From Chloroflexota bacterium (GTDB lineage Bacteria > Chloroflexota > Dehalococcoidia > Lucifugimonadales > UBA2962), in the NCBI GenBank assembly GCA_002699485.1, contig PAAV01000055.1, forward strand, positions 47,278 through 111,277: DNA of 64,000 nt, given 5' to 3'. Below the pieces are notes generated by a model. The model saw only the letters and a list, made by a program, of their open reading frames with translations. It searched no databases and was not told where the DNA came from. Shown one piece after another: positions 1 through 64,000 of the stretch; positions within the stretch are counted from its first letter, which is position 1, and each line of letters starts with the position of its first letter. The translations under genes were made by a program, and so were the position numbers.

Positions 1-915
1 CAGACAAATTTTGAAAGTATTACTTCTGGTGATGAATCAAAAAATTTTTATTCAGAAGGAAAAAATTATATTTTACACTTACCTCCTGGTTCATTAAAGA
101 CACAATATTCTGCTGATTATGCTGATGTAAATTTGGGTATTTTTGGGGATATACTATCACAAAATGCAATGCAGATAACAGAAGATTTAAAAGATCATTT
201 TTCAGAATTTGCCATAGGAAATACTGGATTCATACAAGATACAATGGGTTTATATAATAATATGAGAAAAGATGCAACAAAAATGGTCATGCCATATGTT
301 GACAGTAAAGATTTTGGAGATGATTTTGTAAAAAGAATTAAATTTAATGTAGCAACCGCCGCTGGTGCATTAGCTCCTTCAAATGCAAAAGGAGAACAAA
401 TAGCAAATATGTCTATGCGGGCGGCAAGAAATCCATATACTTCTCTTATATTTACAGGGATAAAAAAATTACGAACACATAATTTTAATTTCGAATTTAA
501 TCCTAAAAATGCAAAAGAATCTAAAGTTCTTATGAATCTTATATTAAATTTAAAATATGGAATGTTACCAGGATTAGATCAATTAGATATCAAAAGGAAA
601 TTAAAACCAATAGCAACAGTTACGAATCATCATTATGATAAATTTAAAACTTTAGAGATTAATAATAAAATGAATTCTGCTTTTTTTACTTTTCCTTATA
701 ATTATAGAATTCAATTTTTTAGTAATGCTCAAGAAAATGAATATTTATATCGTATAGGAAATTCTTTTCTAGTATCACTTAAGGCAAAATATTCTCCTAG
801 ATTTTTTGAAGAAAATGGAATGCCAACATCAATAGGTTTACAGCTTCAATTTAAAGAAAATTTTGCTCTTGATAGATCACATGTTGATGTTTCACAATCC
901 AAGGAGGCATATTAA
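1..915 (+). CDS. 48: Baseplate tail-tube cap protein gp48-like (5' partial)
   Basis: The reading frame is open from the first base, so the gene starts before the window. The TTG at 133 is only an internal leucine codon. In T4, gp48 sits on the central hub and starts tail-tube polymerisation with gp54. The visible part has a variable N-terminal half, then a conserved C-terminal beta region. Its end, of the form PTSIGLQLQFKENFALDR, resembles the end of T4 gp48 (P-x-x-F-T-L-E-I-T-M-R-E-x-x-x-L-N-R). The next gene, gp53, overlaps the stop by one base, and baseplate genes follow, which fits the call. gp54 is the main alternative, but the C-terminal pattern favours gp48. Confidence 0.7.
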   Translation, partial: QTNFESITSGDESKNFYSEGKNYILHLPPGSLKTQYSADYADVNLGIFGDILSQNAMQITEDLKDHFSEFAIGNTGFIQDTMGLYNNMRKDATKMVMPYVDSKDFGDDFVKRIKFNVATAAGALAPSNAKGEQIANMSMRAARNPYTSLIFTGIKKLRTHNFNFEFNPKNAKESKVLMNLILNLKYGMLPGLDQLDIKRKLKPIATVTNHHYDKFKTLEINNKMNSAFFTFPYNYRIQFFSNAQENEYLYRIGNSFLVSLKAKYSPRFFEENGMPTSIGLQLQFKENFALDRSHVDVSQSKEAY

Positions 916-1490
916 TGTCAGATTTTTTTAAAAATTATAGTACATTTTATTATAATATAGATAAAGTTAAGCCTATTAGAGGAAAACTCGCAACAAATAT
1001 ATTGTCTAGAGTAACAATAGTTAATAAGGTTTTAAATAATGTTAGATCATATTATACACATCGAATAAAAGAAGGTGAAAGACCAGATACTATAGCAGAA
1101 GATTATTATAATGATGGTAATTTAGTTTTTTTAATATTTTTAGCAAATAATATTCAAGATCCATTATATGATTGGCCACTGTTTGGAAATTCGTTAACAA
1201 GATTTATTGAAGAAAAATATGGATCGCTTGATTCTGCAAGAACAAGTGTACATCATTATGAACAAATATTAAGAAGCGGTTCTGACAAAACAGCGGATAC
1301 TCCTAAAATTTTAGAAAAAGTTGCAATTGTTAATAAAGAAACGTATGATCTTCTTGGTGATACAAATAGAAAAATAATATACAATTATGATTATGAAATT
1401 ATGAAAAATAATGTAAAAAAAACTATTATTTTAATAGAAAATACTTATTCTACACAAATTTTAAATGAATTAAAAAGTCTTTATGCTTAA
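915..1490 (+). CDS. 53: Baseplate wedge protein gp53
   Basis: The product has 191 residues, against 196 for T4 gp53, and belongs to the phage baseplate wedge protein 53 family. In T4 it joins neighbouring wedges around the hub. Recognisable features are the RSYYTHRIKEGERPDTIAEDYY segment near residues 43-64 (T4: RTYYIKGSPRPEELANAIY), followed by the hydrophobic LVFLIFLANNIQDPLYDWP region and an I-E-K-Y motif. The start codon overlaps the stop of the gp48-like gene and an AAGGAGG Shine-Dalgarno lies just upstream. T4 has gene 53 next to gene 5, and here one gp27-like gene separates them. Confidence 0.88.
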   Translation: MSDFFKNYSTFYYNIDKVKPIRGKLATNILSRVTIVNKVLNNVRSYYTHRIKEGERPDTIAEDYYNDGNLVFLIFLANNIQDPLYDWPLFGNSLTRFIEEKYGSLDSARTSVHHYEQILRSGSDKTADTPKILEKVAIVNKETYDLLGDTNRKIIYNYDYEIMKNNVKKTIILIENTYSTQILNELKSLYA

Positions 1491-1503
1491 TGGGATATAA
1501 TTT

Positions 1504-3279
1504 ATGGCGAAACAATTTGAGCCAAACGCAACTTATACTGGAAGCGATTCAGTTGGACCAGGATTTAAAGAAGGAGAATCGCTTTATAGTTCTCAATCAA
1601 AATGGTCATTAATTTTTATAAATTATAGGGGAGCAAAATATGAAGTTAATTCTGAGGAAAATTCAGTAATTCTTGGTTTTACAATAAATGAATCTTTATT
1701 TGATAGTTCTGTTATAACTGGTGATATAAAAATACTTGATGGTGCTGGATTAGACGAAAGAATTCCTCTTATCGGACAAGAAAAAGTTCGTATTAAATTA
1801 AATAATAAATTATTAGCAGGTGATGAATGGGATGCTGAATATACAATTATTAAAAGGTCTGCTACTATAGAAGAAGGTCCAAGAAAATTTTATGTATTAG
1901 ATTTTTGTTCAGATGAATTTATTGCAAATTTAAGAAATAAAGTATCTAAATCATATAAATCACAGTTGGCTGGTCATATTGTTTCAGACATATATGAAAG
2001 TTATATTGCACCGGATCAATTTGTAGCAAAATATAAACAATTATTTTATGATGAAAAAGGAGACTCAGACGGAACTTTTTATGGAATGCATTTTGTGTTT
2101 CCTACAGTAAGACCTTTTAAAGCAATAAACATGGTTGTTAGAAAATCTGTTGCTTCAAATGTTGAAATGAGAGCAAATCAAGTAAATGCAAATTTTGGAA
2201 GATATTTATTTTATGAAAATAAATTTGGTTTTTATTTTAAAGCATTGTCTGATTTATTACATCCTTTAGTAACTACAGCCGCGGCTGAAGTTGAAGAGTC
2301 TGACATGGATGTATCAGACGCCCAAGGTCAAGATTATGATCAGCAAAATCCTACTACTAGAGAAAAAGGAAAAAGAATAGAACGACCACCTGTAGCAACA
2401 TCGGTTAATATTCCAGTAGTTTCATATGTAATAAGACCATCAGATCATATTAATATGGTACCAGAACAAAGAGAATTTGTAGTTGTTCAATATAAGTTAC
2501 AATCTACTTTTAATGTTTTAAATAATTTAGTAGAAGGAATGTATTCTGGAAGATTGCTGACATACGATCCGACAACTCAAAGAATAGGTTCTATAAATCA
2601 ATCATCAGCTACACCATATATACCTGGAGGTCAACAAGATAAAAGATTTACTAATAAGTTATATAAAGCAAATCATCAAGTAACTTATTATGAATATGAT
2701 TATTGGAATCAATTTTCAAATTTTAGACATATTGGTGGAGAAGAAAATCCTCTAACAAATGATTATCATTATGGAGTAGATAAATCTGAAGCATTTTACA
2801 AATATGTATCAACAAATTTTCATCATAATGAAAAAATGATTACAAGATTATTGCAAAATATTATGACAGATAATGATAAAGGAGCTATTTCAGTAGATAA
2901 ACAAGTAGAGAGATGGTTGATACAAAGTTATTCTCAATCAAGACAAATGAAAAATATAATAACACAAATAACTGTACCTGGTGATCATAATAGAGTTGTT
3001 GGAGAAATAATAGAATTGAAATATCCTTCAAATTATTATCCAGATAAAGAACACTCTTTTTATTCGGGATATTATTTAATAACAAAAATACAACATGTAG
3101 TTACAAATAATAGTTTTTTAACAGTAATGGAATTAGCAAAAGATACATTGGTTACTAGACTTTATAGAAAATATTCGGTTCAAGAATCAGAAGGAGAAGA
3201 AGGAGGAGATTACAGTAACACAGGAGATTCGGAATTTGAGAATCCTAAAATGGGAATGGATACGGAGGTAGTATTTTGA
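1504..3279 (+). CDS. 27: Baseplate hub protein gp27-like
   Basis: This 591-residue protein is longer than T4 gp27 (391). In T4, gp27 forms the trimeric cylinder at the centre of the baseplate that holds the gp5 spike. The N-terminal domain has the hub pattern ESLFDSSVITGDIKILD (about residues 54-70), then an IPLIGQEKVRIKL strand pair, matching the DSLYGRNEGMLQFYDS region of T4 gp27. A middle part with RPFKAINMVVRK corresponds to the FENYLSYVREV helix. The C-terminus YYLITKIQHVVTNNS corresponds to FYVDEVIHELSNNNS. The extra length includes an acidic, poorly conserved stretch near residues 260-290 and an acidic tail. The gp5-like gene overlaps its stop, which fits a hub and spike pair. Confidence 0.8.
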   Translation: MAKQFEPNATYTGSDSVGPGFKEGESLYSSQSKWSLIFINYRGAKYEVNSEENSVILGFTINESLFDSSVITGDIKILDGAGLDERIPLIGQEKVRIKLNNKLLAGDEWDAEYTIIKRSATIEEGPRKFYVLDFCSDEFIANLRNKVSKSYKSQLAGHIVSDIYESYIAPDQFVAKYKQLFYDEKGDSDGTFYGMHFVFPTVRPFKAINMVVRKSVASNVEMRANQVNANFGRYLFYENKFGFYFKALSDLLHPLVTTAAAEVEESDMDVSDAQGQDYDQQNPTTREKGKRIERPPVATSVNIPVVSYVIRPSDHINMVPEQREFVVVQYKLQSTFNVLNNLVEGMYSGRLLTYDPTTQRIGSINQSSATPYIPGGQQDKRFTNKLYKANHQVTYYEYDYWNQFSNFRHIGGEENPLTNDYHYGVDKSEAFYKYVSTNFHHNEKMITRLLQNIMTDNDKGAISVDKQVERWLIQSYSQSRQMKNIITQITVPGDHNRVVGEIIELKYPSNYYPDKEHSFYSGYYLITKIQHVVTNNSFLTVMELAKDTLVTRLYRKYSVQESEGEEGGDYSNTGDSEFENPKMGMDTEVVF

Positions 3280-5342
3280 ATAGTTCAAGTTTTTTAAATG
3301 CTAATGATGTAAAAGATTTTATGGGATCCGAAGGTTTTGTTTGGTTCTATGGTGTTGTAGAAGACAGAAAAGATCCTCTTTTTCTTGGAAGAGTTAAAGC
3401 AAGATGCATTGGATTTCATACAGATGATAAGACATTAATACCAACAGAGGATCTTCCTTGGGCAGACATTATTCAACCAGTAACATCAGCCGCAATATCT
3501 GGAATCGGAACTACTCCTACTGGATTAGTAGAAGGTACTCATGTGTTTGGATTTTTCAGAGATGGACACGAAGCACAAGAACCAGTTATTTTAGGAACAA
3601 CTGGTGGTATACCTGAAAATATTTCAAATCCCGATAGAGGATTTAATGATTCTAGAACAATTGCAGAAAGAAAAAATTCTCCCTATCCTCCTCTTGCTAT
3701 TGATAGATTCAATAACGGCAAGCCCGCAAGAGTTATAGAACATTCTCAAGCCTTTGAGCCAACAACTTATGAATTTGTTGGAGAAACTCCGTTGAAGGGG
3801 GGGAAAATATGGTTTGGAACTGATCAAGCAAATGTATCACATCCTTATCCAGAAAACTTTGATGATGATCATCCTTCAGCTAAAATTCAAGCAAGTGTTT
3901 ATAAAAGACCCGAAACGGCAGGACCAGATGTTGAACCCGAAAAAGCAAATAATACACCTTTATTATCTTCTCAAATTTTTTCTAGAAATCCAGAAGAAAA
4001 TAGAATGATATTTGATGGAAATGGTATTCCAATTATGTCCTTACCATCAACAACTTTGTTGGGTTTAAATAGAACAAAATTAAAAGAATCACTTGATCGG
4101 CCAAAATCTTCTGCTCATCCTCAAGCTCAAATTACCTTGAAGGCTCATAGAATTGCAGGAGTTTTAAATGCAACTCAGCAGAATTTACATAAAGGAATTC
4201 AGATGGCTGGTCATGATGGAAAATATGGTGGGGAGTGGTCAACACCACCAAATGGATTTAATCCTGAATATCCTTATAATCATGTTACATATACTGAAAG
4301 CGGACATTTAATAGAATTAGATGATACTCCAGGTGGGGAAAGAGTTAGATTATTACATAGAACTCAAAGTTTTCTTGAATTTTTACCAGATGGTTCTAGA
4401 ATTGATAATATTGTTGGTAAATCTTATTTTCTTGCAGATGCAGATGTGCATTCTCACATTTATGGTGATGAAATAAAACATGTTAGTGGAGCAATGAATC
4501 ATGTTTATAATTCTAGAAGTGCAGGACCAAATAACATATTTTTTGCTGGTGACGGGGATGTAAATACATCAGTTAAAAAGGGTAATTATAATATTATTTT
4601 AAAAGATGGTGAAATGAATATAGTGGCAAAAAATTTCAGAATTATTGGAACGAAAAAAAATGAATCAGAATTTCAAATTCAGAAAATGATTGCTGAAGTT
4701 GGAGATTCGGGCAAGCCTTTGAAACAAGTAGCTGAAGAGATGGGATTTGATACTGGAGATTTTGAAGTAGTGAGTTCAAGTTTAGGACTTTCGTCTACTG
4801 GATCTTCCAAATCCACTGTAGGACAAGATATGGAAGTATCTGTATTGGGTAGTTCAACTGAACATGTTGATTCAATATGGGGTGGTGGTATGAAAAAAAC
4901 TTGCAGATATCGAGCAGTTACTATTGAATCTCAAAATCCACTAAGAGGAACTGGTGGTGTTATACTGCGAAGTGGACTTGAATTAATACATGCATCACAG
5001 TTAACAGTAGATGGAAGTGGACTGGAATTCGAAACAAAATTAGGTGATGTTACTGTAGATGCAACTGTAGGAAAAATTGAATTAACAGCAGGAACAAATT
5101 TTTCTCTTGAGACTAATACAGAAATAGACCTTAAAAATAAAAAAGGCAACATCAAAATAGATACTACAGGAAATATTACTTTGAAGGGAATGGGTTCTGA
5201 TGTTCATACTTTATTAAAAAAATTATCAATGGCATTACAAAACATGACTCATCCAACTCCTGCTGGTCCAAGTGGTGTAGCAACGAATATGAGTGAAATT
5301 ATGCAGTTTGATGCAGAAATAGATAAGGTGTTTCAACCATGA
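3276..5342 (+). CDS. 5: Baseplate central spike gp5-like, without lysozyme domain
   Basis: This is a 688-residue homologue of the T4 central spike. The N-terminal OB-fold is unmistakable: FYGVVEDRKDPLFLGRVKAR at about residues 24-43, then LPWADIIQPVTSAAISGIG and VEGTHVFGFF, nearly as in T4 gp5. In T4 a phage-type lysozyme domain follows near residue 175. No such domain is visible here, neither the RRDEG catalytic segment nor the GIGH motif. A long linker leads to a region with GHDGKYGGEW and SGHLIELDDTPGGERV. The C-terminal third (about residues 570-650) has alternating polar and hydrophobic strands typical of the spike beta-helix. The TTG start overlaps the gp27-like stop (TTGA), and a small gene overlaps its own stop. 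Confidence 0.88.
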   Translation: MNSSSFLNANDVKDFMGSEGFVWFYGVVEDRKDPLFLGRVKARCIGFHTDDKTLIPTEDLPWADIIQPVTSAAISGIGTTPTGLVEGTHVFGFFRDGHEAQEPVILGTTGGIPENISNPDRGFNDSRTIAERKNSPYPPLAIDRFNNGKPARVIEHSQAFEPTTYEFVGETPLKGGKIWFGTDQANVSHPYPENFDDDHPSAKIQASVYKRPETAGPDVEPEKANNTPLLSSQIFSRNPEENRMIFDGNGIPIMSLPSTTLLGLNRTKLKESLDRPKSSAHPQAQITLKAHRIAGVLNATQQNLHKGIQMAGHDGKYGGEWSTPPNGFNPEYPYNHVTYTESGHLIELDDTPGGERVRLLHRTQSFLEFLPDGSRIDNIVGKSYFLADADVHSHIYGDEIKHVSGAMNHVYNSRSAGPNNIFFAGDGDVNTSVKKGNYNIILKDGEMNIVAKNFRIIGTKKNESEFQIQKMIAEVGDSGKPLKQVAEEMGFDTGDFEVVSSSLGLSSTGSSKSTVGQDMEVSVLGSSTEHVDSIWGGGMKKTCRYRAVTIESQNPLRGTGGVILRSGLELIHASQLTVDGSGLEFETKLGDVTVDATVGKIELTAGTNFSLETNTEIDLKNKKGNIKIDTTGNITLKGMGSDVHTLLKKLSMALQNMTHPTPAGPSGVATNMSEIMQFDAEIDKVFQP

Positions 5343-5512
5343 GTAAAAAAGAAGAAGAAATTATTTTAGAAGAAAAGACAATGGTTAACGGAAATATGAT
5401 AGAACTTTTAGGCAAAGTTTTAGATTTTAATAATGAATATTTAAAGTTTTTAAAAGGCGAATTGGATATTGCTAAAGCAAAACGATTAGAAGAGATGAGT
5501 AAAAATGGCTGA
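5339..5512 (+). CDS. 57-residue charged protein coupled to gp5 (unknown)
   Basis: This small gene starts in an ATGA overlap with the gp5-like stop and ends eight bases inside the next large gene, so it is translationally coupled on both sides. The 57-residue product is rich in Lys and Glu and reads as one or two amphipathic helices (MSKKEEEIILEEK at the start, LDFNNEYLKFLKGELDIAKAK in the middle). It has no Cys and no transmembrane segment. It fills the gap between two structural genes exactly, which argues that it is real. I do not recognise a family. A small virion assembly or chaperone-like helix protein is possible. Confidence 0.65.
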   Translation: MSKKEEEIILEEKTMVNGNMIELLGKVLDFNNEYLKFLKGELDIAKAKRLEEMSKNG

Positions 5513-8500
5513 ATCAGAAAATGAAGTTATTTTAAAACAATTGGAACATGCTCCTTTTTCTGGAGAAGGGGGAAATGCTTTAAATTTATTTTTAGCAGGA
5601 TTAAAAACTTTTGGTTATAATTTTTCAGAACTTTGCGATACATTAATTCAATTTTTTACAACAACAAAAGCATTTTTAGAAGCATTTAAAAATCCTCTTA
5701 CTGGCCCCTTACTTGAAACTATTGATTCTTTAATAGAAGCATTAGAAGAAATGAATAATTTGGGGTTTGGTAATGTTAATGTTTGGCCATGGGAGCATGG
5801 AGTATATCCTCCCCAAGTAGATACTTCAAAATTAGATGAATCAATACTTGGACTTGTTGCCGCTATGGAAGGATTGGCACCTGAACAAGTAGGTCTTCAT
5901 GAACAGGGACAAAGATTTATAAAAACGAAAAATGGAGAAACTTTACTTACACCTGATCAAAAATTTCTTAGTTCAATTGGAACTGCAAAACAGTTTCAAA
6001 CAAGAGAATTAATTTATGATACTTTGTTGGGTATTCGTAATTTTTTTAATATTGCTACATGGGCAGGATCTCAGACTCCTTTTTACGCAGATTCAGAAAG
6101 TTTAACTGGACAAGCCCTTGATGCAACAAAAAGAGAACTTGAGAGTGCTATAAAATTTACACAAGATAAGTTAATTGTTAAAGAATTAACACCTCAACAA
6201 TGTGTAGATAAGATTAGAAAATCTTTACAGGCGGGTGGTTCTGATTCTAGTAAACCAACTGGATCTGGGCCTTATAAAGCATATATGTTGATGTTTGCAC
6301 TTCCAACAATAAATAGCGTGATTCAGGTTGTACAATCATTTGTTGATTATTTTGGAGATGTTATTGGAGATGAATTATTGCAACAGTTTGCAAGACAAGC
6401 AAGCGGTATTTATGATGAAAAAGAAATAACAATTTCATTAGGAGAACCTTTAACGAAATATACTATCAATCTTAATCGTACTCCTGCAAACGCCTCTGAA
6501 TGGTTTCATGAACAGGGAGATTATACTCCAAAACGTTTACCAGATGGAACATATAAACTCGGAAATAGAAAAGTTAATATGTTTAAATCAGGTGATAGAA
6601 TTATACAGGAAGGGGGAATATTAGGATTAAATAATTTTTCTGCTGAAGTTGTTGAACATTTTCCAATAGTTGTAGAAAATGGTATGATTTTACAAAATAA
6701 AGTTAGAGTGAAAGGATGTAGAGGAGAATATGTAAACATAAGTCAAAAGTGTCTTAATTCGTCTACAGTACCAGTTGTTAGAGCAATTGCTTCAGAAAAT
6801 ACTCTTCCAACGCAGTTAGCAATTTTTAGATCGGAGACATTAGAAAAACCAACGGAAAGACCAGACAATTCGTTTTGGGCAACCTTTAGAAATGGAAGAC
6901 CTGTTTTAACAGATATTATACCCAATACTGTATTGGGTCAAGATATTAGAAGATCATGTCAAACAGAAGGAGATTATAAAAATGGATTGGAAGTTGTATT
7001 GGGAGGTGATGATAGTGAAAGAGTTGTATCTGCATATGTAAACCTTATATCACAACTTAAAAAAGGAATGCTAGTTGATCATAATTTTTTGCGAGTTGGA
7101 GATTTGTCAGATAGTGATTTTGCTAAAGGTCAATGGTTTAAAGATACTCCATTTACATTTAATTATGGTAAAATAGCGGAACTTGTTCCAGATTTAGGTG
7201 TAAACTGGCGTCTTGCTGAAATTAAAATTGAAGATGATGGCGAACTTAAAGATGTAGTAAATATGGGAGCTTTAACTAGATACGATCTTTTTCAATATCC
7301 AGATCCTCTAGATACAGGAAAAACAACATCAAGACCTATTGGAATAAAACCGTTACATTTAATTTTGGGATTTTTAAATTATGATGGATCATGGGATACA
7401 GATATGAGTTTTCATTTTGCAAATGTCGATCTGGGATCAACCATAGATGTTCCAGGTGGAGCGGTATATGCTTGGGAGACGAAAATAAATGAATCACCAA
7501 ATGTACCAGTTCAATGTTATGTTGACGGTGGAAATTCTACGCCCAATTGGAGATATATAACAATTTCAGATTTATTTCCAGTATATGGGTCAACTATACA
7601 AGAATCAATTGGTATGGTGAAAAAATTTAGAAAAATGGTTACGGGTCTTATAGGAACATTAGATGAGTTTATAAAGGCTTTGGAAAGAAACATAAAGTCA
7701 ATAGAAAGATTAAACAATCAAATTCAACAATTAATTGCGTTTTTTACAAAAGGATTAAATGGAACTGGACTTTATTCTGCACAATTTAGTGGACAGGGGG
7801 TTCGAGAATTTAGAAAACAATTACGAAATGTAAAAATGCTACAAACTTCTCCAAATAGAGTAAATGAAATAAGTTTAGATACAATTGATCAAGAAGTTGT
7901 AATAAAAGATCCTTTTACTGGACTTGATAGAACAGAGAAAAGAAAACAGGTAAGACCTTCTATAAAACAACAAACTATAGAACCAGACGGTATTCCAAAA
8001 CCATTAACTGAACTTGATAATTTAAGCTATTCTGGAGCTATTGTGTTTTTTGCTCAAGGTCCAGATATAGATAAATTTGATACGTTTATGAATAATTTTA
8101 ATGGATTAGCAACTATTGGAAAAGGATTTCTTGCAAATTTATTAGGTACAGATAGTACTGTTGCTAATCAAATATGTCCGCGAGTTCATGACATTCAAGG
8201 ACAAAATTCAGATGGAAATTTTGAGAGTATAGAAAGTTTGGGAGCTATTGATTCAGAAGGAACTATACGAATTATTATTACAAATGAAGCTGATGGATTA
8301 AATAAAAAAGACAGAGATAATGTTCATAATCAAGCTGAAAGAAGTGTAGATTTTTCTCCGAATATTCAAACGAATAGTATTGTATTATCAAATTTTGATG
8401 ATAATTCTGCTCATACAAAAAATGATTCAATTATATTATTTAACGGAACCTTTGATGATGAAGAAGACACATTTTCTGCTGATTCGACTTTTCATCAATT

Positions 8501-8747
8501 TAAACCACAACCAAAAACAAGTCTAGTTGGAAGTTCGTCTGCCGATAAAGATGGAAATTTTGAAAAACAATTTTTTAATATTGATTTAGTGCCTAAAAAT
8601 CCATTAAAAAGAACAAAAGACAAATATAAGATTGTAGTAAAATCAAGTATTATAAATCGTGAAGGACAATCGTTAAAAAGTAGATATACTCTTGAAACTG
8701 GATTTTCTATAAAACCTGTAACAGTAGAGAGTGGAAGGTTGATTTAA
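5505..8747 (+). CDS. Large structural protein of the baseplate operon (unknown)
   Basis: This 1080-residue protein was not recognised. It lies between the gp5-like spike and the Ig-like repeat protein, with start and stop codons overlapping both neighbours, so a baseplate or tail-tip role is likely. The first 120 residues hold amphipathic helices (LIQFFTTTKAFLEAFK, LLETIDSLIEALEEM). A central region (about 280-640) looks globular and beta-rich. Near residues 700-750 is a long helix (MVKKFRKMVTGLIGTLDEFIKALERNIKSIERLNNQ, shown in part by its MVKKFRKM start) that could form a coiled coil. The last 250 residues are Asp/Asn/Ser-rich, with beta-strand patterns like those of Ig-like phage domains. 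No catalytic motif is visible. Confidence 0.7.
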   Translation: MAESENEVILKQLEHAPFSGEGGNALNLFLAGLKTFGYNFSELCDTLIQFFTTTKAFLEAFKNPLTGPLLETIDSLIEALEEMNNLGFGNVNVWPWEHGVYPPQVDTSKLDESILGLVAAMEGLAPEQVGLHEQGQRFIKTKNGETLLTPDQKFLSSIGTAKQFQTRELIYDTLLGIRNFFNIATWAGSQTPFYADSESLTGQALDATKRELESAIKFTQDKLIVKELTPQQCVDKIRKSLQAGGSDSSKPTGSGPYKAYMLMFALPTINSVIQVVQSFVDYFGDVIGDELLQQFARQASGIYDEKEITISLGEPLTKYTINLNRTPANASEWFHEQGDYTPKRLPDGTYKLGNRKVNMFKSGDRIIQEGGILGLNNFSAEVVEHFPIVVENGMILQNKVRVKGCRGEYVNISQKCLNSSTVPVVRAIASENTLPTQLAIFRSETLEKPTERPDNSFWATFRNGRPVLTDIIPNTVLGQDIRRSCQTEGDYKNGLEVVLGGDDSERVVSAYVNLISQLKKGMLVDHNFLRVGDLSDSDFAKGQWFKDTPFTFNYGKIAELVPDLGVNWRLAEIKIEDDGELKDVVNMGALTRYDLFQYPDPLDTGKTTSRPIGIKPLHLILGFLNYDGSWDTDMSFHFANVDLGSTIDVPGGAVYAWETKINESPNVPVQCYVDGGNSTPNWRYITISDLFPVYGSTIQESIGMVKKFRKMVTGLIGTLDEFIKALERNIKSIERLNNQIQQLIAFFTKGLNGTGLYSAQFSGQGVREFRKQLRNVKMLQTSPNRVNEISLDTIDQEVVIKDPFTGLDRTEKRKQVRPSIKQQTIEPDGIPKPLTELDNLSYSGAIVFFAQGPDIDKFDTFMNNFNGLATIGKGFLANLLGTDSTVANQICPRVHDIQGQNSDGNFESIESLGAIDSEGTIRIIITNEADGLNKKDRDNVHNQAERSVDFSPNIQTNSIVLSNFDDNSAHTKNDSIILFNGTFDDEEDTFSADSTFHQFKPQPKTSLVGSSSADKDGNFEKQFFNIDLVPKNPLKRTKDKYKIVVKSSIINREGQSLKSRYTLETGFSIKPVTVESGRLI

Positions 8748-11700
8748 TGGCAAATAGTTCAATTTCTAGAACAGGAACATTTACATCGAGTGGAAGTGCT
8801 GGTGGTTCGGGAACATATGATTATTCAGGAACATCTGGATATTCTGGTACAGACTATTATTCTAATGATGATTTTAAAAATGGTTCTATTTTTACAGATA
8901 TTGATGATAGACTTTCTATAACATTTTCAGAAGAAGTTGTTAATACCTCTGTAACTGTTTTTAATAAAGATACTGAGTTGCCAGATGATGCACAAAATAA
9001 AAAGGGTGCTATTGGATTGACACATATTGTTTCAAGTACAACTGGAGATACATCTGATAGTAATAATTTAAAAGCCTTAAAATTAACTTCTCTTCCAGCA
9101 AATATAAAAGGAGATGATCACGAAGCTGATGCAACTCAAGAATTTGTAGAAATGGCTTCTATTCCTTCTACAGAAGATAATAAAAGGTATATATTTACAC
9201 CAAAAGCAAATCTTTCTTCTAATACAACTTATTTTTTAAGAATGGATCCTGCTAATATACTTGATTCAAGTGGAGCAGGAATTAGTTATACTACTGAAAA
9301 AGGTTTTGTTACAGATAATACACAAAGTTTTGTAACTACAGAAGATTATTATGATGGGTTTTCAATACAAATTGAAAAGGTTGATTTGTCTTCAGGAGAA
9401 ACAGAACCTAATGCTGATGGTGTAACTGATCCTCAAGCTGATTCTTTATCTTTGTATCGATCAGATGGAACAGTTTCTTTAGCAACTACTTTAAATATTC
9501 AATCTATAGAAGGAACAAAATTAAATTATCAATTAGATCCTACTTCATATAAAATGAACGTTGCTTATACTGCTACTGATCCTATAGTAATTTCAAGTGT
9601 AAATCATGGATTAGTAGATAATGATAAAATAAGTGTTTATGATGTAGTGAGTGGAAATACAGTTAGAACAGGAAAGTATACAGTAACAGAACTTACTTCA
9701 GATACATTTTCTATTCCTATAGATGGCACAGGAAGTATTGCTGGTAGATTGAATTTTTATAGAAATGTAAATAAAAATGATTTATTTAAATGGAGTGAAA
9801 GCAAGGATGAAGGACCAACAACAACAAATTATGTTGTAAGAAAAAAAGCATTATCTGTTCCTAAAACAAGTAAAGTAACTATTGATGATAAGTTCTTACA
9901 GGCTGAAATTAAAACTAAAGCAACAAGTGATGGATCAATAGACGAACCAGCAACAGGAAGAATAGGAAAAATAATAAAAATAGATGACTCTGGAATTATA
10001 TCATTTGTTGCTGTTGATAAATCAGCCCATGGTGGTAAAATTATATCTTCTACTTTTGTTAATAATTCTATAATAGATATTTCAACTTCTAAGAATGACA
10101 TTAGATTTCATATAAAAGCAAATACTTCTCCAGATCATAATGTACATCCTTTTCATTCTTCTGCACCTAAAGTAATTTCTACTTTTCCCGAAGATGGGGA
10201 ATCATTTCCAAGAAAATTGATAGTTACACAAATTGTAAGAAGAGGATCTATTGCTATTGTGTCTACAAATCAGCCTCATAATTTATCTAAAGATGATTAT
10301 ATACAAATTGTTGATTCTACTCAACTCATTTATAATAAAACAACAAAAGTATTGCTTGTTGGATCATCAAATACTTTTCAATATGATATGGGTTCACTAA
10401 GTGATTTTACAAATGTACAAAGTCCTGCTCCTGGAAACCCGAAACTTGAAATTAGTGATGATGAGGGTGTTACTTATGCAGAAAGATATAATGCTATATT
10501 CGTAAATTTTAGTCAATCTATGAACACAAGTACTGTTACTGTTGCAAATAATACTCATTTAATTTCTGCAAATGGAACAAGTGCCGTATATACTGGTGGA
10601 CAAGATTCTGCTTCAAGCACAATACATTTATCAGATGATGGATTTGAAACAATTGAAAATTGTGTTTCAGTAACAGCAAGTGCGGGTAATTCTGTTTTTG
10701 CAATTGTTCCTGAAATTCTTAAAGCAAGACACGATTATAATATAAAAGTTAAAACAGATATTCAAGATTTGGGTCAAACAAATTGTCTTTATCAATTTGT
10801 AACAACTGAAGGAATTACTACTGGACAGAAAGTTATAGATCCACAGACTGGTCAAGAAACAATATATTCAAAAGACGAAGATCCTCCGAAAATTAAAAGA
10901 ATAACTTTTCCAACAGCCGATGATGATCTTATTGTAGAAAGTGCTAATATAGCTGAAATAACTGCCCATTCAGATTTTTATCATACAGCAATGCCCCTCA
11001 GTACGTTAATGACTTATGGTGTTAAGATTCAATTTTCTGAAAGTATGAAAATAAATTCAGTAACTACTGCAACATCTAATACAGATCCTACAGGCACAGT
11101 ATTGCTGTCTGCCGATGATTTTAGTACAGTTGTTCAAATGGCTACAGATCCAGTTGTAACAACAACTGATGAAGAGAATGATACTTTTACTGTTAAACCT
11201 ATAGCAAATGTATCTGCAAATGCTGTTTATACTTTAAAAGTTTTAAAAGGTGTTACTGATGATTCACCAGAAGAAAATCGAATGGAACAAGATAATGTGA
11301 TGTCAATAAAAGTTCTTACAGTAGATGCCCCTCCTGCAAGTGCTAGTAATTATTATTCTCCTGGAGAAATTATATCTGGAGTTAGAACACTAACAATTAA
11401 AGCAAATACAGGAGTACTAACTTCAGGATTAACTGCTGGAGATACGTTTTTGGGTTTAACTTCAAAAGGCAAGGGTAAGGTTTTAGATTTTACTTTAGAT
11501 TCAGGAGATATAGAAAATATTAGATATACAGAATTATCTGGTGCTGATGGATCTATTAGACCTTTGAGACCTGGTGAAATTTGTAAAGTAAGCGATACTG
11601 TTAATTTTACAATTGATAATGTTGCAATAACTGATCCTCCAGAAGGAAATGTTGTTTCTTTTACTTCAGGAACAAGAAAATTAATTTATAGAGATAGGAG

Positions 11701-12661
11701 AGCAGATAATGAATTTGTATCTGCAAGTTCTAGTGCAGAAAGAATTGTAGGAAGATCATCGAATGGATATGCTTTTGCAAGTAGTTCTGGTAGTGAAGGA
11801 ATAGTAGAACCAGGAATTAAAACTGCTACAACTGGACTTGTAGCAAATGTATTTTTTAGTGATGGTTCAAGTTTAGTGTCTCCTATAGATGGAAATCTAA
11901 CTGGTATTGATGAAAGATCAAATCTTACTGTTAAGTTTACTCAAACAATGAATGTTGAAAGTATTAATTTTAATGCAGTTGATTCAATAGTAAGAGATCC
12001 TTATAATATATTGCTTTCTTATGATAGTAATTTTGGTAATACAATACCACTGAGTACGAATTTTACAAGTTCAAATAATGATACTGTATTTGAATTCCAA
12101 CCAGCAATATTGTCAAATACAAGTTTACAATTAACACAAGATAAGAATCTTTATGCTAAGGTAACACAGACAGCAAAAAATCTGGGTGATATGAATTTGG
12201 CAAGTGTTTTTGCTCCTTCAAATTATGCTAATACTGTTACAAATGTTGATTTTAAAGCAATAGATGCTTCTGTTTTTACTACAGATGGAGAAGAAATAAA
12301 ATTAGGAACAGGAACTTCTATTTCTATGCCTAATCAATCTTCAATAATAGCAAGATCAACTCTTGTTATTATTCATTTTAACGAGGTTCCTGATCTGGCA
12401 GATTTTGACATGGCTGGGTCGGGATATGAAATAGAATTATCAACTGTCAGTAATTTTGCTTCAGGTTTCTATTCAGGTACAGCAACTTTAACAAAACAAG
12501 GCAAATATGGAACAGAAATACATATTAGACTTTCTGTAGGATTAACGGCATCAACTCAGCATTATTTAAGAGTTGTGGGTAGTGTAGGCGGAAGTAGTGA
12601 AGGCGGAAAAGCAATTGATACAACTACCCAATATTTCAATTCATTTACAACTTCATCATAA
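8747..12661 (+). CDS. Ig-like (SbsA/Big_5-type) repeat tail protein
   Basis: This 1304-residue protein is built from repeats resembling bacterial Ig-like domain 5 (SbsA type), which carry the strand pattern h-x-h-x-F-S-[EQ]-x-M. Copies occur near residues 54 (LSITFSEEV), 590 (AIFVNFSQSM), 758 (GVKIQFSESM), 1062 (NLTVKFTQTM) and 1205 (TLVIIHFNEV), each followed by a Thr/Asn-rich beta stretch ending in a Y-x-L or Y-x-x-K strand. Two further small modules near 288 and 512 (HGLVDNDKISV, HNLSKDDYIQI) resemble modules in the gp7-like and DUF4815-like proteins. The first 40 residues are a Gly/Ser/Thr/Tyr linker. Such repeats usually act as spacers or host-surface binders. It sits in the baseplate operon, so it is probably a peripheral virion protein. 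Confidence 0.7.
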   Translation: MANSSISRTGTFTSSGSAGGSGTYDYSGTSGYSGTDYYSNDDFKNGSIFTDIDDRLSITFSEEVVNTSVTVFNKDTELPDDAQNKKGAIGLTHIVSSTTGDTSDSNNLKALKLTSLPANIKGDDHEADATQEFVEMASIPSTEDNKRYIFTPKANLSSNTTYFLRMDPANILDSSGAGISYTTEKGFVTDNTQSFVTTEDYYDGFSIQIEKVDLSSGETEPNADGVTDPQADSLSLYRSDGTVSLATTLNIQSIEGTKLNYQLDPTSYKMNVAYTATDPIVISSVNHGLVDNDKISVYDVVSGNTVRTGKYTVTELTSDTFSIPIDGTGSIAGRLNFYRNVNKNDLFKWSESKDEGPTTTNYVVRKKALSVPKTSKVTIDDKFLQAEIKTKATSDGSIDEPATGRIGKIIKIDDSGIISFVAVDKSAHGGKIISSTFVNNSIIDISTSKNDIRFHIKANTSPDHNVHPFHSSAPKVISTFPEDGESFPRKLIVTQIVRRGSIAIVSTNQPHNLSKDDYIQIVDSTQLIYNKTTKVLLVGSSNTFQYDMGSLSDFTNVQSPAPGNPKLEISDDEGVTYAERYNAIFVNFSQSMNTSTVTVANNTHLISANGTSAVYTGGQDSASSTIHLSDDGFETIENCVSVTASAGNSVFAIVPEILKARHDYNIKVKTDIQDLGQTNCLYQFVTTEGITTGQKVIDPQTGQETIYSKDEDPPKIKRITFPTADDDLIVESANIAEITAHSDFYHTAMPLSTLMTYGVKIQFSESMKINSVTTATSNTDPTGTVLLSADDFSTVVQMATDPVVTTTDEENDTFTVKPIANVSANAVYTLKVLKGVTDDSPEENRMEQDNVMSIKVLTVDAPPASASNYYSPGEIISGVRTLTIKANTGVLTSGLTAGDTFLGLTSKGKGKVLDFTLDSGDIENIRYTELSGADGSIRPLRPGEICKVSDTVNFTIDNVAITDPPEGNVVSFTSGTRKLIYRDRRADNEFVSASSSAERIVGRSSNGYAFASSSGSEGIVEPGIKTATTGLVANVFFSDGSSLVSPIDGNLTGIDERSNLTVKFTQTMNVESINFNAVDSIVRDPYNILLSYDSNFGNTIPLSTNFTSSNNDTVFEFQPAILSNTSLQLTQDKNLYAKVTQTAKNLGDMNLASVFAPSNYANTVTNVDFKAIDASVFTTDGEEIKLGTGTSISMPNQSSIIARSTLVIIHFNEVPDLADFDMAGSGYEIELSTVSNFASGFYSGTATLTKQGKYGTEIHIRLSVGLTASTQHYLRVVGSVGGSSEGGKAIDTTTQYFNSFTTSS

Positions 12662-12674
12662 AAAAGGAAATAAC

Positions 12675-12944
12675 ATGTTAGATGAAAACACTTTAAAACA
12701 GGGCATAGAAGAAGCATTTAAACTTGGTGCGGCCGCTGGATCATATCCAGCAGTTGCGGCACTATTAGCTAAAGCAATACACACTTATGTAAATACTGCT
12801 GAGATTAAAATACCCATAACTACTGAAGTATTGGGTTCTACTGGTCCGTGTGCAGTTGGCGCTCCTGCTGTACTTGATGGGGTGCTTGGCATAGCTAAGG
12901 GAACGGGCATAGTTCAAGCAGGACCAGGATCAGCTTTAATATAG
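12675..12944 (+). CDS. 89-residue Ala/Gly-rich protein before gp25 (unknown)
   Basis: I place the start at the ATG at 12675, preceded by AAAAAGGAA, and not at the in-frame ATG at 12597, which lies inside the preceding gene. The product begins with an Ala-rich helix (EEAFKLGAAAGSYPAVAALLAKAI, residues 12-35 in part). A beta strand, TAEIKIPITT, follows, and then a Gly/Pro/Ala-rich end (CAVGAPAVLDGVLG, then GTGIVQAGPGSALI). One Cys lies at residue 59. Its position directly before gp25 suggests a small virion or baseplate protein. The compact Gly-rich C-terminus could be a tip or spike cap, but I recognise no PAAR signature. Confidence 0.6.
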   Translation: MLDENTLKQGIEEAFKLGAAAGSYPAVAALLAKAIHTYVNTAEIKIPITTEVLGSTGPCAVGAPAVLDGVLGIAKGTGIVQAGPGSALI

Positions 12945-12954
12945 AGTAAATAGA

Positions 12955-12962
12955 ACTAAATA
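12955..12962 (+). promoter_or_regulatory. Putative late promoter of gp25
   Basis: ACTAAATA, close to the T4 late consensus TATAAATA, ends five bases before the gp25 ATG (spacer AACAT). No Shine-Dalgarno is visible. The 17 bases TAAATAAACATATGGCT recur exactly before gp8. Confidence 0.55.
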
Positions 12963-12967
12963 AACAT

Positions 12968-13444
12968 ATGGCTACAAACGCAACACAAGAAGATGTCTAT
13001 ACCTTTGATCAAGATCATCTTAATATAGATGATCCTGAAGCAATTCGTTATCTAACTTTGATGACTCCTAGGGATTTGACTTTACAATTTACTAAGAACC
13101 CTAATACGGGTGATCTTGCTTTGAAAACAGGTTCTAATGCAGTAAAGGAATCTATAAGAAATTTGATTTTAACTAAAAAAAAGGAAAGACCGTTTCAACC
13201 AGCACTTGGTTCAAGTATACTGGAATTATTATTTGAGCCAAATGATATAATTACTGAAAAATTAATTGAAGATGAAATTAGAACTACAATTGAAAATTTT
13301 GAAAGAAGAGCAGAAGTATTAGATGTAATTGTTAATGATGATAGAGAGGGACAAGGTTATCGTATTAAAATAATTTTTTCTGTCATTAATGAAAATGAAC
13401 CGGTAACATTTACAACATTTTTAACAAGAAGTAGAGGTACTTAA
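12968..13444 (+). CDS. 25: Baseplate wedge protein gp25
   Basis: The product has 158 residues (T4 gp25: 132) and belongs to the GPW/gp25 family, which also includes type VI secretion TssE. It binds gp6 and gp53 in the inner wedge and helps start sheath assembly. The key features are the DLTLQFTKNPNTGDLALKTG beta hairpin (residues 37-56), the AVKESIRNLILTKKKERPFQP segment with the conserved R-P-F core, and the long helix FEPNDIITEKLIEDEIRTTI. The start lies after a promoter-like CTAAATA with no Shine-Dalgarno, so this mRNA may be leaderless. The next gene, gp6, starts directly after the stop. Confidence 0.93.
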   Translation: MATNATQEDVYTFDQDHLNIDDPEAIRYLTLMTPRDLTLQFTKNPNTGDLALKTGSNAVKESIRNLILTKKKERPFQPALGSSILELLFEPNDIITEKLIEDEIRTTIENFERRAEVLDVIVNDDREGQGYRIKIIFSVINENEPVTFTTFLTRSRGT

Positions 13445-15313
13445 ATGGCAGAAGCTACTAAATTACGAGTTTCAGAATTAGATTTTGATCAAATAAAAAA
13501 TAATTTTAAAAGTTTTCTTAAAGAACAAGATATTTTTAGAGATTATGATCAAGATGGTTCTGCAATTTCTCAACTTTTAGATATTTTAGCATATAATACT
13601 CATTATAATGCTTTTTATTTAAACATGGTAGCAAATGAAATGTTTATTGATTCTGCCACTACTAGAAATGCTATAATATCTTTATCTAAATTATTAGGAT
13701 ATACTCCGAAATCAAGAACAGCGGCAAAAGCAAATGTAAATATATCAATAACACCCAATGATTCTCCTGCAAATATTACTGTAGCAAAAAATACAAAATT
13801 TAATTCTGTTATAAATGGAGTTAATTATACTTTTGTTACTGATAAATCATATGGAACGACTGCAAATAATGACAATTCAGTAGTTACTATTGAAAATGTT
13901 TCATTAATTGAAGGAGATCCATTAACTTTTCAATATACTGCTAATACACAAGATTCTTCACAAAGATTTACTGTTCCTAATAGAGGAGTTGATCATTCAA
14001 CAGTTACAGTTTCTATTAAAGAAAATTCTTTTACTACAACTTTATCTCCTTATACTTTAGCGACTGATCTGCTTGAAGTTAGTTCAACATCAAATGTATT
14101 CTTTATAGAAGAGGGTTCAGATTTTAAGACAGAAATAAAATTTGGAGATGGAGTTTTAGGAAGAAAATTACAAACTGGAAATATTGTTATTATTGATTAT
14201 AATATTTGTGCTGGTTTATTGGGAAATGGTGCAAATAATTTTACAGTTGCAACAACTGCTGGAGGATATTCAACTGTTAATCTTTCAACTAATAGTAATG
14301 CTGAAGGTGGCTCCGATGAAGAAACTCTTAATTCTATAAGATTTAATGCTCCTAGACATTTTAATACACAAAATCGAGCAGTAACAAAAGATGATTATAA
14401 ACGAATTATAATGAGAGATTATCCGTTAGCAGAATCTATAGTTGTATATGGTGGAGAAGAAGCAGATCCTCCTGAATATGGAAAAGTTTTTATAGGCATA
14501 AAACCTAAATCGGGACTTTATTTAACAGATTCAGTAAAAACAAATATTAAAGACAATATTCTTAAAAAATATAATGTTGCATCTATAACACCAGAGTTTG
14601 TTGATCTTGATTACATTTATGTTTTATTAACAACAACTGTTAATTTTGATTCACGAAAAACAACAAGAACTTCACAAACATTAAGAAGTAGTATTATAAA
14701 TTCTATTAATACATATGTTTCTGAAGACCTTTATCAATTTGAACAAACATTTAGATTATCAAAATTACAAACAAAAATTGATGAAACTGATTCTTCTATT
14801 TTAGGTAATGATAGTACTATTAGATTGAAAAAAATATTTACACCAACACTAGATACAAAATTGTCTTATACTTTAAGATTTAATAATGCAATTTATCATC
14901 CCCATACAGGCCACGCACCTGCTTTATCTTCTACTGCATTTTCTATAAATGATGAAAAAGATGTTTTAAGAGATGATTGTAAAATAAAAGATAAAGATAG
15001 TAAATTATTGATTTATAGAACAGATAATGAAGGAAAAGAACATACAGTTAGAGAAAATGCTGGTACTATTGATTATATAACTGGAAAAGTAGTAATAGAT
15101 TCTTTTGATCCCGCATCATATGCAGGTAATGAAATTAGTGTAACCGTTATACCTGTTTTAGGAGATGTTGCATCTTTAAGAGAACAATTGATAACAATTC
15201 AAGAAAAGGATCTTAATTTAAAAATGAATGATACATCATTAGTTCAAAAACAAGATCAAGTTACAACAGCCGAAACCTCAACATCTCAAACAACCTCAGT
15301 AAATTATAATTAA
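13445..15313 (+). CDS. 6: Baseplate wedge protein gp6 (baseplate J family)
   Basis: This 622-residue protein is close in size to T4 gp6 (660), which forms the continuous ring linking baseplate wedges. The N-terminus matches the gp6 pattern: FLKEQDIFRDYDQDGSAISQ (residues 24-43) followed by LLDILAYNTHYNAFYLNMVANEMFI, as in T4 (LNGQNEFLDYDFEGSRLN, CDLLAYNTLYIQQFGNAAVYESFM). The central part has the baseplate-J feature FGDGVLGRKLQTGNIVIIDY (about residues 233-252) and the NAPRHFNTQNRAVTKDDYK motif (about residues 300-318). gp25 precedes it and the gp7-like gene follows one base after its stop, as in the T4 wedge order 25, 6, 7. Confidence 0.92.
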   Translation: MAEATKLRVSELDFDQIKNNFKSFLKEQDIFRDYDQDGSAISQLLDILAYNTHYNAFYLNMVANEMFIDSATTRNAIISLSKLLGYTPKSRTAAKANVNISITPNDSPANITVAKNTKFNSVINGVNYTFVTDKSYGTTANNDNSVVTIENVSLIEGDPLTFQYTANTQDSSQRFTVPNRGVDHSTVTVSIKENSFTTTLSPYTLATDLLEVSSTSNVFFIEEGSDFKTEIKFGDGVLGRKLQTGNIVIIDYNICAGLLGNGANNFTVATTAGGYSTVNLSTNSNAEGGSDEETLNSIRFNAPRHFNTQNRAVTKDDYKRIIMRDYPLAESIVVYGGEEADPPEYGKVFIGIKPKSGLYLTDSVKTNIKDNILKKYNVASITPEFVDLDYIYVLLTTTVNFDSRKTTRTSQTLRSSIINSINTYVSEDLYQFEQTFRLSKLQTKIDETDSSILGNDSTIRLKKIFTPTLDTKLSYTLRFNNAIYHPHTGHAPALSSTAFSINDEKDVLRDDCKIKDKDSKLLIYRTDNEGKEHTVRENAGTIDYITGKVVIDSFDPASYAGNEISVTVIPVLGDVASLREQLITIQEKDLNLKMNDTSLVQKQDQVTTAETSTSQTTSVNYN

Positions 15314-15314
15314 G

Positions 15315-18300
15315 ATGTCAGAATATAATTGGTTAAAAGATACAGAAAATATAAAAATAGTAAATAAAGTAGCAAATTTAATTGATGATCAATTACCAGA
15401 ATTTGTTAAAGAAGAAGGTGGAAATTTTTCTGAATTTTTACAATTTTATTATAAGTGGATGGAGTCTCATGAATTAACTATTTCAACTGTGATTCAAGAT
15501 GAATATCATGTTAGATTAGAAAGTGAACAGGGGGGTTTTGTATTAGAAACAGGATTTGATCTTATATTAGAAGGAGATAGAACTAATGTAAGTGCTTATG
15601 AAAAAAATGAAATTATAACAGGAGTAACTTCAGGCGCAACTGGTACTGTTGATAGAAACACAAATACAGCATCGAGTAAAATTTATGTAACTGGAGTAAC
15701 AAAAACAGATTTTGAAGTAGGTGAATTAATAAAAGGCACAAATAATCGAACACTTGGTACTGTAACTAGCTTTCAAAAAAATCCTCTTTTTGCATCAAGA
15801 ACATTATTACAATCGAGAGATATTGATAGTACAACAACATCCATGGTGGATTATTTTGCTAAAGAATTTTTGGTAAATTTTCCATTAAATTTAAGTACAG
15901 ATAAAACGCTTTTAATAAAACATATATCTGATGTTTATAGAGCAAAAGGAACAAGTTCCTCATATGATTTTTTATTTAAATCATTATATGATATACAAAA
16001 TCTTACTTTTTATACCCCAAAAATAGATTTACTTAAACCTTCTTCGGGTAATTGGCAACAAGATCAATCTGTCAGAATTATTACTGATGATCCTATATCA
16101 TCATTTGAAAGTCATTCTGTTACAGGAAAACAATCAGGCGCAACTGGAATTGTAAATCGTCTTGAACAGTTTGCGGCTGGAGTTTTTGATATAACAGAAT
16201 TATTTTTATCAAATATTGAAGGAACATTTATTGTAGGAGAATCAGTTGAATCAAATGAAGTTGATGGTGTATCTGGTAGCGGAATAGCACAAGGATTGAT
16301 ATCTGAGATTATTATTACTAATGCAGGTTCGGATTATAAAATAAATGATAAACTTACATTTTCTGGTGGAGGAGGTGTTGAAGCAAAAGCAAAAGTTGGG
16401 GAGATTGGATCTGGTACATTAACTAATTTTACTGTATTTGATGGTGGAGATGGTTATATTGAAGGTAAAGAATTAACAGTAAATAATTTTGCTACATTGG
16501 GGACAGGATTTGAAGGAAAAATTAAAGATGCAATTGATAGTTTTACATTTTCAAAAAATGAAGATATAATAGGAAACTTTACAACAGTTACATTTAATGA
16601 TACTGCATATGAATTAAGCGGAGATGAGACAGCAAATAGTGAAGATAGATTAATTGATGCATTGGGTTTTTCAAAATTGGATGCAGGACATATTTCTACT
16701 GTAGAAACAACTGCCTCTGGAAGTGGTTATGAAGCTATTCCAAAAATATCAGTTGCAGAAACAACAACTGAAGATTTTACTGAAAGCTCTATTCGGATTT
16801 TAAATTTAAATCCAGATCCCGATGAACTTGCTACAACGAATGCGATTACAGACTTTTTTGATGCGGGAGAAAAGATCACTTCAAACAGTGGAAATAAAAT
16901 AGGAACATTTTTTGGTACTGTAAAATCAGATGATACTCTTTTAGATCCTTCTAGAATAAGAGTAAAAACAATAAAATATTTGGATCAAGATGTAACTCAA
17001 AAAATTCCAATTGCACAAAGAAATGATTTGATTGTAAATAATTCTTCTTATTTGTCATCTACAAAACCATCAGTATATCATGTAGTATTTATTTCTGGTG
17101 GTTCGGGTTCAGTAAATAAAATAAAATATAAACGAGGGATTGATGCAAGAGAAGATTTTAATAGTGCAAATAATGAGACAAATGTAGATTGGTATCCAGC
17201 AGACTGGGAAGCAGGTGTTGGTGTAGAAGTAACAGGTGGTTATCAAACATTAAATTTTAGTATTTCATCAATTACTAGGGTTGGTACACTTGCAACTGCA
17301 ACCACATATGGATATCATGGATTAGATGATGGACAAACAGTTGCTATAACAGGAGCAAGTCCTGCTGGTTATAATGGAACTGTGACAATTGCAGTACCAA
17401 GTAGCACCACTTTTACATATACTGTGGGAGGTTCTTTAACAACTCCTGCCACAGGAACTATATTATATAATGAAAATATTTCTGTAAAATTTACATTACC
17501 TTTTGGACATACTACTGATGATGAATATGCTTTTTCTACTATAGATTTTGTTTCAAATGAAGTTATTACTGGTGCTAATTCGGGAGCAGTTGCAACTGTA
17601 AATACTGGTGTTGCTTTTTCTGAGGGAGGAGATTTAGGAAATAATGCAATTGTCGGTGTTGCCGCAGGAGATGCTGGTTCTGGTTCGATTAAATCTGTTG
17701 AAATTCAAGATCCAGGAGTAGGATTCACATCTGCTCCTGTAATAACATTGCCGGGTCTTGGTGCGGAAAACGCAAATTTAACTGCAAAAATTGGTGCAAT
17801 GAGATCAGAGACAGGATTATATCTCGATGAAGATGGGCAAGTGAGTTCTAATAAAAAAATTATTGATAGTGATTTTTATCAAGATTATTCTTATTCTTTA
17901 ATTGCAAATAAACAACTTAATGAATATCAAGAAATTGTTTTTAAATTATTGCATCCTGTAGGATCAAAACTTTTTGGAGAATTTACACCTGATTCTGCTG
18001 AATTAAATTTGGGATTTGAAAGCAGATTAAAATTTGAAGATGGTGATTTAGCATTAAAAGAAGATGGTGATGATCTTTTGATGGAAGATTTTACAGATCC
18101 AAGACATGCAGTGGTATTTAATAATAATCAAAATTTAGGAACGGGAACTATTACCTTAACGGGTAATTCTGATATAGCACTTGGAGATACTACAGATTTT
18201 ACAGCAACGTATAGTGAAGGAGATCATATTGTTGTAGATGAAGAACAAAGTTTTGAAGTTTCTTATGGCGAATTGAGATTAGAAAATTATTTAGCGGGCA

Positions 18301-19502
18301 CAATAGCAACATCATCATCAAATGTTATTTCTATTATAGGATTAGGTAATAATTATCCTATGACTTTAACTGTTCCTGATGATTTTAGTGCTAATGCTAA
18401 TTTTGTTGCAAATAGCGTAGTTACACAAATAAATTCTACAACAGGAGAAAAAGTAACTGGTGTTGTTTTTAGACATGAATTGGATCCATCAAATAATAAC
18501 ATATTAATTTTACATTCTTGTAATGGAATATTTGATACTTCAAGTAATGCAAATTCCACAGTTGGAAACAATTCAGTATTAAGTATAGAAACATATAATA
18601 CAATTTTAGAAGGAGGATCTGCTGATTTAACAGGGGATTTTGTATTAGAAGCAGATGGAGCATCGACTATTGCGTTGGAAGATAGTGTATATCGAAATAA
18701 TGAACCAATTACAACTGCAACATTTCAATATGTAAAATCTAATGTAATTTTTGGTGTTACTACAAATTTTCAAGCAGATTTTAGAGTAAATGATAAACTT
18801 AAATTGTTAACGACTCAACAAGATACAAAAGTTATTGAAATAATTAATTCGACATGTTTAATAGGAAATACTGCAATAAGCACAGATAATTCTTTTAATA
18901 TAGTTTTAGAGAATGCAACATCTGGTTTTCCAGGAAGTTTTATTACGGAAGATGGTGATAATATTATAGTAAATAATATTGAGCCCTCTTCGGGTAAATT
19001 TGACAATGAAGATATACAGTATTATAATTTACTTGAATCAACAGTAAGAGGAACAACTACTGCAAATGGAATATATACAGGAAATACTTCTTTAGCAGGA
19101 ATAGGTTCTTCTTTTGGTGAAGATTTAATGATAAATGATATTATCACATTATCTTCTAATACATCTTCAAAAGCAAAAATTTTAACAATAGTGGATCAAA
19201 TTTTAACTTTAAATAGAGCAATAGGCGATGGAACAGTTGGACAAACTATAACCTTACATACACCTAGGAATATTGATTTAGAAAGAAATGCAACCACTAT
19301 AACTTTATCAACTCCTTATGATGGTTCAAATAATTTTATGAATTTGACAGTTAATTCAACTGCTACAGGATTGTTACTTCTTGAAGATGGAATTGGTACT
19401 GCTAATGCGGGATATGTTGGAAATACTTCAACCGAGGGTAGTTTTAAATTTGAAATATTATCAACATTTGATAATCAAACACCTAAATTTATACAAACAT
19501 AA
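15315..19502 (+). CDS. 7: Baseplate wedge protein gp7-like (rearranged, enlarged)
   Basis: This 1395-residue protein matches mainly the C-terminal part of T4 gp7 (1032 aa). Residues 30-50 (EFVKEEGGNFSEFLQFYYKW) and 208-227 (YRAKGTSSSYDFLFKSLYD in part) match T4 FEAFCEAYIQYL and YSTKGIEASYKFLFKVLYN. Near residue 878, QEIVFKLLHPVGSKLFGEF matches T4 DVIRFVHPVGFGFIAI. Between and after these lie inserted beta modules: TSGATG-type (94-150), G-x-GY-type (about 330 and 800), and HGLDDGQTVAITG (about 675). The last 480 residues are a further beta-rich extension. Gene order gp6, gp7-like, gp8 supports the call. T4's N-terminal gp7 domains are not recognisable. Confidence 0.72.
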   Translation: MSEYNWLKDTENIKIVNKVANLIDDQLPEFVKEEGGNFSEFLQFYYKWMESHELTISTVIQDEYHVRLESEQGGFVLETGFDLILEGDRTNVSAYEKNEIITGVTSGATGTVDRNTNTASSKIYVTGVTKTDFEVGELIKGTNNRTLGTVTSFQKNPLFASRTLLQSRDIDSTTTSMVDYFAKEFLVNFPLNLSTDKTLLIKHISDVYRAKGTSSSYDFLFKSLYDIQNLTFYTPKIDLLKPSSGNWQQDQSVRIITDDPISSFESHSVTGKQSGATGIVNRLEQFAAGVFDITELFLSNIEGTFIVGESVESNEVDGVSGSGIAQGLISEIIITNAGSDYKINDKLTFSGGGGVEAKAKVGEIGSGTLTNFTVFDGGDGYIEGKELTVNNFATLGTGFEGKIKDAIDSFTFSKNEDIIGNFTTVTFNDTAYELSGDETANSEDRLIDALGFSKLDAGHISTVETTASGSGYEAIPKISVAETTTEDFTESSIRILNLNPDPDELATTNAITDFFDAGEKITSNSGNKIGTFFGTVKSDDTLLDPSRIRVKTIKYLDQDVTQKIPIAQRNDLIVNNSSYLSSTKPSVYHVVFISGGSGSVNKIKYKRGIDAREDFNSANNETNVDWYPADWEAGVGVEVTGGYQTLNFSISSITRVGTLATATTYGYHGLDDGQTVAITGASPAGYNGTVTIAVPSSTTFTYTVGGSLTTPATGTILYNENISVKFTLPFGHTTDDEYAFSTIDFVSNEVITGANSGAVATVNTGVAFSEGGDLGNNAIVGVAAGDAGSGSIKSVEIQDPGVGFTSAPVITLPGLGAENANLTAKIGAMRSETGLYLDEDGQVSSNKKIIDSDFYQDYSYSLIANKQLNEYQEIVFKLLHPVGSKLFGEFTPDSAELNLGFESRLKFEDGDLALKEDGDDLLMEDFTDPRHAVVFNNNQNLGTGTITLTGNSDIALGDTTDFTATYSEGDHIVVDEEQSFEVSYGELRLENYLAGTIATSSSNVISIIGLGNNYPMTLTVPDDFSANANFVANSVVTQINSTTGEKVTGVVFRHELDPSNNNILILHSCNGIFDTSSNANSTVGNNSVLSIETYNTILEGGSADLTGDFVLEADGASTIALEDSVYRNNEPITTATFQYVKSNVIFGVTTNFQADFRVNDKLKLLTTQQDTKVIEIINSTCLIGNTAISTDNSFNIVLENATSGFPGSFITEDGDNIIVNNIEPSSGKFDNEDIQYYNLLESTVRGTTTANGIYTGNTSLAGIGSSFGEDLMINDIITLSSNTSSKAKILTIVDQILTLNRAIGDGTVGQTITLHTPRNIDLERNATTITLSTPYDGSNNFMNLTVNSTATGLLLLEDGIGTANAGYVGNTSTEGSFKFEILSTFDNQTPKFIQT

Positions 19503-19516
19503 AAATATTTTAATAA

Positions 19517-19524
19517 CATAAATA
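19517..19524 (+). promoter_or_regulatory. Putative late promoter of gp8
   Basis: CATAAATA, one base off the T4 late consensus, ends five bases before the gp8 ATG (spacer AACAT). No Shine-Dalgarno is visible. It shares a 17-base identity with the gp25 start region. Confidence 0.55.
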
Positions 19525-19529
19525 AACAT

Positions 19530-21311
19530 ATGGCTAGATTGGTTACAACAAAATTTAAAATACATAACGCAGAGCAATTCATTGAATCTCTCAGCGAAAC
19601 TTCAGCAACAAATTTATATTTGTTTATTGGAAAAGTACAAGAATGGGATGATGAAAATGCTCCTCCAGCACCAAATGAAGCTGTGGCAAATACTTTGTAT
19701 AGTTACTGGGATCAAATGATAGCCGCAAAAAAAGTTACTTCTGCAGATGTTAAACACGTTATTACGAGAACAAATTGGGAATCAAATACTGCATATACTG
19801 CTTATTCTCATACAAATGAATACCAGTCAGCAAATAATTTTTATGTTGTTACAGAAGATTTTAATGTATATAAATGTGTACAAAATAATTTATCAAATGG
19901 AGCTTCAACAATTAAACCAACTGGTACAGGTACGGCAGTTATTGAAATTTCTGATGGATATAAATGGAAATATATGTATACAATTACATCTCAAGATACT
20001 TTAAAATTTATAACTTCTGAATATATTCCTGTACAAAAAAGCGTAGATGCTAGACAAATTGCAGTTGAAGACGCCGCTATTGATGGTCAAATAGATATTA
20101 TTAATAAAACATCAAATGGTGATTTTAAAGTTGAATTTACAGCCGCTCCAGAAAATGCTGTTGGTGATTCTCAAGATTTTGTTTCTGGCGAAACTTTAAT
20201 AGGTCAAACATCAAATCAATATGGTACTCTTGTTAGTTTTACTTCTGCGGCAAATAATTTAACTTATTCTGTTAGTGTGGGAAATGTAAAATTTAGTAAT
20301 AGTGAAGTTGTTTTAGGATCATCATCTAATGCAAGAGCAACAATTTCTAATACACCAACATCAACATATGAATTTGATACAGGAGTATTTGCAAGTGTAA
20401 CTAATTCTACTGTAATGCAATTATCTACAAGTGCAAATAATTCTTCAGATGGTTTATATGTAAATTCAACTGTTTTTGTGGTAAATAATGCAGGACAGGG
20501 TGAACAAACTACGATTACACAATATGATTCTTCACTTAGACAAATAACTGTAGATCCTGCTTTTACTATTACACCGACTACTGTTTCTGGTTATGAGGTA
20601 GCACCATCAATTACAATAAATGGAGATGGAACCGCTTTTAAGGGAAGAACAAGAGGAAATGTTTCTCATGGTATAACAGAAGTAACTGTAACAGAAAAAG
20701 GATCAAAATATACTGTAGCGAATCCTTCTATTTTTGCTAATTCTTCTTATGGAACAGGAGCAAATTCTGAAGTTATTATTGGACCAGTGGGGGGTCATGG
20801 TAAAAATGCAATTGAAGAATTAGGAGGAAATAGAGTTATGGTTGATTCTCGTATTTCTGGAAATGAATCAGGAAGATTTACAACATCTAATGATTTTAGA
20901 CAAGTGGGTTTATTAAGAGATCCTTTACAAACTGCAAATACCCTTGCATTTTTTACAGAATCTTTATCTGATCAATCTACAACCTTATCGATTGGTGGTG
21001 TTGCTGGATCTTTTCAGGCAGATGAAAAAGTTTATACAGGAACATCTTTATCAAATAGTACTGCCAATGGAGTTGTTGTAGATTTTCTAAATAATAATAC
21101 ATTAAGAATAAATGAAGTAAAAGGTACTTTTCAAGATAGTAATGTCGTAACTGGTGCGAATACAAGTTCAACCGGAACAATCTCTGCAAATGGTGTTGCT
21201 CAACCAGGAATGAAACCATATAGTGGTGATGTACTTTATATCGAAAATAGAGAAAAAATTACTAGATTGCAGAATCAAGTAGAAGATTTTAAGATTGTAT
21301 TGGAGTTTTAA
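19530..21311 (+). CDS. 8: Baseplate wedge protein gp8
   Basis: The product has 593 residues and is much longer than T4 gp8 (334), a dimeric wedge protein that binds gp7 and gp10. Both ends match T4: the N-terminal TTKFKIHNAEQFIESL and LYLFIGKVQEWDDE, the middle ISDGYKWKYMYTI (residues 140-152; T4 GDGYVWEYLFEI) and SEYIPVQ (T4 NEYIVVP), and the end SGDVLYIENREKITRLQNQ (T4 SGEMIYMENRPPIIMAMDQ). The excess length is explained by inserted beta modules around residues 212-275 and 500-560 (GETLIGQTSN, FQADEKVYTGTS), plus a G-S-KY-type module near 390. Confidence 0.92.
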   Translation: MARLVTTKFKIHNAEQFIESLSETSATNLYLFIGKVQEWDDENAPPAPNEAVANTLYSYWDQMIAAKKVTSADVKHVITRTNWESNTAYTAYSHTNEYQSANNFYVVTEDFNVYKCVQNNLSNGASTIKPTGTGTAVIEISDGYKWKYMYTITSQDTLKFITSEYIPVQKSVDARQIAVEDAAIDGQIDIINKTSNGDFKVEFTAAPENAVGDSQDFVSGETLIGQTSNQYGTLVSFTSAANNLTYSVSVGNVKFSNSEVVLGSSSNARATISNTPTSTYEFDTGVFASVTNSTVMQLSTSANNSSDGLYVNSTVFVVNNAGQGEQTTITQYDSSLRQITVDPAFTITPTTVSGYEVAPSITINGDGTAFKGRTRGNVSHGITEVTVTEKGSKYTVANPSIFANSSYGTGANSEVIIGPVGGHGKNAIEELGGNRVMVDSRISGNESGRFTTSNDFRQVGLLRDPLQTANTLAFFTESLSDQSTTLSIGGVAGSFQADEKVYTGTSLSNSTANGVVVDFLNNNTLRINEVKGTFQDSNVVTGANTSSTGTISANGVAQPGMKPYSGDVLYIENREKITRLQNQVEDFKIVLEF

Positions 21312-21314
21312 CAA

Positions 21315-24300
21315 ATGCCTAAATTAACACAAGATTTTAATATATCACCTTATTATGATGATTTTAATGAAGCTAATAAATTTTATAAGGTTTTATATCG
21401 TCCTGGATATTCTGTTCAGGCGAGAGAATTAAATCAAATACAATCTATACTTCAAAATCAATTAGAAAAAACCGGTGATACTCTTTATCAAGATGGCTCT
21501 AAAGTTTTAGGAGCAGAATTAGTTTTAAATAATAAAATTAATTCTTTGAAATTAAAACCAACCTACTCTAATGTTGCAATTGTTTCATCAAATTTTAATG
21601 GTAGAATTATTCAAGGACAAACATCTGGAGCAAAAGCAGAAATTGTAACAAGTAAAGGTTTTTCGACTGATAATTTAGATATCTTAATGATAAATTATGT
21701 CGATGATACTAAATTTTTAGATAATGAAACCATCAATACTATTGATACAGGAACAACATATTTTGCAACTATTGCTGGAGCAGATGATGGATTGACTGGA
21801 GCAACTACGGAAACATCTTTGGCTTCTGGTTTGGGTTCTATAATTAGTGTTAATGAAGGATTATTTTATATTGGCGGATATTTTGTACATGTTTCTCCTC
21901 AAAATCTTATTTTAGATACTGAAAATAATGCTCCCTCTACAAGGATAGGTTTATCAATTGGAGAATCTATTGTTTCAAGTATTGAAGATTCCACACTTTT
22001 AGATAATGCAATAGGAACTCCTAACTATTCTGCTCCTGGAGCAAATAGATATAAAATTGAATTAACATTATCATCAAAAAGTTATTTTGAAATTGGTAAA
22101 ACAATTGCATCATCAGGTCTTACTTTTTCTGTAAATACAAAAGATAATAGATCAGGAACAGCAACTATAACAACTACTACTGATCATAACTTATCTATAG
22201 GCGATGTTATAGTTGTATCTGGTGCTGGAGAAAAAGAATATAATGGAAAATATACAATTTCAGCAGTTGCATCTACTACAACTCTTTCTTATTTAATACA
22301 AGGCAAACCTTCAACACCTGCATCTGGAACACCTGTATATGTAACAGGAGTAACTGATCCGATTGCTAGAACTTCGGATTCTGATTTTATTGAATTGTTA
22401 AGATTAGAAAATGGTGAAAAAATAGAAGAAGTAAAATTTCCTATTATGGGAAATATAGAAAAAACTTTAGCAAGACGAACATTTGATGCTTCAGGAGATT
22501 TTACAGTTAGACCGTTTTCACTTGATCTTCTTGATCATAAAATTCAAGGATCTGCGGGTGATAGAACATCAACAAATACAAGTACAACCGTTACTGCTAA
22601 TGGTTCAAATTTTATAGCAGATGTTAATGTTGGGGATACTATATTCTTTTCAGGAAATACTTTAAAAACTGCTGAAGTTACATCAATAGGAAATACTACA
22701 TCTCTTACATTAACAACTGGAACTGCTTTAGGAGATGGTAGTGATAATCAAAGAATAGGTGTTTCTACAAAAATATCTGCGGAATTAAGTCCAGGAAAAG
22801 CATATATTAAAGGATTTGAACATGAAACGATAACTCCTACAGTTATAAGTTTAAACAAAGCAAGAGATACAGAATCAGTTTCCGCAGAAAAACAGGGAGT
22901 TGAGTTTGGACCATATGTAAAAGTAACAGATGTTATTAGTAATGTTGCTTTTACCACAGGTGTAAATTCAGCAACTATTAATTCAACATCTGGAGGAACG
23001 GGTGCTGATTTATTAGATTTGCATATTGTTAAATGGCCATCAACATCTAAATCTCATGATGGATCAGCAACTGGAAATCTTATTACTTATTTGGCAAATA
23101 CTGCAGGAATTAAATATACTGGTCTTGATAATACTTCAGCCGCAACAATAGCAAATACAAAAATAGGAACGGCACGATTAAGACAACTTGATTTTAGAGC
23201 AGGAAGACCTTCTGATGTTTCTCCTAATGAATTTGGATATAAGTCTGGTGGTGTAGCAAATGCACAGTATCATACAAAATTTCCTGCAATATATGATGCT
23301 CATTTATTTGATTTTCGATTTGTAAAAGCAACGGGAACAGTTGCTTCTGCTATTACTGCTAATAGTACACTTATTAATTTAGTAGAATCTGGAGCTTATT
23401 CTTTTCCTACAATTAATTGTTTGTATGGTGCAACTATAACTGTTAATACATCTTATTTAGGAGTTAATACTTCTGATACAAGAGAAATTATTTCATGGTC
23501 GGGTTCATCTTCTGTTGCAAATTCTACTTTTGGTTATGATATACTTGCAGATGGAACTCTTGATGCTTCTGCATATACTGCAGAATTAAATAGTGCATTA
23601 ACACAACCAACTCAAACCACTTCTACTTATTCTATAAATTTTGGTATTAAAGATATTAGATCCCTTGTAGAAATTGATGGATCTCAAAAATTCTCAAAAG
23701 CCATGAATATTGATATTAGTAGTAAGAATGATTTGACCGAAACTGGAAATACTATAATATACGATAATAACGATGATCAAAGAACACTATTATTTCCATA
23801 TCAAAACAAAACTCTTTCGGGTTTGACAAAAGCATCTTATAAGTTAAAAAGAGGATTTACAGCAACGCTTTCTCAAAATTTAGCAACTATAACATCTGCA
23901 GAAGCAGGAGAATTATTTTATCCAGCAACTGGTGCAGGTGCCCTTACTTCGGCTGTATGCGATGCAAATTATTTGGTCTTTACTATAAGTTCAGCAGGTG
24001 AAGGAGAATATATTGAATTTAGTAATTCTTCAGGTTCTTCTTTTGGAGATGGTAGGTCTATTTCAATAAATGATGATGGGGATCAGTTATCGGTTAATGT
24101 TGAATCAAGCGTAACAGATGCAAAAGATTATGCTGGTAAACAAATATATGTTCTTGCTACAATGCTGTATAAAGCGGCTGGAGCAACAAGAGGAAATGGT
24201 GGTATTGGTACAAAAACTTTAGTATCAGGAAATGTTACAGTTGCTAATGTGACTTCTGCTTCATCAAATACAATTCAAGCAGATTCTGGTCAAATTTATT

Positions 24301-27300
24301 TGGGTACAGGAATAAATGCAGAACCAGGAATAGCTAATAGTTTAGAAATAGCAGATATTAAAAATTTAGTTGCTGTTGTAACTTCTTTAGATCCTGATAC
24401 TGAAGTTACAAATGCACAAATAACTACGGCCATTTCTAATACTGCAAATGCTCACAATATTACAAGTAGTTTTATATTTAATAATGGTCAAAAAGATAAT
24501 TATTATGATTATGGAACAATAACTTTAAAAACGGGAGAAGATAAACCAGTTGGTAAAGTAATAGCAATAGTTGATTATTATAATCATACTGGTTATGGTC
24601 CATTTACAGTTGATTCTTATATTTGGTCGGGTTCTGGAAATACACCATATAGTAGTATTCCATCATATACAAGTCCAACGACTGGTGTAAAAGTTGAATT
24701 AAGAGACATGATTGATTTTAGACCCAAAAGATTGGGTTTTGAAACATCTGATGGTACTAATTCACAGAATAATGATATTACAGCAACAGCAAATGTATTT
24801 AATGAAAAAGCAGTACCTGATTATGATTATACATTTGATACAGATTATAGTTATTATCTTCCAAGAAAAGATAAAATTGTATTAAATAGAGATAAAACAT
24901 TTGAAGTAATTGAAGGAGTATCAGATAAATCTCCACAATTACCTGTCGATGATGATGATTCGATGACATTGTACAATCTAGAAATGCCCGCATATACCTT
25001 TAATGCAAGTGATGTAAAATTAAATTATATCGATAATAAAAGATTTACAATGAGAGATGTTGGTAAACTTGAAAGAAGGATTGAAAATCTTGAATATTAT
25101 GTTTCTCTTAGTTTACTAGAAAAAGAAGCTGATGGATTAGTTATTACTGATGGTAATAATAATGATAGATTTAAAAATGGAATTCTTGTAGATCCTTTTG
25201 CGGGACATAATATCGGAGATGTTTTTAATGATGATTTTGCTATGGCAGTTGATTTTGATAAAAAAATATTAAGACCAACTTTTAATTCAGATTTACATCC
25301 ATTAAATTTTAATGCAAATTCTGATGGAGCAACTGCTTTTTCAACCTTAGTGAATAATTCTGGTATATTAACTCTTCCATTTGCGGCAAATACATTTATA
25401 GCAATGTCTCTTACAGGATCAAATGATGGTAAAAATACTCAAAAAACTTATCAAATAAATCCTTTTTCTGTTCAGAATTATATGGGTCAAATGAAATTAG
25501 ATCCGTATGGAGATACATGGTATGATCAAACTAATCTTCCACAGGTAAAGGTTAATATTGAAGGGCAATACGATAACTGGACTTCTTCTGTATTAACAAA
25601 TAAAGGACATGGAACTCATTGGAATGATTGGGAAGAAATTTGGTCTGGATCTCAAATTAATAAAGATGTTAGAGAAGGTATTAGAGATACAGGTGATTCT
25701 GGTAATAATGATAGAAGAGCAAAAACAACAGAACAAACTAAAACATTAACTGGTTTAAGTTCAGGAAGTGTTCCAGAAAAAATTGTTAAATCTCTTGGAA
25801 ATAAAACAGTTAATCTGAGTGTAGTTCCAAAAGTAAGACAACAAACATTAACTTTTATTGCTAAAGGATTAAAACCATCTAAAAATGTATATCCTTATTT
25901 TGGTGATAAAAATATAGCAGTTAATGTGAAACAGGCTTCGCTTGTAAGTTTATCGAATGTAAGTTCATTGAATGTATTTCGAACAACTTCAGGAAATTTT
26001 GAGCAAGTTACAATTCAAGGTTCTGGTTCAACTGCGGGTAATACTGCTAAAATTATTTACATGAGTGATAGAAATAATCAGAATAATTGTACTGTTTTAC
26101 TTACAGATATGTCTGCTCAAACTGCTTTTACTGTTGGAACAGTAATTCAAGGAGATAGTACTGAAGCAAATGGATCTATTTCTGCAATTGTTAATTATCC
26201 TAAAACTGATACACAATTATTAGTTTCTACTGAAGGAGTTGTTGGAGGAACTTTTGATATTCCCGCTGGTACATTTACGGGGAATCAAAATCTTTTTAGA
26301 GTAACAGATGATCCTGATAATATTTCTTCAGTTACAACTTCAGTTGCGGAAGATATATTTCATTCTGCAGGAACAATCGATACTAAAAATGAATTAGGAC
26401 TTGTTTCTGTCAGACCATTTATTTCAAGAAGAGAAAATATAAAAGAAGACAGAGTTACAAGAGCAACTTCTGATGGAAGGCAATCAAAGTCTACTGATTA
26501 TTTGAATCCAATGGCACAAACTTTTTCAGTTGATAAGAATCAGTTTTCTACAGGCGTTTTTGTTGATTCTGTAACTTTGTTTTTTAGTGCAAAAGATAAG
26601 TCTGTAGGAAATAAAACTCCTGTAACATTGCAATTAAGACCTATGGTTAATGGAATGCCGAGTACATCGTTAATTGTACCAGGAAGTGAAGTTGTTTTAA
26701 CTCCTGGAAGAATTACTGCAAATACAAGCACACCAGTTGCAAATACTAGCGGAGGATTTCCTTCTGGCTTTTTGGGGAATTCTGATTCTGCTAATAAGAG
26801 TGCTACAGATATTGGATCGAGAACAATGTTTAAATTTGATCATCCTATTTTTCTTTCTCCTGATGAATATGCAATTTGTGTATTAACTAATAGTAGTGCA
26901 TATAAACTTTATGGATTTGAGTATGGTGCTTTTCATACGGGTACTTCTAGAAAAATAACAAAACAGCCTTATGTTGGAAGTTTTTTCAAGCCCTCAAATG
27001 TGGGAGTTTGGGAAGAAGTAATGGATCAAGGTTTAATGTTTCAATTGGATAGATGTGAATTTATATCAGCGAATGCATATGCTAGATTAGATAATTCTGA
27101 TGTTTCAAGTGGAAATGCAAGTTCGAATACGACTATAGATACATTTAAAGTAGTAACTGAATCGCTTAATTTTGCAAATACTTATACGAATTTTGATTAT
27201 TATGTTACAGATTTAGCGGGAGCCACAAAGGGTTCTGAAATAAAATTTAAAGAAAATAAAAACATTGATTTTAAAACACAAAAACAAATTACATATCCAC

Positions 27301-28223
27301 AGGCCGCAAATAATAGTTTTACAATTAATGCGTATTTTGAAACTGCAAATACATTAATATCTCCAGTAATTGATGAACAAAGAATGGGTATTGTTAGTGT
27401 TGAAAATATTATCAATAATGGAAGTTTATCAAATTCTGATATAGTATTATCTAATAATGGAACAGGTTATTATCTAGCTGAAGTAGGTAGTGCAACAAGC
27501 AATGCGGCCTCAGATGGTAATACAAGTGTATTTGTAGTGTCTGATCCTGATATTGGATCAAATACTGCTACGTTGGCCGCTAATGTTCATGCAAATGGAA
27601 CTATTAATCAAGTTGTTGTTAAAAGTGGTGGTACGGGATATATTTCTACACCAACTGTTACTAACTGGGATGTTGGGGGATCGGTTTCTGTTTCTGATAA
27701 TGTACGAATGACAACAGCCGCGGCTATTAATATTGTCGGTGAAGGTGCTAATAATACTGCGACTTTATCTACAACAAATGTAGTATCATTTTCTTCTGGA
27801 GGAAATTTAAAAGCTAGATATATTACAAGAAGAGTAACATTAGAAGAAGGATTTGATGCAGTAGACCTTAAATTATATATGGATGCGTATAAACCAAGAG
27901 GTTCTAATATTCATGCTTATTATAAAGTTCTTGCTGGAGATGATCAAGAATCTTTTGATGATAAACCTTGGATTCTTATGAAACAACAAACTGCAGATAC
28001 TTCTTATTCTGTAAATGAAAATGATTTTAAACGATTTGAATTTAAAACATATGATGAAAAAATTTCTTATTTGGCCGCTAGTGGAGCCCAATATGAAAGA
28101 TTTAGAACATTTGCAATTAAATTAGTTATGACTTTAGACAGAACATCACAGGATTCTTTTATAGGAATTCCTAAAATATTAAATTTACGGGCAATTGCTC
28201 TTGATAGTGAAGGTACTCCTTGA
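21315..28223 (+). CDS. Giant DUF4815-like tail protein
   Basis: This 2302-residue protein has an N-terminus (PYYDDFNEANKFYKVLYRPG at residues 12-31, then AELNQIQSILQNQ-like RELNQIQSILQNQLEKTGD) of the type found in the DUF4815 family of large tail proteins in marine T4-like phages. It sits directly after gp8, where T4 has gp9-gp12, so it may form the baseplate periphery and a fibre attachment scaffold. Small beta modules are embedded: GQTSGAKAEI (about 105), NLSIGDVIVVSGAGEKEYNG (about 294), FIADVNVGDTIFFSG (about 435) and VVVKSGGTGYISTPTV (about 2097). Repeated Asn/Ser/Thr-rich strands fill most of it. The C-terminal 150 residues look globular. The family name is recalled and was not searched. 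Confidence 0.72.
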   Translation: MPKLTQDFNISPYYDDFNEANKFYKVLYRPGYSVQARELNQIQSILQNQLEKTGDTLYQDGSKVLGAELVLNNKINSLKLKPTYSNVAIVSSNFNGRIIQGQTSGAKAEIVTSKGFSTDNLDILMINYVDDTKFLDNETINTIDTGTTYFATIAGADDGLTGATTETSLASGLGSIISVNEGLFYIGGYFVHVSPQNLILDTENNAPSTRIGLSIGESIVSSIEDSTLLDNAIGTPNYSAPGANRYKIELTLSSKSYFEIGKTIASSGLTFSVNTKDNRSGTATITTTTDHNLSIGDVIVVSGAGEKEYNGKYTISAVASTTTLSYLIQGKPSTPASGTPVYVTGVTDPIARTSDSDFIELLRLENGEKIEEVKFPIMGNIEKTLARRTFDASGDFTVRPFSLDLLDHKIQGSAGDRTSTNTSTTVTANGSNFIADVNVGDTIFFSGNTLKTAEVTSIGNTTSLTLTTGTALGDGSDNQRIGVSTKISAELSPGKAYIKGFEHETITPTVISLNKARDTESVSAEKQGVEFGPYVKVTDVISNVAFTTGVNSATINSTSGGTGADLLDLHIVKWPSTSKSHDGSATGNLITYLANTAGIKYTGLDNTSAATIANTKIGTARLRQLDFRAGRPSDVSPNEFGYKSGGVANAQYHTKFPAIYDAHLFDFRFVKATGTVASAITANSTLINLVESGAYSFPTINCLYGATITVNTSYLGVNTSDTREIISWSGSSSVANSTFGYDILADGTLDASAYTAELNSALTQPTQTTSTYSINFGIKDIRSLVEIDGSQKFSKAMNIDISSKNDLTETGNTIIYDNNDDQRTLLFPYQNKTLSGLTKASYKLKRGFTATLSQNLATITSAEAGELFYPATGAGALTSAVCDANYLVFTISSAGEGEYIEFSNSSGSSFGDGRSISINDDGDQLSVNVESSVTDAKDYAGKQIYVLATMLYKAAGATRGNGGIGTKTLVSGNVTVANVTSASSNTIQADSGQIYLGTGINAEPGIANSLEIADIKNLVAVVTSLDPDTEVTNAQITTAISNTANAHNITSSFIFNNGQKDNYYDYGTITLKTGEDKPVGKVIAIVDYYNHTGYGPFTVDSYIWSGSGNTPYSSIPSYTSPTTGVKVELRDMIDFRPKRLGFETSDGTNSQNNDITATANVFNEKAVPDYDYTFDTDYSYYLPRKDKIVLNRDKTFEVIEGVSDKSPQLPVDDDDSMTLYNLEMPAYTFNASDVKLNYIDNKRFTMRDVGKLERRIENLEYYVSLSLLEKEADGLVITDGNNNDRFKNGILVDPFAGHNIGDVFNDDFAMAVDFDKKILRPTFNSDLHPLNFNANSDGATAFSTLVNNSGILTLPFAANTFIAMSLTGSNDGKNTQKTYQINPFSVQNYMGQMKLDPYGDTWYDQTNLPQVKVNIEGQYDNWTSSVLTNKGHGTHWNDWEEIWSGSQINKDVREGIRDTGDSGNNDRRAKTTEQTKTLTGLSSGSVPEKIVKSLGNKTVNLSVVPKVRQQTLTFIAKGLKPSKNVYPYFGDKNIAVNVKQASLVSLSNVSSLNVFRTTSGNFEQVTIQGSGSTAGNTAKIIYMSDRNNQNNCTVLLTDMSAQTAFTVGTVIQGDSTEANGSISAIVNYPKTDTQLLVSTEGVVGGTFDIPAGTFTGNQNLFRVTDDPDNISSVTTSVAEDIFHSAGTIDTKNELGLVSVRPFISRRENIKEDRVTRATSDGRQSKSTDYLNPMAQTFSVDKNQFSTGVFVDSVTLFFSAKDKSVGNKTPVTLQLRPMVNGMPSTSLIVPGSEVVLTPGRITANTSTPVANTSGGFPSGFLGNSDSANKSATDIGSRTMFKFDHPIFLSPDEYAICVLTNSSAYKLYGFEYGAFHTGTSRKITKQPYVGSFFKPSNVGVWEEVMDQGLMFQLDRCEFISANAYARLDNSDVSSGNASSNTTIDTFKVVTESLNFANTYTNFDYYVTDLAGATKGSEIKFKENKNIDFKTQKQITYPQAANNSFTINAYFETANTLISPVIDEQRMGIVSVENIINNGSLSNSDIVLSNNGTGYYLAEVGSATSNAASDGNTSVFVVSDPDIGSNTATLAANVHANGTINQVVVKSGGTGYISTPTVTNWDVGGSVSVSDNVRMTTAAAINIVGEGANNTATLSTTNVVSFSSGGNLKARYITRRVTLEEGFDAVDLKLYMDAYKPRGSNIHAYYKVLAGDDQESFDDKPWILMKQQTADTSYSVNENDFKRFEFKTYDEKISYLAASGAQYERFRTFAIKLVMTLDRTSQDSFIGIPKILNLRAIALDSEGTP

Positions 28224-28450
28224 TAGTAAAAACAGACAATCCAAGATATCATAGAGATACATTTTCTAATGCAATTATTGCGACTGATCAACAGATTTTG
28301 TTAAAACATAGACAAAAAGTAAAGCAAACAAACATAACGAAATCTAATGAAAATGAAATAAATACTTTAAGAACAGAAGTTAATAATATTAAGAATGATA
28401 TTAATAAAATTTTAGAATTGTTAAGTAAGGATAAAGATGGCAATATCTGA
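28220..28450 (+). CDS. 76-residue helical protein (unknown)
   Basis: The gene uses a TTG start that overlaps the preceding stop (TTGA) and ends 14 bases inside the next gene, so it is tightly coupled. The product starts IVKTDNPRYHRDTFSNAIIATD and continues as a basic then acidic helix with heptad character (NEINTLRTEVNNIKNDINKILELL, residues 44-67 in part), probably a coiled coil. Small proteins of this shape, with a D-N-P-x-x-x-R-D-x-x-S-x-A-[IL]-I-x-T-D start, are in my memory a recurring neighbour of tail genes in marine T4-like phages. Their function is not known to me. Confidence 0.65.
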   Translation: MIVKTDNPRYHRDTFSNAIIATDQQILLKHRQKVKQTNITKSNENEINTLRTEVNNIKNDINKILELLSKDKDGNI

Positions 28451-30161
28451 TACCAGTATTACCGATGTAGAATTAGTTAGTACGTTTGAACAATGGCGTT
28501 CAAAAACAAATCAAATCGTTACAGTATTAAATGAAAATTCAGATAATGGTCCTGTTACTAATTTAGTTTCTGCCAATTCAACTGGCGGATTTACGATTAA
28601 TACAATCTCTGCATCGATTCTTACAGGAGCAAATGTAACTGGTACTAGATTATTGTTTAGTGGTTCTCCTGAAATAGATTTTGCTGGAGCAACTGTAGAT
28701 GATTTAGGATCAGTTGCAAAATGGTCATTAGTTGAAACCGTTGGAGCAACTGTAACTGGTGCTAGTCCTGATAGTAAGATTGAAAGATGTCAAATTAATG
28801 AAGTTGAGATTAATTTAAATGGTAAAAATTTAAATGCAAATGGATCTTCTACGATTAATTTTAATGGAGCAACGGTTTCTGATTTAGGAACAGTTTCACA
28901 AGTTACAATTAATGAAGGAACAGTTAATGATGCAAATGTAAATATCACAGATGATAATGGTGCAAAAATTGTTACAATATCTGCGGCGGGTCCTCATCCA
29001 TTGACTGGCGCAACTTTTGGTAATGGAACATTTACTAATGCTGTTTCAGTTGGTGGACTTACACATTCTGCAAATATATCGATTAATGCTTCTTCAGCTT
29101 TTGTAGCTAATGTTGGAGCTATTTTTGGTTCAGATGTGGGTACTTCTAATGTGGCTATTGGTAATTTTCCAGAATATACAACCTCTCCAACTCTCCCAAC
29201 TTCTTCTAAAGGAAGACTGCATATAAGAACAGATTTTGCGGCAGGATCTTCTACTGCTACTGCAGTTGAGGCGGCCGTAGATGATATGCTAATAGAAGGA
29301 AATACTGCAGTTGGTATGACATTACTTGCAAACAATGCTTCAAATGGTGCTATTGCATTTGGTGATACTGATGATGCTGATGTTGGGGGTATTCTATATG
29401 ATCATGCTACTGATTCTTTGCATATTGTTACTGATGCCGCTAATACGGCTATATTTGGAAATGAATATGGTGGTTATATGCAAATTGCGGGTGGAGATAC
29501 GCTTGGAACTCAAGCGGGTAAATTACATGTAAATGTTGGTTCAACTGATGGCACAACAGGAATTTTTTTAGATTTGAATGATGAAGATCAAATAGGTGTT
29601 TCAATTGATGCGGCACAAACAACTGCGAATATTTTTGAGATTAATTCTGATACAGCAACTTCAGGTCATGTGATGGCAATACATCATGGATTAGGAACAG
29701 GAACTTCTCATGCTATGACAGGTTCTATGCTTTCTATAACAGATAATAATAGTTCTACAGATACTAGAACAGTTGTTGACATAAATCAAGATACGACAGG
29801 TGCTACTGGATCAACAGCATTAAGAATTAAAACAGATGGTGGAACAGGGGCACAGATCATACAAAATGCAGATAAAACAGGATTAAATGTTGAATCCTCT
29901 TATGCACATTCTACATCATTAGGTATTTTTAAATCAGCTAGTACTTCCTCGACTGGTGCAACTTTATATGTGCATGGAGATTCAACTACAGGTGGAACAA
30001 AAATTCTGCATGTAGCAAATACTACACACGACCTTTTTAACACCTATGCAAATGGATCTATCCATTGTACGGGTCCTGTATTGTCGGATAACGGAACCGA
30101 TACAGTTAATTGTAGATTACCAGTAAGAGATACAGGTGGATCAGTTGTAAATACAACGTAA
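28437..30161 (+). CDS. Tail fibre or collar-like virion protein
   Basis: This 574-residue protein begins with a short helical domain (DVELVSTFEQWRSKTNQIVTVLNENS, residues 11-36 in part), typical of phage fibre N-termini that attach to the virion. It continues with low-complexity beta repeats of the form G-A-x-V-x-[DG]-L-G (DFAGATVDDLGS, NFNGATVSDLGT). Later segments (GAIAFGDTDDADVGGILYDH, about residues 308-327) match the pattern of shaft repeats in many phage tail fibres. Two Cys lie close to the C-terminus. The gene lies between the DUF4815-like gene and gp13, where T4 has gp12 and wac (fibritin), so a short fibre or whisker role is plausible. Confidence 0.6.
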   Translation: MAISDTSITDVELVSTFEQWRSKTNQIVTVLNENSDNGPVTNLVSANSTGGFTINTISASILTGANVTGTRLLFSGSPEIDFAGATVDDLGSVAKWSLVETVGATVTGASPDSKIERCQINEVEINLNGKNLNANGSSTINFNGATVSDLGTVSQVTINEGTVNDANVNITDDNGAKIVTISAAGPHPLTGATFGNGTFTNAVSVGGLTHSANISINASSAFVANVGAIFGSDVGTSNVAIGNFPEYTTSPTLPTSSKGRLHIRTDFAAGSSTATAVEAAVDDMLIEGNTAVGMTLLANNASNGAIAFGDTDDADVGGILYDHATDSLHIVTDAANTAIFGNEYGGYMQIAGGDTLGTQAGKLHVNVGSTDGTTGIFLDLNDEDQIGVSIDAAQTTANIFEINSDTATSGHVMAIHHGLGTGTSHAMTGSMLSITDNNSSTDTRTVVDINQDTTGATGSTALRIKTDGGTGAQIIQNADKTGLNVESSYAHSTSLGIFKSASTSSTGATLYVHGDSTTGGTKILHVANTTHDLFNTYANGSIHCTGPVLSDNGTDTVNCRLPVRDTGGSVVNTT

Positions 30162-30167
30162 GGTAAA

Positions 30168-31178
30168 ATGGCAAAACCCAGCACAAGAGAAGAATTAAAA
30201 CAATATTGTCTTAGAACTTTAGGAAAACCAGTTATTGAAATAAATGTAGAAGATGATCAACTGGAAGATCGAATGGATGAAGGCTTGCAATTTTTTCAGG
30301 AATATCATTTTGATGGTGTTGAAAGAATGTATAACATTCATCGAATTACGGGTTCAACTGTTAAAATTGCTTCAAACACAGGTGCTTTTACAGTAGGTGA
30401 GAAAATAACTGGCGGAACATCAAATGCAACTGCAAAAGTAGTTTCTTCAAATACTACAGTTATTACATTTAAAAGTCATAAAGATACGGATGATATTTCA
30501 AATAATGATGTAACATCTAGTTTTTCAAATGCAGAAACAATAACTGGAAGTTCAAGCGGATCTACTGCAGTAGCCGATACTGATGCATCGTTGGTTACTT
30601 TTGGTGATGTAGACAATCATTATATTACATTAAGTGATTCCATAATTGGTGTGACAGGTATTTTTGATATACAAGATACTGGTGGGGGACAGACAACAAG
30701 TGATTTATTTTCGTTTAGATATCAGTTTCATTTAAATGAAATGCCATATCTTACTGCTACTTCCATAATAAATTATAAAATGTCAATGCAACATTTACAA
30801 TTGTTGAATGATATGTTTGTAGGAAAGAAGCCTTTACGATTTAATAGACATCAAAATCGATTATATTTAGATATAGATTGGGATAATGATGATCTTGAAG
30901 TAGACGAATATGTTGTTGCAGAGTGTTATAGAATAATTGAACCTGCAACATTTACAGATGTATATAATGATATGTTTTTGAAAAAATATGTTACGGCTCT
31001 TTTTAAAAGACAATGGGGAGCCAATTTAATAAAATATGAAGGAGTTCAGCTTCCAGGAGGAACGACACTAAATGGAAGAACAATGTTTGAAGAAGCAATA
31101 ACAGAATTAAGAGAAACAGAAGAACAAGTGTCTCTTAAATACGAATTACCAGTTGACTTTATGGTTGGTCCAGGATAA
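30168..31178 (+). CDS. 13: Neck protein gp13 with an inserted beta module
   Basis: This 336-residue homologue of T4 gp13 (309 aa) is a head-completion neck protein that joins the portal to the tail. Conserved parts are the N-terminus TREELKQYCLRTLGKPVIEI with VEDDQLEDRMDEGLQFFQEY (residues 27-46). The C-terminal half carries NRHQNRLYLDIDW (about 222-234) and the helix FLKKYVTALFKRQWGANLIK, ending GRTMFEEAITELRETEEQ. Residues 61-147 are an insertion of two TSGA-type beta modules (FTVGEKITGGTSNATAKV, then NAETITGSSSGSTAV) between the first domain and the gp13 core. gp14 overlaps its stop codon. Confidence 0.88.
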   Translation: MAKPSTREELKQYCLRTLGKPVIEINVEDDQLEDRMDEGLQFFQEYHFDGVERMYNIHRITGSTVKIASNTGAFTVGEKITGGTSNATAKVVSSNTTVITFKSHKDTDDISNNDVTSSFSNAETITGSSSGSTAVADTDASLVTFGDVDNHYITLSDSIIGVTGIFDIQDTGGGQTTSDLFSFRYQFHLNEMPYLTATSIINYKMSMQHLQLLNDMFVGKKPLRFNRHQNRLYLDIDWDNDDLEVDEYVVAECYRIIEPATFTDVYNDMFLKKYVTALFKRQWGANLIKYEGVQLPGGTTLNGRTMFEEAITELRETEEQVSLKYELPVDFMVGPG

Positions 31179-32038
31179 TGCCTACTAATTCTTATTTTAA
31201 TCATTTACAAAATGCCTCAGAACAAAATTTACATCAAGATTTAATTATAGAATCTATAAAAAATTTTGGCATAGACAACTATTACCTTCCAAGACAATAT
31301 ATGAACGAGGATCTTCTTTACGGAGAAGATACTATTTCACAATTTAATCAATCACATTTAATAGAAATGTATGTCAAATCTGTTGATGGATTTGAGGGAG
31401 AAGGTGATTTTATTTCAAGATTTGGATTAGAAATAAGAGATCAAGTTATTTTTTCTGTAGCGAGAAGAAGATGGGAAAATTTAGATACTGGTTATGATAG
31501 ACCAAGAGAAGGTGATGTAATATTTCTCCCGTTAAATAAAAAACTTTATGAAATTAGATTTGTTGAACATGAATCAATGTTTTATCAATTCGGAAAATTA
31601 CCAATATTTGATTTAACATGTGAATTGTTTCAATACGATGATCAAAGAATTGATACTGGTATTGAAGACATAGATGAAGTAGAAGATAAATATGCTTATT
31701 CAATAGAAGTAACTCTTGATTCAGGAGGTTCAGGAAATTATGTAGAAGATGAATATGTATTTGTTGGTAGTACTGAAAGTTCTGCCAATACAAAAGGAAG
31801 AGTAATATCTTGGAATTCTACTGATAGAGTATTAAAATTAACAGATTTGAGAGGAACTTTTACATTAAGTCAAAATGTAGTTGGAAATACAAGTGGTGCT
31901 TATTATACAGTTGGTACTACACCTGATACACAAACATTTGTTAATGATGCTTCAGCAAATAATATAACTATTGAAACTGAAGCAGATTCTATTATTGATT
32001 TTTCAGAATCAAATCCGTTTAGTGAAGGCAATATTTAA
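31178..32038 (+). CDS. 14: Neck protein gp14
   Basis: The product has 286 residues (T4 gp14: 256) and acts with gp13 in the neck to seal the filled head and receive the tail. Recognisable parts are HQDLIIESIKNFGIDNYYLP (residues 19-38), YMNEDLLYGED, SRFGLEIRDQVIFSVARRRW (80-99), RPREGDVIFLP and FGKLPIFDLTCELFQYDDQRI. Residues 186-246 carry a shared beta module (EDEYVFVGSTESSANTKGRV ... GTFTLSQNVVGNTSGAYY), a C-terminal elaboration absent from T4. The gene ends four bases inside the convergent minus-strand gene. Confidence 0.9.
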   Translation: MPTNSYFNHLQNASEQNLHQDLIIESIKNFGIDNYYLPRQYMNEDLLYGEDTISQFNQSHLIEMYVKSVDGFEGEGDFISRFGLEIRDQVIFSVARRRWENLDTGYDRPREGDVIFLPLNKKLYEIRFVEHESMFYQFGKLPIFDLTCELFQYDDQRIDTGIEDIDEVEDKYAYSIEVTLDSGGSGNYVEDEYVFVGSTESSANTKGRVISWNSTDRVLKLTDLRGTFTLSQNVVGNTSGAYYTVGTTPDTQTFVNDASANNITIETEADSIIDFSESNPFSEGNI

Positions 32039-32385
32039 GTTGTAGATTCTGGAAGAATTGTAATCATTCCCTCAACTACTCTTTCCTTTGTTACCTCATC
32101 CGATTGGGTGTATTCAACATCATATACATATAATCCTGAAGACATATTTGCTGTTTGAGTAGCATTAGCGGTTATGGTCACATTACTACCTGTTACTGCC
32201 GCTGTGAAAGACATTATCCAAGAAGTATTAGTAGTTGTATGATTCTTCTTCATTTTAGAAGCACAAGTACCAGTACTTATGGTTACATTTGAATTGTTTG
32301 CATCTTTAGCAGTAAATACTTTTTCAAAGTTACTGCCTTGATACATTGTTAAATTTTCGCCTTGAGTTTTTATTGATAGTGCCAT
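32035..32385 (-). CDS. Small beta-sandwich virion-type protein (unknown)
   Basis: This minus-strand gene of 116 residues lies between gp14 and gp15. The product has the pattern of small phage beta proteins: a start with MYQGSNFEKVFTAKD (residues 14-28), alternating strands, then GLYVYDVEYTQSDEV and RVVEGMITILPEST at the end. This resembles the N-terminal Ig-like domains of BppU-type baseplate proteins in general layout, but I cannot assign a family. An exact TATAAATA ends five bases upstream of its ATG with no Shine-Dalgarno, so late, possibly leaderless, expression opposite to the structural operon is likely. It has one Cys (residue 41). Confidence 0.72.
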   Translation of the reverse strand: MALSIKTQGENLTMYQGSNFEKVFTAKDANNSNVTISTGTCASKMKKNHTTTNTSWIMSFTAAVTGSNVTITANATQTANMSSGLYVYDVEYTQSDEVTKERVVEGMITILPESTT

Positions 32386-32390
32386 AAGAC

Positions 32391-32398
32391 TATTTATA
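32391..32398 (-). promoter_or_regulatory. Exact T4-type late promoter, minus strand
   Basis: TATAAATA on the minus strand, with spacer GTCTT and then the ATG of the small beta protein. It lies back to back with a plus-strand motif at 32401. Confidence 0.65.
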
Positions 32399-32400
32399 CA

Positions 32401-32408
32401 ACTAAATA
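32401..32408 (+). promoter_or_regulatory. Putative late promoter of gp15
   Basis: ACTAAATA lies 24 bases before the gp15 ATG and is followed by a GGAG Shine-Dalgarno at the normal distance. Only two bases separate it from the divergent minus-strand motif. Confidence 0.5.
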
Positions 32409-32432
32409 ATATTACAATCTTTATGGAGTATT

Positions 32433-33365
32433 ATGTTAGGACAAACTTTTTATCATCAAACAATAAGAAAATACGTTGCGTTGTTTGGTACGCTATTTAA
32501 TGATATTAATATTGAAAAAAAGGACTCGGGCGGTAATGTTTTATCTCGACAAAAAGTACCAATAGCTTATGGACCAAAGCAAAAATTTCTTACAAGAATA
32601 AATCAAGATGCTAGTTTAGATAGACAAGTAGCTATTCAACTTCCTAGATTGGGATTTGAAATGACTGGCATGGCTTATGATCCTGTTAGAAAATTAAATA
32701 CAATGGGCTCATTGACACATAAAGAAACGATAAATGGAAATCGTAATGTTAAGAAGATGTTTAATCCTTCTCCATATATTTTTGATTTTTCTTTATATGC
32801 CTTTGTAGAAAATGCTGAAGATGGTACTCAGATATTAGAACAGATTCTTCCGTTTTTTACTCCAGAATTTAATGTAACCGTTAATATTATAACAGATATG
32901 GGCATTTCAATAGATATTCCAATTGTTATTCAAAGTGCAACAAGTGAAGATTCTTACGAGGGAGAATTTTCAGCTAGAAGAACAATTATTTGGACAATAT
33001 CTTTTATGATGAAAGGGTTTATATATCCTGATATTAAAACTGGTCAAAAAATAATTAAAACAATTGAAGTAGCATTTAAAGAAGTTGCTGATGCTAATGC
33101 GACTGATGTGAATAATGAATTGCATTTAGAAACTTCTACTCCTTTTGCAAGAGATCAATTTCTATTAGAAACAGGAAGTTATCTTTTAACTGAAGATAGT
33201 ACAACTGAATTGGGACTTGATAATATCATTGCTTCAGTAAAAATTGTTCCTGAAGGAGGAGCAAATACGTATATTACCCCAGGAGATGATTTTGATGCAA
33301 ATACTACAATAACATTTTACAGTCCACCAGTAGATTATAATGATGCAACTGGCACATATGAGTGA
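32433..33365 (+). CDS. 15: Tail sheath stabiliser and completion protein gp15
   Basis: The product has 310 residues (T4 gp15: 272) and terminates the tail tube and sheath to connect them to the neck. It follows T4 gp15 closely: FYHQTIRKYVALFGTLFNDI (residues 6-25; T4 FYNSSFRRYATLMGDLFSNI), VPIAYGPKQKFLTRI (T4 VPITYASKEHFMMKL), the LPRLGFEMTGMAYDPVRKLN stretch, NPSPYIFDFSLYAF, and EQILPFFTPEFNVTVN (T4 EQILPYFQPHFNTTMY). The region RRTIIWTISFMMKGFIYP (about 188-205) matches T4 RRIEWSLTFEVNGWMYP. The acidic C-terminus is longer than in T4. Confidence 0.94.
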   Translation: MLGQTFYHQTIRKYVALFGTLFNDINIEKKDSGGNVLSRQKVPIAYGPKQKFLTRINQDASLDRQVAIQLPRLGFEMTGMAYDPVRKLNTMGSLTHKETINGNRNVKKMFNPSPYIFDFSLYAFVENAEDGTQILEQILPFFTPEFNVTVNIITDMGISIDIPIVIQSATSEDSYEGEFSARRTIIWTISFMMKGFIYPDIKTGQKIIKTIEVAFKEVADANATDVNNELHLETSTPFARDQFLLETGSYLLTEDSTTELGLDNIIASVKIVPEGGANTYITPGDDFDANTTITFYSPPVDYNDATGTYE

Positions 33366-33373
33366 GATAAAAT

Positions 33374-33778
33374 ATGATAAAAGATTTTGAAGATAAATTA
33401 AATGAAATATTAGAAATGCCATCTGGCTCTATTGTTAAAAAACCCATTGAAAGAAAAGTTGTTGCATCTGATCCAGATGATTTAAATACTGATTATAAGT
33501 ATGTTCGTGAAAATATATACAATATTATTGAAAGAGGACATGATGCTATTGAAGATTTATTACAAGATGCAAGAGACAGTGGTAATGCTAGAATGTTTGA
33601 AGTTGTTGGACAATTAATTAAAACTGTAGGTGAACAAAATCAAAATTTAATGAATGTTCATAAACAAGTAAAAGATATCAAACAAGAAAACAGTACAGGA
33701 CCTAATACAGTAACAAATGCATTATTTGTTGGTAGTACTGCAGAACTCCAAAAAATGTTAAAAGATAAAAAAGAATAG
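33374..33778 (+). CDS. 16: Small terminase subunit gp16
   Basis: The product has 134 residues (T4 gp16: 164). The small terminase regulates the packaging motor and recognises or initiates DNA for gp17. The pattern DDLNTDYKYVRENIYNIIER (about residues 35-54) matches T4 DLEDDYGVVRRNMHFQQQ. ARMFEVVGQLIKTVGEQNQNL (about 74-94) matches the T4 coiled-coil helix [20 protein letters not shown]. The C-terminus ALFVGSTAELQKML corresponds to T4 TVFMGSPTELMDEI. It ends in a one-base overlap (TAGTG) with an unknown gene, so it is not directly adjacent to gp17 as it is in T4. Confidence 0.9.
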   Translation: MIKDFEDKLNEILEMPSGSIVKKPIERKVVASDPDDLNTDYKYVRENIYNIIERGHDAIEDLLQDARDSGNARMFEVVGQLIKTVGEQNQNLMNVHKQVKDIKQENSTGPNTVTNALFVGSTAELQKMLKDKKE

Positions 33779-35199
33779 TGGCACATTTAGGGCAAATCGA
33801 TAGAAGATTTCCAGGACAAGTGGTTTTCACACGATATGTTACAGAAAATGCTGACTGGAAAAAATTAAAGCTGAGAATAGAAAATGGTCAGGTTGCGGAA
33901 ATGTTTCAAGAAACTAATAATATATTAGACAGTATGAATGTTACTATTCAACCGAGAACAGAAATAAAATTACTTTCAGAGAAATATAAAGAATTTGAAA
34001 GAAAAAAATATGCTAATATTGAATATCAGAGAAAAAAAGGATATATATTAATTTCAAAAATAAGAAAACCCACAGATAACCTTAATTCAGAAAGACCACA
34101 AAAATTACAAATATTAGCAGAAGATTTTACAGAAAAAGGCAACAATGAAAAAATAACAGTACTTTCGAAAAAAGATGTTCCAGTAAAATTATTTAATTCT
34201 TATGATGATTTAAAAAAAAGTATTGTTTGGGGTTTAGATAATAAAATACGTAATAATGATTATGTTATAGAAAAAATAAAAGCATATTTGGATAAAGATG
34301 ATTTATCTGAAATTGATTTGAATGGTATTGATGATAGTCATATTGATGAACTTGGTGTATATTTTGGTGAAATTTTAATAGGAATATTAGCATTTAAAAA
34401 GCAGTTATCAGATACTTGTACTCCTTCTGATATGTTTGGTATCAATTTAAAATCTTTTAGTATACCAACTGATCCTGCATTTAAACTTGTTGATAGTAGT
34501 TTGATGTTTGATACAACTACTGTTAGTGTATCAAGTAAATATGATAAAGGCGCCGCCGCATCATTTATGTCGAATGTTCTTCCTTATGGTATGAAATATT
34601 ATTCTGGTTATCAAGATTGTTTTTTTAAAAAAATGTGTCGAATCGCATCTAATATGGGATATACATCAGAACAAGTAGGAGCGAGTAGATTTAAATTTTC
34701 AAAAAATATTACATTTGAAGTTGGATTAAGATCAGTATTAAAAATAAAAAAATCAAATGTAAAAAATACAAATCATTCTATTTATGAAAGTATTCGGAAA
34801 GTTGCAATGAATCAAGAACTTTCTGTAAAAGAAAATAAAGAACTTGATGAAGTAATAGAAGCAATAGAAGATTATTTTATAAAGAGAAAAACTTTTGATG
34901 GAAGAGAACAAGTTATACAAACAATAAGAAATAATTATCCTTTTACGATTACTTCTTTTTTTAATTATTCTGTGGCGAGTCTATTAAATAATGATCGTAC
35001 ATCAAGAAAATATGTTCATGAAATAATTGGTGGTAAAAATTTTTATCAAGCAAATTTAAATAAAAGTAAATGGAGAAAAGGTATTATTGATATAAAAATG
35101 GTTTCTCCTAAATCTGCTACATTAAAAATATTAGGATCAATGTCAGGTGCTACAGATTTTACTGCAAAACAAGGTTTAGTAAATTACGAGTTAAAATAA
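33778..35199 (+). CDS. Unknown protein inserted between the terminase subunits
   Basis: This 473-residue protein uses a GTG start overlapping the gp16 stop, and its stop overlaps the gp17 start, so it is coupled to both terminase genes. I do not recognise the family. The first 110 residues are basic and charged. In the centre are GEILIGILAF (197-206), IPTDPAFKLVDSSLMF (229-244) and SVSSKYDKGAAAS (250-262). The order Glu in a helix, Asp on a strand, then S-x-K on the next strand could be a variant of the PD-(D/E)xK nuclease core. This is weak. A second helical domain follows, and the end (KSKWRKGIIDIKMVSPKSATLKI) looks beta. A packaging-linked nuclease or accessory factor is my guess. Confidence 0.6.
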   Translation: MAHLGQIDRRFPGQVVFTRYVTENADWKKLKLRIENGQVAEMFQETNNILDSMNVTIQPRTEIKLLSEKYKEFERKKYANIEYQRKKGYILISKIRKPTDNLNSERPQKLQILAEDFTEKGNNEKITVLSKKDVPVKLFNSYDDLKKSIVWGLDNKIRNNDYVIEKIKAYLDKDDLSEIDLNGIDDSHIDELGVYFGEILIGILAFKKQLSDTCTPSDMFGINLKSFSIPTDPAFKLVDSSLMFDTTTVSVSSKYDKGAAASFMSNVLPYGMKYYSGYQDCFFKKMCRIASNMGYTSEQVGASRFKFSKNITFEVGLRSVLKIKKSNVKNTNHSIYESIRKVAMNQELSVKENKELDEVIEAIEDYFIKRKTFDGREQVIQTIRNNYPFTITSFFNYSVASLLNNDRTSRKYVHEIIGGKNFYQANLNKSKWRKGIIDIKMVSPKSATLKILGSMSGATDFTAKQGLVNYELK

Positions 35200-36842
35200 T
35201 GGCCAGAGATACTTACGCAGGAAATCCTCTTCTTAAAGGGGCATATACTCCAGTAGAATATGATAAAGAAACTTTGGAAGACTATATTAGATGTTCCAAA
35301 GATCCAATATATTTTGCAAAAACATATATGAAAATTGTTCATGTAGATCATGGTTTAATGCCCTTTGATTTGTATGATTATCAAGAAGAAATGGTTGATA
35401 CATTTCATAATAATCGTTTTGTTATTTGTAAGATGCCCAGACAAACTGGAAAATCAACAACGATTTGTGCTTATCTATTACATTTTGCTCTTTTTAATGA
35501 ACAATCTAATATTGCTATATTAGCAAATAAGGGCTCTACTTCAAGAGAAATTCTTCAGAGATTGAAAACTGCATATGAACATTTGCCAAAATGGTTACAA
35601 CAAGGTGTAGTTGTTTGGAATAGAGGTAATATTGAATTAGAAAATGGTAGCAAAATTATATCTGCTTCAACTTCTTCTTCTGCAGTTCGTGGATCATCTT
35701 TTAATATTATTTTCATGGATGAGTTTGCACATATTGATCCACCAAGTTTAGCAGAAGATTTTTTTACTTCTGTATATCCTACTATTTCTTCTGGTAGTAC
35801 TACTAAAGTTTTTATTGTTTCAACTCCAAAAGGATTGAACATGTTTTACAAAATGTGGATTGATGCTGAAGAGAAAAGAAGTGATTATGTTCCAATAGAA
35901 GTACATTGGTCTCAGACACCAGGAAGAGATCAAAAATGGAGAGAAGAAACAATAAGAAATACGAGTGAATTACAATTTTCACAAGAATATGAATGTGATT
36001 TTATTGGATCACAAAATACATTAATATCAGCGGCAAAACTTAGAACCATGCCCTATAAACCACCTATTACAACAAAAGATTTCTTAGATGTTTATGTTGA
36101 TCCAGATCCTAAACATTCATATGTGTGTATAGTTGATGTTGCAAGAGGAAGGGGTCAAGATTTTTCTGCATTCTCAATTATAGATGTTTCTCAATTTCCA
36201 TATGAACAAGTTGCAAAATACAGAGATCCAAATATTTCACCTATGTTATTACCAAATGTTGTTGATAATGTGTGTAGATATTATAATTCTGCATATGTTT
36301 TAGTTGAAATAAATGATATCGGTGGTCAAGTAGCGGATATTTTACATCACGATTTAGAGTATCCTAATATTTTTCAAACGAGTGTTTTGGGTAGATCAGG
36401 ACAAACCTTAGGAGGAGGATTCGGAAAAAGTTCACAATTAGGAATTAGAACTACAAAAGAAGTTAAAAGAAAAGGGTGTTCTAGTTGTAAAGATTTAATA
36501 GAAGGAGATAAATTACTTGTTTGGGATTTAGATACTATTACTGAAATGACAACATATATTGCTAAAGGATCGAGTTACGAAGCAGAAGAAGGTTATCATG
36601 ATGACTTGATGACAACTTTAATTTTATTTGGTTGGTTAGTAAATCAAAAATATTTTACAGAAATTACTGATTTAGATTTACGTGAAAAAATGTTTAAAGA
36701 GCAATTAGAAGAAGCAGAAGCACAATTGATACCTTTTGGGTATATAAATGATGGAAGAGATTCTTATGAACCAGAAACAGTAAATATGGGTGGTGAAAAA
36801 TGGGTAGTAGATAAAAAATATTCTACGGATTATCTACATTAA
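35199..36842 (+). CDS. 17: Large terminase subunit gp17
   Basis: This 547-residue packaging motor combines an ATPase and a headful nuclease (T4 gp17: 610). The ATPase has Walker A MPRQTGKST (79-87), Walker B IIFMDE (170-175) and the coupling motif STPKG (208-212). The RNase H-like nuclease has its acidic residues in IVDVARGRGQDFSAF (D313, D321), VLVEINDIGG (E370) and GYHDDLMT (D468, D469). The N-terminal LYDYQEEMVDTFHNNRFVIC adenine-binding region is typical. The start overlaps the preceding unknown gene, and its last 20 bases overlap the minus-strand HNH gene. Confidence 0.97.
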   Translation: MARDTYAGNPLLKGAYTPVEYDKETLEDYIRCSKDPIYFAKTYMKIVHVDHGLMPFDLYDYQEEMVDTFHNNRFVICKMPRQTGKSTTICAYLLHFALFNEQSNIAILANKGSTSREILQRLKTAYEHLPKWLQQGVVVWNRGNIELENGSKIISASTSSSAVRGSSFNIIFMDEFAHIDPPSLAEDFFTSVYPTISSGSTTKVFIVSTPKGLNMFYKMWIDAEEKRSDYVPIEVHWSQTPGRDQKWREETIRNTSELQFSQEYECDFIGSQNTLISAAKLRTMPYKPPITTKDFLDVYVDPDPKHSYVCIVDVARGRGQDFSAFSIIDVSQFPYEQVAKYRDPNISPMLLPNVVDNVCRYYNSAYVLVEINDIGGQVADILHHDLEYPNIFQTSVLGRSGQTLGGGFGKSSQLGIRTTKEVKRKGCSSCKDLIEGDKLLVWDLDTITEMTTYIAKGSSYEAEEGYHDDLMTTLILFGWLVNQKYFTEITDLDLREKMFKEQLEEAEAQLIPFGYINDGRDSYEPETVNMGGEKWVVDKKYSTDYLH

Positions 36843-37245
36843 TACGATGAATATTTTTAGGTTCTTTTATTTGATCAATTAATTTGTTTATATCGTGGTT
36901 TAAATCTGGTCTTATTTTCTTCAATTTTTGCAAATATCTTATAGATTCATTAAATATCATTTCGGGATTAATTCTTAATTCGTAGAATTTATTTCTTGTT
37001 TCACTTTTTGTAGTTAAATATAAATGCTCTGGTTTTACGCAATATGTATTATTACATGATTGATGAACTATTTTATTTTGTTCAATAGGTCCGTTATAGG
37101 CAATATACGCAAATCTATGTGCAGGAATTGATTTTCCATCATATGAAAACATACCATAACCCTGCTTTGTTTTACTTGCAGTCCAGAACCAACAATCATT
37201 TGTTCTTAAAATTTTCTTTTCAAATCTTTCAATAGCCTTCTTCAT
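36823..37245 (-). CDS. Free-standing HNH homing endonuclease
   Basis: This 140-residue minus-strand protein between gp17 and gp18 belongs to the HNH_3 family. The sequence shows CWFWTASKTKQGYGMF (residues 18-33), the AHR motif (42-44), and the catalytic HQSCNNTYCVKPEHL segment (61-75) with His61 and His74. The C-terminal part, about 60 residues of basic helix, may bind DNA. Such genes are mobile and cut alleles that lack them, often beside conserved genes such as the terminase. It overlaps gp17 by 20 bases without disturbing the motor's motifs. An exact TATAAATA ends five bases upstream of its ATG, so it may be expressed late on its own leaderless transcript. Confidence 0.9.
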   Translation of the reverse strand: MKKAIERFEKKILRTNDCWFWTASKTKQGYGMFSYDGKSIPAHRFAYIAYNGPIEQNKIVHQSCNNTYCVKPEHLYLTTKSETRNKFYELRINPEMIFNESIRYLQKLKKIRPDLNHDINKLIDQIKEPKNIHRINVDNP

Positions 37246-37250
37246 CTTAT

Positions 37251-37258
37251 TATTTATA
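37251..37258 (-). promoter_or_regulatory. Exact T4-type late promoter of the HNH gene
   Basis: TATAAATA on the minus strand, with spacer ATAAG and then the ATG of the HNH gene. No Shine-Dalgarno is visible. Confidence 0.6.
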
Positions 37259-37295
37259 TTACAATAAATAAAAACATCTCCAAAATCAGCTAAAA

Positions 37296-37303
37296 TATAA
37301 ATA
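37296..37303 (+). promoter_or_regulatory. Exact T4-type late promoter of gp18
   Basis: TATAAATA lies 43 bases before the gp18 ATG, leaving a leader of about 35 bases with an AGGGAGA Shine-Dalgarno at 37334-37340. This is the conventional layout. Confidence 0.7.
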
Positions 37304-37346
37304 TATTGGAAGCATTTTTATTCAAAATATTTTAGGGAGAGATAAT

Positions 37347-39671
37347 ATGGCCTTTCAAGTCAGTCCAGGAGTAGCCGTAGCAGAAATCGACTTAACTACT
37401 AGAGTACCCATTCCTTCTATTTCGGATGGTGCTATAGCTGGTAATTTAACATGGGGTCCCTTGGAGGAGGCAACATTAGTTACTTCAGAAGATCAGTTAG
37501 TTTCAGTATTCGGTAAACCAAATGGAAATACGTATAAAACATTTTTTAGTGCCGCAAGTTTTTTAAGTTATTCAAATAAACTAAGAGTTGTCAGGGCGGC
37601 TAGTACTACAACTGCTAAAAATGCAGTATCTGGTGGTTCTGCAATATTGATTCGAAACAATAAAGAATATCAAAATACATACGAATCTACAACAACTTCA
37701 GGAACAACTTTCACGGCAAAATATCCAGGAACGCTTGGAAATTCATTGAAAGTTTCCATATGTGTTGCAGATAGAGCAAATACAGTTGTTAATGAAAATG
37801 ATGGTACTGTTAAACTAGATAGTAATCCTACTATTGAACTTACTGGTACTGTCTCAAATAGTGATACTGGAGCAGGTATTGTAGGAACCAGCACATTATT
37901 TGATGAAGAATTAAGAATTGGAGATGTAGTTAAAATTGGTGCTTCTGCTACTAATTTTGGAATAGTAACTGCAGTTACTTCTAATACTGTAGCAACAATT
38001 TCAATGGCTAATACTGGAGTAGAAACTAATGGAATCGGAAATGGTAGTGCAGTAACCGATCAAACTCTTATTCGATTAAAGAGGTCTGCTTTTAAAGAGC
38101 CTGCTGAAAATATGCAAGGTGATCTTACCGCTTCAGCGGGAAGCACTACAGTTACAGGAGCCAATACTAATTTTTCTCGACAACTTCATGTTGGAGATAT
38201 CATCATGTGTAATGATTCTACTGGTGTTCCAACTGAACGAAGAGTATCTAGTATTACAAATACAACATCACTAATTGTTGCATCTGCTTATGATAGGGCG
38301 GTATCTTCACAAAGTACATGGACAAGGAAATGGGAATTTGCTGATTCTTTTGAACTTGCCCCTCTAACCAGTCCTTATGCTTATAATAAAACTGGATCAA
38401 AAGATGTTGGAGATCAGATACATGTTATAGTAGTAGATGAAGATGGAGATGTTTTAGGAACAAAAGATAGAAGAGGAGCAAAATCTACTTCAAATAAACA
38501 AGTTGTTGATGCATGGAGTGGATTATCAGTAGCAAACGGTGCTACAGGAGAGACAGGAGATACTTTATATTATAAAGAAGCAATAAACAATAGTTCCAAA
38601 TATATTAGATGGACAGATCATGATGCAATGGGAGATGCTCCTCAAGATGCTGGATCTAATAAAATCACTCATGATTGGGGTGATACTCTTGCTCAGGGAA
38701 ATTCTGATGCTAGATTTCAAGGATCTTTCGGTGGCGCAGGTGCAAATGGAATTATGACTGCTAGTATGTCAGGAGGAGTTGATGGATATAGTTCTTCAGC
38801 TTCAGATGAAATTACTGCTTATAGTTATTTCAAAGATCCTGCAAAAATAGATGTTTCTCTAATAATTTCAGGAGAAGCATCAAATACTATAGCCACATAT
38901 TTGATTAATGAAATAGCAGAAACTAGAAAAGATTGCGTTGTCTTTATTTCTCCTGAAGAAGCAGATGTTGTTAATAAAGAAGGAAGTGAAGTAACAAATG
39001 CAATTGCTAGAAGGAATGCATTACCAAGTACAAGTTATGCTGTTATGGATGGAAGTTACAAATACATGTTTGATAGATATAATTCTGTTAATAGATGGAT
39101 TCCAATGAATGGCGATATTGCTGGAATTTGTGCCCAAGCAGATAACGTTAATCCTTATGTTTCTCCTGCGGGATTTACAAGAGGAAATATAAAAGGTGCA
39201 GAATTTATAGCGTTTGTACCAAATAATGCTGAAAGAGATGATTTGTATATAAATGGAATTAATCCAATAGCGGCATTTCCTGGAAAAGGAAAAGTTTTAT
39301 TTGGTGATAAAACCATGTTAGGACGACCATCATCTTTTGATAGAATTAATGTACGTAGACTTTTCATTATTCTAGAAAAAGCTATAGCAAATGCGGCTGA
39401 AAATTTATTATTTGAATTTAATGATGAATTTACACGATTAAATTTTATTTCTATAATAGAGCCTTTTTTAAGAGATGTTCAATCATCTAGGGGCATAGAA
39501 GCATTTCAAGTGATATGTGATGGCTCAAATAATACGCCTGCTGTTATAAATAGAAATGAGTTTAGGGGCGATATTTTCATTAAACCAACTAAATCTATCA
39601 ATTTCATAGGATTAAACTTTGTTGCTGTTGCTTCTGGAGTTGAATTTTCTGAAGTAGTTAACGCAGTTTAA
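37347..39671 (+). CDS. 18: Tail sheath protein gp18 with two inserted beta modules
   Basis: The product has 774 residues against 659 in T4. The N-terminus VSPGVAVAEIDLTTRVP (residues 5-21) and the GAIAGNLTWGPLEEATLV, LVSVFGKPN and SFLSYSNKLRVVRA segments are diagnostic. The conserved C-terminal domain is present too (INVRRLFIILEKAIANAAEN, FEFNDEFTRLNF and LRDVQSSRGIEAFQVICD patterns, about 670-735). Residues 165-245 and 258-320 are two copies of a small beta module (GTSTLFDEELRIGDVVKIG; GANTNFSRQLHVGDIIM), also seen in other tail proteins of this phage. They should decorate the outer surface of the sheath. A strong Shine-Dalgarno and an exact late promoter precede it. Confidence 0.95.
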   Translation: MAFQVSPGVAVAEIDLTTRVPIPSISDGAIAGNLTWGPLEEATLVTSEDQLVSVFGKPNGNTYKTFFSAASFLSYSNKLRVVRAASTTTAKNAVSGGSAILIRNNKEYQNTYESTTTSGTTFTAKYPGTLGNSLKVSICVADRANTVVNENDGTVKLDSNPTIELTGTVSNSDTGAGIVGTSTLFDEELRIGDVVKIGASATNFGIVTAVTSNTVATISMANTGVETNGIGNGSAVTDQTLIRLKRSAFKEPAENMQGDLTASAGSTTVTGANTNFSRQLHVGDIIMCNDSTGVPTERRVSSITNTTSLIVASAYDRAVSSQSTWTRKWEFADSFELAPLTSPYAYNKTGSKDVGDQIHVIVVDEDGDVLGTKDRRGAKSTSNKQVVDAWSGLSVANGATGETGDTLYYKEAINNSSKYIRWTDHDAMGDAPQDAGSNKITHDWGDTLAQGNSDARFQGSFGGAGANGIMTASMSGGVDGYSSSASDEITAYSYFKDPAKIDVSLIISGEASNTIATYLINEIAETRKDCVVFISPEEADVVNKEGSEVTNAIARRNALPSTSYAVMDGSYKYMFDRYNSVNRWIPMNGDIAGICAQADNVNPYVSPAGFTRGNIKGAEFIAFVPNNAERDDLYINGINPIAAFPGKGKVLFGDKTMLGRPSSFDRINVRRLFIILEKAIANAAENLLFEFNDEFTRLNFISIIEPFLRDVQSSRGIEAFQVICDGSNNTPAVINRNEFRGDIFIKPTKSINFIGLNFVAVASGVEFSEVVNAV

Positions 39672-39683
39672 GGAGATAAATAA

Positions 39684-40265
39684 ATGGCATTCGATATAAC
39701 AGGTTTTAGACATGCAATGCATTATGATGGGCAAAGGCCTAATTTATTTCAAGTCACGGTTGCTGATAAGGCTAATATTTTTAATGGAACAGACCTGAAC
39801 TTATTTGCTAAAGCGACATCAATACCTGGAGCTGTAATTGGAACAGTTATAGTTCCTTACTTTGGTAGAGAAGTTAAAATGGCAGGTAATAGAACTTTTC
39901 CAGAATGGACTGTGACGGTTATTAATGATGAAAACTTTGCAATAAGATCACAATTTGAAATGTGGATGAATAAAATAAACAATCATTCAGCGAACTTTCG
40001 ACAAGGTACAAGTTCTACTGATTATACAAGTACAGCAAAAGTTAAGCAGTTTTCTAAAAATACAAATACATCAGCAGAATATGGATTTGTAAACATATTT
40101 CCAACCGATCTTTCAGAAATTACTTTGGATTGGGGGGATAATGATACTATTGAAGAATATACTGTAACTTTTGCGTATGATTACTGGACAAGAGTGGCAG
40201 GATCCGCTTCTGGTGGTAGTGGAGTAGTAGCTGATGATATTGAATTTGATGATGTAGAGGGCTAA
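39684..40265 (+). CDS. 19: Tail tube protein gp19
   Basis: The product has 193 residues (T4 gp19: 163) and forms the inner tube of stacked hexamers through which DNA passes. The pattern is the T4-like tube family: RHAMHYDGQRPNLFQVTV near the start, ATSIPGAVIGTVIVPYFGREVKMAGNRTF in the middle (residues 48-76 in part) and FPEWTVTVINDENFAIRSQFEMWMN. An AAGGAG Shine-Dalgarno stands eight bases before the ATG. The Gly/Ser/acidic C-terminal tail (about 170-193) is extra compared with T4. It directly follows gp18, as in T4. Confidence 0.93.
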   Translation: MAFDITGFRHAMHYDGQRPNLFQVTVADKANIFNGTDLNLFAKATSIPGAVIGTVIVPYFGREVKMAGNRTFPEWTVTVINDENFAIRSQFEMWMNKINNHSANFRQGTSSTDYTSTAKVKQFSKNTNTSAEYGFVNIFPTDLSEITLDWGDNDTIEEYTVTFAYDYWTRVAGSASGGSGVVADDIEFDDVEG

Positions 40266-40293
40266 TCCCCAAAAAACATAATTTTCTGATTTT

Positions 40294-40345
40294 GCGAGTG
40301 AATAAATATAAATTAGTACAGTACTACTATAATTATTTAACTCGC
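40294..40345 (+). promoter_or_regulatory. Dyad-symmetric hairpin and late-promoter-like motif between gp19 and gp20
   Basis: The 94-base gap between gp19 and gp20 holds nested inverted repeats sharing one centre near 40320. The outer arms are GCGAGT (40294-40299) and ACTCGC (40340-40345). The inner palindrome is AGTACAGTACT (40315-40325). The sequence between them is only partly complementary. AATAAATA at 40301-40308, and the overlapping TATAAATT, look like late promoter elements. The hairpin may be an mRNA processing or attenuation site, or a protein-binding dyad. Confidence 0.5.
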
Positions 40346-40359
40346 ATTCAGGAAATTAC

Positions 40360-42042
40360 ATGCCTATTGAACTATTCGGTTTTTCAATCGGAAAAAAAGA
40401 ACAAAAGAACGTAAAGGTTCAGACTTTTGCGGAAGCAGAATATGAAGATGGAGCATTGTCCGTAGCATCAGGTGGTGTTTATGGAACATATGTTGATACA
40501 GAAGGTGCTATAAAAAGCGAGTCTGAATTGATAAACAGATATCGTGATATGGGTCTTCAAGCAGAAGTAGAGAACGCTATTGATGACATTGTTAATGAAG
40601 CAATTGTATCATCAAAAGACAAACCCGTTGTAAGAATTAATGTAGATAATTTAAATGTTTCTGAGCCTATTAGAGACAAAATAAGACTAGAATTCAAGTC
40701 AATAAGTAAACTTTTAGATTTACAAAATTTAGGATCTGATGTTTTTAAGAGATGGTATATTGATGGTAGAGTTTATTATCATGTTATTGTTGATGAGAAT
40801 AACTTAGAAAAGGGTATTCATGAATTAAGAATATTAGATCCTAGAAAAATAAAGAAAATACGAGAAAAGAAAAAAGAAAAACAACCCGATGGTAAAACAA
40901 AAACCTCGGTTTTAGAATATTATGTTTATAATCAAAAGGGGATTTATCAATCTCAAGGACAAGTAATTGGAACTGCATTTACAAGTGCCGCCAGTGGTTT
41001 AAAGATATCTCCCGATTCGATTGTATATACACATTCAGGACTAATGAATGCTACACGTTCATTAGTTTTATCCTACCTACACAAAGCAATCAAACCATTA
41101 AATCAATTAAGAATGATTGAAGATTCTCTGGTAATTTATCGTATTTCACGGGCTCCAGAGAGAAGAATTTTTTATGTTGATGTTGGTAATTTACCAAAAT
41201 TAAAAGCAGAACAATACATGCGTGATTTAATGACACGATACAAAAACAAACTTGTATATGATGCAAACACCGGTGAAGTTAGAGATGATAGAAAACACAT
41301 GTCAATGCTTGAAGATTATTGGATGCCGAGAAGAGAAGGTGGAAGAGGAACAGAAATTTCTACCCTACCCGGTGGTTCAAATCTTGGGGACATTGAAGAT
41401 GTATTATATTTTCAGAAAAAACTTTACAAATCACTAGGTGTTCCTATTTCAAGACTTGAATCAGAAGCAAATTATACAATTGGCCGTGCTACAGAAATAT
41501 CAAGGGATGAAGTTAAATTTACACGTTTTGTTAATAAACTTCAAAGCAGATTCAGTTTAATGTTTGATGAGATTATGGAAAGACAATTAACACTCAAAGG
41601 CATAATGTCTAGAGAAGATTGGAAAAATGTTAAAAATGAAATATTTTATGAATTTGAAAACGATAGTCATTTTGCAGAAATAAAGCATAATGAACTTTTT
41701 CAAGATAGATTAAACATTTTAAGAGATTTACAAGATTATGCTGGAAAATATTTTTCACACGAATATATAAGAAAGCATATTTTGATGATGACTGATGATG
41801 AAGTCAAAACTAATGATGAACAGATGCAAAAAGAATTAGACGATCCCAGATTTTCGGGAGAAGAAGAAATGCAATTTAATTCTGTAGAAGTAGATACGAA
41901 CAATAAACAAGATATTAATGAAGATATTGATAAAAAAATTGAGGAGAAATTTGAAGTTGCGAAAAAAGAAAATGAAATTAAAGATAAAGTAAATGATATT
42001 CTTTTTTCTGTTTTAGAAGATGATGAAAAATTTGTAAGTTAA
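40360..42042 (+). CDS. 20: Portal vertex protein gp20
   Basis: The product has 560 residues (T4 gp20: 524) and is the dodecameric portal through which gp17 pumps DNA. Conserved signatures are INRYRDMGLQAEVENAIDDI (residues 60-79), the VRINVDN segment, VFKRWYIDGRVYYHVIVD (about 128-145), RILDPRKIKKIRE, FYVDVGNLPKLKAEQYMRDL and the MEDYWMPRREGGRGTEIS-type stretch MLEDYWMPRREGGRGTEI. KKLYKSLGVPISRLESE follows. The acidic, helical C-terminus (about 480-555) is longer than in T4. The T4 neighbours gp67, gp68, gp21, gp22 and gp23 do not follow. Fibre genes do, so the head genes lie elsewhere. Confidence 0.96.
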   Translation: MPIELFGFSIGKKEQKNVKVQTFAEAEYEDGALSVASGGVYGTYVDTEGAIKSESELINRYRDMGLQAEVENAIDDIVNEAIVSSKDKPVVRINVDNLNVSEPIRDKIRLEFKSISKLLDLQNLGSDVFKRWYIDGRVYYHVIVDENNLEKGIHELRILDPRKIKKIREKKKEKQPDGKTKTSVLEYYVYNQKGIYQSQGQVIGTAFTSAASGLKISPDSIVYTHSGLMNATRSLVLSYLHKAIKPLNQLRMIEDSLVIYRISRAPERRIFYVDVGNLPKLKAEQYMRDLMTRYKNKLVYDANTGEVRDDRKHMSMLEDYWMPRREGGRGTEISTLPGGSNLGDIEDVLYFQKKLYKSLGVPISRLESEANYTIGRATEISRDEVKFTRFVNKLQSRFSLMFDEIMERQLTLKGIMSREDWKNVKNEIFYEFENDSHFAEIKHNELFQDRLNILRDLQDYAGKYFSHEYIRKHILMMTDDEVKTNDEQMQKELDDPRFSGEEEMQFNSVEVDTNNKQDINEDIDKKIEEKFEVAKKENEIKDKVNDILFSVLEDDEKFVS

Positions 42043-42088
42043 AAATTTATAAATTGATTCTGGTGAAGATTTAGGTGCAGAGACATAA

Positions 42089-45000
42089 ATGAAAGACGAT
42101 CAAAAAGAGTCAAAAGACTTAGATTTAAGTAAGGTTTTAGCTACTGCTCTTGCTTATACTAAAAAAACACTTAAAAAGACTAAAGAAGAACTTGTTGAGG
42201 GTGTAAAAGAAATTTTAGATCCTGTAACTGGTGAAAAAGTCAAAGTTCTTGAAATCAAAGGTACTGAAGGTTCCAAGGGCGAAAAGGGTGAAAGAGGAGA
42301 GCAAGGAGATCCTGGCCCGAAAGGTGAACGGGGAGAAGACGGGAGAATTGGGCCTCAAGGGGTTGAAGGTCCTCAAGGAGAGCAAGGAGAGATTGGTCCT
42401 GAAGGTCCCGAGGGAGAAAAGGGCGAACCTGGTGATGATGCTGAAGTAACTAGACTTGAAATTGAAATAGAAGGCATCAAAAAAGTTGTTAAAGATGTTA
42501 GTTCAAAAGCAACTCAAACTGCAAAAAGAGTAGCAGGAGCAAGCGGTTGGGGAGAAGGCGGCGGAGGCGGCGGAGGTAATGGTGTAAATGGAACTTCTGG
42601 ATCTTCTGGAACTGCTGGAACATCTGGTGAAACTCATGGAACATCTGGATCTTCTGGTGTTGATGGATCGTTTTTAGGTACTCATGGAACTTCTGGCTCT
42701 GCAGGATCTTCTGGAGGAACAGGAAGTCATGGATCGTCTGGCTCTGCAGGAAGTTCTGGTTCTGCTGGTTCGTCTGGCTCATCTGGGTCTACAGGAACTT
42801 CTGGATCATCTGGTTTAACATATGCTTCATCTGGATCTTCTGGAACTGCTGGAACATCTGGTCGTGATGGCGGTTCTTATATTCATATTCAATCTTCAGC
42901 CGCACTTGTCTGGCTAATAAATCATAATTTAAATACTAGACCAATAAACGTATTAGTAGTAGATACTAATTATAATGTAATTTATCCAGAATCTATTCAA
43001 TTTATTGATTCCAATAATGTAAAAATAATCTGGCCCACCTCTCAATCAGGATATGCTTCAATTACTTTTGGGGAAGCATCTTCTGGAACTTCAGGAACAT
43101 CTGGATTAACATATGCTTCTTCTGGGTCTTCTGGAACTTCTGGTTCTGCAGGATCGTCTGGTTCTGCTGGATCGTCTGGCTCTGCAGGAAGTTCTGGTTC
43201 TTCAGGAACTATGGGAACTTCTGGTTCTGCGGGAAGTTCTGGAACATCTGGAACATCTGGACAAGATGGTGTACAAGGAGATACGGGAGAAGGGGGAACT
43301 TCTGGTTCGTCAGGAACTACTGGAACGCATGGAAGTTCTGGATCTGCTGGCTCTTCTGGAACTGCAGGTACTTCTGGAACAGATGGTGTACAAGGAGATA
43401 CTGGACCAGCAGGAACTGGAGGAACTTCTGGAACTTCTGGATCGTCTGGTTCTGCAGGAAGCTCAGGGTCTGCTGGTTCTTCTGGTTCATCAGGAAGTGA
43501 TGGAACTTCTGGATCGTCTGGTTCTGCAGGAAGTGCTGGTTCTGCAGGAAGTGCTGGCTCTGCGGGATCTGCAGGAAGCGCAGGAACTTCTGGAGCAGAT
43601 GGTACTTCAGGATCATCTGGATTAGATGGTGGTTTTGGGGGAGCTTCATTTTCATATGTTTATAATACTACACAAGGGACGAATGATCCAGGAACGGGTA
43701 AGTTAGCATTTACTTTAACTTCTGGTACGTTTTCAGATCCTAGTAGTGCTAATAGACTAAGAATAAGTGATACCGATCAAGATGGAACAATAATTGATAG
43801 TTTTTTAACTACAATTAACGATGTTGCTTTTAGTGATCCTAAAGGTCATTTACGAATTTATGATAAAGATGATCCTGATGAATTTATGTTATTTGGTATC
43901 AATGAATTTGATACTGTTAATCCTTCGTGGTATTATGTAAAAGTTACATATTTAGATTCTTCATTAACTGATTTTCAAAATAATACCGAACTTGTTGCAT
44001 CATTTGCAAGAACTGGTGATTCTGGAACCTCGGGTTCTGCGGGATCATCTGGTTCTTCAGGAAGTGCTGGTTCTTCTGGAAGTGCTGGCTCTGCAGGAAG
44101 TGCTGGTAGTTCTGGTTCTGCAGGAACTTCTGGGTCTGCTGGTTCTGCAGGAAGTGCTGGATCGTCTGGTTTAACATATGCTTCATCTGGTAGTTCTGGA
44201 TCGTCTGGTTTAACTTATGCTTCATCTGGTAGTTCTGGAGGAACAGGAAGTCATGGAACTTCTGGCTCTGCAGGAAGCGCAGGAAGTTCTGGCTCTGCTG
44301 GTTCTGCAGGAAGCGCAGGAAGTGCTGGATCGTCTGGACAAGATGGTGGTTCTTGGATTCATGTTCAAGATCCAGCATCATCTGTTTGGCTGATAAATCA
44401 TAATTTGGGTGTTAGACCTATTAATACTACAGTTGTAAATGAAGACTATGATGTAATTTGGCCAGAAACAATTCGATATATAAGTTCTAATACTGCTAAA
44501 TTAGTATTTACTGAACCTGTAGCTGGTTGGTGTTCATTAACTTTTGGAGAAGGTTCTTCTGGAACATCTGGTTCTTCTGGAACTGCTGGAACTGCTGGAA
44601 GTGCTGGAAGTGCTGGCTCTGCTGGTTCTGCTGGCTCTGCAGGAAGTTCTGGCTCTGCTGGCTCTGCAGGAAGTGCTGGTTCGTCTGGATGGACATATGC
44701 TTCATCTGGATCTTCAGGAAGTGCGGGAAGTACAGGTAGTGCTGGTTCTGCAGGAAGCGCAGGATCGTCTGGTTCCGCTGGATCGTCTGGTTCTGCAGGT
44801 ACATCTGGATCATCTGGAAGCGCAGGAAGTGCTGGCTCTGCAGGAAGTGCTGGTAGTTCTGGTTCTTCTGGGACTTCTGGATCATCTGGTTCTTCAGGAA
44901 GTGCTGGATCGTCTGGCTCTGCAGGAAGCGCAGGAAGTGCTGGTTCGTCTGGCTCTGCAGGATCTGCTGGAAGTGCTGGTTCGTCTGGTTCTGCTGGAAG

Positions 45001-46285
45001 TGCAGGTTCTTCTGGATTGACATATGCTTCATCTGGATCTTCAGGAAGTGCTGGTTCATCTGGTTCTGCTGGAAGTGCTGGCTCTGCGGGGTCTTCTGGT
45101 CGTGATGGTGGTTCTTTTACTCATGAGCAATCTTCAGCGGCCGCGGTTTGGTTAATAAATCATACTTTAACAAGACAAATAATAAATGTTCAAGTTTGTG
45201 ATAACAACTATAATGTAATTTATCCAGAATCTATTCAATTTATAGATGCGAATAATATAAAAATAGTATTTACTTCTCCTATAACGGGTTGGGTTACAGT
45301 AACTTATGGAGAAGGAACTTCTGGAACATCAGGTTCTTCTGGAACATCTGGATTAACTTATGCTTCATCTGGCTCCACAGGAAGTGCAGGATCTGCTGGA
45401 AGTGCTGGATCGTCTGGCTCTGCAGGATCTGCTGGAAGTGCTGGATCGTCTGGCTCTGCAGGATCTGCTGGAAGTGCTGGATCTTCTGGAAAAGACGGTG
45501 GTTTTGGTGGAGCGGCTTTTGAATATACTTTTGAAAATACGACATTTACAGGCGCATCAAGTGATCCTGGTTCTGGTAGAGTTGAAGTAGGAATTAATAC
45601 TGGATCTGCACCGACTGATTTTTCTACAGTTAACAGGATTTCTATAAGCGAATCTGATATAAATGGAACATCAACTGAAAGTTTTCTAGATCAAATTGAC
45701 AATGCAACATCTGCGATTAAAGGTCATGTAAGGATTAACAAAAAATATTCTACTGCTGAATATGTAATGTTTACAATTGATGATCTTACTAATGATTCCG
45801 GTTTTCAAGAAATAGAAGTTACGAAGATTGGGGGTCAAAATACATTATTTTCTGATGATGAAACTATAATTGTTACATTTGCAAGAACTGGTGATGCTGG
45901 AACTTCTGGAACTGCAGGAAGTTCAGGAAGTGCTGGATCATCTGGATTTTTAACAATAAATAATTCTGCGGAAGATCGTTTAATTTCTATTAATGCTGAT
46001 ACTGAAACTGGTGATGCAGAAGCAAATTTAACATTTGATGGAAATGAATTAAATGTAACTGGTAAAACTTTTTTGGTGGGTACAAGTGGAACAACTGGTT
46101 ATATTCAAATGTCTCAAAGAGATGATGTTTCTGGAAACAAACCTACTTTATCTGCAGGGGAATCTGCAGTTTTTTCTGCTTCTTCAGGAGCAGGAGGAAC
46201 AGGAATATATTTTAAACAAGGAACTGGGGACCCAGACGAATTGGTTTCTAGAAAAAAAGCAATAACTTATGGATTAATATTCTAA
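42089..46285 (+). CDS. Giant collagen-like fibre protein 1
   Basis: This 1398-residue modular fibre starts with a Lys-rich helix (1-50). A true collagen-like stretch with Pro and charged residues follows (KGEKGERGEQGDPGPKGE type, about 58-115), then a coiled-coil helix (118-147) and a poly-Gly hinge (155-163). From residue 168 on it is Gly-X-Y triplets of Ser, Ala and Thr only. Two globular modules punctuate this. One is an H module (GG-S-[YWF]-x-H-x-Q, W-L-I-N-H, F-G-E; about 68 aa) at bases 42869, 44345 and 45103. The other is an E module (F-x-Y, D-P-G-[ST]-G, K-G-H, F-A-R-T-G-D; about 130 aa) at 43627 and 45497. The C-terminal 110 residues are globular. A long host-binding fibre is the likely role. 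Confidence 0.85.
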   Translation: MKDDQKESKDLDLSKVLATALAYTKKTLKKTKEELVEGVKEILDPVTGEKVKVLEIKGTEGSKGEKGERGEQGDPGPKGERGEDGRIGPQGVEGPQGEQGEIGPEGPEGEKGEPGDDAEVTRLEIEIEGIKKVVKDVSSKATQTAKRVAGASGWGEGGGGGGGNGVNGTSGSSGTAGTSGETHGTSGSSGVDGSFLGTHGTSGSAGSSGGTGSHGSSGSAGSSGSAGSSGSSGSTGTSGSSGLTYASSGSSGTAGTSGRDGGSYIHIQSSAALVWLINHNLNTRPINVLVVDTNYNVIYPESIQFIDSNNVKIIWPTSQSGYASITFGEASSGTSGTSGLTYASSGSSGTSGSAGSSGSAGSSGSAGSSGSSGTMGTSGSAGSSGTSGTSGQDGVQGDTGEGGTSGSSGTTGTHGSSGSAGSSGTAGTSGTDGVQGDTGPAGTGGTSGTSGSSGSAGSSGSAGSSGSSGSDGTSGSSGSAGSAGSAGSAGSAGSAGSAGTSGADGTSGSSGLDGGFGGASFSYVYNTTQGTNDPGTGKLAFTLTSGTFSDPSSANRLRISDTDQDGTIIDSFLTTINDVAFSDPKGHLRIYDKDDPDEFMLFGINEFDTVNPSWYYVKVTYLDSSLTDFQNNTELVASFARTGDSGTSGSAGSSGSSGSAGSSGSAGSAGSAGSSGSAGTSGSAGSAGSAGSSGLTYASSGSSGSSGLTYASSGSSGGTGSHGTSGSAGSAGSSGSAGSAGSAGSAGSSGQDGGSWIHVQDPASSVWLINHNLGVRPINTTVVNEDYDVIWPETIRYISSNTAKLVFTEPVAGWCSLTFGEGSSGTSGSSGTAGTAGSAGSAGSAGSAGSAGSSGSAGSAGSAGSSGWTYASSGSSGSAGSTGSAGSAGSAGSSGSAGSSGSAGTSGSSGSAGSAGSAGSAGSSGSSGTSGSSGSSGSAGSSGSAGSAGSAGSSGSAGSAGSAGSSGSAGSAGSSGLTYASSGSSGSAGSSGSAGSAGSAGSSGRDGGSFTHEQSSAAAVWLINHTLTRQIINVQVCDNNYNVIYPESIQFIDANNIKIVFTSPITGWVTVTYGEGTSGTSGSSGTSGLTYASSGSTGSAGSAGSAGSSGSAGSAGSAGSSGSAGSAGSAGSSGKDGGFGGAAFEYTFENTTFTGASSDPGSGRVEVGINTGSAPTDFSTVNRISISESDINGTSTESFLDQIDNATSAIKGHVRINKKYSTAEYVMFTIDDLTNDSGFQEIEVTKIGGQNTLFSDDETIIVTFARTGDAGTSGTAGSSGSAGSSGFLTINNSAEDRLISINADTETGDAEANLTFDGNELNVTGKTFLVGTSGTTGYIQMSQRDDVSGNKPTLSAGESAVFSASSGAGGTGIYFKQGTGDPDELVSRKKAITYGLIF
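42590..45960 (+). repeat. Gly-Ser-Ala triplet repeat region, fibre 1
   Basis: Nine-base periodic DNA encodes Gly at every third residue with Ser, Thr or Ala between, interrupted by the globular modules and by seven copies of [LW]-T-Y-A-S-S-G. Reading frames in the other five phases are open here only because of the periodicity. Confidence 0.9.
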
Positions 46286-46286
46286 T

Positions 46287-46607
46287 ATGTCTATCGAAAC
46301 AAATTTAATAGCGAATACAAATAGCGCAACAGCCACGACAGTTTATACTTCATCAGGAGAGTCTGCAGTTACAACAATATTTTTTTGTAATACAGATTCT
46401 TCTGCTATTGATGTAACATGTTGGATTGTTCCTAATGGTGACACTTTGGGAGATGAACACATGATAATGAAAGAATTAACAATAAATGCAACTGATACTT
46501 TTGCTTTTGGAAGTGAAAGAATTTTAATGGGAGCAAGCGATACTATTCAAGCAATCGCTGATACAGTAGATAAAGTTTCAGTAGTAATTAGCTATACGAG
46601 TATTTAA
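46287..46607 (+). CDS. Small beta virion protein between the two fibre genes
   Basis: This 106-residue protein starts just after the fibre 1 stop, and fibre 2 starts three bases after its own stop. It reads as a single beta sandwich: TTVYTSSGESAVTTIFFCNT, VTCWIVPNGDTLGDEHMIMK, LTINATDTFAFGSERILM and DKVSVVISYTSI, with two Cys. Small proteins of this kind, with a leading S-x-A-V-T-x-I-x-x-C-N and a closing V-S-V-x-x-x-Y-x-x-I, recur next to fibre genes in marine phages as I remember them. It could be a fibre joint, an attachment protein or a chaperone. Confidence 0.7.
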   Translation: MSIETNLIANTNSATATTVYTSSGESAVTTIFFCNTDSSAIDVTCWIVPNGDTLGDEHMIMKELTINATDTFAFGSERILMGASDTIQAIADTVDKVSVVISYTSI

Positions 46608-46610
46608 TTA

Positions 46611-49600
46611 ATGGCACTATTTCTTAAAGGCGAATATAACGAATATAGTATAAAAGACTATTCGACTTCTGGTTCTGCAGGAAGTGCTGGCTCTGCTGGT
46701 TCTGCTGGAAGTGCGGGGAGTGCTGGATCTTCAGGATCGTCTGGTTCTGCTGGTTCGTCTGGCTCTGCAGGATCGTCTGGAACTACTGGAACTTCTGGAA
46801 CTTCTGGTTCTGCAGGAAGTGCTGGCTCTGCAGGGACTTCTGGATCGTCTGGCTCTGCAGGAAGTTCTGGTTCTGCTGGTTCGTCTGGCTCTGCAGGATC
46901 TGCTGGAAGTACTGGATCGTCTGGTTCTGCTGGAACTTCTGGAACTGCAGGGACTTCTGGATCATCTGGTTCTGCTGGAAGTGCTGGTTCTGCAGGAAGT
47001 GCTGGAACTTCTGGAAGCGCAGGAAGTGCTGGCTCTGCTGGTTCTGCTGGTTCTGCAGGAAGTTCTGGTTCTGCGGGGACTTCTGGATCGTCTGGTTCTG
47101 CAGGAAGCTCAGGGTCTGCTGGTTCTTCTGGTTCTGCTGGCTCTGCAGGATCCGCAGGATCTGCTGGTTCATCTGGATTGACATATGCTTCATCTGGATC
47201 TTCAGGTAGTGCTGGAAGTGCTGGCTCTGCAGGATCATCTGGTCGTGATGGCGGAACTAAAATTCATACTCAAGGGGTAGCCAATTCCGTTTGGTTAATA
47301 GATCATTCTTTAAATACTAGACCTGTAAATATAGAAGTTGTCGATAGCAATTATAATGTAATTTATCCAGAATCAACTCAGTATATAGATTCAAATAATA
47401 TAAAAATAGTATTTACTTCTTCTATAGCGGGTTGGGCGGCAATTACTTTTGGAGAAGGTTCTTCTGGAACATCTGGTTCTGCTGGAACTTCTGGATCTTC
47501 TGCATCCGCTGGCTCTGCAGGAAGTTCAGGATCCGCTGGTTCTGCTGGATCTGCAGGAAGCGCAGGAAGTGCTGGTTCTGCTGGAAGTGCTGGCTCTGCT
47601 GGCTCTGCTGGTTCATCTGGAAGTGCTGGCTCTGCTGGTTCTGCAGGAAGCGCAGGGAGTGCTGGTTCTGCAGGAAGTGCTGGAACTTCTGGAACTGCTG
47701 GTTCATCTGGAGAAGATGGAAATTTTGGTGGTCAAGCCTTTGAATATGATTTTGATAATACAACATTTACAGGCGCCGCAAGTGATCCAGGTTCTGGTAA
47801 ACTTGTAGTAGGAATTGATACTGGATCTGCACCTACAGATTTTTCTACAGTTGATAGAATTTCTATGAGTGAAGCTGATGTAAATGGTACATCAACTGAA
47901 AGTTTTCTAGATCAAGTTGATGGTGCAACATCCGCAATTAAAGGACATGTAAGAATATCGAAAAAATTTGATACAAGCACATATGTAATGTTCACTATCT
48001 CGGATGTTACTAATGATTCTGGTTTTCAAGAAATAGAAGTTTCAAAAATTGGAGGACAAACTGCATTATTTGATGATGATGAAGATATAATTGTTACATT
48101 TGCAAGAACTGGTGATGCAGGAACTTCTGGAACTACTGGATCGTCTGGTTCTGCAGGAAGTGCTGGTTCTTCTGGCTCTGCTGGCTCTGCTGGCTCTGCT
48201 GGTTCTGCTGGTTCATCTGGAAGTGCTGGCTCTGCAGGATCATCTGGACAAGATGGTGGTTCGTATATTCATACTCAATCTGTAGCAAATAGTGTTTGGC
48301 ATATTCCTTATAATCTTAATACACGACCTGTAAATATTGAAATTGTTGATGAGTATTATAATGTAATTTTTCCCGAATCTACTCAATTTATAGATTCAAA
48401 TAATGTAAAAATAATTTTTGATTCTTCAGTAAAGGGTTGGGCGGCAGTTACTTTTGGAGAAGGTTCTTCTGGAACCTCTGGTTCATCTGGATTAACTTAT
48501 GCTTCATCTGGATCGTCTGGAACTTCTGGAAGTTCTGGTTCTGCTGGATCATCTGGAACTTCTGCTACTGCTGGTTCTGCAGGATCATCTGGTTCGTCTG
48601 GAAGTTCAGGAAGCGCAGGTAGTTCTGGTTCTGCTGGTTCTTCAGGAAGTGCTGGTTCGTCTGGAAGCGCAGGATCTGCAGGAAGCGCAGGATCTGCAGG
48701 AAGTGCTGGTTCATCTGGAAGTGCAGGAACTTCAGGTACTGCAGGAACTTCTGGAACTGCTGGATCTTCAGGTAGTGCTGGCTCTGCTGGCTCTGCTGGT
48801 TCATCTGGAAGTGCTGGAACTTCTGGAACTGCTGGATCTTCGGGTAGTGCTGGCTCTGCTGGCTCTGCTGGATCATCTGGAAGTGCAGGAACTTCTGGAA
48901 CCTCTGGTTCTGCAGGAAGTGCTGGCTCTGCTGGTTCTGCTGGAAGTGCAGGGAGTTCTGGCTCTGCTGGCTCTGCAGGAAGCGCAGGTTCTTCTGGATC
49001 TGCAGGATCATCTGGTCGAGATGGCGGTACTTATATTCATACTCAATCTGTAGCCGCACTTGTCTGGGTAATACCTTATAATTTAGGAACTAGACCAATA
49101 AACATTCAGATTGTTGATTCTAATTATAATGTTATTACACCTGAATCTATTCAATTTATAGATTCTAATACTGCAAAAGTAGTATTTACTTCTGCTCAAG
49201 CTGGATGGGCGGCATTAACTTTTGGAGAAGGATCTTCAGGAACTTCTGGTTCTTCTGGTACTGCTGGATCATCTGGATCGTCTGGTTCTGCAGGAACTGC
49301 TGGATCATCTGGACAAGATGGAAACTTTGGTGGCGCATCTTTTCAATTTGTTTTTGAAAATACAACATTTACAGGATCAGGAAGTGATCCAGGTACTGGA
49401 AGAATTGAAGTTGGTATTGATACTGGATCTGCACCTACTGATTGGTCTACAGTTAATAGACTTTCTGTAAGTGAAACAGATACAAATGGTTCATCAGTTG
49501 AAAGTTTTCTAGATCAAGTTGATACATCATCTTCTGCAATTAAAGGACATATAAAATTATCAAAAACGTTTGATCCATCTGAATATGTAATGTTCACAAT

Positions 49601-51599
49601 TAATGATCTTACTAATAACACAGATTATCAAATTATAGACGTTGATAAAGTTGGAGGAGTAACTTCATTATGGGCTGATGATGAAACTGTACTTTTTTCT
49701 GTTGCGAGAACTGGTGATGTTGGTACATCAGGAACTTCTGGATCATCTGGTTCCGCTGGTTCTGCTGGAAGTTCTGGCTCTGCAGGAAGTGCTGGAAGTG
49801 CAGGTTCCGCTGGCTCTGCAGGAAGTGCTGGAAGTGCAGGTTCCGCTGGTTCTGCTGGAAGTGCTGGTTCTGCAGGAAGTGCTGGAAGTGCTGGCTCTGC
49901 TGGCTCTGCAGGGAGTGCTGGTTCTGCTGGTTCTGCTGGAAGTGCTGGTTCTGCTGGCTCGTCTGGTACTGCAGGAACTGCAGGATCATCTGGACAAGAT
50001 GGTGGTTCGTATATTCATACACAATCTGTAGCCGCACTTGTCTGGCTAATAAATCATGATTTAGGAACTAGACCGTTAAATATTGAGCTTGTAGATTCTA
50101 ATTATAATGTTATTATTCCAGAATCTACTCAATATATAGATTCAAATAATGTAAAAATAATTTTTCCTGTCGCACAAGCAGGATATGCCGCATTAACTTT
50201 TGGTGAAGGATCTTCTGGAACTGCTGGAACTTCTGGTACTTCTGGAGCAACATATGCTTCTTCTGGATCGTCTGGTTCTGCAGGAAGCGCAGGAAGTGCT
50301 GGTTCATCTGGAAGTGCTGGCTCTGCAGGATCCGCAGGATCTGCTGGATCGTCTGGATTGACATATGCTTCATCTGGTTCGTCTGGTTCTGCAGGAACTT
50401 CTGGAACATCTGGAAGTGCTGGTTCTGCTGGAAGTGCAGGTTCCGCTGGTTCTGCTGGAAGTGCTGGAAGTGCTGGTTCTGCAGGAAGTGCTGGAAGTGC
50501 TGGTTCTGCTGGAAGTGCTGGCTCTGCAGGAAGCGCAGGAAGTGCAGGATCGTCAGGATCTGCTGGAACTTCTGGAATTGATGGAACTGATGGAACTGAT
50601 GGAGCATCTGGTGGTTCTTGGATTCATACACAATCTGTAGCCGCACTTGTCTGGTTAATAAGTCATGGCTTAGGAACTAGACCATTAAATATTGAAATTG
50701 TTGATAACACTTATAATGTAATTATACCCGAATCTACTCAATATATAGATTCAAATACTGTAAAAATAATTTTTCCTGTTGCACAAGCAGGATTTGCCGC
50801 ACTAACTGTTGGAGAAGGATCGTCAGGAACATCTGGAAGTGCTGGATCGTCTGGATTGACATATGCTTCATCAGGAAGTTCTGGAACTGCTGGAACTTCT
50901 GGACAGTCTGGGGCGCTCCCTTCAGGTGCCGCTGGATATGTTCAATACTATGACACAGCACTTGTAAATAAAGGTCATGTAAATTTAAAAGTAGATGCAG
51001 TTGCAACTCCAACTCAATTAGAAGTAAATATGCCCATCTTTTCTTCAAGTGGTGCAACTGGAGTAGCGGCCCTAAAAGTACATGGAACATCTGGTTTTGA
51101 TGGAACAATGACAACTGCAGATATTCTTCCTGCCGCAAATAATACGAGTGATATTGGTTCATCAACAATGGTGTATAATGACATGTATGCAGTTACATTT
51201 AATGGAACAGCAACATCAGCAAACTGGTCTGACTTAGCCGAGAGATATGAAGCAGATAAAGTTTATGATACAGGAACAGTTTTAGCAGTTGGGGGTTATA
51301 AAGAAGTTACGATATATCAACCAGATTTTCCTTATGCTGGTGTTGTTTCTGATAAACCCGGATTAAGAATGAACGATGCTATGAAATTTAGAAAAAATCC
51401 TTATATGCTTTTTATTTGTTTAAAAGGAAGAGTATTAGTTAAAATTATAGGAAAATGTAAAAAGGGAGATTTTATTATAGCATATAAAGATGGAGTAGGA
51501 AAACCCATATCTAAATATGAATATCTACCACATAAACATGATTTAATTGGAATATCATTAGTTGATAGTAATGATGATTTTACTGAAGTAAAGGTATAA
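46611..51599 (+). CDS. Giant Gly-triplet fibre protein 2
   Basis: This 1662-residue fibre has a short N-terminal anchor (LKGEYNEYSIKDYSTSG, residues 5-21), then Gly-Ser-Ala/Ser/Thr triplets to about residue 1434. Five H modules start near bases 47249, 48255, 49023, 50001 and 50608. Two E modules start near 47717 and 49312. Five [LA]-T-Y-A-S-S-G interruptions also occur. The longest unbroken triplet run is about 90 residues, near 49720-50000. The C-terminal 225 residues are unique: NTSDIGSSTMVYNDMYAVTF (about 1509-1528), then SANWSDLAERYEADKVYDTG, a pattern found in phage fibre C-terminal domains that trimerise or self-process. The modules resemble those of fibre 1, so the two genes are paralogous mosaics. 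Confidence 0.85.
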   Translation: MALFLKGEYNEYSIKDYSTSGSAGSAGSAGSAGSAGSAGSSGSSGSAGSSGSAGSSGTTGTSGTSGSAGSAGSAGTSGSSGSAGSSGSAGSSGSAGSAGSTGSSGSAGTSGTAGTSGSSGSAGSAGSAGSAGTSGSAGSAGSAGSAGSAGSSGSAGTSGSSGSAGSSGSAGSSGSAGSAGSAGSAGSSGLTYASSGSSGSAGSAGSAGSSGRDGGTKIHTQGVANSVWLIDHSLNTRPVNIEVVDSNYNVIYPESTQYIDSNNIKIVFTSSIAGWAAITFGEGSSGTSGSAGTSGSSASAGSAGSSGSAGSAGSAGSAGSAGSAGSAGSAGSAGSSGSAGSAGSAGSAGSAGSAGSAGTSGTAGSSGEDGNFGGQAFEYDFDNTTFTGAASDPGSGKLVVGIDTGSAPTDFSTVDRISMSEADVNGTSTESFLDQVDGATSAIKGHVRISKKFDTSTYVMFTISDVTNDSGFQEIEVSKIGGQTALFDDDEDIIVTFARTGDAGTSGTTGSSGSAGSAGSSGSAGSAGSAGSAGSSGSAGSAGSSGQDGGSYIHTQSVANSVWHIPYNLNTRPVNIEIVDEYYNVIFPESTQFIDSNNVKIIFDSSVKGWAAVTFGEGSSGTSGSSGLTYASSGSSGTSGSSGSAGSSGTSATAGSAGSSGSSGSSGSAGSSGSAGSSGSAGSSGSAGSAGSAGSAGSAGSSGSAGTSGTAGTSGTAGSSGSAGSAGSAGSSGSAGTSGTAGSSGSAGSAGSAGSSGSAGTSGTSGSAGSAGSAGSAGSAGSSGSAGSAGSAGSSGSAGSSGRDGGTYIHTQSVAALVWVIPYNLGTRPINIQIVDSNYNVITPESIQFIDSNTAKVVFTSAQAGWAALTFGEGSSGTSGSSGTAGSSGSSGSAGTAGSSGQDGNFGGASFQFVFENTTFTGSGSDPGTGRIEVGIDTGSAPTDWSTVNRLSVSETDTNGSSVESFLDQVDTSSSAIKGHIKLSKTFDPSEYVMFTINDLTNNTDYQIIDVDKVGGVTSLWADDETVLFSVARTGDVGTSGTSGSSGSAGSAGSSGSAGSAGSAGSAGSAGSAGSAGSAGSAGSAGSAGSAGSAGSAGSAGSAGSAGSAGSAGSAGSSGTAGTAGSSGQDGGSYIHTQSVAALVWLINHDLGTRPLNIELVDSNYNVIIPESTQYIDSNNVKIIFPVAQAGYAALTFGEGSSGTAGTSGTSGATYASSGSSGSAGSAGSAGSSGSAGSAGSAGSAGSSGLTYASSGSSGSAGTSGTSGSAGSAGSAGSAGSAGSAGSAGSAGSAGSAGSAGSAGSAGSAGSAGSSGSAGTSGIDGTDGTDGASGGSWIHTQSVAALVWLISHGLGTRPLNIEIVDNTYNVIIPESTQYIDSNTVKIIFPVAQAGFAALTVGEGSSGTSGSAGSSGLTYASSGSSGTAGTSGQSGALPSGAAGYVQYYDTALVNKGHVNLKVDAVATPTQLEVNMPIFSSSGATGVAALKVHGTSGFDGTMTTADILPAANNTSDIGSSTMVYNDMYAVTFNGTATSANWSDLAERYEADKVYDTGTVLAVGGYKEVTIYQPDFPYAGVVSDKPGLRMNDAMKFRKNPYMLFICLKGRVLVKIIGKCKKGDFIIAYKDGVGKPISKYEYLPHKHDLIGISLVDSNDDFTEVKV
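46663..50910 (+). repeat. Gly-Ser-Ala triplet repeat region, fibre 2
   Basis: The layout is as in fibre 1, but with longer runs of Gly-Ser-Ala (GGAAGTGCT / GGTTCTGCT variants). Synonymous codon variation (AGT, TCT, TCA, TCG, AGC for Ser) breaks up exact DNA identity. Confidence 0.9.
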
Positions 51600-51600
51600 T

Positions 51601-52134
51601 ATGGGATCACCGTGTCCAAGTAATTTAACAGGCATAACAGTATCAGCAGGAACAACTATTAAAGATACTGAAGAATTTGGAGTTGTACGTACTTCTATTA
51701 ATAATGAATTTACTCGTAGGAGTAAAGCGACTTCTTCATGGATGGCTTTTGCTGATCCAATTGATGATGCTGTTTGGAATGAAATGAGAAATGATGTTTA
51801 TTCTAAATTAGGAGGAGTTTCTCCTCCTGGTCCCCCCACACCAGATGCTACTAAACCCACCAATACTGTTTCTACTGCAAATGTAGTTTTATCAACGGCT
51901 GGTGATACTAGAGGCATGAATGAAATGATTGCTCAAATTGATTTATGGAAAGTTGCTTGTATTTGTGATTGTGATTATTGTACATGTGATTGTGATTATT
52001 GTACATGTGATTGTAATTATTGTACTTGTAATTGTGATTATTGTACATGTGATTGTAATTATTGTACTTGTAATTGTGATTATTGTACTTGTAATTGTAA
52101 CTATTGTACATGTGCTTGTGCATGGAGTAAATGA
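51601..52134 (+). CDS. Cys-heptad repeat protein, possible modification substrate
   Basis: This 177-residue protein begins one base after the fibre 2 stop. Residues 1-119 are a non-repetitive region: an early Cys (C5), a segment DPIDDAVWNEMRNDVYSKLG (52-71), a Pro-rich linker SPPGPPTPDATKP (74-86), and a helix MNEMIAQIDLWKVA. From C120 to the end there are 24 Cys in 58 residues. These comprise seven heptads of the form C-[DN]-C-[DN]-Y-C-T (residues 122-170) and a degenerate CACAWSK. Possible readings are a RiPP-like precursor with a long leader, a metallothionein-like metal binder, or a disulfide-ladder tip of the fibre. Three radical SAM enzymes and two oxygenases follow in the same operon. 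I do not recognise a named family. Confidence 0.85.
   Translation: MGSPCPSNLTGITVSAGTTIKDTEEFGVVRTSINNEFTRRSKATSSWMAFADPIDDAVWNEMRNDVYSKLGGVSPPGPPTPDATKPTNTVSTANVVLSTAGDTRGMNEMIAQIDLWKVACICDCDYCTCDCDYCTCDCNYCTCNCDYCTCDCNYCTCNCDYCTCNCNYCTCACAWSK
51964..52110 (+). repeat. Seven tandem 21-base repeats encoding CxCxYCT
   Basis: The units are exactly 21 bases (TGT RAT TGT RAY TAT TGT ACW). They differ mainly at G/A positions that switch Asp and Asn and at the last Thr codon. Units 3-4 and 5-6 encode the same 14 residues, pointing to a 42-base duplication. A decayed eighth unit (52111-52131) encodes CACAWSK. Confidence 0.95.
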
Positions 52135-52904
52135 TGAATAAACCTGTTTTAATTAAGGTTAGTGAAGATGTTATTGTACTAGAAGACGAATTTAAAAAGA
52201 TTAATGTAGAAGAATTAAATGTTTTTTTATATGAACACTTAAAATCGAATAAAATATGTACTATTCATGAATTATATCCAGAGACTAATTTAGTAATATA
52301 TGTCTATTGTATTCGTCCTCAAAATATACTTTATCAAGATTTTGAAGAAGCAGTTAAGAATTATTTTGTAAAATATGGAATAAGTTATGAATATCAATCT
52401 ACCATTCCTGTTGCATTATATTCAATTTTAAAAGAAAATGGACATTTAACTAAACATGAACTTTATAAAATGATTGAACATTCAGACGAATATGTAGAGT
52501 ATGGTATCGATCCTCTTGTAAAATCATTATTGGAATTTCCTGGAATTGAAATTATAGAATCGTGTCATGGTCATTATGATAAAAATAGTCCTGTAGCAAA
52601 AAATGATTGGGTGTGTTATGCTTATGTTGTATTTGGAGCATCAGATTTTGAGAATTTAAATAAATTATCTTCAGAATTACAAAAACAAATTACATCTATG
52701 TTTCGACATTTTCAACTTAATGATGTAGAAGATTCTTTTGTGAAAAAATGGTTTGATAAAAATGGATTATTAACAAATTTTGGTTATCATAAAGATAAAG
52801 GAACTATTTTTGAAATTGCTTTTAGATATGTACTAAGAGAACAGACTATGATATTTCAAATGATAGATTATTTAGGACAAAAATTGCATTATGAAAAATT
52901 ATAA
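52131..52904 (+). CDS. SCxGH-motif protein 1 (unknown)
   Basis: This 257-residue protein starts in an ATGATGA overlap with the stop of the Cys-repeat gene (either ATG could be used). It was not recognised. It shares with the gene at 58685 an N-terminal [HK]-K-I-N-V-[ED]-E-L-N segment (residues 22-30) and a central block YGIDPLVKSLLEFPGIEIIESCHGHYD (124-150 in part), with Cys145 and His146/148. The block has a S-C-x-G-H-x-D core. Such a Cys-His-rich strand end could bind metal or be catalytic, but no fold can be named. Its position immediately behind the Cys-repeat gene suggests a role in processing or carrying it. Confidence 0.7.
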   Translation: MMNKPVLIKVSEDVIVLEDEFKKINVEELNVFLYEHLKSNKICTIHELYPETNLVIYVYCIRPQNILYQDFEEAVKNYFVKYGISYEYQSTIPVALYSILKENGHLTKHELYKMIEHSDEYVEYGIDPLVKSLLEFPGIEIIESCHGHYDKNSPVAKNDWVCYAYVVFGASDFENLNKLSSELQKQITSMFRHFQLNDVEDSFVKKWFDKNGLLTNFGYHKDKGTIFEIAFRYVLREQTMIFQMIDYLGQKLHYEKL

Positions 52905-53697
52905 AGAATTTCCAGAATATGTTAGAAAGTTGCCATGGAAATTTGATGTTGAATGTTTACAAGAAGACCTTCAACCTATTAAACCATTAATGGTGATATG
53001 GGATTATGGTGCTAGTCATGAAGTTGGTGCAGGAAAAGGTTTTAGTTTTGTACATTCTGAAGATTGTCCTGATGATGAAAAAACAACTCAAGATGTTTAC
53101 AGTCATCCAAGCCTTCATTATAAAAATGTAGATAAATCATATGCCTTTGAGCTTAAACATAATTTTAAAAATCGTGAGCATATGAATGGAACATTAATAA
53201 GTTCTAAATTAAGAAAAACTAGAAGTGATTATCATCAAAATACAGGAGTATTTAATGAAGAGTATAAACATACAGAATTTTATAATGTTTATAAAACACT
53301 TTCTAAATATTATATAATAGATAAATTTCGTATTATTATGTTACCACCGTTTTCGACTGTGGCTTGGCATAATGATGCTGATGAGAGTTTACATGTTCCT
53401 ATAGAAACAAATACATCTTGTCGTTTTGTTATTGATGATTTGTCTTATTATCTACCTGCAGATGGTAGTACATATCAATCAGATAATTGTTTTCATCATA
53501 CTATTTTTAATGCTGGGACTACAAATAGATATAATTTATTAGTGGGCGTTACTGGTTATAAAGAAGGATCTTATAGATTATGTCAACATTATATGCAATC
53601 AGGATTTGATTCACAGTTAAATGATATTACATATATTGCTAAACCCATTAAAGAAGTAACACACGAAGAATTATGGAAAGCGGAGGATTATAAATGA
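52891..53697 (+). CDS. Aspartyl/asparaginyl hydroxylase-like 2OG-Fe(II) oxygenase
   Basis: This 268-residue protein has the pattern of the Asp/Asn beta-hydroxylase family (PF05118-type). The iron ligands appear as H160-x-D162 in FSTVAWHNDADESLHVPIET and H202 or H203 in DNCFHHTIFNAG. R213 in TTNRYNLLVG would bind 2-oxoglutarate. The G-S-T-Y-x-x-D-N strand before the last His is typical. Enzymes of this family hydroxylate Asp or Asn side chains in Cys-rich repeats such as EGF domains. That matches the Asp/Asn-rich Cys repeats encoded 1 kb upstream, but the link is inference. The start is the ATG 14 bases inside the previous gene. Confidence 0.8.
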   Translation: MKNYKEFPEYVRKLPWKFDVECLQEDLQPIKPLMVIWDYGASHEVGAGKGFSFVHSEDCPDDEKTTQDVYSHPSLHYKNVDKSYAFELKHNFKNREHMNGTLISSKLRKTRSDYHQNTGVFNEEYKHTEFYNVYKTLSKYYIIDKFRIIMLPPFSTVAWHNDADESLHVPIETNTSCRFVIDDLSYYLPADGSTYQSDNCFHHTIFNAGTTNRYNLLVGVTGYKEGSYRLCQHYMQSGFDSQLNDITYIAKPIKEVTHEELWKAEDYK

Positions 53698-54395
53698 TAG
53701 AACAGATTGAAGATACTGTTTTATGGAAAAATTTGAAAGAAAATAGCTTATCTTCTGACCGATTATTATTTATTTTAGTAAGCACAAAAGTTATGATTTG
53801 TGTGTCTCCATTATTGTGGGGTAATAATGATGCAGTTTTAGGAATTCCTTCAGACAAATATGGATGGATGTCTTTAAATGAGGATCTAAGTATGTCTTTG
53901 CATCCTGACGATCCTGTAACTTCTGCTCATTTGCAAAAATATAATATTGATGTAGATGAATATATGAGTATTGTAGAAGAATTAGAGAAGGTTCAATATC
54001 TTGAAGGATCTGGATCAACAGAATCATTTGAAGAAAATACTGATATAAGATTCGAAAATAAGAACCCTGAGCATGATTTGACTAATGTCAGTTTCGCCAC
54101 TGGAGATCCAAAAATACGAACCCCTGGTGGAGATTCAATTAGAATAATTCGTTCAAAGCAATTATATGAAAAATTATTAATTTATTATTCATCATTATCT
54201 ACTACTTATGGAGCATCTACGTTTCAGTCTGCCATAGAATTGTGGATACAAGAAATTCCGACTACTATCATGGATATGCCAGGATTTCGTGGTAGTCAGT
54301 CATGGTGTTTACGAGGAGTATTATATATAAGTTTAAATTTATATCTGTTAAAGGCGGAAAATTATAGAATAAAAAATTTGGGACCAGAAATTTAA
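53694..54395 (+). CDS. Cassette protein A, copy 1 (unknown)
   Basis: This 233-residue protein starts in an ATGA overlap with the oxygenase. It is a paralogue of the gene at 62516. Both begin with I-E-[DN]-x-x-L-W-K and LLF-[IL]-LV-x-TK (here residues 5-32), and both carry WIQEIPT (184-190) and a closing LY-I-x-x-NLYLLK (210-220). This copy has about 85 extra acidic residues in the middle (Glu/Asp/Ser/Pro, about 60-145). No catalytic motif or membrane segment is evident and the family is not recognised. The partner gene B follows without a gap, and the same A-B order recurs downstream. Confidence 0.7.
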   Translation: MIEQIEDTVLWKNLKENSLSSDRLLFILVSTKVMICVSPLLWGNNDAVLGIPSDKYGWMSLNEDLSMSLHPDDPVTSAHLQKYNIDVDEYMSIVEELEKVQYLEGSGSTESFEENTDIRFENKNPEHDLTNVSFATGDPKIRTPGGDSIRIIRSKQLYEKLLIYYSSLSTTYGASTFQSAIELWIQEIPTTIMDMPGFRGSQSWCLRGVLYISLNLYLLKAENYRIKNLGPEI

Positions 54396-55301
54396 ATGGA
54401 TACGATAACAAGAAACAATATTTTTTTAACCGCTTGGGAAGAAACACTTGAACAAACTTTTTTTCAAGATGATTGTGGATCTCCATGTCATTTTATTGGT
54501 ACACTTATAAAGAGATTATATCCTGATAATACTATATTTAATTCTCTTGATAATTGTGTATTTGATGAAATTTCGATTCCTCTCCTCACCAGTTGTAGTA
54601 ATAATACATTATGGGAAAATATCCTTTTTAAATATTGGGGAACTTATCTTTATGATCCTGCAGATCAAGATACATATTTTACTAACGATATTAAATGTGG
54701 TGATTTATTTTTTTTAATTCATGAGAAATTGCCAAGTGATTTTATACCAAACGTAACACCACATGTTTATGTAGGAGATGATCATTTTTTGAATTGGAAT
54801 ATGGGAGAAATTGAACCAATAGAAAATATTAAAAAATCTGTTATGGGAGCAAAATTAAAATGGGTTTTACGATATAATTTTGATCGAACAGATACAAAAA
54901 CTCCTTCTGGAGCAGACGACATAAAAATGTGGGAAGATTTTTGGGGAGATGACTATGTTAGTTTAAATAATTTATCATATGATAAAAATCATAGAATTTT
55001 TCCAAGAGAATTGGTAGCAAGTATAAATATAAATGGTACGGTTACTACTGATATTTCACCTGTTCCAGTATTATCTGATTTTGTTAAAATATTTTTATTA
55101 AAAGATTGTTTAGTTTGTTTTAAAGAATTTGATTCAGTAGAAAATGAATATATTAAAAATGGAGAATATTTACCTTCTTATCCATCAACTTCTGGAGAAG
55201 GTTTTTTACGATATAATTGGACATTAGAATTTGATGCATCTAAATATACAGATATAGAAAATTATTTAAAAGATAACAATTTACAATATAAGGTGATATG
55301 A
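54396..55301 (+). CDS. Cassette protein B, copy 1 (unknown)
   Basis: This 301-residue protein directly follows A and overlaps radical SAM gene 1. It is a clear paralogue of the gene at 62970. Shared blocks are NNIFL-x-x-W (7-14), YPDNTIF (42-48), GD-[LI]-F (102-105), RYNF-x-RTD, WEDFW (about 185-189), RELVA, TDISP and a closing RYNWTL-x-F-x-ASKY (about 273-286). The middle pattern GDLFFL ... HVYVGDDHFLNW (102-134) is reminiscent of NlpC/P60-like cysteine peptidase cores, with a possible Cys at 27 or 31. In the paralogue the aligned His and Cys are not conserved, so a protease role is doubtful. A non-catalytic relative is possible. Confidence 0.7.
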   Translation: MDTITRNNIFLTAWEETLEQTFFQDDCGSPCHFIGTLIKRLYPDNTIFNSLDNCVFDEISIPLLTSCSNNTLWENILFKYWGTYLYDPADQDTYFTNDIKCGDLFFLIHEKLPSDFIPNVTPHVYVGDDHFLNWNMGEIEPIENIKKSVMGAKLKWVLRYNFDRTDTKTPSGADDIKMWEDFWGDDYVSLNNLSYDKNHRIFPRELVASININGTVTTDISPVPVLSDFVKIFLLKDCLVCFKEFDSVENEYIKNGEYLPSYPSTSGEGFLRYNWTLEFDASKYTDIENYLKDNNLQYKVI

Positions 55302-56647
55302 ATACTTCTATAAGAAAAACTGAAAGCTGGGTTCCTCCCACACCACCTCATGCACTTAAAAAAAGACCGAGAAATTTTACACATCAAGCTAGTAATCGAA
55401 GATTACCAGAATTTCATTTTGATGTAAATGTAACAAGTAAATGTAATTTAGCTTGTACATATTGTAGTGAAGGCGAATCATGTGGTTTATCTACTATATT
55501 TCAAGCACCAACAAATTTATTGCCTGATGAATTAGTAAAAAAAGTTTTAGAATTAGATAAAACAAAATATTCTGCAGTTAATCTTTATTTTTGGGGTGGG
55601 GAAGCATTTACTAATTGGCCATTTTGTAAAGCTGTTATGAATAAATTAGCAAATGTAAAATATATAAATTTTATGTTTTATACAAATGGTGTATATTTAA
55701 AAAAATATAAAAAACAATTAGCTACAATAGATAAAAAACTTGGCACAAGAGGATCTTCATCACCATGGCAAAATAATGGACAGCGAAGATTGCATATACA
55801 AGTATCATTTGATGGTGAACCTATAAACACTTTAGAAAGACATACAAAGACCGGTCCAGATGAAAAAATGTCGGCTCACGTATTTGATTCTTATTTGGAT
55901 CTTAAAGAATCTGGATTTAGTATTGCTTTAAAACAAACAATTTCTGCAAGAAATTTTAAATATCTATTTGATGTTTGGAAATGGCATTATGATAGAGGAA
56001 TAATGTATGGTCCAACTCCTGATACACATGGGTCAGATGAAAAACGTCCTGATGGAGGAGCTTGGCCAGAAGGAGAATTTGGGGAAAATTTAAAACAATT
56101 AAAATTAAATATGATAAAAATATCGAAATATTGTATAGACAGAGATATTATTCCGTCAAATACATTTAGATGGTATGGAAAAAGTCGTGCAGATTGCGGA
56201 TCTGGTATGAATTATCTTGCTATTGATTTAGATGGGAAATTATATCCTTGTCATGGTTGTATGTATAGACAAAGAGATGATCATTTAGCTGGAACATCTA
56301 AAGATAATTTACAAGATATAGCCACAACAACAACAGAAAAATATATGGATTTTTTACATACTTTTAAAACAGATCAAACATTAGATTGTAATAATTGTCA
56401 AGTTGATTTTTGTTTGAAGTGTCCAGCGGGTTCATTTGATAGATCAGAGACTACAGCCGATACTTATGGAGAAGCCTGGCAAGATCATCCTTCTAACTGG
56501 CAGTTATGTAAAGTATGGAAAACCATTAGTCCCATTGTAGATGCAACAAACATTTCGTTTGATAAAAAATATCCTAAGAATAGAAGAGAGACCCCCAATT
56601 TAAATATGCCTTTGTGTAAACCAGAATTGGCATCTCTTTATGCATAA
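55298..56647 (+). CDS. Radical SAM/SPASM-like enzyme 1
   Basis: The product has 449 residues. The radical SAM cluster motif is C49-x3-C53-x2-C56 (TSKCNLACTYCSEG), followed by the SAM-contacting GGEAF (100-104). A SPASM-type auxiliary region lies at the C-terminus, with C300 in CGSGMNYLAID, LDGKLYPCHGC (C318, C321), then C364, C367, C372, C375 and C404, enough to hold two further [4Fe-4S] clusters. Members of this family make thioether or carbon crosslinks, epimerise residues or activate enzymes, mostly on peptide substrates. A basic N-terminal extension (about 1-37) precedes the barrel. The gene overlaps B by ATGA and is followed by a second radical SAM gene. Confidence 0.92.
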   Translation: MNTSIRKTESWVPPTPPHALKKRPRNFTHQASNRRLPEFHFDVNVTSKCNLACTYCSEGESCGLSTIFQAPTNLLPDELVKKVLELDKTKYSAVNLYFWGGEAFTNWPFCKAVMNKLANVKYINFMFYTNGVYLKKYKKQLATIDKKLGTRGSSSPWQNNGQRRLHIQVSFDGEPINTLERHTKTGPDEKMSAHVFDSYLDLKESGFSIALKQTISARNFKYLFDVWKWHYDRGIMYGPTPDTHGSDEKRPDGGAWPEGEFGENLKQLKLNMIKISKYCIDRDIIPSNTFRWYGKSRADCGSGMNYLAIDLDGKLYPCHGCMYRQRDDHLAGTSKDNLQDIATTTTEKYMDFLHTFKTDQTLDCNNCQVDFCLKCPAGSFDRSETTADTYGEAWQDHPSNWQLCKVWKTISPIVDATNISFDKKYPKNRRETPNLNMPLCKPELASLYA

Positions 56648-56656
56648 GGAAGATAT

Positions 56657-57859
56657 ATGCAATTTAATCTAGAATTATCTGTTACAGAGAAGTGCAATTT
56701 AGCATGTCCTTATTGTTATGTGGCTAATCAAGATACATTTCTTACTCCAGAAATATTTGATAATAGTTGGGATGAATTTAAAACATTAGTTCGTAGATCA
56801 CATTCACATAATGAAGATTATCATGTGGGTTTTTTTGGAGGAGAGCCATTATTAAATATGGATCTAATAAAATATGTGGTTGAAAATTATTTTGGTCCAG
56901 ATCCACATTGTCAACATATGACAATTATTTCTAATTTATCATTGCTTACTCAAGAAATAGTGGATTATGTTAAAGAATATGGCATGGGAATGAGTTGGAG
57001 TTTTGATGGAATATCTTCTAATTTGTCAAGACCATTAATATCATCTATGAAAGAAAATGATGGTTTTGAAAGTGTATTAGATATGTACAATTCAAAAAGA
57101 CATTTAATAAAAAAAGTATTAGGAGACCATAGATGGTGTAAAGTAATGATATTTCCTGGAAATGTTGATACCATGACAGAAAATTTAGAATTTTTAGTTG
57201 ATTTGGGAATGAATTGTCCAGATTTTATGCCAGTTAGAGATGATATTTGGTCAGTAGATGATTTACATAATTTTAGAAAAGAATGTCATAGATTAGCAGA
57301 TAGAACTATACAATATTTTGAAGATGGACAAATTGTGGCTGTTGGGATGTTTTATCTTGCTATACGTGATACTTTAATAGGATTGACAAAATCTAAACGT
57401 CCATGGGGATGTTTTGCTGGAACGCATGGAGCTATAATGTCTGTTGAAGGAAAGTTTTTTCCTTGTGCAAGATTTGCTTCAAAAAAATTATTACCAATGG
57501 TTGGAGAAGAATATAATTTTGATTATTGGAATAAGACATTAAATCCTCAAAATTATGATAAATGTAAAAGTTGTAGATTATATAAAATTTGTAATGCAGG
57601 TTGTTCGTACTCTCAAATTAGAAATAATAATGAACCTGTCGATTCTGTGTGTGAAATAAATCATATATATTATGATGAAACTTTAAGAATTAATAGAGCA
57701 TGTAAAGATATGCCTGCTTATAAAGAATATGTTCAAAACATATTTACTGGACAATTTAGAGCCTTTAAAGCAGAAACAGAATTTTCTGATATATACAGTC
57801 TTATTAAAAAACATAAGGTAGGAATGGAGGCTATTGAAAAGGAGAGACTTGTTGCATGA
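56657..57859 (+). CDS. Radical SAM/SPASM enzyme 2
   Basis: The product has 400 residues. The cluster motif C13-x3-C17-x2-C20 (TEKCNLACPYCYV) lies close to the N-terminus, and GGEP stands at 61-64. The C-terminal SPASM domain shows C252 (GCFAGTHGAIMSVEGKFFPC to C270), then CKSC (C303, C306), C312, C316 and C332, the canonical 7-Cys pattern. Unlike enzyme 1 it has no N-terminal extension, so it may depend on a separate substrate-recognition protein such as its small neighbours. An AAGGAAG Shine-Dalgarno lies before the ATG. The following gene overlaps the stop by ATGA. Confidence 0.94.
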   Translation: MQFNLELSVTEKCNLACPYCYVANQDTFLTPEIFDNSWDEFKTLVRRSHSHNEDYHVGFFGGEPLLNMDLIKYVVENYFGPDPHCQHMTIISNLSLLTQEIVDYVKEYGMGMSWSFDGISSNLSRPLISSMKENDGFESVLDMYNSKRHLIKKVLGDHRWCKVMIFPGNVDTMTENLEFLVDLGMNCPDFMPVRDDIWSVDDLHNFRKECHRLADRTIQYFEDGQIVAVGMFYLAIRDTLIGLTKSKRPWGCFAGTHGAIMSVEGKFFPCARFASKKLLPMVGEEYNFDYWNKTLNPQNYDKCKSCRLYKICNAGCSYSQIRNNNEPVDSVCEINHIYYDETLRINRACKDMPAYKEYVQNIFTGQFRAFKAETEFSDIYSLIKKHKVGMEAIEKERLVA

Positions 57860-58383
57860 CAGAACCAGTAATATCGCTTATAGATCAACTTGAAGAAACA
57901 AGAACACCAATCCCAAGAGAACAAGAAGGATCTCAAGGAATAGTTAGTAGATTATATTTTCCAGAAGATAGGGGCATAGTTACAGAAAATGTTCCCGATG
58001 GTTTTGCAAAAGATTTACCGAATAAAGATCGAGTTACTAAAACTTTTAAACTTTTCTTTTTTTTTGAAAATATAAAAGATTTTGAATTATTTAAAACAAA
58101 TATCATAATGAGGAACATTTCAGTTGAGTGTCATTCTCGACAAGTAACAAAAGAAAATAAATTTTTTGATCGTGATGGTTATCTTTTAATACTTACTTTA
58201 AACGATGAGGATAGACAAAAAATTATTGATGAAATGCCCAATAATGAAAATTCTGGATATATAACATTTACAAAAACAACAATCAGCAAAGAAATACATG
58301 AAATGTCTAATGATATTGGTTTGACTATAATGCATAAAGGAAATTTAACAGAAATGGAATATAGACGATTAGGAAAAATATGA
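57856..58383 (+). CDS. Unknown 175-residue protein of the modification operon
   Basis: The gene is coupled by ATGA overlap to radical SAM gene 2 and to the next small gene. The product has an acidic, Pro-containing N-terminus (IPREQEGSQG, residues 18-27) and then alternating strands and helices: TKTFKLFFFFENIKDFELFK (about 61-80), HSRQVTKENKFFDRDGYLLI, and a C-terminal helix. This ferredoxin-like alternation could suit a small adaptor or peptide-binding domain, but no RRE or other family signature can be claimed by eye. It has one Cys (about residue 92). Confidence 0.65.
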   Translation: MTEPVISLIDQLEETRTPIPREQEGSQGIVSRLYFPEDRGIVTENVPDGFAKDLPNKDRVTKTFKLFFFFENIKDFELFKTNIIMRNISVECHSRQVTKENKFFDRDGYLLILTLNDEDRQKIIDEMPNNENSGYITFTKTTISKEIHEMSNDIGLTIMHKGNLTEMEYRRLGKI

Positions 58384-58676
58384 AAGATTTTGAAGCAAAA
58401 TCATCTGAAAAAGATTGGAAGCCCCCAAAGTTTGAAGATGTAAAAATAATATCCCAACAAATACAGGACCAAGAAACTCCATCTAAGAAGCAAGCAAGAG
58501 ATAAAAATTTATTACGAAAGTCTTTTGAAGAATCAAAAAAAATGCATGGAAAGAGATTATATCCTTATAAATTAGATTTTGTGGAATTTTTTCAAGATGT
58601 TAAGGAAATTTTAAAATCAAAACCGCCCTCCTCACCCGCAGAATTAGCAAAACGTGGTCGTAAGTATACTCATTAA
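58380..58676 (+). CDS. Basic 98-residue protein (unknown)
   Basis: The gene overlaps the preceding stop by ATGA. The product is Lys-rich and probably mostly disordered or helical (KKQARDKNLLRKSFEESKKM, about residues 36-55), with YPYKLDFVEFFQDVKEILKSK near the end and a basic tail ending KRGRKYTH. It has no Cys. It could bind nucleic acid or act as a small partner, but I have no family evidence. Confidence 0.6.
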   Translation: MKDFEAKSSEKDWKPPKFEDVKIISQQIQDQETPSKKQARDKNLLRKSFEESKKMHGKRLYPYKLDFVEFFQDVKEILKSKPPSSPAELAKRGRKYTH

Positions 58677-58684
58677 AATAGTAA

Positions 58685-59461
58685 ATGATAAAAATATTAT
58701 TGAAAAATAATACAATTGTAGCATTTGATCCTGATCATAAAATTAATGTAGATGAATTAAATAAATATCTTATTTCTCTAATAGATAAAATAGACGGACA
58801 TTCTCAATTAGTTCAGAGAGCAATTAGACAAGAAGAATATTTATTAATTAATCAGTATGCTAATGTAAGTGTAAATTTTTTAGTAGATATTTTTAACAAA
58901 TTTCTTGAACAATTTAAAATTGAATATGATTGGGATGATAAATTTTCTGATGAAAGTTTCTCAGACTTTTTACCCAATAGAGATATTTCTACAGGAGAAA
59001 TGGCTGGAGGTAAAACTCCCGATACCAAACAAATAGAAAAAGGTATTGAACCATTAGTCGAAATTCTCAATGAATTTGAAGGAATTCAAACTTTTACTTC
59101 ATGTGAAGGACACGATGATAGAAGAAGAGGAGAGTCTTTGGCGTATGTGAATTGGAGAGCATCTTCATTAGATGGATTAAATTATTCTACGTTTATTTTA
59201 AAAAATGCTATTAAAACTGTTTGGGAAAAAATTGATAATAAAGATTTTAATACGTATCAAACAACTAATAAAATTTCATTAAAATTTAATACAAGTCTTT
59301 GGAGAAATTCAGAATATGGTTCTAGGGATGGTGTGTGTGTGAGAGGGGCCAAATATGGAGAAAATTTTTATAAATTTGATTTTCCTTATGAATATAGACT
59401 TCAAAAATTAGTATTTAATATAATAAAAGACATTGCATTTGAAATGAAAAAAAATAAATGA
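58685..59461 (+). CDS. SCxGH-motif protein 2 (unknown)
   Basis: This 258-residue paralogue of the gene at 52131 shares HKINVDELNKYL (residues 18-29) and KGIEPLVEILNEFEGIQTFTSCEGHDD (119-145 in part), with Cys140 and His143. It carries an extra Gly-rich stretch (ISTGEMAGGKTPD, 101-113) before the motif. Its C-terminal domain ends with a YEYRLQKLVFNIIKDIAFEM helix, comparable with YVLREQTMIFQMIDYLGQ in copy 1. It precedes the IPNS-like oxygenase, just as copy 1 precedes the Asp/Asn hydroxylase-like enzyme, so the SCxGH-oxygenase order is repeated. Confidence 0.7.
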   Translation: MIKILLKNNTIVAFDPDHKINVDELNKYLISLIDKIDGHSQLVQRAIRQEEYLLINQYANVSVNFLVDIFNKFLEQFKIEYDWDDKFSDESFSDFLPNRDISTGEMAGGKTPDTKQIEKGIEPLVEILNEFEGIQTFTSCEGHDDRRRGESLAYVNWRASSLDGLNYSTFILKNAIKTVWEKIDNKDFNTYQTTNKISLKFNTSLWRNSEYGSRDGVCVRGAKYGENFYKFDFPYEYRLQKLVFNIIKDIAFEMKKNK

Positions 59462-60210
59462 AACCTTTATTAATAGAATTCAAAGAATGGAATGATGATC
59501 TTGTGATTGAAAGTTTTGAAACAACTGGTTTTTTAATTGTAAATAATCCTTTTCAAACAGTAAAAAGATCCCTCAATAAATTAAGAGGCTCCTTAAAATA
59601 TACTAATCTAAAAACTTTTTCTACATTTCAACAGGGGCGACCGAGTAAACGAGGTGCGCCTGGAGAAGCAAATGAACGTGTTATCTTAGAATTCGAATCT
59701 CAAGAAATGCAACAATGTGCTGATGATGTTCGTGGTAAATTTTTAGATGTTAGTATCAAGATTTTTCATACAATAGAAAAATTTATGTCAATGGCTCATA
59801 ATACTATAGCAGAAAAACATTATCCAAACAGAGATGTAGATTTGACTTATGTGAAATATTATAAAGATCAAGAAGGAGATGTTCGATTGGGAAGTCATTG
59901 TGATTTTGGTACATTAACATTAGTTCATGTATGTGATCCTGTAGAAGAATATCAACTTAATAAAAATAATGAATGGTATACTATAAATTATCCTAGCGAT
60001 GATTTCATAATAATTAATGTTGGAGATTATATGCAATTGTGGACAGATAATAGATTAAAATCTACTCGACACAGGGTAGCTAATCTTACAAAAAAAGAAC
60101 GAAATTGTTTAATTACATTTATGAATCCAATTCCACCAACAGAAGTGGGGGGTTATAATACAAAACAATGGAGTGATTTTAAAGCTAAAACAGCATATGC
60201 AACAGGATAA
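59458..60210 (+). CDS. Isopenicillin N synthase-like 2OG-Fe(II) oxygenase
   Basis: This 250-residue oxygenase belongs to the IPNS/DAOCS-type superfamily (PF03171-type). Iron ligands are H147 and D149 in LGSHCDFGTLTLVHV, and H205 in KSTRHRVANL. The strand DDFIIINVGDYMQLWTDN (181-198) is characteristic. The usual R-x-S cosubstrate motif appears as R215-N-C217, with Ser replaced by Cys. This may change 2-oxoglutarate binding, or the enzyme may not use it, as IPNS itself does not. The N-terminal jelly-roll half is short (250 aa against about 320), so substrate contacts differ from classical members. The gene overlaps the SCxGH gene by ATGA. Confidence 0.87.
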   Translation: MKPLLIEFKEWNDDLVIESFETTGFLIVNNPFQTVKRSLNKLRGSLKYTNLKTFSTFQQGRPSKRGAPGEANERVILEFESQEMQQCADDVRGKFLDVSIKIFHTIEKFMSMAHNTIAEKHYPNRDVDLTYVKYYKDQEGDVRLGSHCDFGTLTLVHVCDPVEEYQLNKNNEWYTINYPSDDFIIINVGDYMQLWTDNRLKSTRHRVANLTKKERNCLITFMNPIPPTEVGGYNTKQWSDFKAKTAYATG

Positions 60211-60214
60211 ATAT

Positions 60215-61162
60215 ATGAATTCTCTTCATGAAACTCATTCTACTTATTCAATTCGTGGTAAAGAATCTAATCCCATATCAAATCCTGTAAAAAGTAGTTT
60301 AAGAATTTTATATTTAACTAATAGATGCAATTTAGCTTGTACTTATTGTTATGAGGGGCTAGGAGATACATTTAAATATGGAGGAATGGTTCCTGCTATA
60401 CCGTCTTTAAAACAACTTATTAAACAAGTTGATGATATTATAGCAGAAGAACCAGAAGAAGAGAAGCAAACTCTTTTTTTATTGTTTGGAGGAGAACCAT
60501 TAATGCAATGGAAAAATATGAAAGATGTCATGTTACACGCAATGCTTCAAAAAAACAATATACATTTTAATGCTATAACAAATGGAGTACTTCTTACAAA
60601 GCCTAAGTTTCTTAAAGATTTTATTTCTTTTTTTAAAGAACATCATGATATAATTCAGAAATTTTCTTTAGATATTAGTTTTGATGGAGTGGGAAATGGA
60701 GAAAGAGTATATCGTAATGGTAAAAAATCTGCACCAACGGTTCTAAAAGCTCTGGCTATGTTATCTGCTATTGATGAAGAGATAATGAAATTTCGATGGA
60801 GAATTCGTTATACAATACAGGAAACTAATATAGATCGTTGGAAAGAAGATATACTTCATTTAAATAAAACCTTTAATCCATATAGAATAATAACATCTAT
60901 TGATTCGGCAATGGAAGATAAAAATTTAAATGCACATGAAAAATTAAAAAGAGACATATCTTCTTTACGTTCTCTTTGGAAAACAAAAGCCCTAAATACA
61001 CCTGTATGCGGGTTTTTTTGTGATACATGTGATGAATGTGCTGGAACCCATGACTATAAATATTATTATACTGATAAAGGATTGACTAAAAAACAACTGC
61101 ATAGTGAAAACATGGGACCATTTGAAGATTCTGGACAATGGGATTCTAGTAGTTTAAAATAA
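60215..61162 (+). CDS. Radical SAM enzyme 3
   Basis: I place the start at the ATG at 60215, five bases after the oxygenase stop, and not at the ATG at 60173 inside that gene. The product has 315 residues with C38-x3-C42-x2-C45 (TNRCNLACTYCYEG) and GGEP at 92-95. The C-terminus is short and carries C265, C269, C272 and C275 (VCGFFCDTCDECAG), enough for a single auxiliary cluster. It lacks the full SPASM spread of enzymes 1 and 2. The middle contains SLDISFDGVGNG (151-162), the usual barrel strand. A truncated-SPASM (Twitch-like) enzyme acting on a peptide is likely. Confidence 0.9.
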   Translation: MNSLHETHSTYSIRGKESNPISNPVKSSLRILYLTNRCNLACTYCYEGLGDTFKYGGMVPAIPSLKQLIKQVDDIIAEEPEEEKQTLFLLFGGEPLMQWKNMKDVMLHAMLQKNNIHFNAITNGVLLTKPKFLKDFISFFKEHHDIIQKFSLDISFDGVGNGERVYRNGKKSAPTVLKALAMLSAIDEEIMKFRWRIRYTIQETNIDRWKEDILHLNKTFNPYRIITSIDSAMEDKNLNAHEKLKRDISSLRSLWKTKALNTPVCGFFCDTCDECAGTHDYKYYYTDKGLTKKQLHSENMGPFEDSGQWDSSSLK

Positions 61163-61165
61163 ATA
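61158..61165 (+). promoter_or_regulatory. Late-promoter-like motif before the gene at 61183
   Basis: AATAAATA spans the stop of radical SAM gene 3. It is 17 bases ahead of the next ATG, with a GAGAG Shine-Dalgarno between. In such AT-rich DNA a chance match is quite possible. Confidence 0.3.
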
Positions 61166-61182
61166 TTATAGAGAGATTAATT

Positions 61183-61872
61183 ATGAAACAAGAAACAGAA
61201 CAAGCACTCAAAGAATGTATTAATACATTAAGTAAATTATTGGATAATGATAATCCTCAAGTTCAACGTGAAGGAACAATAGTATTAAAAACTTTTGATA
61301 CTATGTTAATGGTTTCAAATGAATGGAGTAGGGTATATGCAGGAGTATTAGACCGAGCCCGAATTGAAGAAGAACGAAGTTTAGCTGGAGGGTCGGACCC
61401 TACACTTTTCCCCCCGCTCCAGCCTTTCAATCAAGGACAATTGTGTAATTGTGGTTTATCTAGTAAAATAGATAGTGTAGAAGGTTCGCCAATGTTTGGT
61501 AAAAAAATCTGTGATATGACTTGTAAAGAAAGTGAACAAAAAGCTCGAGGAGATACTGCAGAGTATATTAAATTTTTATCTGAAGAAAGCGATGAAAATC
61601 AAACAGAAAGTGATTTGAATGAAGCAGTAGAAGACATTTCTAATTTTGTTGATGATCAATTAGGAATTGTTAAACCCAATCAACAAGCGGCTCGTAGTGG
61701 TGAACTTGAACATGGACATGGTAAAGAGAAATTTAAAGATAAACAATATGAACCCAAATCTAAAGTAAAAATTACACCTGTTGAAAATTTACAAGAATTA
61801 ATAAAAGAAAGATCCGAAGAAAGAGGAGAGGCTCTTGCAAACGAAAGAACAAAGATAAAAGAATCAAAATAG
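61183..61872 (+). CDS. Unknown 229-residue protein with CxC motif
   Basis: The product begins with helices (TEQALKECINTLSKLLDNDN; EGTIVLKTFDTMLMVSNEW). A Pro-rich linker follows (DPTLFPPLQPFNQ, 72-84), then GQLCNCG with a second pair KKICDMTC about 25 residues later. The C-terminal 110 residues are highly charged and probably disordered or helical (SEESDENQTESDLNEAVED, ERSEERGEALANERTK). The two Cys pairs could ligate Zn or an Fe-S cluster, but the spacing fits no family I recognise. It starts a sub-block of three small genes before cassette copy 2. Confidence 0.7.
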   Translation: MKQETEQALKECINTLSKLLDNDNPQVQREGTIVLKTFDTMLMVSNEWSRVYAGVLDRARIEEERSLAGGSDPTLFPPLQPFNQGQLCNCGLSSKIDSVEGSPMFGKKICDMTCKESEQKARGDTAEYIKFLSEESDENQTESDLNEAVEDISNFVDDQLGIVKPNQQAARSGELEHGHGKEKFKDKQYEPKSKVKITPVENLQELIKERSEERGEALANERTKIKESK

Positions 61873-61881
61873 GAGAATTTT

Positions 61882-62085
61882 TTGTCAGGAATAAGCACAT
61901 TAAGCGATGAAGCAATATATTTCATATTAAGTAAAAAATTTGAAAAAAAAGAATATCAAAACTGTTTGGATCTATTAAATCAATTTGAATCAAGATTGAA
62001 AGGTGATGGAGAATTTGCTAAAAGAAAAGAACTTTATACAATGGCAGTAGAGAAGAAATACCCATTTGATAGAGAGGATGTTTAA
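61882..62085 (+). CDS. Small helical protein (67 aa, TTG start)
   Basis: The start is a TTG with an AGGAG six bases upstream. No ATG exists near the beginning of the frame. The product looks like two or three helices of TPR-like character (AIYFILSKKFEKKEYQNCLDLLNQFESRLK). The stop is directly followed by the ATG of the next gene. The family is not recognised. Confidence 0.6.
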   Translation: MSGISTLSDEAIYFILSKKFEKKEYQNCLDLLNQFESRLKGDGEFAKRKELYTMAVEKKYPFDREDV

Positions 62086-62526
62086 ATGGCAGTTGATCCT
62101 AAAAAAAATCTTGAAGATATAGGATTTATGATTTATGAATTGAAGAATATTTATGCTCTGACAGATGATCCAAAAATTGATATAACATTACCTGATCCTT
62201 TTACGACTATTGAAGAAATAGCTTCCGATTCTTCTACTGCAACTGAACCCGAATATAAAAGACTTAAAGATTATGATGGAAATATTAAAACCTGGTTAGA
62301 TAAAATAATAGACCTTACTCAAACACACAGCCCCGTCCCTTATAAAGAGATTGATGATGCAAATAATGAATTTTTTGAAAATGCTTCTCAAAATGAAAAA
62401 GATGAATTAGATAGTATATTTTCTGGAAATTTAGATTTCAATAATCCAACGAATGAAGAATTACAATCAATTGCATTTAGAGTATATGAAGCATATCAAC
62501 TTTTAAAAGAATTATATGATACCTAA
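62086..62526 (+). CDS. Unknown 146-residue acidic protein
   Basis: The gene starts immediately after the preceding stop and overlaps the following gene by 11 bases. The product is acidic and mostly helical, with a N-terminal helix (NLEDIGFMIYELKNIYAL), a Pro/Thr segment (ITLPDPFTTIEEIASDSS, 33-50), and a C-terminal helix NEELQSIAFRVYEAYQLLKELYD. It contains no Cys. It may be a structural or adaptor protein of the operon. Confidence 0.65.
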   Translation: MAVDPKKNLEDIGFMIYELKNIYALTDDPKIDITLPDPFTTIEEIASDSSTATEPEYKRLKDYDGNIKTWLDKIIDLTQTHSPVPYKEIDDANNEFFENASQNEKDELDSIFSGNLDFNNPTNEELQSIAFRVYEAYQLLKELYDT

Positions 62527-62983
62527 TCGTTATGAACTCTCATCCATAGAAAATATTCCATTGTGGAAAAAATTTGAAAATAATACTATAGATAAAGAAA
62601 AACTATTATTTCTTCTTGTGTTTACAAAAATGTTTTCTCTTTCTTGTCCTGGAAGATTTGGTATTCTAGATCCAGAAGTATTAAAGCGAACAATGAAAAA
62701 GAAAAAAAGTGAAAAAAAATCTCTAGAAAAAAAAACTGCATATAAAAAATTCTTACTTTATTGTAAAGAATTAGAGTTTGACTATCCTTTTATTGAAGAT
62801 TGTTTTTCAAAATGGATTCAAGAAATTCCTACTGCTGGTTTTAAAACTGGTACACCTCTTGAGTTTGTTGGTGGATGGACAGCGAAATCGATTTATAAAA
62901 AATGCTGGCATTCTGCTTTACAAGAACGTTTGTATATTGGTATGAATTTATATTTATTGAAAAAAAAGAATGTTACAGACTGA
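62516..62983 (+). CDS. Cassette protein A, copy 2 (unknown)
   Basis: This 155-residue paralogue of the gene at 53694 shares IENIPLWKKFENN (11-23), LLFLLVFTKM (30-39), KWIQEIPT (99-106) and LYIGMNLYLLKKK (139-151). It lacks the long acidic insert of copy 1 and instead has a Lys-rich helix (KRTMKKKKSEKKSLEKK, 57-73). The start ATG lies 11 bases before the previous stop. A1 is longer than A2 mainly because of the insert, so the shared core is about 140 residues. Confidence 0.7.
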   Translation: MIPNRYELSSIENIPLWKKFENNTIDKEKLLFLLVFTKMFSLSCPGRFGILDPEVLKRTMKKKKSEKKSLEKKTAYKKFLLYCKELEFDYPFIEDCFSKWIQEIPTAGFKTGTPLEFVGGWTAKSIYKKCWHSALQERLYIGMNLYLLKKKNVTD

Positions 62984-63941
62984 AAAAAATAATATTTTTC
63001 TATCATCATGGTATAATGCTGTATATGATTTTATGATGGTGGATTCTGTAAGAGATGATGGCGTACCTTTAGATTCTATTCCCCTCTTTCATTTTTTTGC
63101 TAATATTATGTTGAAAATATATCCTGATAATACTATATTTAAAAAATTTCTTAAAGATGAAAATTTATATGAAATTAAAAATAAACAACATTCATCGCAT
63201 TATTTACAAAATGGTAATCAAACATTATGGGATACTAAGTTAGCATCATATTTTGGAACTTATTGGACAGAAATACAAGATGAGACAAAATATTTTCAAG
63301 AAGATATTAAAAAAGGTGATATATTTTTAATATACATAAAAAATTCTCCACCACAAATACAACAAAGATATATTCCTGCAATTTATATAGGAAATAATTA
63401 TATGCTTGGACATTGTGGGTATGAGTTTGAACATATTAATGTCATCGAAGAGTCTACATTGACGGAAAAAAATTCATCATTAGCAGGTGTTTTACGATAT
63501 AATTTTAATCGAACAGATTCACACACTCCATCTGATACAAAAGATATTGAAATATGGGAAGATTTTTGGGATGAAGAATATATTGCTTTGAATACTTTTT
63601 CATATAATAAAATTCGTAGCTCCCTTGCAAAAAGAGAATTAGTAGCTGATATAGATATAGTTGACAATAATGTTAACATTAATACTGATATTTCACCCAT
63701 TCCGTATCTTCAAGATTTTTCTGAAATCTGGTTATTAAATGATTGTTTATGTTGTTTTAAAGAAGATATGATAAAAGAAAATGAATATGCTAGAAATTCA
63801 GAACTTTTACCATCTTTTGAAATGTGTGGTGGAATTTGGTCTGCTCGTTATAATTGGACTTTGAGATTTAATGCATCAAAATATAATGTTATTAAAAATT
63901 ATTTAGAATTAAATAAGTTATTGTATAATAAAATAGATTGA
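62970..63941 (+). CDS. Cassette protein B, copy 2 (unknown)
   Basis: This 323-residue paralogue of the gene at 54396 shares NNIFLSSW (7-14), YPDNTIF (51-57), LW-x5-YFGTYW, GDIFLIY (116-122), LRYNFNRTD, WEDFW, RELVADI, TDISPIP, and a closing RYNWTLRFNASKY. Overall similarity is strong in the second half. Where copy 1 has HVYVGDDHFLNW, this copy has AIYIGNNYMLGHC, so the possible catalytic His is not conserved. The gene overlaps A2 by 14 bases. Confidence 0.72.
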   Translation: MLQTEKNNIFLSSWYNAVYDFMMVDSVRDDGVPLDSIPLFHFFANIMLKIYPDNTIFKKFLKDENLYEIKNKQHSSHYLQNGNQTLWDTKLASYFGTYWTEIQDETKYFQEDIKKGDIFLIYIKNSPPQIQQRYIPAIYIGNNYMLGHCGYEFEHINVIEESTLTEKNSSLAGVLRYNFNRTDSHTPSDTKDIEIWEDFWDEEYIALNTFSYNKIRSSLAKRELVADIDIVDNNVNINTDISPIPYLQDFSEIWLLNDCLCCFKEDMIKENEYARNSELLPSFEMCGGIWSARYNWTLRFNASKYNVIKNYLELNKLLYNKID

Positions 63942-63944
63942 TAT

Positions 63945-64000
63945 ATGAATGTATGTGATTTTGTTTTTGATAAGATAAAACAATATGGTGATGAAATAGC
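63945..64000 (+). CDS. N-terminus of a gene cut by the window edge
   Basis: An ATG three bases after the previous stop opens a frame to the window end: MNVCDFVFDKIKQYGDEIA. Its N-[VL]-x-x-F-x-x-x-x-x-x-x-Y-G-D-x-I-A pattern resembles the first helix of AMP-forming acyl/aminoacyl adenylating enzymes. Only 18 residues are visible, so this is a hint and not an assignment. Confidence 0.4.
   Translation, partial: MNVCDFVFDKIKQYGDEI

Follow-up and report, generated by a model that had tools for sequence, protein, structure and literature searches.

A gene set made up of a Cys-heptad protein and three radical SAM (rSAM) enzymes, here called alpha, beta and gamma, is conserved in very different phages. 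We put the probability at roughly two in three that the three enzymes cross-link cysteines of the heptad protein, the predicted tip of a virion fibre. The chemistry, the substrate and the virion location are all things that we infer, and the trio would modify, and probably cross-link, the heptad cysteines. The gene set was studied in a stretch of 64,000 nucleotides, called the window throughout, and in related loci from viral records.

The C-terminal end of the protein encoded by ORF 51601-52134, VACICDCDYCTCDCDYCTCDCNYCTCNCDYCTCDCNYCTCNCDYCTCNCNYCTCACAWSK, contains exactly seven C-[DN]-C-[DN]-Y-C-T units. These seven heptads had been proposed in an earlier, sequence-only reading of this DNA and are borne out by the ORF together with the tandem array found by TRF. 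The N-terminal domain is helical with a conserved E-x2-RR motif. Across relatives the heptad consensus is C-[T/P]-C-[N/D]-C-N-[Y/H/F], with three regularly spaced cysteines per heptad, and the Cys proteins of relatives have up to 28 heptads per protein and up to 4 tandem copies. At least 12 cysteines per 40 residues of an ORF were found in 50/57 alpha loci (L166-L222), while the maximum in 80 control T4-like loci, which are shorter (6 kb or less), was 9. The Cys-rich ORF is therefore not a product of chance. A tblastn search of the phage collection with the window protein and P0085 produced no match, even though CP220 has a heptad gene; because BLAST masks such repeats, these misses were not taken as evidence. 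Most heptad residues were modelled by AlphaFold near or below pLDDT 50, so no link geometry can be read from the models. No match came from a fold search of PDB that used a relative's model (E 0.001 or better), nor from a search of PDB by sequence with alignment A7.

In many relatives the heptads run directly into an S74 fibre chaperone. The heptads of L161 end at residue 165 and PF13884 starts at residue 167; the domain scores 28.3 bits in L161 and 31.5 bits in L231 (cut-off 22). The C-terminal fold of relatives corresponds to viral models that bear the name intramolecular chaperone auto-processing domain. Pfam detected no PF13884 domain in the window protein, which we therefore class as kin of the S74 fibres rather than as a member. 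On these sequence features the Cys-heptad protein is predicted to form the tip of a virion fibre. Of the two products suggested earlier, a virion part gains support from the position of the S74 chaperone after the heptads of relatives, and nothing points to a secreted peptide.

All three enzymes match PF04055 (Radical_SAM) above its cut-off of 29.5 bits, with 41.4 bits for gamma, 46.8 for alpha and 45.1 for beta, in agreement with the three rSAM genes named in the sequence-only reading. The rSAM core is present in each, the cysteines of C-x3-C-x2-C being invariant in alignments A3 (alpha), A4 (gamma) and A5 (beta); alignments A1 and A2, which mixed alpha and gamma, were dropped after the tree had been built. 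Gamma scores 29.6 bits against the SPASM model TIGR04085 (cut-off 27) and 21.1 bits against Pfam SPASM, whose cut-off is 21.5. Alpha has no Pfam SPASM match, and its G-x4-C, C-x2-C-x5-C-x3-C and last cysteine are invariant in A3, a pattern that we take to be a SPASM-type motif. For beta no SPASM match was listed among the Pfam and NCBIfam profiles; a C-x3-C-x2-C-x2-C motif is present at its C-terminus, and GTG 60173 is a possible alternative to the start at 60209. In a tree of the neighbouring enzymes, three orthologous clades of 15 rows were recovered with support of 100/100, 100/98 and 100/98, and the window trio has one member in each.

The genes that follow the Cys gene share its + strand and are either overlapping or almost adjoining, with starts at 52131, 52891, 53694, 54396, 55298, 56657, 57856, 58380, 58685, 59458 and 60209. 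The window itself is the middle of a 161-kb contig that was binned in a 1.9-Mb genome. Four of its genes, the Cys gene and the trio, recur in more than 100 loci, and no other recurs in more than 7. The six hypothetical genes form three paralogous pairs. A relative of one of them (54396-55301) adjoins the Cys gene in L170, L171 and L222, and L170 also has a gene similar to the collagen-like one upstream of its Cys gene. Neither PHROGs nor Pfam assigned a function to F4 and F10, two families of small conserved neighbours. The two oxygenases had earlier been listed among the parts of the system. Among the loci scanned, relatives of the Asp/Asn beta-hydroxylase-like protein were found only in L027 and L167-L169 and those of the IPNS-like oxygenase only in L166-L170. 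Since this restricts them to the nearest relatives of the window, the oxygenases were dropped as core components.

Features of the Cys-heptad locus, with coordinates in the window.
Feature	Coordinates	Strand	Basis or remark
Collagen-like (G-S-[AS]) fibre-like protein, context	46611..51599	+	1662 aa, directly upstream of the Cys gene
Cys-heptad protein, predicted substrate	51601..52134	+	177 aa; helical N-terminal domain, then heptads
21-bp tandem array encoding the heptads	51957..52120	+	TRF, 7.8 copies
Protein without assigned role, paralogue of 58685-59461	52131..52904	+	Sequence comparison within the window
Asp/Asn beta-hydroxylase-like protein, lineage-specific accessory	52891..53697	+	PF05118, 24.2 bits, cut-off 22.6 (marginal)
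Protein without assigned role, paralogue of 62970-63941	54396..55301	+	Sequence comparison within the window
rSAM gamma, putative SPASM type	55298..56647	+	449 aa; PF04055 and TIGR04085 above cut-off; gamma clade 100/98; A4
rSAM alpha, putative full SPASM cysteine set	56657..57859	+	400 aa; PF04055; alpha clade 100/100; A3
Small protein between alpha and beta	58380..58676	+	Same position as the ∼105-aa family F4 elsewhere (position alone)
Protein without assigned role, paralogue of 52131-52904	58685..59461	+	Sequence comparison within the window
IPNS-like 2OG-Fe(II) oxygenase, lineage-specific accessory	59458..60210	+	PF03171, 60 bits, cut-off 23
rSAM beta	60209..61162	+	317 aa; PF04055; beta clade 100/98; A5

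Viral records were collected by a heptad DNA search that is blind to the enzymes. PF04055 genes above the cut-off were present in 40/44 of these records, and in the four that lack rSAM genes the sequence runs on for only 0-1.6 kb past the Cys gene. Over their 3.86 Mb the heptad records gave 322 PF04055 matches with E of 0.001 or lower, compared with rSAM genes in 0/50 T4-like gp6 control records (1.32 Mb), which are mostly fragments rather than whole genomes. The co-occurrence that the sequence-only reading had proposed to check is thus strongly positive, and it supports the repeat protein as the best candidate for the substrate. In eight of the twelve records longer than 100 kb, 52 rSAM ORFs lie in the ∼20-kb piece at the Cys gene where ∼8 would be expected; record-wide there are 72 Pfam matches. 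Within the sequence pieces examined, alpha, beta and gamma were all present in 31/42 distinct heptad systems, and in 21/31 systems found otherwise than through alpha, the window excluded. In four sister records of 35-77 kb (G112, G122-G124), alpha, beta and gamma are the sole rSAM genes and adjoin the Cys gene. Two records of the control lineage (G130, G132) have a single rSAM gene each; these genes match neither the alpha, beta and gamma models nor our general home-made ones and look HemN-like by eye, and for both reasons they were not counted as exceptions.

Enzymes that occur without a Cys-repeat protein, which had been named as evidence against the system, were sought in 77 alpha loci. A Cys-rich partner is missing from 7/77. 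Five of these are cut by the contig end, and in L189 the Cys gene carries an internal deletion. The seventh, L199, is an 8.6-kb contig on which alpha and gamma are present and the next 5.5 kb lack a Cys gene, and this case is unexplained.

The following mechanism would fit these observations. While the fibre is being assembled, or earlier, alpha, beta and gamma may attach to the helical N-terminal domain and from there reach the disordered heptads. The sulfur of a cysteine would be joined to a carbon of a nearby residue, the best candidates being Asn/Asp at heptad positions 4 and 6. Where S74 is present it would template the trimer and then cut itself off, leaving a hardened heptad needle as the fibre end. 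The oxygenases and the glycosyltransferase-like and fatty-acid-type genes of single lineages may be optional decoration.

The type of repeat varies with the enzyme complement. Beta was found in 15/18 records with a three-Cys unit and in 0/14 with a two-Cys unit; L233, for example, combines a two-Cys unit with alpha and gamma only. It is conceivable, if on the doubtful side, that the three-enzyme radical line of a large phage group makes a cross-linked fibre needle with one enzyme per cysteine position, the third enzyme being lost when the third cysteine is lost. We felt that this should not be our main reading because the covariation may go back to just one or two events in evolution, and because two loci do not fit: L223 has all three enzymes with a one-Cys CHSN unit, and L227 has one heptad and no beta.

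The regular spacing of the three cysteines would also suit a metal-binding or disulfide-bonded needle, and metal-holding tips occur in some tail fibres and spikes. The rSAM enzymes would then act elsewhere, for instance on surface glycans of the fibre or the host. One group of ∼12 loci speaks for such a role, having conserved sugar-type genes beside the trio, F8 (UDP-glucose-dehydrogenase-like) and F9 (glycosyltransferase-like), both labelled by eye, along with additional rSAM genes that belong to none of the three clades; F8 and F9 are not among the genes of the window. We nevertheless consider this explanation unlikely, given the sister records in which the trio stands alone beside the Cys gene, the persistence of the trio together in CP220 despite the loss of gene order, the peptide maturases that are its NCBIfam relatives, and the way in which the presence of beta tracks the repeat type. 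It is quite improbable that the rSAM genes serve auxiliary metabolism or DNA modification and have no link to the Cys protein. That view draws on published interpretations for Campylobacter and marine phages, excerpts of which read the genes as metabolic or Fe-S-related (PMC2853527, PMC5332604) or suggest protection of phage DNA (PMC3322345), yet it does not account for the close association of the genes with one fibre-like gene, in both occurrence and position, for the orthology of the enzymes across distant phages, or for the overlap in gene content between the window and other loci, which consists of the Cys gene and the trio rather than a pathway.

The loci also resemble those of RiPPs. 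Sactipeptide and ranthipeptide loci usually combine a Cys-rich C-terminal core with SPASM enzymes, and the Cys-rich C-terminal end and SPASM-like enzymes seen here fit that anatomy, for which we also draw on the PapB abstract. Were the Cys protein a RiPP-like precursor, the heptad block, once modified, would be cleaved from it and set free as a small bioactive peptide. We give this very little credence: no peptidase or exporter was found among the neighbours inspected (12 families by eye and five proteins by PHROGs/Pfam, most neighbours being unannotated), relatives continue into the S74 fibre chaperone, the window partner is 177 aa long, and the high heptad and copy numbers of relatives are more in keeping with a structural part.

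Action of the trio on the fibre protein would account for the high number of rSAM enzymes, up to a dozen or more, in some phages, cultured Campylobacter phages among them. Viruses would be building their own particles by oxygen-sensitive radical chemistry. Materials made of cross-linked protein, and enzymes that cross-link peptides, could then be drawn from a new source, and the contact between phage and host would gain a new layer. Should the one-enzyme-per-cysteine line also be true, phages would have their own equivalent of RiPP maturation, directed at the virus particle.

Several known systems resemble parts of this one. By sequence, alpha, beta and gamma are all closest to the same solved structure, PDB 5wgg, presumably the SCIFF maturase CteB, which forms a Cys-Thr thioether. 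CteB belongs to a bacterial small-peptide system with one enzyme, and the trio falls far under the cut-off of the SCIFF model. The second-best match of alpha is the QhpD model TIGR03906, with 90.4 bits against a cut-off of 453. QhpD, the quinohemoprotein amine dehydrogenase maturase, is an rSAM/SPASM enzyme that cross-links Cys to Asp/Glu inside a structural protein subunit; it differs from alpha in its substrate and its bacterial pathway. S74 tail fibres (PF13884) resemble the relatives, in which S74 follows directly after the heptads, and differ from the window protein, which lacks S74; we know of no described S74 fibre with a Cys-heptad block and an rSAM escort. The best NCBIfam match of all three enzymes is the PapB model NF047865, with 131.8 bits for alpha, 68.8 for beta and 54.3 for gamma, below its cut-off of 340. 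Alpha spans nearly the whole model (positions 5-320 of 330). PapB, in the abstract of PMC9413430, forms Cys-to-Asp/Glu thioethers in repeated motifs of a Cys-X3-Asp precursor. The PapB substrate has Cys-X3-Asp/Glu repeats, whereas the window heptads are without C-x3-[DE], and the window locus has three different rSAM enzymes and a phage protein partner of 177 aa or longer. Because the scores of the trio fall well short of the NCBIfam cut-offs for known peptide maturases, its reaction could differ from theirs.

Multi-rSAM phages, namely Campylobacter CP220/CPt10, a T4-like marine environmental genome and the pelagimyophages, have the same enzyme class in T4-like phages. Their many rSAM genes have already been reported (PMC2853527, PMC5332604, PMC7029224), and the excerpts of these papers list 11-12 rSAM genes or rSAM cassettes and name no substrate. 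The claim that no phage system of such composition had been described therefore needs qualifying for the enzymes; it holds for their partner, as no paper tying phage rSAM genes to the heptad protein was found in the literature searched. The heptad protein CPT_0180 does not appear among the 11 CP220 gel bands identified in an excerpt of Timms 2010, a point against the fibre-tip reading. Alpha orthologues were found in 15/50,697 phage records, representing 11 phages, all of Campylobacter (92-93% query cover, 37-41% identity), and the same 11 phages match the DNA of the Cys-gene region over 84-100% of the query. In CP220 alpha, beta and gamma are scattered in one genome, their gene order lost, and the heptad protein is gp140. 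CP220 and its kin are thus like the window in having alpha, beta, gamma and the heptad protein, and they place the whole gene set in cultured phages.

The gene for the heptad protein (the Cys gene) is the first of a tight same-strand gene run in the window, which also has three radical SAM (rSAM) genes and genes for an Asp/Asn-hydroxylase-like protein and an IPNS-like oxygenase. A collagen-like fibre gene immediately precedes it. This gene set, with seven heptads, three rSAM genes and two oxygenases in a tight same-strand run, had been described in the sequence-only reading, and ORF, repeat and Pfam data showed the description to be accurate. T4-type baseplate, tail, head-tail adaptor, terminase or sheath families were matched by 8/10 upstream proteins scanned. 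The window belongs to a 161-kb contig assigned to a 1.9-Mb genome bin. Another 14 rSAM genes form a second dense run on the same contig ∼23–46 kb upstream of the window start, with neighbors labeled by eye as SGNH-like, amidinotransferase-like and glycosyltransferase-like. When typed, none of the 14 belonged to alpha, beta or gamma, the three rSAM clades described below.

Coordinates of features in the window and in related loci (L numbers)
Feature	Locus	Position	Strand	Remarks
Heptad protein ORF, 177 aa	window	51601-52134	+	ends in seven C-[DN]-C-[DN]-Y-C-T heptads
Two very long fibre-like ORFs	window	42089-46285; 46611-51599		collagen-like G-S-[AS] repeats; just upstream of heptad ORF
Three paralogous pairs of unknown genes	window	52131/58685; 53694/62516; 54396/62970		among and after the enzyme genes
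Second rSAM run	L054; L055	1250-19759; 2-4604		14 genes
AMP-binding acyl ligase-like ORF	L057	222-1397		label by eye; just downstream of window; contains unread letters
Tandem paralogous Cys-heptad genes	L149	8698-11262		four genes
Tandem paralogous Cys-heptad genes	L152	8851-10908		three genes
Cys gene with internal deletion	L189	12648-13084		compared with sibling L195
Second-kind Cys-rich repeat protein	L216	17842-18213		phrog_15341
Second-kind Cys-rich repeat protein	L217	17834-18352; 18417-19271		C-x2-C runs
Fatty-acid or polyketide-type genes	L170	15467-21164		labels partly by Pfam, rest by eye
Fatty-acid or polyketide-type genes	L166	6795-10979		labels by eye
Fatty-acid or polyketide-type genes	L001	1947-3694		labels partly by Pfam, rest by eye

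A protein search for relatives of the heptad protein drew 797 candidates, 370 of which matched at E ≤ 0.001. Family features were read from proteins among the 120 matches listed. Heptads were common to all relatives read, and a conserved E-x2-RR motif marks the N-terminal domain that most of them have. Many stop at S-D-x-R-L-K, with which the intramolecular fibre chaperone domain S74 (PF13884) begins, or extend through the whole domain. Heptads selected by cysteine at positions 1, 3 and 5 (1154 heptads, 175 distinct proteins) have the consensus C-[T/P]-C-[N/D]-C-N-[Y/H/F], with Asn or Asp at position 4 (89%) and position 6 (95%). The gap to the next cysteine was no residue in 799 and one residue in 322. 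In the relative from L161 the last heptad residue is 165 and PF13884 begins at residue 167. AlphaFold predicted its helical N-terminus and S74 domain with confidence and gave no fold for the heptads. Foldseek paired the C-terminus of this relative with viral models carrying the name intramolecular chaperone auto-processing domain. In four loci (L155, L156, L157 and L158) a ∼93-aa ORF directly 3' of the Cys gene looks by eye like the remainder of the S74 domain, possibly a split chaperone.

The sequence-only reading had called for a co-occurrence test of the repeat protein and its neighbors, and the outcome was strongly positive. A heptad DNA pattern blind to the enzymes identified 44 viral records, and 40/44 contained Radical_SAM (PF04055) genes over the cut-off, versus 0/50 control records (1,323,656 bases) carrying a gp6 relative. 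The controls were drawn from 80 viral records, of which the 30 omitted were all under 13.1 kb. Over 3,864,303 bases the heptad records gave 322 PF04055 matches (E ≤ 0.001), a rate at which ∼110 matches would be expected in the controls. Because the controls are fragments of 11–126 kb around another gene, they test the lineage background and not whole genomes. The four exceptions (G015, G016, G018 and G037) stop 0–1.6 kb downstream of the Cys gene, and the side lost is that of the rSAM genes in the window. The 44 records are not independent; merged at 90% identity with three genome contigs they comprise 31 systems, with L041 counted via L188 of the same contig. A second set of 29 records combined 19/80 terminase-search records of at least 20 kb (three tested before) with 10 retested controls. 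PF04055 was found in 6/29; four of these carry heptads, are sisters of the window and have exactly three rSAM genes apiece in 35–77 kb, and two had one rSAM gene each, of another kind.

The Cys gene and the rSAM genes share a strand in 25 fetched pieces (15.5–20 kb), L001 and CP220. Twelve records exceed 100 kb; in eight of them, a total of 52 rSAM ORFs lay in the fetched piece near the Cys gene versus ∼8 expected. The comparison with the 72 matches in the whole records is approximate because the 52 came from a home-made profile and the 72 from Pfam. The count omits G020, whose Cys gene sits at the edge of its contig (3 ORFs in the fetched piece against 7 matches for the record), as well as three Campylobacter phages with scattered genes; CP220 has 1 rSAM gene within 10 kb of the Cys gene and 11 in the whole genome.

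Phylogenetic analysis of 97 rSAM proteins, taken from 19 loci, resolved three clades of 15 rows, alpha (support 100/100), beta (100/98) and gamma (100/98), with one member per locus and the window in each. The gene order is Cys-gamma-alpha-beta in the window and its sisters, gamma-alpha-beta-Cys in one locus group and alpha-beta-gamma-Cys in another. Profile typing of 42 distinct systems identified all three enzymes in 31/42 within the pieces examined; the remainder were alpha plus gamma (5), alpha plus beta (1), beta (1), gamma (1) and none (3). The gamma-only system is the Campylobacter group, and in CP220 alpha and beta sit elsewhere in the genome. Alpha had been the route to 10/42, and one more is the window itself, so a fair test uses the remaining 31; of these, 21/31 had all three enzymes and 28/31 at least one. 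In a scan of the loci, gp6 controls left out, the Cys gene recurred in 118, gamma in 135, alpha in 140 and beta in 135; the enzyme counts take in all rSAM kin at E 0.001. The other window genes each had relatives in 7 or fewer loci.

In the reverse direction, an alpha profile search (best 80 of 207) yielded 77 viral loci. A heptad ORF lay within the stretch examined in 50/77, and in three more, all Campylobacter phages, the heptad gene is at another place in the genome. In 14/77 a second Cys-rich type, whose repeat unit approximates C-x-C-[NHD]-x-x, is encoded right downstream; nine of the 14 continue into S-D-x-R-L-K, and L231, the one locus given the PF13884 test, has the domain. Other Cys-rich types occurred in 3/77 (L223, L227 and L228). 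The remaining 7/77 had no Cys-rich partner. A contig end cuts off five of these (L166, L194, L226, L229 and L230). In L189 the internal deletion removes the heptads and keeps the neighbors, and is either an assembly error or a real loss. That leaves L199 (8.6 kb), with alpha and gamma and no Cys gene in the next 5.5 kb. Among genome contigs the heptad pattern occurred in three, two of one Thermoplasmata bin and one of an uncultured bacterium; gamma adjoins the heptad gene in 3/3, alpha in 2/3 and beta in 1/3. The Thermoplasmata archaeon MAG contigs (L243 and L245), binned as archaeal, carry the heptad gene with alpha and gamma, and point either to an archaeal virus or to misbinning.

Among 50,697 phage records, tblastn with two alpha proteins identified orthologues in 15 records of 11 Campylobacter phages (92–93% of the query, 37–41% identity). 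Other matches (15 and 23 records) were gut-metagenome fragments and one gut phage at 22–35% identity. The Cys-gene region matched the same 11 phages over 84–100% of the query, and the heptad gene itself was read in four, CP220, CPt10, CP21 and IBB_35; CP220 and IBB_35 are filed under Firehammervirus. Campylobacter phages also have a second kind of Cys-rich repeat protein, with C-x2-C runs, ∼7 kb from alpha.

Beta presence covaries with repeat type, a pattern that is suggestive only. Profile search over 35 whole records (over 200 bits; 3 with other repeat types) found beta in 15/18 records with a three-Cys unit and 0/14 with a two-Cys unit, three of which span 278, 113 and 105 kb. The three-Cys records lacking a beta match are 27, 70 and 79 kb. 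The Fisher p of 1.5e-6 takes no account of kinship, and the 14 include several near-copies; mapped on the alpha tree, the two-Cys label requires 2 changes, or perhaps only 1. Two loci are misfits: L223 has all three enzymes with a CHSN unit, and L227 has a single heptad and no beta.

Peptide maturases were the first matches of all three window enzymes among NCBIfam models, with the ranthipeptide maturase PapB at the top and scores far below the cut-offs. The nearest solved structure for alpha, beta and gamma each was 5wgg (CteB). The Asn/Asp at heptad positions 4 and 6 led us to propose Cys-to-Asn/Asp links in the heptads as the most economical guess. PapB forms Cys-Asp/Glu thioethers and tolerates 0–6 residues between (PMC9413430). 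With gp6 controls left out, relatives of the Asp-hydroxylase-like protein were confined to L027 and L167-L169 among the loci scanned, and those of the IPNS-like protein to L166-L170; both window oxygenases are accessories of one lineage. Beside the trio in three loci (table) are genes for a carrier protein, chalcone-synthase-like protein or ketosynthase, phosphopantetheinyl transferase, short-chain dehydrogenase-like protein and fatty acid desaturase.

The Cys-heptad fibre-like protein and the three orthologous rSAM enzymes thus form a widespread phage module. Parts of it have been reported. CP220 and CPt10 were noted to have 11 and 12 rSAM proteins, regarded as highly unusual and probably metabolic, and an intragenic repeat of 21 bp was described separately for CPT_0180 with no link drawn (PMC2853527); gene order and the 21-bp repeat agree, so we equate CPT_0180 with gp140, the CP220 heptad protein. 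Elsewhere, a DNA protection role was proposed for phage rSAM (PMC3322345), 12 rSAM genes in a T4-like marine environmental genome were read as Fe-S related (PMC5332604), rSAM cassettes were placed in the pelagimyophage host-recognition region (PMC7029224), and five rSAM proteins were reported in CC_R7 (PMC12398825). Our literature search, with sources partly accessible and subscription journals little covered, found no paper tying phage rSAM genes to a Cys-repeat protein.

The best reading of the sequence data is that the rSAM trio would modify the heptad protein, and it likely cross-links the predicted fibre tip. The module differs from PapB, its nearest named kin, in that its enzymes fall below the family cut-offs and the PapB substrate motif is absent. 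In its proposed function it would work like rSAM peptide maturation.
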